Assembly (NCBI GenBank): GCA_002069025.1
Contig: MWBK01000005.1
Coordinates: 1 to 25,286, forward strand
Source: Bacteroidetes bacterium ADurb.Bin302
GTDB taxonomy: Bacteria > Bacteroidota > Bacteroidia > Bacteroidales > Paludibacteraceae
Length of the DNA: 25,286 bases
Reading direction: 5' to 3'
Shown here piece by piece: positions 1-25,286 of this stretch. The notes below the pieces were generated by a model. It was not told the origin of the DNA. It made no database searches and was given only the letters and a program-made list of their open reading frames with translations. The position numbers were made by a program, and so were the translations under genes. How positions within the stretch are numbered: the first letter of the stretch is position 1; every line of letters begins with the position of its first letter.

Positions 1-1
1 T

Positions 2-145
2 GAACGGTGTGATTATTTCCTCAAATGGGGAAAAGATCCTAATTCCGTCATATGTATTTTTATGGAGGCAGAAGTTCCATTATTCTTCTGCCATGAATGG
101 GAGAAAGCAGAGATGATACATCAGTTAATTAATATAACAACGTGA
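2..145 (+). CDS. 3' end of an unrecognised small protein (5' truncated by window)
   Basis: An open plus-strand frame enters from the left edge and stops at the TGA at 143-145, leaving 47 residues that end in MIHQLINITT. The visible part is rich in aromatic and charged residues, with Cys at positions 3, 18 and 29 of the fragment, but I recognise no family. The call rests on context: the stop codon is embedded in a GTGAT motif that sits four bases before the ATG of the next gene. That is the same stop/Shine-Dalgarno overlap seen at the following gene junction, so the fragment is probably the upstream member of a translationally coupled run of tiny genes. The function is unknown. The fragment could also be a chance open frame, which is possible at this length. 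Confidence 0.5.
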   Translation, partial: ERCDYFLKWGKDPNSVICIFMEAEVPLFFCHEWEKAEMIHQLINITT

Positions 146-146
146 T
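142..146 (+). promoter_or_regulatory. Shine-Dalgarno GTGAT deciding the start at 151
   Basis: GTGAT matches the archaeal anti-Shine-Dalgarno end (3' UCACCUCC type) and lies four bases before ATG 151. A GTG at 142 is in frame, but it is the ribosome-binding motif itself, so ATG 151 is preferred. Confidence 0.55.
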
Positions 147-150
147 TTAC

Positions 151-327
151 ATGTCATATGGATTAAACTTAAATGATGTAGAAGAAGAGCGTGTTGAAAA
201 ATTTCGGGCATCCCATTGTGGAACTATATATTATAAGGTATGGAATACCGGTATCGGAACGAAAATCCATGTCTGTTGTGAAGGATGCAAAGCAGAAGAA
301 GATATCAGTGATTATGATAGTTGGTGA
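151..327 (+). CDS. Small zinc-ribbon-like protein, 58 aa
   Basis: The protein is 58 residues. It has Cys23 and His22 in the first half, Cys42, Cys43 and Cys46 (CCEGC) in the second, and ends in EEDISDYDSW. The pattern TGIG..IxVxC..C..EEDISDYDSW resembles small zinc-ribbon proteins I associate with phages and mobile elements. Here the first metal knuckle is incomplete (HC rather than CxxC), so zinc binding is an inference. The start is ATG 151, because GTGAT at 142-146 is a well-placed Shine-Dalgarno. The stop TGA (325-327) lies inside a GGTGAT motif that serves the next gene at 333, so the three small genes appear coupled. No enzymatic function can be assigned; a nucleic-acid-binding or adaptor role is only a guess. 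Confidence 0.7.
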   Translation: MSYGLNLNDVEEERVEKFRASHCGTIYYKVWNTGIGTKIHVCCEGCKAEEDISDYDSW

Positions 328-328
328 T
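323..328 (+). promoter_or_regulatory. Shine-Dalgarno GGTGAT overlapping the previous stop
   Basis: A six-base match to the archaeal anti-Shine-Dalgarno lies four bases before ATG 333 and contains the TGA that ends the 58-aa gene. It supports reading 333 as a real start even though the gene is interrupted about 48 bases later. Confidence 0.65.
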
Positions 329-332
329 TTAA

Positions 333-380
333 ATGAGTATGATTGGTGAATTGGCAAAAGAAGGGTTATCAGAGGAAATA
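333..380 (+). pseudogene. 5' part of a small gene split by the tnpB element
   Basis: A frame starts at ATG 333 after a strong GGTGAT and encodes MSMIGELAKEGLSEEI before the tnpB element begins at about 381. Read straight on into the element it stops at 438-440 with no sensible continuation. The missing C-terminal part is found beyond the element at 1677-1775 in a compatible frame. The intact gene would have encoded 48 residues, acidic and probably helical. I do not recognise the family. The gene is presumably inactive in this genome. Confidence 0.65.
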
Positions 381-520
381 AGTCAATTACCCATGACTGA
401 AGTCACGGGCTTGAGGCTCTGCAAAAATTCAGGACACTCGTCTGGGTGACTGACTTCACACCCCTGTAACTCCAAAGTATATCTGGAGTTACGTGTTCTA
501 AACTCTATGTTCCTTGCTCC
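361..520 (-). ncRNA. Putative omega/reRNA overlapping the tnpB 3' end, with guide
   Basis: TnpB nucleases use a right-end-derived RNA made of the 3' part of tnpB and the element end, followed by a guide from the flank. Here the tnpB stop (383-385) practically coincides with the element end, so the scaffold would lie almost wholly inside the last part of tnpB and include the hairpin at 390-409. The guide would be the next ~20 bases on the minus strand (about 380 to 361), read from the antisense of the interrupted small gene. The 5' boundary at 520 is approximate; only the 3' geometry is supported by sequence. Confidence 0.45.
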
Positions 521-1588
521 CACCAAATCAGAATGTAAGATGAAACCACAACAATTACAGGCAAATGTTAATCCTTTACGACTAGATTTATCAATATGAT
601 TACATCTTGGACAAGTCTGTGATGTGTAATCAGGATCAACATATTCAGTAAGGATACCTGCTTCTTTTGCTTTGTAATCAATCATGAACTGTAACTGATA
701 GTACGGCCATGAGGATTTATGGTATCTGTTTTTCTTCTTGCATTTGTACATTGTATCAGTTCTGATCCCAGTAAGATCTTCTAACCCTATACAAGTAACT
801 TCATTTTGGACTGCAAACTGAACTATTTGTTTAGAGACTACATGGTTTAAATTAGCCATTAGCCGTTTCTCCTTATCTGAAAGATGTTTTAGCATTCTTT
901 TTGCAGATCTGGTGCCCTTGGCCTGTAACCGTCTTCTCATGTTTTTATAGGTATTTCTGATATGTTTCGCTTCTCCTCCACAAAAGAATTTACATTCTTT
1001 ATCAGTAGTAGAGACAACAGATAACCAGTTCATACCTACATCTACTCCCATGAAAGTAGATGATTCAACAAGTGTTGGAGCATCAGGTACTTCTTTCGAG
1101 ACACATAAGTGGAAATAATATCCATCTTTATGTTTCACAAGTTTCGATGCTACATATTCCCACGATCCATCAAAATATGGTTCTGCATTTTTATACATAT
1201 GAAATGGATACTTCTTCCTTCCATCCAATGTAGTAATACTCACCCATTTATCAGTAATCGTGAAATCGCGCTTATAAGAGAAGGTTACATTGGTAGGTTT
1301 GTACTGAATCAACTGCCATTCTGCTTGATCTATCTTAACTTGTTCCTGTAGGGTTTTATACGTTCCAGAAACCTGTCTACAAATATTACAAGTCATCTGA
1401 CTCTTTAATCCAATCCCACGCACATCATTATAAACCAACTTCTGAATCTTACCAGATCCCATTGGTTTACCATGATCATACAGAACTTTAGAGACTTGGT
1501 TCATCCCTACTGTATAATTGCAGACAAGAGTGTCTAACTCTGCTCCATAATTATACAACTTTAACGGGATGGTCTTTAGGATCTGCAC
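383..1588 (-). CDS. tnpB: TnpB RNA-guided nuclease (IS1341/OrfB type), 401 aa, apparently intact
   Basis: This is an RNA-guided DNA endonuclease of the IS200/IS605 superfamily, ancestral to Cas12. The RuvC-like catalytic triad is complete: Asp183 in MGVDVGMNW, Glu270 in IGLEDL and Asp354 in HSDLVGARN. Between the last two lies the zinc ribbon CPRC (326-329) and CNCC (Cys344/Cys347). A basic helical segment runs from about 205 to 245. A length of 401 is normal for the family. The start is a GTG at 1588, with AGGTGA ten bases upstream and a TATA-like box at 1611-1620. The C-terminus LKPVTSVMGN is encoded by the end hairpin of the element, so coding and non-coding RNA functions overlap. By family knowledge it cleaves DNA next to a target-adjacent motif and helps retain the element. 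No tnpA partner is present. Confidence 0.93.
   Translation of the reverse strand: MQILKTIPLKLYNYGAELDTLVCNYTVGMNQVSKVLYDHGKPMGSGKIQKLVYNDVRGIGLKSQMTCNICRQVSGTYKTLQEQVKIDQAEWQLIQYKPTNVTFSYKRDFTITDKWVSITTLDGRKKYPFHMYKNAEPYFDGSWEYVASKLVKHKDGYYFHLCVSKEVPDAPTLVESSTFMGVDVGMNWLSVVSTTDKECKFFCGGEAKHIRNTYKNMRRRLQAKGTRSAKRMLKHLSDKEKRLMANLNHVVSKQIVQFAVQNEVTCIGLEDLTGIRTDTMYKCKKKNRYHKSSWPYYQLQFMIDYKAKEAGILTEYVDPDYTSQTCPRCNHIDKSSRKGLTFACNCCGFILHSDLVGARNIEFRTRNSRYTLELQGCEVSHPDECPEFLQSLKPVTSVMGN
390..409. repeat. End hairpin of the tnpB element (tnpB 3' side)
   Basis: CCCATGACTGAAGTCACGGG is an imperfect palindrome with one mismatch in its 9-bp arms. It lies about 9 bases inside the element end and also encodes the last residues of TnpB. 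It is a direct, not inverted, relative of the palindrome at 1645-1664. Confidence 0.75.
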
Positions 1589-1610
1589 AACATTATTTTC
1601 ACCTACAACT

Positions 1611-1620
1611 ATTTATATCT
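1611..1620 (-). promoter_or_regulatory. Possible TATA box for tnpB
   Basis: On the minus strand this reads AGATATAAAT, centred about 27 bases upstream of the GTG start of tnpB. That spacing would put the transcript start close to the start codon, which sits uneasily with the AGGTGA motif at 1599-1604. Promoter use is therefore uncertain. Confidence 0.35.
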
Positions 1621-1644
1621 TTGTTAGGTGAATGTGCAATTCCT

Positions 1645-1664
1645 CCCATCACTAAAGTAACGGG
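1645..1664. repeat. End hairpin of the tnpB element (tnpB 5' side)
   Basis: CCCATCACTAAAGTAACGGG matches the palindrome at 390-409 at 17 of 20 positions and has the same orientation. It lies about 12 bases inside the right-hand end of the element. The arms are less perfect (two mismatches). Confidence 0.7.
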
Positions 1665-1676
1665 AATCCTTGCACA

Positions 1677-1775
1677 AGAGATCTTGAACAGATTGATAAA
1701 GCAATTGCCGAAGGCAAATATGATAGGGAAACCCTCGAATGGGTTAAGACTATTGCATATTATAAAGGATACTAA
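1677..1775 (+). pseudogene. 3' part of the small gene split by the tnpB element
   Basis: This frame reads RDLEQIDKAIAEGK and ends in KTIAYYKGY before the TAA at 1773-1775. It is in the same phase as the gene beginning at 333 once 1296 bp are removed, giving a 48-residue protein with a smooth charged-helical junction (...SEEI|RDLEQ...). It has no start or ribosome-binding site of its own, so it is read as a remnant. A T-rich stretch follows (about 1776-1796) and may end the plus-strand transcript. Confidence 0.65.
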
Positions 1776-1790
1776 TTTTATAACAACTTT

Positions 1791-1810
1791 TTTATATAAG
1801 TATATAAATA
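1791..1810 (+). promoter_or_regulatory. TATA-like box before the 33-aa ORF
   Basis: TTTATATAAGTATATAAATA is a strong archaeal TATA-like stretch. Its first half is centred about 26 bases before ATG 1820, which would give a leaderless or nearly leaderless transcript. No Shine-Dalgarno is visible before that ATG. Confidence 0.4.
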
Positions 1811-1819
1811 AATATACTT

Positions 1820-1921
1820 ATGGAATATGATTTTGTTAATGTGACCGCGTATAATGTCTGGGTATATTGTTATTCTACAGATATCATCGAAAAAGAAGTA
1901 GTATTTGATCCACCAGTTTAA
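1820..1921 (+). CDS. Hypothetical 33-aa protein
   Basis: A short frame starts with MEYDFVNVTAYNVWVYCYST and ends in EVVFDPPV. It has aromatic/beta character with an acidic and hydrophobic tail and no recognisable domain. The start is supported only by the TATA-like box at 1791-1810 at leaderless spacing. Its stop at 1919-1921 overlaps the stop of the convergent metallophosphoesterase gene (1918) by four bases, so the two transcription units end tail to tail. At this size it could be a chance frame; comparison with relatives would be needed to establish it. Confidence 0.4.
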   Translation: MEYDFVNVTAYNVWVYCYSTDIIEKEVVFDPPV

Positions 1922-2682
1922 GATATAACCAGTGTTGGGGTATACATTTGGAGCGGTATGTTGAAGATATATGGCTCCCAGTCATAGTCGGCATCATCTA
2001 CATTTATAACAACGTAGCCGTTGTCTGGTATCTCATGACTGCGCCTATTCATAAAATCATCAAGTCCTTTCCAGCAAGGCGTGCTAATCGTGAGGTCATT
2101 GCTGTTCCCACTGTAATAATATTGGTGCGTATGTGACCGGATGTAGATATCTACCTTGAGACCTTGTGAGGAGAGAATAAATGCTTCTTTACGCTGTGAA
2201 GTGCATCTTCCGTAAGGCACCGATGAGTAAGGCTGGAAGTGACGGGCATGTAATTTAATTCTCTCGATGTTAATGAATCCGTTTGTGTTGATCCATTGGC
2301 CATCGATAAATTTACATACTAATTGATCACAATTGATGTTATCCTGAATGTGATAGCGAGAGCCTGCAGTAAAGATGAACTTGTTGCAATCTATCATCTT
2401 CAGGAGTTTAGCCGCAACTTCACATTGAGTCATGAGGCTGGTCGTAATCTCACCTACACCATCCTCTGCTGGATTACATCCATCGATAGTATCACCATTT
2501 ACAATCACCATATCAACCGCACCAACAGCATCAACCATCTTGATCCATTGCTCGTAAAGATATTGTTGGACTGTATTTGCAGTATATGCGTTGCCAGTAT
2601 TCGGATCAGCGTACTCTGGGAAAAATGGTCCTACATTACTTCCTACGTGGATGTCAGATAGGACTAATACTTTTTTAGACAT
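1918..2682 (-). CDS. Calcineurin-like metallophosphoesterase, 254 aa
   Basis: The gene encodes a two-metal phosphoesterase of the calcineurin-like superfamily. Visible metal motifs are DIH (Asp10, His12) near the N-terminus, GDTID (Asp64), a block GSRYH (107-111) in place of the usual GNH[DE], a later HARH (His145, His148), and SHTH (His184, His186) for the usual GHTH. Loss of the Asn in the third motif is unusual for the superfamily but resembles the GTxxH-type variants I know from phage-encoded members. The substrate is unknown: nucleotide, nucleic acid or a cell-envelope phosphodiester are all possible. It is the last gene of the tail cluster, one base after the baseplate-like gene, and GGAGAT precedes its ATG. 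This position suggests co-expression with virion genes, but no signal peptide is present. Confidence 0.85.
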   Translation of the reverse strand: MSKKVLVLSDIHVGSNVGPFFPEYADPNTGNAYTANTVQQYLYEQWIKMVDAVGAVDMVIVNGDTIDGCNPAEDGVGEITTSLMTQCEVAAKLLKMIDCNKFIFTAGSRYHIQDNINCDQLVCKFIDGQWINTNGFINIERIKLHARHFQPYSSVPYGRCTSQRKEAFILSSQGLKVDIYIRSHTHQYYYSGNSNDLTISTPCWKGLDDFMNRRSHEIPDNGYVVINVDDADYDWEPYIFNIPLQMYTPTLVIS

Positions 2683-2683
2683 C

Positions 2684-3037
2684 TTAAATCTCCGGGGTTA
2701 TGAACAGCCTCTGGGGGCCTTCCTGTGGGTATGTAACAACTTCGTTGGTATCATCATCGGTCACTGACCAACTAATGCCATAGAAGCCTACTACATCGGT
2801 CTCACCGACACCCCATGCATAGCCGACAATGGCAAGTTCTTCATCAAGGATTTCACAAGCACCACCTTCGACAGATGGGAATTCACCTATCTCAAGGGGT
2901 TTCATGTTAAACTTCACGGTTTGGTTTGTGAGGTCAACAGGGATCAATCGCTTTCCGTCCAAGTCATAAGTCAATAGTTGATACTGTAATATCCCGGTAT
3001 CTCCGCGTTTGTAACGCATGGTGGGTGGAGCTGTCAT
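2684..3037 (-). CDS. Baseplate upper protein-like (BppU N-domain-like), 117 aa
   Basis: The protein is 117 residues. It starts MTAPPTMRYKRGDTG and continues with a tail-protein pattern: RGDTGxLQYxLLxYDLDGKxLxPVDLT, then VKFNMKP, then a block on an acquired value (GYAWGVGETDVVGFYGISWSVT) and finally a pre-terminal YPQEG. This order matches the immunoglobulin-like N-terminal domain of phage baseplate upper proteins, whose polar segments are RGDT, DG..vDLt, v.f.mr, G.y...w and fP..g. The family role is to anchor receptor-binding proteins at the tail tip. It lies between a 100-residue unknown and the phosphoesterase, at the downstream end of the adhesin cluster. The assignment is from pattern recognition, not alignment. 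Confidence 0.6.
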   Translation of the reverse strand: MTAPPTMRYKRGDTGILQYQLLTYDLDGKRLIPVDLTNQTVKFNMKPLEIGEFPSVEGGACEILDEELAIVGYAWGVGETDVVGFYGISWSVTDDDTNEVVTYPQEGPQRLFITPEI

Positions 3038-3087
3038 TATAAAAATAGTTGTATGTAATTGGTTAAATAGATTTCTTAGTTTTTTAT

Positions 3088-3105
3088 ATTTACTTTAAAT
3101 AAAAA
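3088..3105 (-). terminator. T-rich stretch after the 100-aa gene
   Basis: Immediately downstream of the stop at 3106 the minus strand reads GATTTTTATTT. Archaeal termination relies on short U-runs, so this could end or attenuate transcription. It lies in a 68-base gap that also has an AT-rich stretch (3087-3097) that could serve as a TATA box for the next gene. Confidence 0.35.
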
Positions 3106-3408
3106 TCATGGTGGGTTATATGTAGGATCGTAGCCATTTTCTTCCCTTGCCTTCCATAGAGCCACTCGAGCAGCTTTGACCGCTTTCTGAGAAACCACTA
3201 AATTTTTAATATCGGTGTCACGTAAAGTAAAGAAATTCTTTTCCGTGGCAAGTGCGTCATCGATATCCTTGCGCATGTTCATATCTGTTCTATATAGAGC
3301 GCCTACTTGCGAATCAGTTAGAGATGACCAATCGGATGGCGTAGAGGGCCATTCTTCAGATCTCCAAAGAGTATATGCATTGCGCGCAGCGTCAACCAGT
3401 GTTCCCAT
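3106..3408 (-). CDS. Hypothetical helical protein, 100 aa
   Basis: This is a 100-residue, mostly helical protein with many Trp and Ala (AYTLWRSEEWPSTPSDW in the first third, a basic AVKAARVALWKAREE helix near the end) and a Pro-rich C-terminus. No Cys, signal peptide or membrane segment is seen. I recognise no family. It is preceded by its own TATA-like box (3441-3453) and an AGTGAT ribosome-binding site five bases before the ATG, so it probably opens a separate transcription unit running into the baseplate-like and phosphoesterase genes. The size, helicity and position between adhesins and a baseplate-type protein would fit a fibre-assembly factor or small structural protein, but this is speculation. 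Confidence 0.6.
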   Translation of the reverse strand: MGTLVDAARNAYTLWRSEEWPSTPSDWSSLTDSQVGALYRTDMNMRKDIDDALATEKNFFTLRDTDIKNLVVSQKAVKAARVALWKAREENGYDPTYNPP

Positions 3409-3440
3409 AGTATATCACTGCAGATGTATCTGTTTTACCA

Positions 3441-3453
3441 GTATATTTATAAA
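3441..3453 (-). promoter_or_regulatory. Archaeal TATA box before the 100-aa gene
   Basis: On the minus strand TTTATAAATATAC is a close match to the archaeal TATA consensus, about 39 bases upstream of ATG 3408. A transcript starting about 25 bases downstream would include the AGTGAT motif at 3414-3419, so promoter, leader and ribosome-binding site fit together. Confidence 0.6.
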
Positions 3454-3556
3454 GTGTAAAAGAGCGTCTACAAGATAATGTGAAGGGAAGAACCACTCAC
3501 ACCATCATGTCTTTGGCATAGGAAATGTTGTTAGTTAAATGATATAAATCTGTTGA

Positions 3557-3580
3557 TGTTAATATAAAAATAAAATAATC
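3557..3580 (-). terminator. U-run terminator after the 678-aa adhesin
   Basis: Right after the stop of the 678-aa gene the minus strand reads GATTATTTTATTTTTATATT, a U-rich stretch typical of archaeal termination sites. With the TATA box at 3441-3453 it marks a break between transcription units. The rest of the 170-base gap (3409-3578) shows no convincing ORF or stable hairpin. Confidence 0.5.
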
Positions 3581-5615
3581 ATGGATTAAATGCGAATAAT
3601 AATCCACGAGTTCCTGTTTCAGCTGCTTCTGCACTAATAGAAGCGCATCCTGTAAATGTTTCCCAGTGTGCATATGGGTTTGGATAAGTATGTCCTAAGT
3701 ATCCTTCGAAATCAAAGTCATTATAGTTATAATCATAGAGATACCCTTCTGCTGCATTCCAGAATGAAATGTTATCGATGTACACATCTGCTGTAATGTT
3801 TGCTCTGATCTCAAAACCTGATAAATTGGCACCAGATGGAAGTACGATAGATGTTTCACTCCAGAGTGGATTAGCACTGCCGCCAGCTATATGATATACG
3901 ATATCTGGATGGGTATCGAATTTAAGTATTATTGTGACTCTATGATCGGAGTAGTTTAATAACTTGGAGGATTTAATATGGAGTCTGAGTTCGTAGTTAT
4001 CAGTTGATTGATATCCAAATAAAATTGGATCAATAGTATATATTGCAGTCCCTGTTGCTACTGGACTATATTGTATTTGTGTTATATATGCTGGTCCACG
4101 GGTATAATAACAGCAGAGTGAACTCCATGTTTCATAGTTAATCGTGTTAATTCCTCCAGTAAATAGATAAGTCACATCTATTGGATCTCGAGTGTGCGCT
4201 GGTCCAAGATCTTCATATGTATTTGTCTGGTTTTCTGCATTTGTTACAGTGAGTCTAAAACAATCATCTACGTGGAGTGGTTGGGTGCCATCTTGTGAAC
4301 CTGATAAGATGAGACTACCGGTTCCATTCCAGTTAAAAGTAAATGGGCCAAAGTATTCATGTGGCCATCCTACACCACCAGATTGGTTCCATAAGCCATC
4401 GCACAATTGAATATATGGGGTTATTGGAACAAAATTGGACCATGTAAATACAATTGGTGGTATAAATATATCACCGGTTACAATAATATTCTTTGTGCAG
4501 GTTGCAGATTCATATGCATTGGTTGCAGTGAGTGTAATAGATTTTGTTCCCACAATGCTATATGCATATGTTGGATTAACTTCAGTAGATATTGCACCTA
4601 ACTCAAAAATCCATGAATAGCTCGTTGCATTTACTGATTTATTTATGCATGTAAATTGTTTATTCTTTTGTATCTTTTCTGGGCAAGTAAAGTCTGCAAT
4701 TAAAGTAGGGGGTAAAATGGTTATAGTTTTTGTGATTGAATTAGTTTTAAAACTATCTGATACTGTTAATTTAATATCATATGTTCCGGGTGTATTGAAT
4801 ATATGATATAATTCGGGATCTGTAGTTAATGATATACCGGTTGGATTATCGCTAATTATCCATGACCATGATACTATATTTGTATTGTGTAACGATGTGA
4901 AGGTTACAGGTGCACCATTTGATGCTGGATCTATTCGTGGTATTTCTGGTTCCCATGTAAAGTCACATGCTAATTCACCACAATTAGTTGTATTTATTTC
5001 TTTGGATGATGTGAATGTAACATCACTATTAGAGCCAGTTAAGGATACTGTGTATATTGCGGGTGAAGTATATATGTGACTTGGGTTACGTTCGGTGGAT
5101 GTGGTTCCATCCCCGAAATTCCAGTTCCATGTTGTAAAAGTAATAGAGCTGGTATCTGTAAATTGTACGGGATAATTAGTGCATACTTCTTCTGGTGTAT
5201 AAGTAAAATTACAATAATCTGATGTTAATCCCCATATATAGAGAGTGCCTGATTTAGTGGGATTAAAATTTGGTATAATTTTAATAGTTACGTTTTCTAT
5301 TTGTAAATGCTCTGGGATAAGGAAAGATTCGGCACTACTAGAATTAGCATCACATGTAATGAGTTCTTCATTGATGTATAATAATATTGCTGGATCTATA
5401 TGGATAGCGGTTGTGCTATAGAATACAGTAATAGAGGGAACGTTACGTAAGTCTACATTAGTTTGAGTAAGGGATGCGTCAGTAGCATAGAATGCTACGA
5501 AGGCTTTAGGGCATTGCTGGTGATATGTATGTGGGCCAAGTGTCCAATCTGCTAACTGACAAGGTTGATCGTTATCAACTATCGAACCTATCTTAAAAAA
5601 TGGATTTTTTATCAT
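3579..5615 (-). CDS. Triple-PKD adhesin, 678 aa
   Basis: This is a large beta-rich extracellular-type protein. Residues 1-130 look like a jelly-roll or carbohydrate-binding module. They are followed by three PKD (polycystic kidney disease) domains at about 133-205 (with NWNFGDGTTSTERNPSHIYT), 216-300 and 305-380. Domains 2 and 3 have lost the FGDG loop but keep the HxFNTPGTYDIKLTV-type end. Residues 385-510 hold a Trp/Gly-rich domain and 510-625 another carbohydrate-binding-like beta-sandwich. The C-terminus is aromatic-rich (YDYNYNDFDFEGY). No signal peptide or anchor is visible, which fits a virion component rather than a secreted host protein. Its ATG overlaps the stop of the 308-aa gene by four bases (ATGA), so the two are coupled. 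The likely role is receptor binding; the ligand is unknown. Confidence 0.75.
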   Translation of the reverse strand: MIKNPFFKIGSIVDNDQPCQLADWTLGPHTYHQQCPKAFVAFYATDASLTQTNVDLRNVPSITVFYSTTAIHIDPAILLYINEELITCDANSSSAESFLIPEHLQIENVTIKIIPNFNPTKSGTLYIWGLTSDYCNFTYTPEEVCTNYPVQFTDTSSITFTTWNWNFGDGTTSTERNPSHIYTSPAIYTVSLTGSNSDVTFTSSKEINTTNCGELACDFTWEPEIPRIDPASNGAPVTFTSLHNTNIVSWSWIISDNPTGISLTTDPELYHIFNTPGTYDIKLTVSDSFKTNSITKTITILPPTLIADFTCPEKIQKNKQFTCINKSVNATSYSWIFELGAISTEVNPTYAYSIVGTKSITLTATNAYESATCTKNIIVTGDIFIPPIVFTWSNFVPITPYIQLCDGLWNQSGGVGWPHEYFGPFTFNWNGTGSLILSGSQDGTQPLHVDDCFRLTVTNAENQTNTYEDLGPAHTRDPIDVTYLFTGGINTINYETWSSLCCYYTRGPAYITQIQYSPVATGTAIYTIDPILFGYQSTDNYELRLHIKSSKLLNYSDHRVTIILKFDTHPDIVYHIAGGSANPLWSETSIVLPSGANLSGFEIRANITADVYIDNISFWNAAEGYLYDYNYNDFDFEGYLGHTYPNPYAHWETFTGCASISAEAAETGTRGLLFAFNP

Positions 5616-6538
5616 GGTATCACCACTGGATGAGTAGTATAAGCACTCGAACTATTACTATAAGTCCTTACACTAACTTCATAACTTCCGGGTATTGTGT
5701 AGGTGTGTGACGGGTGTTCTTCTGTAGAATTAGTCCCATCTCCAAATGTCCAATAATAACTTCTGGGGTAATCTCCGCTTCCAAACTTATGTATTAGATA
5801 AAATTGGATAGTTGAACCTTCTTGGGCATATGTAATAGTGGAATGCACTGTCTCGGCTTGTGGGCATGCAAAGAGTTCAACGGTCATATCCATTGATATA
5901 TTATTTATGATGTATCTTCCAGTCTCTGCATTAAGGACTTCGTAATTAGTAGTTTCTCCATTTATGCGGAAATCTCGATTATAATATGCAGGCTTTGCAC
6001 TGAAGTATATAGTAAAGTTAGAACCTGCAGTAATTTCATATGTACGTATATTTGGTTGAACGTCACCTAGTGAAGTTATATAATAGCACCCTGCTGTATT
6101 TTTTAAAGTGATTGTATATTTTTGTTCAGGGGGTGGTGGGGTTCCATTGTCAGTAGATATAGAATAAATGTATAAATTGTTATTACTCTGTTCCTGTCCA
6201 ATGAATACGGCAACATTTGCAGTTTGAAATACTTGTGGTATAGGAATTGTATTAATACCGGGTTGACTTAATGGAATTCTGATGTCGTTTAGTGGGGGGT
6301 CACCGTTTAATGAGAAGTTAACATACCCGTAACCGGTAATATTTACATATAGGTATGGTGTGTTTGTTAAATCACATAATTGGTAAATATATCCTGCATG
6401 GATTATAACAACAGGCGATCCGCCATATGTATGTAGAAAACCTTGTCCATGAAAATCCCATGATAGTAGTGTTGGATCTGCTCCGTTTTCAAGGAGAGTA
6501 TAATTTTGAAATGAGCCATTTACAATTCGTTCAGTCAT
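5612..6538 (-). CDS. Carbohydrate-binding-like / InlB-repeat / PKD protein, 308 aa
   Basis: Domain order: residues 1-130 form a beta-sandwich beginning with VNGSFQNY and resembling carbohydrate-binding or choice-of-anchor modules; a PPPP hinge lies at 134-137; a divergent InlB-like B-repeat spans about 141-224; and a canonical PKD domain spans 235-308, containing YYWTFGDGTNSTEEHPSHTY and ending exactly at the C-terminus. It follows the 158-aa gene by one base and overlaps the 678-aa gene by four bases, so these three are almost certainly co-translated. A single PKD at the extreme C-terminus suggests either an exposed tip or an interface with the next protein. The function as an adhesin is inferred from domain content. 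The ligand and virion position are unknown. Confidence 0.7.
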   Translation of the reverse strand: MTERIVNGSFQNYTLLENGADPTLLSWDFHGQGFLHTYGGSPVVIIHAGYIYQLCDLTNTPYLYVNITGYGYVNFSLNGDPPLNDIRIPLSQPGINTIPIPQVFQTANVAVFIGQEQSNNNLYIYSISTDNGTPPPPEQKYTITLKNTAGCYYITSLGDVQPNIRTYEITAGSNFTIYFSAKPAYYNRDFRINGETTNYEVLNAETGRYIINNISMDMTVELFACPQAETVHSTITYAQEGSTIQFYLIHKFGSGDYPRSYYWTFGDGTNSTEEHPSHTYTIPGSYEVSVRTYSNSSSAYTTHPVVIP

Positions 6539-6539
6539 A

Positions 6540-7016
6540 TTATTGCACCTCTATTGTAAATGACATAGATGATTGGCTTATATCATTTCTACACCAAAAA
6601 TTTATGTTATATGTTCCAAGAGCAGGGAATGTAATAGTAAAGTTTTGTGTAGTAAAACTAGTGGTTAATCCATTCCCACTTATATCCCAGCGCCATGTAT
6701 GAGGTCGTTGTCCATTAAACATGCTATTATCATAGAAGAAGTGACTATATCTATTAATTGCATATACGCCTCCCGATGCAACGATAACACCGTTAATTGT
6801 TTGTGTATATAATCTTACAGTATGATCACTTTGGATATCTGTTAATACTTTGGGATTAGCATACTCTACAATTTCATTATCTACGGTAAGTTTTAGTGGA
6901 GTAAGACCTGTAGATGGTGAGATATTTATTGTTGCAGATGCGCCCGGTTCTATAGATTGCGTGCGTGGCCCAATCCATGCCCCTCTATCTGCTATTGCTG
7001 TAATCGTAAAAGCCAT
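6540..7016 (-). CDS. Short InlB-like + PKD-like beta protein, 158 aa
   Basis: Residues 1-72 resemble a divergent InlB-like repeat (TITAIADRGAW, then a GASATINISP strand and DHTVRLYT end). Residues 77-158 resemble a degenerate PKD domain in which the WxWDxSGNG loop replaces WxFGDG and the final strands ALGTYNINFWCRND are kept. The same InlB-then-PKD order is found in the 308-aa neighbour, so this may be a shortened paralogue. The start ATG 7016 is preceded by AGAGGG and, about 44 bases upstream, by a TATA-like box at 7053-7067. The gene may therefore open the transcription unit that contains the 308-aa and 678-aa adhesins. A structural or connector role is inferred. Confidence 0.65.
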   Translation of the reverse strand: MAFTITAIADRGAWIGPRTQSIEPGASATINISPSTGLTPLKLTVDNEIVEYANPKVLTDIQSDHTVRLYTQTINGVIVASGGVYAINRYSHFFYDNSMFNGQRPHTWRWDISGNGLTTSFTTQNFTITFPALGTYNINFWCRNDISQSSMSFTIEVQ

Positions 7017-7052
7017 ATTAACCCTCTTTACTTGGGTATACTATGCTTTTTA

Positions 7053-7067
7053 CCATTATATAAAAAG
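7053..7067 (-). promoter_or_regulatory. TATA-like box before the 158-aa gene
   Basis: The minus strand reads CTTTTTATATAATGG about 44 bases upstream of ATG 7016. It lies in a 68-base gap, much larger than neighbouring gaps. A second AT-rich stretch (TATTTATATAC) lies just upstream near 7075. An internal promoter is plausible. Confidence 0.45.
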
Positions 7068-7084
7068 AAAGTAGTATATAAATA

Positions 7085-7219
7085 TCATTCATCTTTTATT
7101 TTAATTTTACCGGTGTCAATTTCTGTATATATAATTTTGTTAAATGTAGGGATATTGGCAGATGTAAAATCTGCAGCTTCTCCATATGCATTTCCAGAAC
7201 TATCATAGTTTATAACCAT
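7085..7219 (-). CDS. Hypothetical 44-aa protein in the fibre operon
   Basis: This small frame starts at ATG 7219 and stops at TGA 7085-7087. The protein begins MVINYDSSGNAYGEAADFT and ends TGKIKIKDE. Support for a real gene is its ribosome-binding site: GAGGT lies just before it and overlaps the stop codon of the 153-aa gene (TTTACTTGAGGTAAAACACATG), a coupled arrangement like others in this cluster. The C-terminal pattern (NKIIYTEIDTGKIKIKDE) looks like a short beta-strand segment from a fibre shaft, but no family is recognised. It could be a small tail-fibre adaptor or a degraded remnant of a longer fibre gene. Confidence 0.6.
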   Translation of the reverse strand: MVINYDSSGNAYGEAADFTSANIPTFNKIIYTEIDTGKIKIKDE

Positions 7220-7229
7220 GTGTTTTACC

Positions 7230-7691
7230 TCAAGTAAATGCAACTGTTCCACCAGTTAAATGTGTAATTACCCATGCATAATCACCACTTATATAAGTTA
7301 TATATAATTCAATGGTAACTCCAGTAGTAACAGTAGCAGTGCCTGTGTTACTAGTGCTTTCTTGATTACCAAGTTTAAATTTTACATTAGCATAATCTGG
7401 TTTAGTTAATGTAAACGTAGTATCAACTAGGCAGATATATTCAACTTTGTAATTATTTTCAATGCTTGCTGGGTTTGGTAATGCTATACTTGCAGTATGA
7501 TTTTCTATCAATGACCTTGTTATTTTATTTAATTCTATTGTATTTCCTTCAAGGCCCGACGCAGTATATAAAGATTTATTTGCAGCACATAATACCAATA
7601 ATGAATTTTTGAAGTTTGGTAATTGAAATACAATCATTACTGAAAAAATAAATCCGATTGCTATGCATAAGAATAATGATGAAAGTATCAT
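7230..7691 (-). CDS. Fibre-end-like beta protein with hydrophobic N-terminus, 153 aa
   Basis: Residues 3-24 are strongly hydrophobic (LSSLFLCIAIGFIFSVMIVF) and predict a membrane segment or signal anchor. The remaining ~125 residues are a beta-rich domain with NYKVEYICLVDTTFTLTKP and, near the end, ITYISGDYAWVITHL, a pattern like C-terminal domains of phage tail and fibre proteins. The start at ATG 7691 is supported by a purine-rich GGAGGGGAGGGG just upstream and by lying one base after the previous stop. A membrane segment on a fibre-like domain is unusual for a tailed virus and would fit a membrane-anchored assembly, exclusion or receptor-mimic protein. These roles are speculative. An internal start at Met19 would shorten the hydrophobic segment but has no visible ribosome-binding site. 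Confidence 0.6.
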   Translation of the reverse strand: MILSSLFLCIAIGFIFSVMIVFQLPNFKNSLLVLCAANKSLYTASGLEGNTIELNKITRSLIENHTASIALPNPASIENNYKVEYICLVDTTFTLTKPDYANVKFKLGNQESTSNTGTATVTTGVTIELYITYISGDYAWVITHLTGGTVAFT

Positions 7692-7692
7692 A

Positions 7693-8532
7693 TTAATACC
7701 CCTCCCCTCCTCCTGATGATGGAGGATGGTTTAATAAATAAATTTTATTTATGTCAAGAACTGTAAAGTATGGATTGACTATTGCCCAGTACATATCTCC
7801 TACAAATGTATCATATAGTATCTGATGATTTATGTGTGGAATACCTATGACAAAGTTTTGATATATCCCTTCGAATATACCCCCGGTTGTGCCATCTTGT
7901 ATATAATACATGATTCCAGGATGTCTATATGCATCTAATGAAAGATCATTTATAATATCTTCGATTTTAATTACTGGAGTTATGGGTGATCTTGAATTCG
8001 CTTGTAGTGTATTATATGGATGAAATAACTCTAGTTTAGTAATAGTTCCACTTAATGTATATGCATTGAGTAAGACAGATCTGGGATTTGTTGCACCATT
8101 TACATATAAACTACCACAAGTTATAAGATAATAAGTATTATCTGCAGTAGTTAATCTAATTAATGCACCATTTCCAGCAGCACCGTATAGATACCATGGT
8201 TCTGTATTATAATCAAATATATAATCTTCTATGAAATGAATACCATTTACAGTACTACTACCAAATAATGTTTTAGTTTCTATAGTTATGGTTGGTTCAT
8301 AAGCTTCTGGTGGAATTAACCCCCAATATCCTTCAAGCACAGATGAAGTGAGATCACTGTTTCCACCGCCTCCTCCATCACCCCAAGTGAATTCACCAAC
8401 AGTTTCAGTTGAAGTTGGTACCTTTCCAACTTCCCATTCTCCGGGTAAAAGTGCAGCTGCTCGTTCTACTGCATTCCCTTCACTATTTCCTACCCATGTT
8501 TTTCCATTTGCAATTTTTACTTTTGTAGTCAT
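7693..8532 (-). CDS. Fibre-associated protein with WVG module, 279 aa
   Basis: I chose ATG 8532 rather than the longer frame from 8556, because GGAGGAG lies six bases before it and overlaps the stop of the 285-aa gene. Residues 1-35 (MTTKVKIANGKTWVGN, then AVERAAALLPGEW) share a module with residues 1288-1310 of the 1378-aa fibre (KKVWIGDATDKPVEKQAAELP), a pattern I know from phage tail fibres. A WGDGGGGG linker at about 50-57 leads to a ~220-residue domain of mixed beta strands with many aromatic residues and no family I recognise. The C-terminus is HPPSSGGGEGY. The Gly-rich hinge and fibre-type head suggest a receptor-binding or fibre-tip protein that attaches through the conserved head. 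The ligand is unknown. Confidence 0.65.
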   Translation of the reverse strand: MTTKVKIANGKTWVGNSEGNAVERAAALLPGEWEVGKVPTSTETVGEFTWGDGGGGGNSDLTSSVLEGYWGLIPPEAYEPTITIETKTLFGSSTVNGIHFIEDYIFDYNTEPWYLYGAAGNGALIRLTTADNTYYLITCGSLYVNGATNPRSVLLNAYTLSGTITKLELFHPYNTLQANSRSPITPVIKIEDIINDLSLDAYRHPGIMYYIQDGTTGGIFEGIYQNFVIGIPHINHQILYDTFVGDMYWAIVNPYFTVLDINKIYLLNHPPSSGGGEGY

Positions 8533-8533
8533 T

Positions 8534-9391
8534 TTAAACTCCTCCAAATGCACCAAATATCATTTTTGGCAACGGTGGCGGTGGTGGCGTTTGTATTGTA
8601 ACTTGCCCATATGATATGGTAGAATAATACTCATCACCTTCTGTGCAAGCACCTACTTCTGCAGTATATGCTCCTACACGAGAGTATGCATGAGTAATTA
8701 ATTGACTTGTTCCAATAGCTTGAGCACGTATAGGACCAGCATATCGTGGTATTGAAATATAAATATTATGAGCTCCATTATTTCTAATGTGAATGAAATT
8801 AATGTTGTTTGTAATTTGCCCTTCTATAGTTATTTCTTCCCATAGATTCCATGGCGAAATTGCATATGTTATATTGCCAGAATTAGTATCACCATTCCAT
8901 GTGTTTGAATTGTGATTATAGTCGCCTATGAACCAGTCAATATTAACAGTATTTGTACCATTATCATCTTTACATAGAATACTAGCAAGAAGTTTTATTG
9001 AATTACTTAAGTTGTCTAATGTATTACATATTTGAATTGCTTCATTTGGTGCTAATTCAATAGCATAATCGCTTGCATCTGTATATCCTCCGGGGCCACC
9101 CATTAAAAATAACCCGGTAACAAGTGCACTAATTGCAGATGGATTATTTATTTTTTCATCGGGTACACTACCATTAGTTATAACTTTTTGCCACCCGGTG
9201 GTTCCATCTTGCCATTTACAGCCATCTGAAACCCCTTCAACAAATATAGGTAACTCATCTCCAAACTTTGTGTAATCAAATTGTGGATTATAAATATTTG
9301 TTTCACAAGTGAAGGTGACTTCTTGATTCGTGTAAGCAGGTGATGGTGATGCTGTCACATCACAATAATTTGGATTTGATATTATAACCAT
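8534..9391 (-). CDS. Adhesin with apparently split PKD domain, 285 aa
   Basis: The N-terminus (residues 9-31, DVTASPSPAYTNQEVTFTCE) reads like the first strands of a PKD domain. The matching last strands appear only at 231-267 (ITHAYSRVGAYTAEVGAC). The ~195 residues between them look like an independent beta-sandwich (DWFIGDYNHNSNTWNG, WEEITIEGQITNN, INFIHIRNNGAHNIYISI), similar in style to carbohydrate-binding modules. The protein ends with a TPPPPPLP hinge and a short Gly-rich tail. The start ATG 9391 has AGGTGAT a few bases upstream and follows the 1378-aa fibre gene by 15 bases. A host-surface binding role is inferred from domain style. The alternative to an inserted domain is two unrelated Ig-like ends around an unknown domain. 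Confidence 0.65.
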   Translation of the reverse strand: MVIISNPNYCDVTASPSPAYTNQEVTFTCETNIYNPQFDYTKFGDELPIFVEGVSDGCKWQDGTTGWQKVITNGSVPDEKINNPSAISALVTGLFLMGGPGGYTDASDYAIELAPNEAIQICNTLDNLSNSIKLLASILCKDDNGTNTVNIDWFIGDYNHNSNTWNGDTNSGNITYAISPWNLWEEITIEGQITNNINFIHIRNNGAHNIYISIPRYAGPIRAQAIGTSQLITHAYSRVGAYTAEVGACTEGDEYYSTISYGQVTIQTPPPPPLPKMIFGAFGGV

Positions 9392-9406
9392 TTTATATCA
9401 CCTATA

Positions 9407-12400
9407 TTACACCTGTAGATCTTGCCATGATGGCAACCCGTTGCTATCTATAACTAATACTTGTCCTTCTGTACCGGGCGATAATGCAACCCATGTATCC
9501 GCACCAGTGCAATAAAGAATAGAACCAGCACTTCCGGCAGGTAAAGCAAAGGAACCGTCATCATATTCTAATACACCTTCGGTGTCAGTAGTTCTAAGGT
9601 ATTTATTTGCTTGCCATGCTGGTAATTCTGCTGCTTGTTTCTCTACTGGTTTATCAGTTGCATCCCCAATCCAAACTTTCTTATTGGTTAAACTGCCAAG
9701 CTGTCCGGTTTGTGAATCTACGTAAGCTTTGTTTGCTGCATCTGTATTTTCAGTTGGTGTTGCTACATTTACGATTTTATGATTAGATGCGTTGATAGAT
9801 CCATTGACTGATAGTTTATATCCAAGGTCAGATGAAGTCTCACTGTCCCACCCCATCTGAACGTTACCTGATGGTTCAACTACTAATGAACCTGATGGTG
9901 CTGGGAACACAATAAATGGACGCTCATATCCAGTTGCACCTGCAGCACGGGTGTGGACATTAAATAAACCATAGCGACGGGTGTTGCGTGTATCTAAACG
10001 AACCAAACAACCGGGCAAGGATTGATCAATTGCACCAAAGTATGTTGTATTGATATTGTTAGCGAGTTGTAAAACCGAGTGCCCTGCTACATTACGTGAG
10101 TTAATACCACAGTCGATATCAGTACGATTTGTAATAAATTTAAGACCAGCATTATATCCAGAACCTGCTGGATGATATCTTACTGCAGGTATCTGACCTA
10201 ATACTTTCCCAGTGGTATCAGTAAAGTAAGATAATGCATTTGCAGTAGTAGATACTGGCCCGGTTATAGTTCCCATACCCGGATGAGTATGCGTTGCAAT
10301 GGATCCAGTTAATTTTGCTTCTATCTCAGATTTAAGAATATCACTATTCTTTTGAGCATTGCTTGGAGCATGAGCACTTTGACTATGATCGTATGCTATT
10401 TTACCACGATCACCACGGTATGCAGAATCTGCAGTTTCACCAAGGGCTAAACTTGAACTAATTTCAATATATTGAGTGCCAGTCCAACGATATGTCTTAT
10501 TTGTATCTTTTGCAACGTAAAGAGTATTCGTAACTCCAGTTGTTGGGAAACTTGCAAAGCTTGCGAATTCTAATATAGTACCAAGAGATTCAGGTAATTG
10601 TGAAGGCAATACTTTACCGTTTGGACCAAGTTCTGCTATACCATTTATTGTTCCTGCATCACGGAATGCCGCTGTTCCAAGATCTGGTAGATTCTGTAAC
10701 TTAGTATAATCTAATTCAGTTTCATCGACAAATATACTATATGTTTCACTGCCTGCCATATCACCAATAACGGAATCTAACCCATGACCCGGTGATATTT
10801 TATCGTCAAGATATGCAGGTGTTAAATCATTAGAGGTCACCCGGATTTTAGTAAGATTTTCTAAATCCCCGAGTTCACCATGGCTATGATCTCCTGCTGC
10901 AACAGTCCCTGTAATAGTTCCTACATTTAATGCTGCAGCATCTCCGAGGGTAGGGCGATTTGGAATTTTAGTATAATCAAACTCAGCCTCATTTACCATA
11001 ATAGATTGATGAATGTGACCATCCTCAAGCGATTGTTGGGATACTGCAAGTAAACCATTCCCGTAACTAATTTTATCAGTAATATAATCATACGTGGTGT
11101 CTTCTGCAGATATTTTAATTTTACCAAGGTTTTCTGTCACAATTGGGAGATCTGAATGCGTATGATTACCAGCAGCAACTTCATCAGCCCCTGTTCCAAC
11201 ATTCTTTGCTGATGCATTTCCTAATATAGGTAACCCACTCAAGTTGTTATATGCAATTTGAGCACCATCGCCACCATGGTGATCATGTGCATCTCCGTTG
11301 GTAACACCCCTGCTAACATCTGCTTTTGAATCGAGAATATCCATTAAATCAGTTTGATTTTCGATATCTCCAATTAGCTGACCCCATTCATTAATTGGCT
11401 TACTATTGTATAATACATTACCAGTAAGACCAATATTACCTACTACAAATAATTTAGTATCTAAATTTTCTGGAGCAAATACACTATTAACAATGAATTG
11501 CCCCCCTGCAGTAAGGCGAAGGCGTTCAATGAGGGATCCGCCTGTAGTAGGCTGTGTTGCAAATACAATATGACTGCCATTCGATGACTCGGATGCACTA
11601 ATGACACTGATACGGGCAGTATTAAGGTTCGTTCCTTCTGCAGTTCTATTATAGAAATTAATCATTCCAATAATATCATTGAATATACTGCGACCTCTTA
11701 ATATTAAAGAACTAAAACCTAATACTGAATTATTTGGATTGAGATCAATTTCTGCTTTACTAGAACTACTATTAACGGTTGCATTGACTGACAATTTCCC
11801 AAAGTCATCCATGATTACAGGTGAACTTTTTATAATTTTACCTGTAGTTCCGTCAAATCGAGTTAATGAATTTGCGGTTACACTTGCCGGACCTACTACC
11901 CGACTACCTAATGCATTGAATAAATCAGTTTGATCTGCAAGATCGCCAGTGATGCCACCCCACTCTGGGGTTGCAGTAATTTGTATCTTTCTTTCCCCGA
12001 CAGTTGGTTCAACAATTTCAATAGCAATTTGATTACCATTAATAACTTTATTAATTAAATACGATGCTGCAGTGTCAGTTTCATCTGTTTTTACATAGAT
12101 ATCTTCAGAAACACCACCACTTCCCCCACCAGTAGAAGAGATAACTAATGTTTCATTATCACCATCATTCGTCTCAGTAATGGTAATATTATCTCCGGCA
12201 ATTAATTTATTTATTAAATGACCTGCAATAGTATCATTAGAACTGATTTTAATTTTTTCATCTGATCCCCCACCAATAATTGGACAATCAGTGAAATCTA
12301 ATGTTTGACCAAGTAGATTACCAATACGTAATTCATTATTGGTTCTATCATACCCTAATTCACCATCATCTAATTTGGCACCACGGGAAGTTAAATTTAC

Positions 12401-13543
12401 ATAAGTTCCACGCTTAATTCGAATAGTGTTCATATTCCCGGTATCATATTCAAATTCAGCAGTAATTGTATAATTTTTTAATACCCGTTCTATTCTATAT
12501 GTGTATTCCTCACCAACAGACGTATCATCAATTTTTAAATCTTTTAACTTATACCCGGTAGCAGGAACTGCGTTTACTAAGTAAGAACCACCCGCGAGAA
12601 CTTGAGTTGTCCCTGCAGGATATAATATTCCATTTGTTGGGGGGAGAGTGGTGATTGTATAATATGTTTGAGTGCCTGTAGCAAACACTGCTTGGAATAC
12701 ATGATCACTTGTTATGTTTTCAAAGGTATGCTCTGGGTAAACATCCTGATAAGTAACACCATCAACTATAGTATAATCAATTAAATAATTTTCTGCAGGG
12801 TATGCTTTTACAGTTAAAGAATCTCCAGATTTTACGTATGTTACACCTGCAGGTGCGGCATAGCCCCCGGTATTTGTTGAGGTAGTTACTTTATAAAGTA
12901 TATCAGATACATCGGAACCTGTTATAATAATCGATTTAGAAGAAGTTCCAATGGTTAATGTAACATTATCAACAAATGGTGTTTTGTCTTCTACACCAAC
13001 GCCATCAATGTAAACATTCTTTATTTTTACTTTTTCAGTATCATAAATAAGATCAAAGATAATAGTTTCACCTTGGCACACTGGATAATTTCCAGCTACC
13101 GGATTTGATTTAAAGTACCCATCGTAACCAAACTGTACATAATATACAGGTAATGATATTGAACCAAATTTAAATTCTTTGAATTCAATATCATGATAGG
13201 TATCAGTATTAGATATACAAATAATATCTAAGGTCTTACTATTATTTTCTACCAGATCAATACGGCATGTTGAAAACTCCTGTCCATTATCTAGTGAATA
13301 ATCTTCTATTCGTTCGATTACTGTTTCATTTTCTGGATCATAAATAACAATAGTTGAATAACTACCCGGAACTATATTAATTGGTTTACGATACTTAAAC
13401 TCAATATATTTATGCGTCCCGAGGTATGCACCTGTTGTATCAATATGAATGGTATATGAATCCGTAGTATTAAAATGTGCAATTATGGGAGTTGATTCAT
13501 ATACGGTATCATATGTAAATGGTCCAGTTATATTATATACCAT
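9407..13543 (-). CDS. Composite tail fibre, 1378 aa
   Basis: Domain order: residues 1-210 are beta-sandwich; two divergent InlB-like repeats lie at 217-290 and 293-366; and at 371 an internal Met begins a tail-fibre N-terminus of the Mtd-N type (MNTIRIKRGTYVNL, then DDGELGYDRTNNELRIGN). Beyond this are fibre modules typical of tailed phages. Four copies of a KI.(I/V)..ND.T..YL.DK...G unit lie near 430, 480, 807 and 898. There are two DQTDL-type units, two NHTH/DHSH bead units (around 775-800 and 866-890), a block with ALGETADSAYRGDRGKIAYDHS (1034-1053), and ANKAYVDSQ followed by a KKVWIGDAT module near 1288. It lacks a chaperone-like or lectin C-terminus. GGAGGAT precedes ATG 13543, four bases after the 450-aa gene. 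Its role is most likely a trimeric fibre carrying an N-terminal adhesin head. Confidence 0.8.
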   Translation of the reverse strand: MVYNITGPFTYDTVYESTPIIAHFNTTDSYTIHIDTTGAYLGTHKYIEFKYRKPINIVPGSYSTIVIYDPENETVIERIEDYSLDNGQEFSTCRIDLVENNSKTLDIICISNTDTYHDIEFKEFKFGSISLPVYYVQFGYDGYFKSNPVAGNYPVCQGETIIFDLIYDTEKVKIKNVYIDGVGVEDKTPFVDNVTLTIGTSSKSIIITGSDVSDILYKVTTSTNTGGYAAPAGVTYVKSGDSLTVKAYPAENYLIDYTIVDGVTYQDVYPEHTFENITSDHVFQAVFATGTQTYYTITTLPPTNGILYPAGTTQVLAGGSYLVNAVPATGYKLKDLKIDDTSVGEEYTYRIERVLKNYTITAEFEYDTGNMNTIRIKRGTYVNLTSRGAKLDDGELGYDRTNNELRIGNLLGQTLDFTDCPIIGGGSDEKIKISSNDTIAGHLINKLIAGDNITITETNDGDNETLVISSTGGGSGGVSEDIYVKTDETDTAASYLINKVINGNQIAIEIVEPTVGERKIQITATPEWGGITGDLADQTDLFNALGSRVVGPASVTANSLTRFDGTTGKIIKSSPVIMDDFGKLSVNATVNSSSSKAEIDLNPNNSVLGFSSLILRGRSIFNDIIGMINFYNRTAEGTNLNTARISVISASESSNGSHIVFATQPTTGGSLIERLRLTAGGQFIVNSVFAPENLDTKLFVVGNIGLTGNVLYNSKPINEWGQLIGDIENQTDLMDILDSKADVSRGVTNGDAHDHHGGDGAQIAYNNLSGLPILGNASAKNVGTGADEVAAGNHTHSDLPIVTENLGKIKISAEDTTYDYITDKISYGNGLLAVSQQSLEDGHIHQSIMVNEAEFDYTKIPNRPTLGDAAALNVGTITGTVAAGDHSHGELGDLENLTKIRVTSNDLTPAYLDDKISPGHGLDSVIGDMAGSETYSIFVDETELDYTKLQNLPDLGTAAFRDAGTINGIAELGPNGKVLPSQLPESLGTILEFASFASFPTTGVTNTLYVAKDTNKTYRWTGTQYIEISSSLALGETADSAYRGDRGKIAYDHSQSAHAPSNAQKNSDILKSEIEAKLTGSIATHTHPGMGTITGPVSTTANALSYFTDTTGKVLGQIPAVRYHPAGSGYNAGLKFITNRTDIDCGINSRNVAGHSVLQLANNINTTYFGAIDQSLPGCLVRLDTRNTRRYGLFNVHTRAAGATGYERPFIVFPAPSGSLVVEPSGNVQMGWDSETSSDLGYKLSVNGSINASNHKIVNVATPTENTDAANKAYVDSQTGQLGSLTNKKVWIGDATDKPVEKQAAELPAWQANKYLRTTDTEGVLEYDDGSFALPAGSAGSILYCTGADTWVALSPGTEGQVLVIDSNGLPSWQDLQV

Positions 13544-13547
13544 TTTA

Positions 13548-14900
13548 TTATCCTCCTAATTCATTCATAATCCAATCTTCGAGCTGTGCGGATGACATGC
13601 TGTATATATCCACCCCATATTTACTCGGAGGCAATGCACAAAATGCATAATATGTACACGTGCCTTCCATGTAAATTGCTCCAAAATTAATAGTTGACCA
13701 TGGTCCGCCATCCGGGTTTACGATCAATGACCACCGTTCAGTAGCGTTACCCTTTGCATCTATCTCTGTCTTTTTGCATACAATACCATAAAAAGAACAC
13801 AGTTCGGGTTGATGCGAACGAAATACCATAGTAGTTCCTTGGGCTGGATCATTTGGTCCAGTAATTCTTACATGTGATGGTACAACAGAAGTAGCGTTTC
13901 GACAAGGCCCTGTAACTTTTCCATAAATATCACATGGGCGCTGTGTTAAATCTAAATACTTTACATCACGAACGCTTATTGAAGAAAAGCAAGCAGCACT
14001 CTCTGCATCCACTTCTAATATTGCAATTACTTTAGACCCAAATGCAGGATCTGTAAACTGTGAGAATGAACGGGTATCAAATGAAAATGGTATCACTGCT
14101 TCCATTCCAGCTGGTAATGTTACGGCATCAGATTTAAGAATACTACGCCCTGCTGGATTATCACCTACTGCATAATATGATACTGTGCCCGATGCAACAT
14201 CATCTTCATCATTTTTGATAACGATTTTACCAGTAAGTGATTGAATATTTGATAAATTTTTACCATAGTTAAGAATATCTACAGATATCTCATTACAAAT
14301 ATCTATGGGATCATCATCAAATATTGCTTTTAATACGTAATCATCATAAATTGCACTAATATAAAAAGTATTAAATAATCTTTTATCATATTCAGGGCTA
14401 TATGGTTTAATTACTTCAAATCCTTTAAATATATGTCCAGTTTTAATATTTGATACTGATACAGAAACAGAATCACCTTCGGGAATGCATGCTGGATCTA
14501 CTGCACTAATATTTATATCAGCAGGCGGGGTTCCCATAACTGATACACTATGACATCCGTGTTTTCCTTGTTCATATTTTAATAATATACGTATTTTATC
14601 ATATTGTAAAATATTATTCATTGATAAATGCAGATTAAAATAACCAGTGCCGGGGGATCCAGTGTAAGTTGGAATTGCTGTAAAATTAATTGAACCAACT
14701 GGGACACTGACTTCACACCCTGCAAATTTATAACCTTCCCGCATTTTCATAGGAAGATTTACTGCAAATGAATCACCTTGTGACTCACAATCAACTGCGT
14801 TACCAATCTCGTAAACTAAAGTACCACTCCAATTTCTAAAAACAAGGTTGTCCCCATATATTTCAATGGTTACACATTTACATTCTTTAGTTGTTGCCAT
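13548..14900 (-). CDS. Cys-containing beta-domain virion protein, 450 aa
   Basis: The protein begins MATTKECKCVTIEIYG. Residues 1-110 and 112-197 look like two InlB-like or Ig-like beta repeats, the second ending DDYVLKAIFDDD. Residues 203-300 resemble a CARDB-type beta-sandwich (NEISVDILNYGKN, GTVSYYAVGDN, PFSFDTRSF). Residues 305-450 form a Cys-rich region with alternating aromatic strands (TCTYYAFCALPPSKY) and a helical end (SSAQLEDWIMNELGG). It has 13 or so cysteines, which suggests disulfides or metal sites. It sits between the two very large fibre genes, with a perfect AAGGTGAT before its start and four bases before the 1378-aa fibre. A connector or adhesin between fibres is the likeliest role. 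No enzyme motif is seen. Confidence 0.65.
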   Translation of the reverse strand: MATTKECKCVTIEIYGDNLVFRNWSGTLVYEIGNAVDCESQGDSFAVNLPMKMREGYKFAGCEVSVPVGSINFTAIPTYTGSPGTGYFNLHLSMNNILQYDKIRILLKYEQGKHGCHSVSVMGTPPADINISAVDPACIPEGDSVSVSVSNIKTGHIFKGFEVIKPYSPEYDKRLFNTFYISAIYDDYVLKAIFDDDPIDICNEISVDILNYGKNLSNIQSLTGKIVIKNDEDDVASGTVSYYAVGDNPAGRSILKSDAVTLPAGMEAVIPFSFDTRSFSQFTDPAFGSKVIAILEVDAESAACFSSISVRDVKYLDLTQRPCDIYGKVTGPCRNATSVVPSHVRITGPNDPAQGTTMVFRSHQPELCSFYGIVCKKTEIDAKGNATERWSLIVNPDGGPWSTINFGAIYMEGTCTYYAFCALPPSKYGVDIYSMSSAQLEDWIMNELGG

Positions 14901-14911
14901 AGATAATCACC

Positions 14912-17900
14912 TTAGTCAAAGCACCCGCCATCAACAATGGTATTACGTATATAACCCCCACTGAAATCATACCCGGAATTTGTAAAAGTAATTCCAGTAT
15001 TTACTATCATATTACCACCATTATCAGAGAACATTGTTAATGTATTTCTTGATGCAACTGGAGATTTTGACATAAATGCTGGTGTTTTATTAATAACATC
15101 GCCATCTGCATTGATTGTCAAAATTTGATTCTCGCGAGCATTTGTAATTATAACATCAGTTAAATTATCCAATGTGTGAGAATGATTACCTGCAGCAACA
15201 TCGGAAGCAGTATTACCAATCTTTAAAGATAATTCTTGATCAGTTAATGTTAAACCGGCGCCAGTGATAGTAATTGGTGAGTGCTGGTCAGGAATTTCAG
15301 GCAGGACTTCAAGTGGAACTTTACCTAATGCATCTAATGGTGCGTATCCATTTGCAATACCCTTGTTTAAAACATTTTCAGGTGTATAATCTAATAATGG
15401 TTCATACTCACTATGGGTATGTTCTGCGGTTGCAAAGTAATCTGGATTTAATCCATTGAATAATGTTGAATTAGTTGCAACTCCGTCTATTGGGAGATAA
15501 ACTCCTGTGTGATTATGCCCGGTTAATGAAAATGCACTTGAATCTAAACCATCAAGTTTATCAGAATCAGTTGCTTTAGCAGTAATACCAAGATATAAAT
15601 CATCGTGGTTATGAACAGTATCTGCAAAGCCGGTATGTGTATGAGATACCGTTGCGAATTCACTATCTGCTTTACCATTTAACAATAAACTGTTTACAGA
15701 TACACCATCAATTGCTAAATAATCACTATCGTGATTGTGATCACTTACCGCAAAACCACTATGAGTATGGTTACCTGCAGCAACTTGACTTGCCCCAGTC
15801 CCAATACTTAATGCCAATTCTTGAGCAGTTAAGGTAAGACCATTGCCACTTATAGTAACTGGATCATGGTAATCTGGTAAATAAACATCTGAAATTTTGG
15901 TTTCACTATTTAATGGAACGTAACCATTTGCTACACCTTTGTTAGCAGCATTTTCTGGTGTAAATCCTAATTCAGTTTGGAATCCTGTATGTGTATGAGT
16001 AGTTAATGAAAAAGCACTTGAATCCAATCCATCTAATTTATCAGAATCAATTGCTTTTGCGTTTATTCCAAGATATGCAGCATCATGGTTATGTGTGGAT
16101 ACTGCAAAATAACTAGTATCGTGCCCATCTAATAACTCTGAATCTACTGCCTTTCCTGCGATAGGTAAATATATACCGCTATGAGTATGATTACCTTCAG
16201 CATAACTACCTGCAGATGTACCAAGTTGAATACCTAAATCTAATGGGACTAATGTAATATCTGCACCAGATTTTCCATTAACAACTTGAATATATCCAGA
16301 TGGTACAAGAAGTTCAACCCATTGGACCCCATCAAATATGTAAGTCTTATTTAAATCTGTACGTATACATACATCTCCTTCATTTGGCACAGCAGGATAT
16401 GCAACCCCAACAGAAACATCCGTAAGGTTAATACTATACATCATTCCGGGGGGAATCTTACCTTCGCTATTTAACGGAGCATATCCATTTGCAATACCCT
16501 TGTTATCTATGTTTTCAGGAGTATATCCGAGAGCAGTCTGATACCCGGCATGAGTATGGTCATCAGTTGCAAAATCACTCGCAGATAACCCTTCTAATAA
16601 ACTAGAATTTGCAGCAGTCCCATTAACGGGTAAATAAATACCAGTGTGATTATGCGTTGCAGTTGCAAAATCTGACGAAGTTAATCCATCAAGTTTATCA
16701 GCGTCTGCTGCTTTTGCATTTATCCCAAGATATGTAGTGTCGTGATTATGTGTAGTTGATGCATAATCATTATGTACGTGTATAGAGCTTGCAAAATCAC
16801 TATCTAACTTTCCATTTAAACGTGTGCTATTTATTGCAGTTCCATCAATTGCTAAATATTCTGCATCATGCTCATGATCTATTGTAGCATAATCGCTATG
16901 TGTATGATTACCCGCAGCAATTTCTGATGCACCACTACCAATACGTAATGTTATCTCTTGTCCAGTTAATCCTATACCATTACCACTTATAGTAACTGGT
17001 TCATGTTGGGTTGGTAAATTAGCGACTGGAACTTTACCACTCGCATCTAATGGTGCATAACCATTATTTACTCCTTTATTTGCTATATTTTCAGGAGTAT
17101 AACCTAATGCTGCTTGATAATTTGCATGCTGATGTTCTGCTGTTGCAAATGCACTTGAGTCTAACCCATCTAATCTATCAGAATCTGATGCCTTATCAGA
17201 TATCCCAAGATATGTTGTATTATGGTTATGTGTAGTTAATGAAAATGCAGTAGAATCAAGGCCATCGAGTTTATCGGCATCTGTCGCTTTTCCTTCAATT
17301 GGTAAATATATACCAGTATGATTATGTGTAGTTGATGCATAATCCGTATGTATATGTGAAGCGTTTGCAAATGCAGTATCGGATTTACCATTTAACAATA
17401 AACTGTTTACAGATACACCATCAATTGCTAAATAATCGGTATCATGGTTATGATCATCTGTTGCAAAACCACTATGGGTATGATTGCCAGCGGCGATATC
17501 AGTTGCAGTGCTGCCAATTCTTAAAGATAATACTTGATTCTCCGTTATAGTCAAACCATTGCCAATGATTGTTACCGGGGAATGTTGTGTTGGTAAATAT
17601 ATTAATGGAATTTTAGTATTGCTGTCTAATGGAGCATAACCATTTACACTACCACGGTTTGCAACGTTTTCAGGAACATACCCTAACTGCAATTGATACT
17701 GATCATGGGTATGGGATGAAGATACATCAATCTCAGATAAATCTGCATTAATTACAATGGTATTAGAGGATTCGATAACATCTACACCGTCGCCACCTAC
17801 GAGAGTTCTAAATTGTAATTCATCCCCATTTTCTTGTAGGAAAACTTTTGCCCCAGTCCCAACATTAATTGCAGAAGTCATATCTGCAGAAGTTAATTGT

Positions 17901-18079
17901 TGTCCACTGTCTGTCCAAACGCCATTGTCCCATATCCAAATAGTATTAGTCGAAGCTACATTTGCATAAGAACCGGGCAATGCAGTTAGGTGTTCTATTT
18001 CTAAATCTATTTGAGTTTGGAACCAACCAAGAAAAAGTTCAGTGGTAGTTCCTCCCCCTCCTTGTGGTGGAAAAGCCAT
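14912..18079 (-). CDS. Giant repetitive tail fibre with 23 HxH motifs, 1055 aa
   Basis: Residues 1-120 form a fibre base with VGTGAKVFLQENGDELQFR, a pattern common in phage fibre necks. Residues 123-968 are a repetitive shaft. A unit G[YF].PEN..N.G..NGY.PL starts at 133, 326, 518, 705 and 897 (steps of 193, 192, 187 and 192). In between are eleven .DKLDGLDSSAF-type beads and 23 HxH motifs, many exactly 32 or 10 residues apart. The C-terminus (970-1055) is non-repetitive and ends DGGCFD. HxH motifs in the T4 long tail fibre tip coordinate iron along the trimer axis, and the same is inferred here. Start ATG 18079 is preceded by AGGGGGAATC, 13 bases after the 118-aa gene. The third repeat carries a different insert (about 548-600). 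Confidence 0.85.
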   Translation of the reverse strand: MAFPPQGGGGTTTELFLGWFQTQIDLEIEHLTALPGSYANVASTNTIWIWDNGVWTDSGQQLTSADMTSAINVGTGAKVFLQENGDELQFRTLVGGDGVDVIESSNTIVINADLSEIDVSSSHTHDQYQLQLGYVPENVANRGSVNGYAPLDSNTKIPLIYLPTQHSPVTIIGNGLTITENQVLSLRIGSTATDIAAGNHTHSGFATDDHNHDTDYLAIDGVSVNSLLLNGKSDTAFANASHIHTDYASTTHNHTGIYLPIEGKATDADKLDGLDSTAFSLTTHNHNTTYLGISDKASDSDRLDGLDSSAFATAEHQHANYQAALGYTPENIANKGVNNGYAPLDASGKVPVANLPTQHEPVTISGNGIGLTGQEITLRIGSGASEIAAGNHTHSDYATIDHEHDAEYLAIDGTAINSTRLNGKLDSDFASSIHVHNDYASTTHNHDTTYLGINAKAADADKLDGLTSSDFATATHNHTGIYLPVNGTAANSSLLEGLSASDFATDDHTHAGYQTALGYTPENIDNKGIANGYAPLNSEGKIPPGMMYSINLTDVSVGVAYPAVPNEGDVCIRTDLNKTYIFDGVQWVELLVPSGYIQVVNGKSGADITLVPLDLGIQLGTSAGSYAEGNHTHSGIYLPIAGKAVDSELLDGHDTSYFAVSTHNHDAAYLGINAKAIDSDKLDGLDSSAFSLTTHTHTGFQTELGFTPENAANKGVANGYVPLNSETKISDVYLPDYHDPVTISGNGLTLTAQELALSIGTGASQVAAGNHTHSGFAVSDHNHDSDYLAIDGVSVNSLLLNGKADSEFATVSHTHTGFADTVHNHDDLYLGITAKATDSDKLDGLDSSAFSLTGHNHTGVYLPIDGVATNSTLFNGLNPDYFATAEHTHSEYEPLLDYTPENVLNKGIANGYAPLDALGKVPLEVLPEIPDQHSPITITGAGLTLTDQELSLKIGNTASDVAAGNHSHTLDNLTDVIITNARENQILTINADGDVINKTPAFMSKSPVASRNTLTMFSDNGGNMIVNTGITFTNSGYDFSGGYIRNTIVDGGCFD
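15671..15724. repeat. 54-bp exact direct repeat, copy 1
   Basis: Identical at all 54 bases to 17384-17437. It encodes AIDGVSVNSLLLNGK in the fibre shaft. Such identity in an AT-rich gene with otherwise diverged repeats points to recent copying or gene conversion between shaft units, or to purifying pressure at the DNA level. Confidence 0.85.
17384..17437. repeat. 54-bp exact direct repeat, copy 2
   Basis: Partner of 15671-15724, about 1.7 kb away in the same orientation. Recombination between the two would delete or duplicate about three super-repeat units in frame (1713 bp, a multiple of 3). Confidence 0.85.
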
Positions 18080-18092
18080 CTATGATTCCCCC

Positions 18093-18449
18093 TTAATATA
18101 TCCCACCGTGTTCTGTGAGGATTAATGATAAACAAGATCCATTTCCATAAAATCTAATATTAATCCTTTCTGATGAATCTACCGGAAATGTAAATAATGA
18201 TAATGCATTTACTGGTAGATTTCCTCCACTATTTAAATACTCAATCGTTTCATCACTTCCTACTTTCCGCACTATCGCGAGTCGTGCAGAAATAGAAAAT
18301 GAACACGAGAGAGTGAAATACGAGCACTCGGTATGTAGCACCGATGCAATATCTTCAGATAGCATTTCTACCCCTGAAGATACCGGCGCCTTGTATAACC
18401 GGGCTCGTTTTATAGATCGAATGGTCACATTCTCGTTACTAATTGCCAT
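18093..18449 (-). CDS. Hypothetical beta-rich virion protein, 118 aa
   Basis: I chose ATG 18449, because GGTGA at 18455-18459 lies five bases before it. A GTG at 18458 would add three residues after a GGAGGT. The protein is beta-rich, with RSIKRARLYKAP, then MLSEDIASVL, ARLAIVRKVGSD, and a paired-strand end (NALSLFTFPVDSSERINIRFYGNG). The pattern NSGG.LPVNALSLFTFPV..SERINIRF is like small beta-sandwich virion proteins of tailed phages, but I cannot name a family. It is the first gene after an intergenic gap with a TATA box and precedes the giant fibre, so it may be the fibre's attachment or capping protein. A 19-bp segment encoding SEDIAS also occurs in the 1124-aa gene. Confidence 0.6.
   Translation of the reverse strand: MAISNENVTIRSIKRARLYKAPVSSGVEMLSEDIASVLHTECSYFTLSCSFSISARLAIVRKVGSDETIEYLNSGGNLPVNALSLFTFPVDSSERINIRFYGNGSCLSLILTEHGGIY
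18343..18361. repeat. 19-bp exact repeat, copy 1 (encodes SEDIAS)
   Basis: GATGCAATATCTTCAGATA matches 21056-21074 exactly. Both copies are in the same strand and reading frame, giving LSEDIAS in the 118-aa protein and in the second LamG end of the 1124-aa protein. Confidence 0.7.
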
Positions 18450-18454
18450 GGCAT

Positions 18455-18459
18455 TCACC
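18455..18459 (-). promoter_or_regulatory. Shine-Dalgarno GGTGA deciding the start at 18449
   Basis: GGTGA on the minus strand is five bases before ATG 18449. An additional GGAGGT at 18466-18471 is at normal spacing for the GTG at 18458, so two closely spaced starts may both be used. Confidence 0.5.
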
Positions 18460-18483
18460 TTACCTCCTCTTTCTATAATTTAC

Positions 18484-18496
18484 TATATATAAATAG
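18484..18496 (-). promoter_or_regulatory. TATA box before the fibre transcription unit
   Basis: CTATTTATATATA on the minus strand is a strong archaeal TATA match centred about 40 bases upstream of ATG 18449. It likely drives the 118-aa gene and the fibre genes below it. Confidence 0.6.
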
Positions 18497-18508
18497 ATAC
18501 GTATAAAT

Positions 18509-18524
18509 AAGATAAAAAATAAAT
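18509..18524 (-). terminator. U-run terminator after the 70-aa gene
   Basis: On the minus strand ATTTATTTTTTATCTT follows the end of the 70-aa gene by about 40 bases and precedes the TATA box at 18484-18496. This arrangement (U-run, then promoter) marks a transcription boundary. Confidence 0.5.
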
Positions 18525-18563
18525 TTCCTATGCCAACACCAAAACAAGTGAGTAGGGTTTTTC

Positions 18564-18776
18564 CTATTCGTCTGTTTTAGCAGGTGGGAGCAGGAATTCA
18601 GTAATGCTCATGCCGTTTGATAAATGGTGAACTATATAAGGGCAATTTTCATTATCTGGCGCAATTATGCTTTCTTTTGGTAAATTAATTAACACGGGTT
18701 CTTCTTCAATATCTACCCAATGAGGGCACCCTGTGCAATTTGTGCCCGGTGGGCAAGTTTGACATTCTTCGGCCAT
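18564..18776 (-). CDS. Small Cys-rich protein, 70 aa
   Basis: A 70-residue acidic protein with an N-terminal cysteine cluster: MAEECQTCPPGTNCTGCPHW (Cys at 5, 8, 14 and 17, a CxxC-x5-CxxC pattern) and one more Cys in ENCPYIVHHL. The first four cysteines could bind a metal ion or form disulfides. I recognise no family; the C-terminus is helical and Pro/Lys-ended (LPPAKTDE). It starts one base after the stop of the 500-aa Cys-rich gene, with GGAGGATAAT before the ATG, so the two are probably co-translated and may work together. The size and cysteine content would fit a small structural or chaperone-like partner of the adhesin, which is an inference. Confidence 0.65.
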   Translation of the reverse strand: MAEECQTCPPGTNCTGCPHWVDIEEEPVLINLPKESIIAPDNENCPYIVHHLSNGMSITEFLLPPAKTDE

Positions 18777-18777
18777 A

Positions 18778-20280
18778 TTATCCTCCCGGTTTAACTGGGC
18801 ATGTCATTTGTACTTTTGATGGCGCTGCAGTCACCTGCCCGGTATAGCAGCATGAATTACATACATGGTATGATAAGCAACCAAAGAAGCGTGGGTCACC
18901 TGCATTAACTGCAATAACTGGCGAGAAAGTATATGCTTCGAATAGTTGACTGTCCTCGCGAAAAATGCAAGTATATGCTGCTCTGGAACCATAACATTGA
19001 TTATTTATCCACACCCCACCGGCTAAACTAAATATTGTTCGATATCCTGCATCAAGGGCATTCGGGCGCATTAATACTACTAATCCGGCCCCACCGTTCG
19101 GATTCAAGAATGATGTTATAAAAATACAACTATAGAACCAGCGATTGGCTTCGCCGGTATCAAAGGTGAAGTATTTATCATATTGATCAAATCCGACACC
19201 AGCGTGCCCTGATGGGGTGCATACTCCGCCGGAAGTTAATACGTTGTTCCAATACCCGGTGACATTATATGATGCGGGATTAGAGCCATCTTGATTACGG
19301 ACATTCATTGGCCCCTTTCCGCTGTTAAAGGATGAATACGCGAGTCTATATTTGGTTGGCTTTCTGTAGAAACCCCAATAAACACTTATTACATCATCTG
19401 GTCCCATTCCAGCAGGGATAGAAAATGACCATCTTACATAAATCATATCCCAATCATTTGGGGTACCATCATTCTCACAGATAACGTAACCAGAGGGGTG
19501 GGTATATGCACCAGTATGAGTTGATCCATGTGAACAGCATGACATGATAGGGTCAGATAGGAAATCATTTATAGGAAACCCGTCCATAGGGCAGCTATTA
19601 TTAGATTTGATAATCATATCAAGGACATATTGCCGCCCTTGAATCAGTGGTTGGCCTGTGGCATCTGCGGCGATGTTTGTAGGGCACCCTGTGCTATATT
19701 TTTCCATCTTCCATTCTGGATTTTGTTGGCCCGCTGTAGTAAAGTTGTCATAAACCCATAGACGCATTTCGTGACCGAGGATAGCAGTGCATAGATCTGT
19801 ATTATAACTTCCTGCACGAGTAAGGTCGTTAAAGGTGTAAACATCCACTGGACCCTTGGCTAATTTGGTTACGAAACTAATAGTTGTAGTAGGGTCAATG
19901 GCATTATTACAACATGCTTCGATAGTGCTTACCCATTGTACTAATGGGAAATGGCTCATACCGGCCATGCTCATAGTAGCGCAGTAGTTATAGTCTGCAA
20001 GGCATTCAAATTTGACAAACCCATATTCATTTGTTATGCCAGTCATAGCGCTACCAAAACATTCGGGGGTTATGGTAACACTGGCCCCAGCTATAGGAAT
20101 ACCACCAATGTCACCATACAATGCCCCAGATGCTTCGCAGAATTCTTCATTTGGACATGGATACATGCCACCATCGGGCGAACAGTTATCTATATCACCA
20201 GTAAACATGTCTTCGAGGCTCCCCGTGAGGTCAGTAACCCCTCTGACATATACTATGATGGTGTTGTTTGTAACTGGCAT
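18778..20280 (-). CDS. Cys-rich extracellular-type protein, 500 aa
   Basis: Residues 52-95 (ALYGDIGGIPIAGASVTITP, then TNEYGFVKFECL) match the carboxypeptidase regulatory-like Ig fold, a common modular domain of surface proteins. The remaining ~400 residues are not recognisable, with beta strands and many aromatic residues (MIYVRWSFSIPAG, VYWGFYRKPTKYR, WINNQCYGSRAAY). There are 23 cysteines, including CC pairs at 123-124, 248-249 and 477-478, suggesting disulfides, which fits an exported virion surface protein. There is no signal peptide or membrane segment. The start ATG 20280 is preceded by GGAGATGA and follows the 1124-aa gene by three bases; the 70-aa Cys-rich gene follows by one base. 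Adhesin or tail-surface protein is the likely role. Confidence 0.65.
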   Translation of the reverse strand: MPVTNNTIIVYVRGVTDLTGSLEDMFTGDIDNCSPDGGMYPCPNEEFCEASGALYGDIGGIPIAGASVTITPECFGSAMTGITNEYGFVKFECLADYNYCATMSMAGMSHFPLVQWVSTIEACCNNAIDPTTTISFVTKLAKGPVDVYTFNDLTRAGSYNTDLCTAILGHEMRLWVYDNFTTAGQQNPEWKMEKYSTGCPTNIAADATGQPLIQGRQYVLDMIIKSNNSCPMDGFPINDFLSDPIMSCCSHGSTHTGAYTHPSGYVICENDGTPNDWDMIYVRWSFSIPAGMGPDDVISVYWGFYRKPTKYRLAYSSFNSGKGPMNVRNQDGSNPASYNVTGYWNNVLTSGGVCTPSGHAGVGFDQYDKYFTFDTGEANRWFYSCIFITSFLNPNGGAGLVVLMRPNALDAGYRTIFSLAGGVWINNQCYGSRAAYTCIFREDSQLFEAYTFSPVIAVNAGDPRFFGCLSYHVCNSCCYTGQVTAAPSKVQMTCPVKPGG

Positions 20281-20283
20281 CGG

Positions 20284-23200
20284 TTACTCATCTCCGGCAT
20301 GCTCCTTTGATGCCATGTAATATTCTTCAAAACGCTTAAAGAGGAAATTGACTTTGACTCTGCATGTGGCTGGTGAATAGACATTAATTACGTTTGGCGC
20401 AATACTGCTGAATTTTAAGTAATCATATGCTGGGAGAGCTCCTCGATATCCTGCCTTTTCGGCTTCTTCGGCGTCCCTATAATTGAAGTATTTATCAAAT
20501 GTAACAGCTTTCCCACTTTGCATGGTAAGCTCTTGACCGTTAATGATTACTTTTACTTCTGTGGGTAATGTCCAATATTCGCCCTCGGCAAATAATGCTT
20601 CTACGGTATGTTCTCGGCATACACCTACGAAATTTGCGACTGCGGATATACCATTATGCCAGTATTCTTGACCATCAACTATGAACTTTTCCATATGGTA
20701 ACCCGGATCTGCGGCAGCAGTAACAGTTCCACTAGAACCATCAGGCCATGCTATAGATTCAGCAAATGAATATAATGCTTCTACTGGATTAGATGAAGAA
20801 GTTCCAATACTATCGGCGGTATTTTCTGCATATAGTGTAACTGTATAATTGCCCGGTGTAGTATAAGTGTGAGTGGGATTTTCTTCGGTTGAATAATTTC
20901 CGTCCCCGAAGTCCCAATGCCACGAATCTGCTCCAAATGCAGAGGTGTTTACAAATTTCCGAGTAATTGAAGTAGTTCCTCGTTCGATGACATATGAACG
21001 GAATGTGGCGGTGAAGTCGCCAACTAAGTAATTAAGTTTACTATATTCATGAATAGATGCAATATCTTCAGATAAAAGATTTTGTTTATAAATCATGAGT
21101 TCGCCAAGGGCATGCTTAAATCCTTTATTACGTATCCATTTTTGATTGGTATAATTTTGCCCATTTCCTGCATTAATGTAATATAAGGTTCTTCGTATCG
21201 GGCGACCATAACCATAGAAAGAATTTTGACCAGTTATGCTATTTATTGAAGGGATTGTAATAGAGTATTGAGATCCATCTGCATTTTTGACAGGAGACTC
21301 ATTTATGTAGGGATACAGGGTGTTATTTAACTTTACGAGGTGCAGCTGCGCCCATTGGTTTAGCGGGAGTGGTGTTGATGGGGTATCTAGTCGATACGTA
21401 TCAGATGAGTTGATGGTGATACCTAATTTTGGAATAGCTGTATCATCTGTGTAGATATCTATGATTAAATCCATTGTAGAGCCTAGATCAAGTAGAACAG
21501 AGTAGTAAAGGGTTTCTGATGAACTGGTAATTGTATATTCTGGAATTGCAGTATGGAACCATGTCGATATAGTAAAGTTACCAGATGGTGAAATTGGAAG
21601 GGCATATGGGATATATAACGCTCCGTTGTAAAGGAATTCGTTTTCTAATCTACCAGAGCGCCATGCTGCAGTTTCACCATATAAAATGGTACCATTAAAA
21701 CCATTAATGACTTCACTACCGCTTCCGCACATTGGGTAATATGCAGCACCATTATTTAATACGAGGTTACGTAAGTTTGGTTTAACTGTTATAGTTTTAG
21801 TAATTGATTTAGTAATACTTCCAGAAGTTATTGTCAACGATGCGGATTTCGTAATGCTATGGGGAGTTTCATTGTAAAATATGTGACTGCAATCTTGTTC
21901 TGTATAGATTTCGGAGTCAATATTCCATTGATATGTAATGGGTAAAGATGTAGGTATAATATAGCTATTGTTAATGAATGATGCATAAAATGGAGATGGT
22001 GAAGAATCTGGGTATACGGTAAATCCTACAGTTGGAATAAGGAGATACGTATTTGATAATTCAGTGTATACTTCTGCGATGTTAGTTGATGGAAACGGGA
22101 CATCGGCATAAAATACCTCACCGAGTATTATGCCTTTTGCATGATTGGTTCCGTCACTAAGTAAGTATGAGTTGCCTGTGGATGATGATATTGGCAATGG
22201 TTCATAATAATTCTTTACTTTGTTTTCATCATAATATACATCAATACTTTGGGTCAAAGAAGAATGCCTAAATGTAAGCAATGTCCATCTAAATGGAGTT
22301 ATACTTACATTAGTGTTAAACGATATTCCATTGTTATATGTTACAATTATTTGATTATATGCATCTATCGTTGCACTAAAATCAATATCCCCTTTTAGTG
22401 TAAATAGTGTAGAGTCTTTGCAATCATTAAAGATGTAGATCCAAATACCCAATGTAAAATCAGATTGAGTAAAGAGGTCATCTGGTATAGCAGCATATCG
22501 GGGGGCATTGTCATATGTTATGAAACCATTTACACTTTCAGGGGGTATTATATCAGTTAAATTATTTACAGTATATATAAGATGATCTACATTTGGAATA
22601 TCTAATCTACCTGATGTCCATGTAGTTGAACCAACTGGATTTGTTACTGTTAGATGGGCAGTGCTAATTAAATTGTTTGAACCGCAGACATCATTTACAA
22701 GGGGCCAATATTGTGTTAGAGTTTCATAGTATGGTGTAGTGAGTGGTGCAGGTTCTGGCCCAAAGTCACTTACTTCATCTGTAGCAAGAAATTCTAATTG
22801 TTCTTCAACTTCGTGATAGTTTCTTACATAAACCCAATCCACGTCAATAGTAGATTCAACCGTTAAAAATTGGGAACGGAATACAATCTGCATTGGATCT
22901 ATTCCGGGGTGGGCCAGATTTAATACATCTTTGGGATTATCTCCAATTTGCCAGCCAATGCTATCAAGAGTAAATTGACATTCTATGATATCCCATGAGT
23001 TCTCGGTCCAATTATCTATACTACAGGTGCTAACATTTGTGCCATTTCGATTTACGTATTCTTCTCTATAAAGAAGGGAATTAAAGGAAACGTGTGCAAA
23101 TCGAGTATCGTTGAATTGTAATCCAAATGTTTCTGCAGTAGTAGCATCAAACGAATGCGAGTTACGCATACGTGCACAAACAGCAATATTTGGACCATAG

Positions 23201-23658
23201 GATGCGGAGGAGGTTAATGTAGCGGGTGTTTCATTTGAAGTAGAGGTAAGGGTTGCAACGGAACTGGCTACAGTAGTCCCCACTTGTGCCCATCCAGTGA
23301 GATCATTAAAGGTAGTGTAATAAATGAAGGTTGCTGCTGGATTAGAAACACTCGTTGCTGCTTCGTTCCCGAAGTATATATATATATAATCTTCTTGGAT
23401 AGCAATTGCTGGTACTTTTACCATAAACTTTGCAGTTGTTGCTGTTGCAGAGATGGTAGTGTATGGTAAGAGGTTATCAGATTTATCAGTAAATCGAATA
23501 TCCCCGAAGTCATTCTTACACTTATGTTCAACAAAGACATGATTGTGGGTATCTACCCCAGACGTGCGATTAATATAGATAGGAATTTGGTAATCCGTGA
23601 GCTCTATATTGCTATTGAGAATGAGATACTTTCTTTGAAATTTCCAACCGCTTAACAT
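20284..23658 (-). CDS. DUF2341 / LamG / PKD multidomain adhesin, 1124 aa
   Basis: Domains in order: residues 1-105 are a DUF2341 module (TDYQIPIYINRTSG, FGDIRFTDKSDNLLPY, VKVPAIAI.EDYIYIYFGN); 110-290 a concanavalin-like sandwich; 310-540 a LamG-type domain (SQSDFTLGIWIYIF); 545-627 a PKD-like domain; 630-875 a second LamG domain (SGNFTISTWFHT ... ALGELMIYKQNLLSEDIA); 880-955 a PKD domain with WHWDFGDGNYSTEENPTHTY; 960-1027 an InlB-like repeat; then a ~95-residue C-terminal region unlike the others. This DUF2341-LamG-PKD order is typical of methanogen surface proteins. The virus probably took it from a host to bind host glycans. GGTGAGGATGA just before ATG 23658 overlaps the previous gene's end, so the two are coupled. 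There is no signal or anchor. Confidence 0.8.
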   Translation of the reverse strand: MLSGWKFQRKYLILNSNIELTDYQIPIYINRTSGVDTHNHVFVEHKCKNDFGDIRFTDKSDNLLPYTTISATATTAKFMVKVPAIAIQEDYIYIYFGNEAATSVSNPAATFIYYTTFNDLTGWAQVGTTVASSVATLTSTSNETPATLTSSASYGPNIAVCARMRNSHSFDATTAETFGLQFNDTRFAHVSFNSLLYREEYVNRNGTNVSTCSIDNWTENSWDIIECQFTLDSIGWQIGDNPKDVLNLAHPGIDPMQIVFRSQFLTVESTIDVDWVYVRNYHEVEEQLEFLATDEVSDFGPEPAPLTTPYYETLTQYWPLVNDVCGSNNLISTAHLTVTNPVGSTTWTSGRLDIPNVDHLIYTVNNLTDIIPPESVNGFITYDNAPRYAAIPDDLFTQSDFTLGIWIYIFNDCKDSTLFTLKGDIDFSATIDAYNQIIVTYNNGISFNTNVSITPFRWTLLTFRHSSLTQSIDVYYDENKVKNYYEPLPISSSTGNSYLLSDGTNHAKGIILGEVFYADVPFPSTNIAEVYTELSNTYLLIPTVGFTVYPDSSPSPFYASFINNSYIIPTSLPITYQWNIDSEIYTEQDCSHIFYNETPHSITKSASLTITSGSITKSITKTITVKPNLRNLVLNNGAAYYPMCGSGSEVINGFNGTILYGETAAWRSGRLENEFLYNGALYIPYALPISPSGNFTISTWFHTAIPEYTITSSSETLYYSVLLDLGSTMDLIIDIYTDDTAIPKLGITINSSDTYRLDTPSTPLPLNQWAQLHLVKLNNTLYPYINESPVKNADGSQYSITIPSINSITGQNSFYGYGRPIRRTLYYINAGNGQNYTNQKWIRNKGFKHALGELMIYKQNLLSEDIASIHEYSKLNYLVGDFTATFRSYVIERGTTSITRKFVNTSAFGADSWHWDFGDGNYSTEENPTHTYTTPGNYTVTLYAENTADSIGTSSSNPVEALYSFAESIAWPDGSSGTVTAAADPGYHMEKFIVDGQEYWHNGISAVANFVGVCREHTVEALFAEGEYWTLPTEVKVIINGQELTMQSGKAVTFDKYFNYRDAEEAEKAGYRGALPAYDYLKFSSIAPNVINVYSPATCRVKVNFLFKRFEEYYMASKEHAGDE
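21056..21074. repeat. 19-bp exact repeat, copy 2
   Basis: Identical to 18343-18361. Here it encodes SEDIAS at the end of the second LamG domain, where family members typically have a helix-like L(S)xxEI motif. Confidence 0.7.
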
Positions 23659-23660
23659 GA

Positions 23661-25286
23661 TTATTCATCCTCACCTTTTTTATTAGACCATCTTGCTGGG
23701 AGTTTTATAGTCCCACCGGTATTCCATTTTGCGTTTAGTTTACGCTTTATTTTGTCATCATCGCCTTCGCTCCAACAAGTGCCCCCGACAGTGAATCCTT
23801 TTTCACCATCGCGATCTCCTCGTTTATCAACGCCGGGTGTAGGTGGATTTTCTACACTTATAGACCAATCACCGGGCTTTGCCTTGAAGAAATCGATATC
23901 CGCTTCGATGTGCTCTGCGTCTATCCAATGGATGTTTACACCTTCTCGTCTAAATCTGGAGCCCATTGATGCATACACCGATGCACCATTTGCGAATCCT
24001 GTCCCAGTTACAGATATGTGAGTAGGCCCTTGGTAACAGTTATCTACTGTGGTAGGTGTAAATGAAAATACTCGAAGGTTACCAGATCCACAATCGCCTA
24101 TGATTTCTGGACCACTGAAATGAGCATCATCTTCATTTGGGTTTATTATGGTAGTTTTCCATTTCCCTTTCTTTAAGTGATAACCATTGACATCCCCGGT
24201 TATAGAGGTTGATGTGTAATTACTTACTTGGAATGGTAGAACCATATCCCCTTTGGATATTTCTATTACACCGCCGTCTATGAAGTTGGTGCCAGTTATA
24301 GTAAGACTGGTAGTAACATTGAGACAATTATCAATAGTTTCAGGAGTAACTGCAGTTATTGTTGGTTCACAATCATGTACTACTTTTATACCACTTAACG
24401 ATGCAAATTTGTCACGAGTGTCACTGGATCGCGGATCCTCCCAGATAAATTTATATGAGCCTTTTGGAATTAAATATGTATTTATTGAAGCGGTGACAGA
24501 GGTTTGATCATTGCTAATTGATTGGATTGAAGCAATTATGTTAGTTTCCCCTTTGTTAAGTGTTAATTTACCGCCTGCGTAAAATGGACCACCGGATATC
24601 GTAAATTGCTGATCGGATTCTATACAGTTAGAGAATTCTGTTATAGTTGAACTATCGAGGTGTACTCGGTCAAATGAGTTTAAACAAAATGCATTTGCTA
24701 ACGTTCCCGGTTTTTCTACATCTGGGTGCACTCCTACACAATCATACATACCGGGTTTTTTATTTTTAATAGCAAAGGTAGTTTGAGCTTCTGTTGAACT
24801 AATAAGAGTGATATCGCCTGACCTAAGCCCGCCGGTTGCTGCAGTAGATTGTAATGTAAATTTTATACCCTCTCGGAAATTCTTTCCTTTAATAGTTGCT
24901 GCAATCGATTCTTCGTTGTTTATTGCACTTTCTGGGGTAAAGCTTTCGATGATGATCGGAGGGGCACTGATGACCTCAAATCCATCCTTTATTACACCAA
25001 CTTCTTTGCCCTTTTCAACATATACACTATATTTCCCTATAGCTTTGCGCTTTAAGTTAAAATCACAGGTTGCTACGAGGAGAGAAGTGGCATTAACGTT
25101 TTCCCCTCTGATATCACCACTGTTTTTGTTCCCGTCATTAACTGTAGAGCTTTTGCTTAAGTAAATTTTATCTATTCCACCGAGACGATTACCTCTGATG
25201 GTACAAGAGATAGTTCCTGTATTTTCTCCATATGCAGGGGTTATAGATAATGGTTCTGGTGGATCGCAGTATACATTAAGTACTTT
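23661..25286 (-). CDS. TIG/IPT-repeat protein, 5' end beyond the window (541 aa visible)
   Basis: The minus-strand frame is open from the right edge (25286) to the stop at 23661, with no stop in between. An internal ATG at 24749 is not the real start: it falls in the middle of a repeat and the reading upstream is protein-like (GGLRSGDITLISS, TTFAIKNKKPG). Five TIG/IPT Ig-like repeats are visible, at about residues 9-105, 109-205, 213-310, 320-410 and 411-510 of the fragment, with strands such as TSLTITGTNFIDGG and HISVTGTGFANGA. The C-terminal ~30 residues are basic (KIKRKLNAKWN) and end KKGEDE. TIG repeats form rod-like stalks of surface and virion proteins. The gene ends two bases before the 1124-aa gene, so it heads or continues the operon from the right. 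Confidence 0.8.
   Translation of the reverse strand, partial: KVLNVYCDPPEPLSITPAYGENTGTISCTIRGNRLGGIDKIYLSKSSTVNDGNKNSGDIRGENVNATSLLVATCDFNLKRKAIGKYSVYVEKGKEVGVIKDGFEVISAPPIIIESFTPESAINNEESIAATIKGKNFREGIKFTLQSTAATGGLRSGDITLISSTEAQTTFAIKNKKPGMYDCVGVHPDVEKPGTLANAFCLNSFDRVHLDSSTITEFSNCIESDQQFTISGGPFYAGGKLTLNKGETNIIASIQSISNDQTSVTASINTYLIPKGSYKFIWEDPRSSDTRDKFASLSGIKVVHDCEPTITAVTPETIDNCLNVTTSLTITGTNFIDGGVIEISKGDMVLPFQVSNYTSTSITGDVNGYHLKKGKWKTTIINPNEDDAHFSGPEIIGDCGSGNLRVFSFTPTTVDNCYQGPTHISVTGTGFANGASVYASMGSRFRREGVNIHWIDAEHIEADIDFFKAKPGDWSISVENPPTPGVDKRGDRDGEKGFTVGGTCWSEGDDDKIKRKLNAKWNTGGTIKLPARWSNKKGEDE

What the first reader, a model, noticed from the sequence alone, without database searches (positions are those of the whole stretch)
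15176..17713. Fibre shaft with 23 HxH motifs at exact 32- and 10-residue spacings
By position, HxH motifs in the 1055-aa protein start at residues 123, 200, 210, 242, 252, 284, 316, 392, 402, 434, 444, 476, 508, 631, 663, 695, 771, 781, 813, 823, 855, 887 and 966. Most gaps are exactly 32 or 10 residues, and 76-79 occurs repeatedly where the longer segment lies. The regularity is seen directly. In T4 gp37 each HxH in a trimer coordinates an iron ion on the fibre axis (established). The inference is a trimeric rod with up to 23 metal sites, far more than the seven in T4. Such a fibre could be rigidified by metal or carry iron, relevant to ideas of phage-borne iron.
Basis: partly seen in the sequence, partly recalled or inferred. 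Interest (0 to 1): 0.78.

Follow-up and report, generated by a model that had tools for sequence, protein, structure and literature searches.

The report
Virus tail fibre with metal-clamp repeats
A tail-fibre protein of an uncultured virus carries 23 evenly spaced paired-histidine sites that probably each hold a metal ion and lock three copies of the protein together; the kind of site is known, but such a dense row of them was not described in the papers I opened.

Summary
Confirmed: the 1055-aa ORF (14912-18079, minus) has exactly 23 HxH motifs; 17 of 22 gaps are 32 or 10 residues; shuffles give 2.6, at most 9 in 5000. It is a tail-fibre shaft: PHROG tail matches and gene order shared with a tailed-virus contig. 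The 32-residue unit matches T4 gp34 residues 874-896; counting on, HxH falls where gp34's triple beta-helix begins. The two His come and go together: of 139 homologue module sites 48 have both, 90 neither, 1 one. This fits an octahedral metal site on a trimer axis, as in R-pyocin and T4 fibres. Metal and axis geometry are not shown; both predictions failed (pLDDT 32 and 30). 'Far more than T4' is true, but 44 of 208 other retrieved proteins have 23 or more, up to 37. A syntenic fibre has 6 HxH and the two closest sequences 13-14, so most sites look dispensable. Iron carriage for entry is unsupported; weak evidence points to a methanogen host, where siderophore-receptor hijacking should not apply. 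Best reading: serial metal clamps that register and stiffen a repetitive trimer.

The parts
14912..18079 (-). 1055-aa tail-fibre shaft protein
   Evidence: ORF; PHROG tail families phrog_1446 5.8e-22, phrog_13892 2.2e-21, phrog_972 2.6e-19; gene order shared with L014
15176..17713 (-). Region holding the 23 HxH pairs (residues 123-968)
17096..17506 (-). Super-repeat 1 (residues 192-328): HxH spacing 10-32-10-32-32
16520..16930 (-). Super-repeat 2 (residues 384-520), same spacing
15383..15793 (-). Super-repeat 3 (residues 763-899), same spacing
15947..16213 (-). Partial super-repeat (residues 623-711), HxH 631, 663, 695
17714..18079 (-). N-terminal 122 residues without HxH, perhaps the tail attachment
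   Evidence: function inferred
14912..15175 (-). C-terminal 87 residues and stop, ending IVDGGCFD; P0002-P0004 end IIDGGNLDLV, IIDGGNLDLL, SIDCGNLDLL
18093..18458 (-). 121-aa neighbour, conserved in order in L014
   Evidence: 29% over 116 aa
18778..20280 (-). 500-aa protein, partly conserved in order in L014
   Evidence: 24% over 182 aa
9407..13543 (-). 1378-aa protein with InlB-like and Mtd_N domains, conserved in order in L014
13548..14900 (-). 450-aa neighbour, no Pfam or PHROG match; L014 has a 418-aa ORF in the same place with no blastp match to it

Best explanation
The protein is the shaft of a homotrimeric tail fibre. Its 32-residue unit is a short neck (three chains packed together, then turns) followed by a short beta segment that carries HxH. 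In the trimer the three HxH pairs of a level place six imidazoles on the axis and bind one metal ion octahedrally (Fe(II) most likely, Zn possible). The main job of the serial clamps is to fix the register of three long, internally repetitive chains during folding and to stiffen the rod. Shown here: the motif, the repeat order, the homology to T4 gp34, the nearly all-or-none behaviour of the two His. Inferred: trimer, axial geometry, metal, its identity, and the role in register and stiffness.
For: HxH count and spacing. His invariant among diverged internal repeats, 12 of 12 columns. Coupling of the two His: 72 both, 136 neither, 1 single of 209 loosely anchored sites; of 139 distinct filtered sites 48/90/1 downstream and 53/83/3 upstream; 581/72/2 of 655 interior slots in 11-residue arrays. 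The residue between the His is N, T, D or S in 2384 of 2709 HxH of the 209 proteins, as expected if His point in and x out. [quoted passage not shown] The same motif binds iron with six His in R1/R2 pyocin fibres and is listed for T4 gp37, P2 gpV and phi92 spikes (PMC6116203, passages); its authors propose, without data, folding reference points and a balance of stiffness and flexibility.
Against: No structure: AlphaFold monomer of residues 384-540 had pLDDT 32.4, full length 29.7. The gp34 match covers module positions 6-28 only; the HxH-to-901/903 correspondence is a gap-free extrapolation, and gp34 itself has no HxH. Coupling counts ignore relatedness, so their Fisher P values are not probabilities. 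In a smaller IMG/VR sample coupling is weaker: 31/10/4, three of the four singles in sequences that do not look like fibres; with a looser filter 44/24/10. Related fibres have 6, 13 and 14 HxH, so most clamps are not needed for such a fibre.
Confidence: 0.72

Rival explanations
1. The metal sites serve host contact or iron delivery: the fibre presents bound iron to a siderophore receptor (Ferrojan or Trojan Horse idea).
For: Proposed for HxH fibres of marine phages, e.g. R22Y (PMC11705849, passages and section 10); R22Y's sites too lie away from the tip.
Against: Sites run along the shaft. Weak evidence for a methanogen host: TnpB 55.5% to a Methanomethylovorans plasmid copy, the other 11 of 12 listed rows 31-35%; GGTGA before 5 of 16 starts. 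Such archaea lack outer-membrane siderophore receptors (recalled). No metal has been measured.
Confidence: 0.05
2. HxH pairs are on the axis but bind another metal (Zn, Ni, Co) or are only partly filled; the role is still structural.
For: T4 gp12 HxH held Zn after refolding with a Zn salt (PMC6116203); octahedral His sites in the tail fibres of archaeal virus HFTV1 were assigned Zn by geometry (PMC12494034, passages), though its gp42 has no HxH.
Against: Iron was detected by X-ray fluorescence in the R-pyocin HxH fibre (PMC6116203).
Confidence: 0.15
3. HxH is a conserved structural or polar feature of the repeat (hydrogen bonding, pH response) without metal.
For: The same neck module is followed by other residues in 90 of 139 sites.
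Against: Loss of one His alone is rare (1 of 139 downstream and 3 of 139 upstream; 2 of 655), and the solved HxH sites listed in the passage of PMC6116203 hold a metal.
Confidence: 0.08

Closest known systems
T4 gp37 receptor-binding tip, HxH iron needle (PDB 2XGF)
   Same: Serial HxH in a tail fibre; 7 motifs starting at 883-998, seven irons (PMC11705849)
   Different: T4 spacing 32, 14, 37, 14, 9, 9, no neck modules seen there; distal tip, not a long shaft; whole protein has no PDB sequence match to E 10
T4 gp34 proximal long tail fibre neck (5NXF, 5NXH)
   Same: Module positions 6-28 match residues 874-896, E 4e-5
   Different: One copy matched, no HxH
R1/R2 pyocin fibre shaft (6CL5, 6CL6)
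   Same: HxH with buried iron in a trimeric shaft (PMC6116203, passages)
   Different: One iron site in the shaft
Alteromonas phage R22Y gp12, Burkholderia phage E094 gp23, Citrobacter phage CkP1 gp267
   Same: Six, seven and eight HxH, metal inferred
   Different: About three to four times fewer; no 32/10 neck-clamp order described in what I read
Metagenomic HxH arrays with 11-residue period (P0048, P0099, P0104, P0106)
   Same: HxH-xxx-Y units (P0048); 10, 11 and 32 spacings occur together in P0106
   Different: P0048 has 32 of 33 gaps of 11 (34 HxH); this protein has neck modules after 11 of its 23 clamps
Pfam PF12789 Phage tail repeat like
   Same: Found in P0094, which has 26 HxH
   Different: Not found in this protein, nor in P0048, P0099, P0104 or P0106

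Membership tests
HxH metal-clamped trimeric fibre (gp37 / R-pyocin kind) | Repeated HxH in a tail-fibre or spike protein | tested here: met
   23 HxH, tail-fibre assignment
HxH metal-clamped trimeric fibre (gp37 / R-pyocin kind) | Two His act as one unit | tested here: met
   Coupling 48/90/1 and 53/83/3, 581/72/2; weaker 31/10/4 in the IMG/VR sample and 44/24/10 unfiltered
HxH metal-clamped trimeric fibre (gp37 / R-pyocin kind) | Homotrimer with His on the axis | tested here: inconclusive
   Monomer predictions failed; no trimer tool
HxH metal-clamped trimeric fibre (gp37 / R-pyocin kind) | Bound octahedral metal | not testable with these tools
   Needs protein
T4 gp37 family | Sequence homology to the gp37 tip | tested here: not met
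   No PDB sequence match of the whole protein to E 10; the module profile finds gp34, not gp37
T4 gp34-type neck module | YLxxxxKAxDxxLLDGLDSSxF stretch | tested here: met
   E 4e-5 to 1.1e-4 for three entries; 11 modules
Pfam PF12789 PTR | Profile match | tested here: not met
   Not among matches to E 0.1
Iron-presenting (Ferrojan) fibre | Metal used for receptor contact | not tested
   No functional data

The most novel reading that the evidence does not exclude
A tailed virus of methanogenic archaea builds its fibre shaft from alternating neck and metal-clamp modules, so that Fe(II), plentiful in its anoxic surroundings, is a stoichiometric building material (up to 23 ions per fibre) that sets chain register. 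The number of clamps is then a freely evolving length and stiffness dial (6 to 37 in relatives), and assembly would be metal-gated.
Probability: 0.25. Interest if true: 0.65.

Novelty: new variant of a known kind. Interest (0 to 1): 0.42.

Why it matters
If the sites are filled, such shafts would be very metal-dense protein rods, and a natural series from 6 to 37 clamps would let one measure how axial metals set register and stiffness. It also warns against counting HxH motifs as evidence for iron delivery: a dense array occurs here where that model may fit poorly. In the passages I read of papers found by searches the largest HxH count stated for one fibre is eight (PMC10175313); not every listed paper was opened (PMC11448403, for one, was not). 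Against that, 44 of 208 other retrieved metagenomic proteins have 23 or more.

Tried and rejected
Structure: AlphaFold of residues 384-540 with four window rows (pLDDT 32.4) and of the whole protein with five sequences (29.7); both useless, so no fold search was run. A trimer could not be asked for.

PDB by sequence: whole protein, no match to E 10; profile of P0048 11-residue arrays, no credible match.

Chance and recent duplication: rejected.

Uniqueness of 23 motifs: rejected.

IMG/VR pattern counts as prevalence: of 120 stretches with four HxH at 11-residue spacing (the scan stopped at its limit), 25 pass an HxHxxx[YF] filter, of which at least three (L099, L147, L178) do not look like fibres. 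Four HxH at 32 spacing gave 3 stretches; two decode as the same low-complexity frame, the third showed no such open frame. This pattern cannot match the window itself, which never has three 32 gaps in a row.

Archaeal precedent: HFTV1 tail fibres have octahedral His sites by its paper, but gp42 has no HxH, so it is not the same motif.

Host by neighbours: the 1124-aa protein's named PKD hits mix Methanoculleus, Methanoregula and Methanosarcina with many Bacteroidota (120 of 153 hits listed); inconclusive. TnpB hits in phages are 28-36% in the 12 of 245 rows listed, bacterial and haloarchaeal.

Close relatives of the 450-aa and 1124-aa neighbours in IMG/VR: none found; the 1124-aa protein has none in the phage records either. 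The fibre has one weak 77-residue match there. Whole genome of the window: not held.

Full report
Observation. The minus-strand ORF at 14912-18079 encodes 1055 residues. It contains 23 HxH motifs at exactly the residues listed; 17 of 22 gaps are 32 or 10 residues, four are 76-79 and one is 123. Shuffling the composition gives 2.56 on average and at most 9 in 5000.

Anatomy. Three super-repeats (residues 192-328, 384-520, 763-899) share the HxH gap order 10-32-10-32-32, and a partial copy lies at 623-711. Between them lie 76-79 residue segments with a GYTPEN-like and an NGYAPL-like stretch; the 123-residue one also carries VNGKSG. The 32-residue unit has the consensus HNHDxxYLxIxGKAxDSxxLDGLxxSxFAxxx before the next HxH; in 11 copies H1, H3, Y7, L8, G22, F28, H33 and H35 are invariant (the copies were chosen by their HxH, so the His there are by construction). 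A test without that bias: between the three super-repeats 12 of 12 columns with a His in any copy are invariant, against 68 of 137 columns overall (P 1.3e-4), while third codon positions agree in only 49-58% pairwise. The His are therefore held by selection, not by recent copying.

What it is. PHROG profiles give minor tail protein and proximal tail-fibre subunit; Pfam gives only sub-threshold matches; NCBIfam none; PDB phmmer none to E 10. Four window genes and PKD proteins match the IMG/VR locus L014 in the same order: 500-aa (24% over 182 aa), 121-aa, fibre (36% over 329 aa), 1378-aa, PKD. In the record behind L014 (92,734 bases; 8 proteins scanned with PHROGs, 9 with Pfam) there are weak portal, protease and scaffold matches and a clear tail-tube match (PF18906, 1.4e-11), beside an open frame of at least 3312 codons. 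The window is thus most likely the adhesion region of a tailed virus; it carries no capsid or packaging gene itself among the 17 ORFs scanned.

Structure by homology. A profile of the 11 units finds four PDB sequences to E 10: three are T4 gp34 (E 4e-5 to 1.1e-4), aligned at 874-896; the fourth (E 1.4) is not credible (same list). [quoted passage not shown] Counting on without gaps, H33 and H35 of the module fall on 901 and 903, the start of a triple beta-helix, where inward residues meet on the axis. This is inference; the profile match ends at 896.

Coupling of the two His. In the 92 homologues, anchoring on the neck's LDG...F and reading positions +13 and +15 whatever they hold, 209 sites gave 72 with both His, 136 with neither, one with one (some of the 136 are loose matches). 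With a stricter module filter and duplicates removed, 139 sites in 43 proteins gave 48/90/1 downstream and 53/83/3 upstream. By the downstream position 11 of these 43 proteins have only HxH modules, 21 only modules without, 11 both kinds. In 11-residue arrays, 655 slots flanked by HxH on both sides gave 581/72/2. Relatedness is not corrected. In a separate IMG/VR sample the result is 31/10/4 after requiring the aromatic residue and 44/24/10 without that filter, when unrelated and low-complexity frames enter. A nearly all-or-none pair is what an octahedral site needing both His from each of three chains predicts.

How unusual. Among 209 proteins from two searches, the window's own included, 133 have at least 7 HxH and 45 at least 23, up to 37. 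The second search listed 120 of 440 hits and was seeded with an HxH-array protein, so the sample favours such arrays; the 45 fall into 27 groups by shared 6-mers, one of 18 near-relatives. In the passages I read, HxH counts stated for one fibre are six in R22Y (PMC11705849, section 10), seven in E094 gp23 (PMC8174754, passages), eight in CkP1 gp267 (PMC10175313, passage), three in V22 gp23 (PMC10579305, passage). Two more papers mention HxH without a larger count (PMC11821841; PMC11990801; passages). The searches were 14, 15, 18, 67, 68, 75, 94 and 95, in an open-licence library; not every listed paper was opened. Bartual 2010 and the Ferrojan Horse paper are not held and are known here through citing papers or recall.

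Variation among close fibres. The fibre in the same place in L014 (P0004) has 6 HxH and 1 neck module; P0002 and P0003, the closest sequences, have 14 and 13 HxH with 4 and 5 neck modules; this protein has 23 and 11. The number of clamps evolves fast, so most are not essential to such a fibre; this fits a modular stiffness or register device better than a dedicated iron cargo.

Metal. R-pyocin fibres hold iron in six-His HxH sites, and the authors suggest, without data, roles in folding register and in stiffness and flexibility (PMC6116203, passages). T4 gp12 held Zn after refolding with Zn (same). The archaeal virus HFTV1 has octahedral His sites in its tail fibres assigned as Zn by geometry (PMC12494034, passages), but its gp42 has no HxH. 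The metal here is unknown.

Host. Evidence is weak but leans to a methanogen: TnpB at 383-1588 is 55.5% identical to one on a Methanomethylovorans hollandica plasmid, the other 11 of 12 rows listed (of 812 records) being 31-35%; GGTGA stands within 20 nt of 5 of 16 starts against 2.6% of 20-nt stretches; of five minus-strand TTTATATA boxes three lie within 70 nt upstream of a start (genes 6540-7016 and 18093-18458), one farther upstream of TnpB and one inside a gene. TnpB is mobile, and the PKD protein's named hits include many Bacteroidota. If the host is an archaeon, delivery through outer-membrane siderophore receptors is not an option (recalled knowledge).

Verdict. A real and strongly conserved serial HxH shaft, a dense variant of a known kind; trimer, axial geometry and metal remain to be shown.

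Noticed in passing
window 383-1588: TnpB-family RNA-guided nuclease gene (NF040570) near the contig end, 55.5% identical to a TnpB on Methanomethylovorans plasmid pMETHO01.
   Followed up: partly
window 9407-13543: 1378-aa protein with an InlB-like repeat (PF18998) and a Mtd_N match (PF18454, 2e-6, above its cut-off), the N-terminal domain of a receptor-binding protein diversified by a retroelement in another phage (recalled); no reverse transcriptase match among the 17 window ORFs scanned with Pfam.
   Followed up: no
window 3579-7016 and 20284-23658: Three PKD-domain proteins plus a DUF2341 + Laminin_G_3 + PKD protein in a virus tail region, resembling cell-surface proteins.
   Followed up: partly
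P0048 (903 aa): 34 HxH, 32 of 33 gaps exactly 11 residues: one of the most regular HxH arrays among the 209 proteins counted.
   Followed up: partly
L014:10498-11754 and window 13548-14900: Between fibre and 1378-aa-type gene each virus has a protein of similar size (418 and 450 aa) without a blastp match, possibly a swapped receptor-binding or chaperone gene.
   Followed up: no
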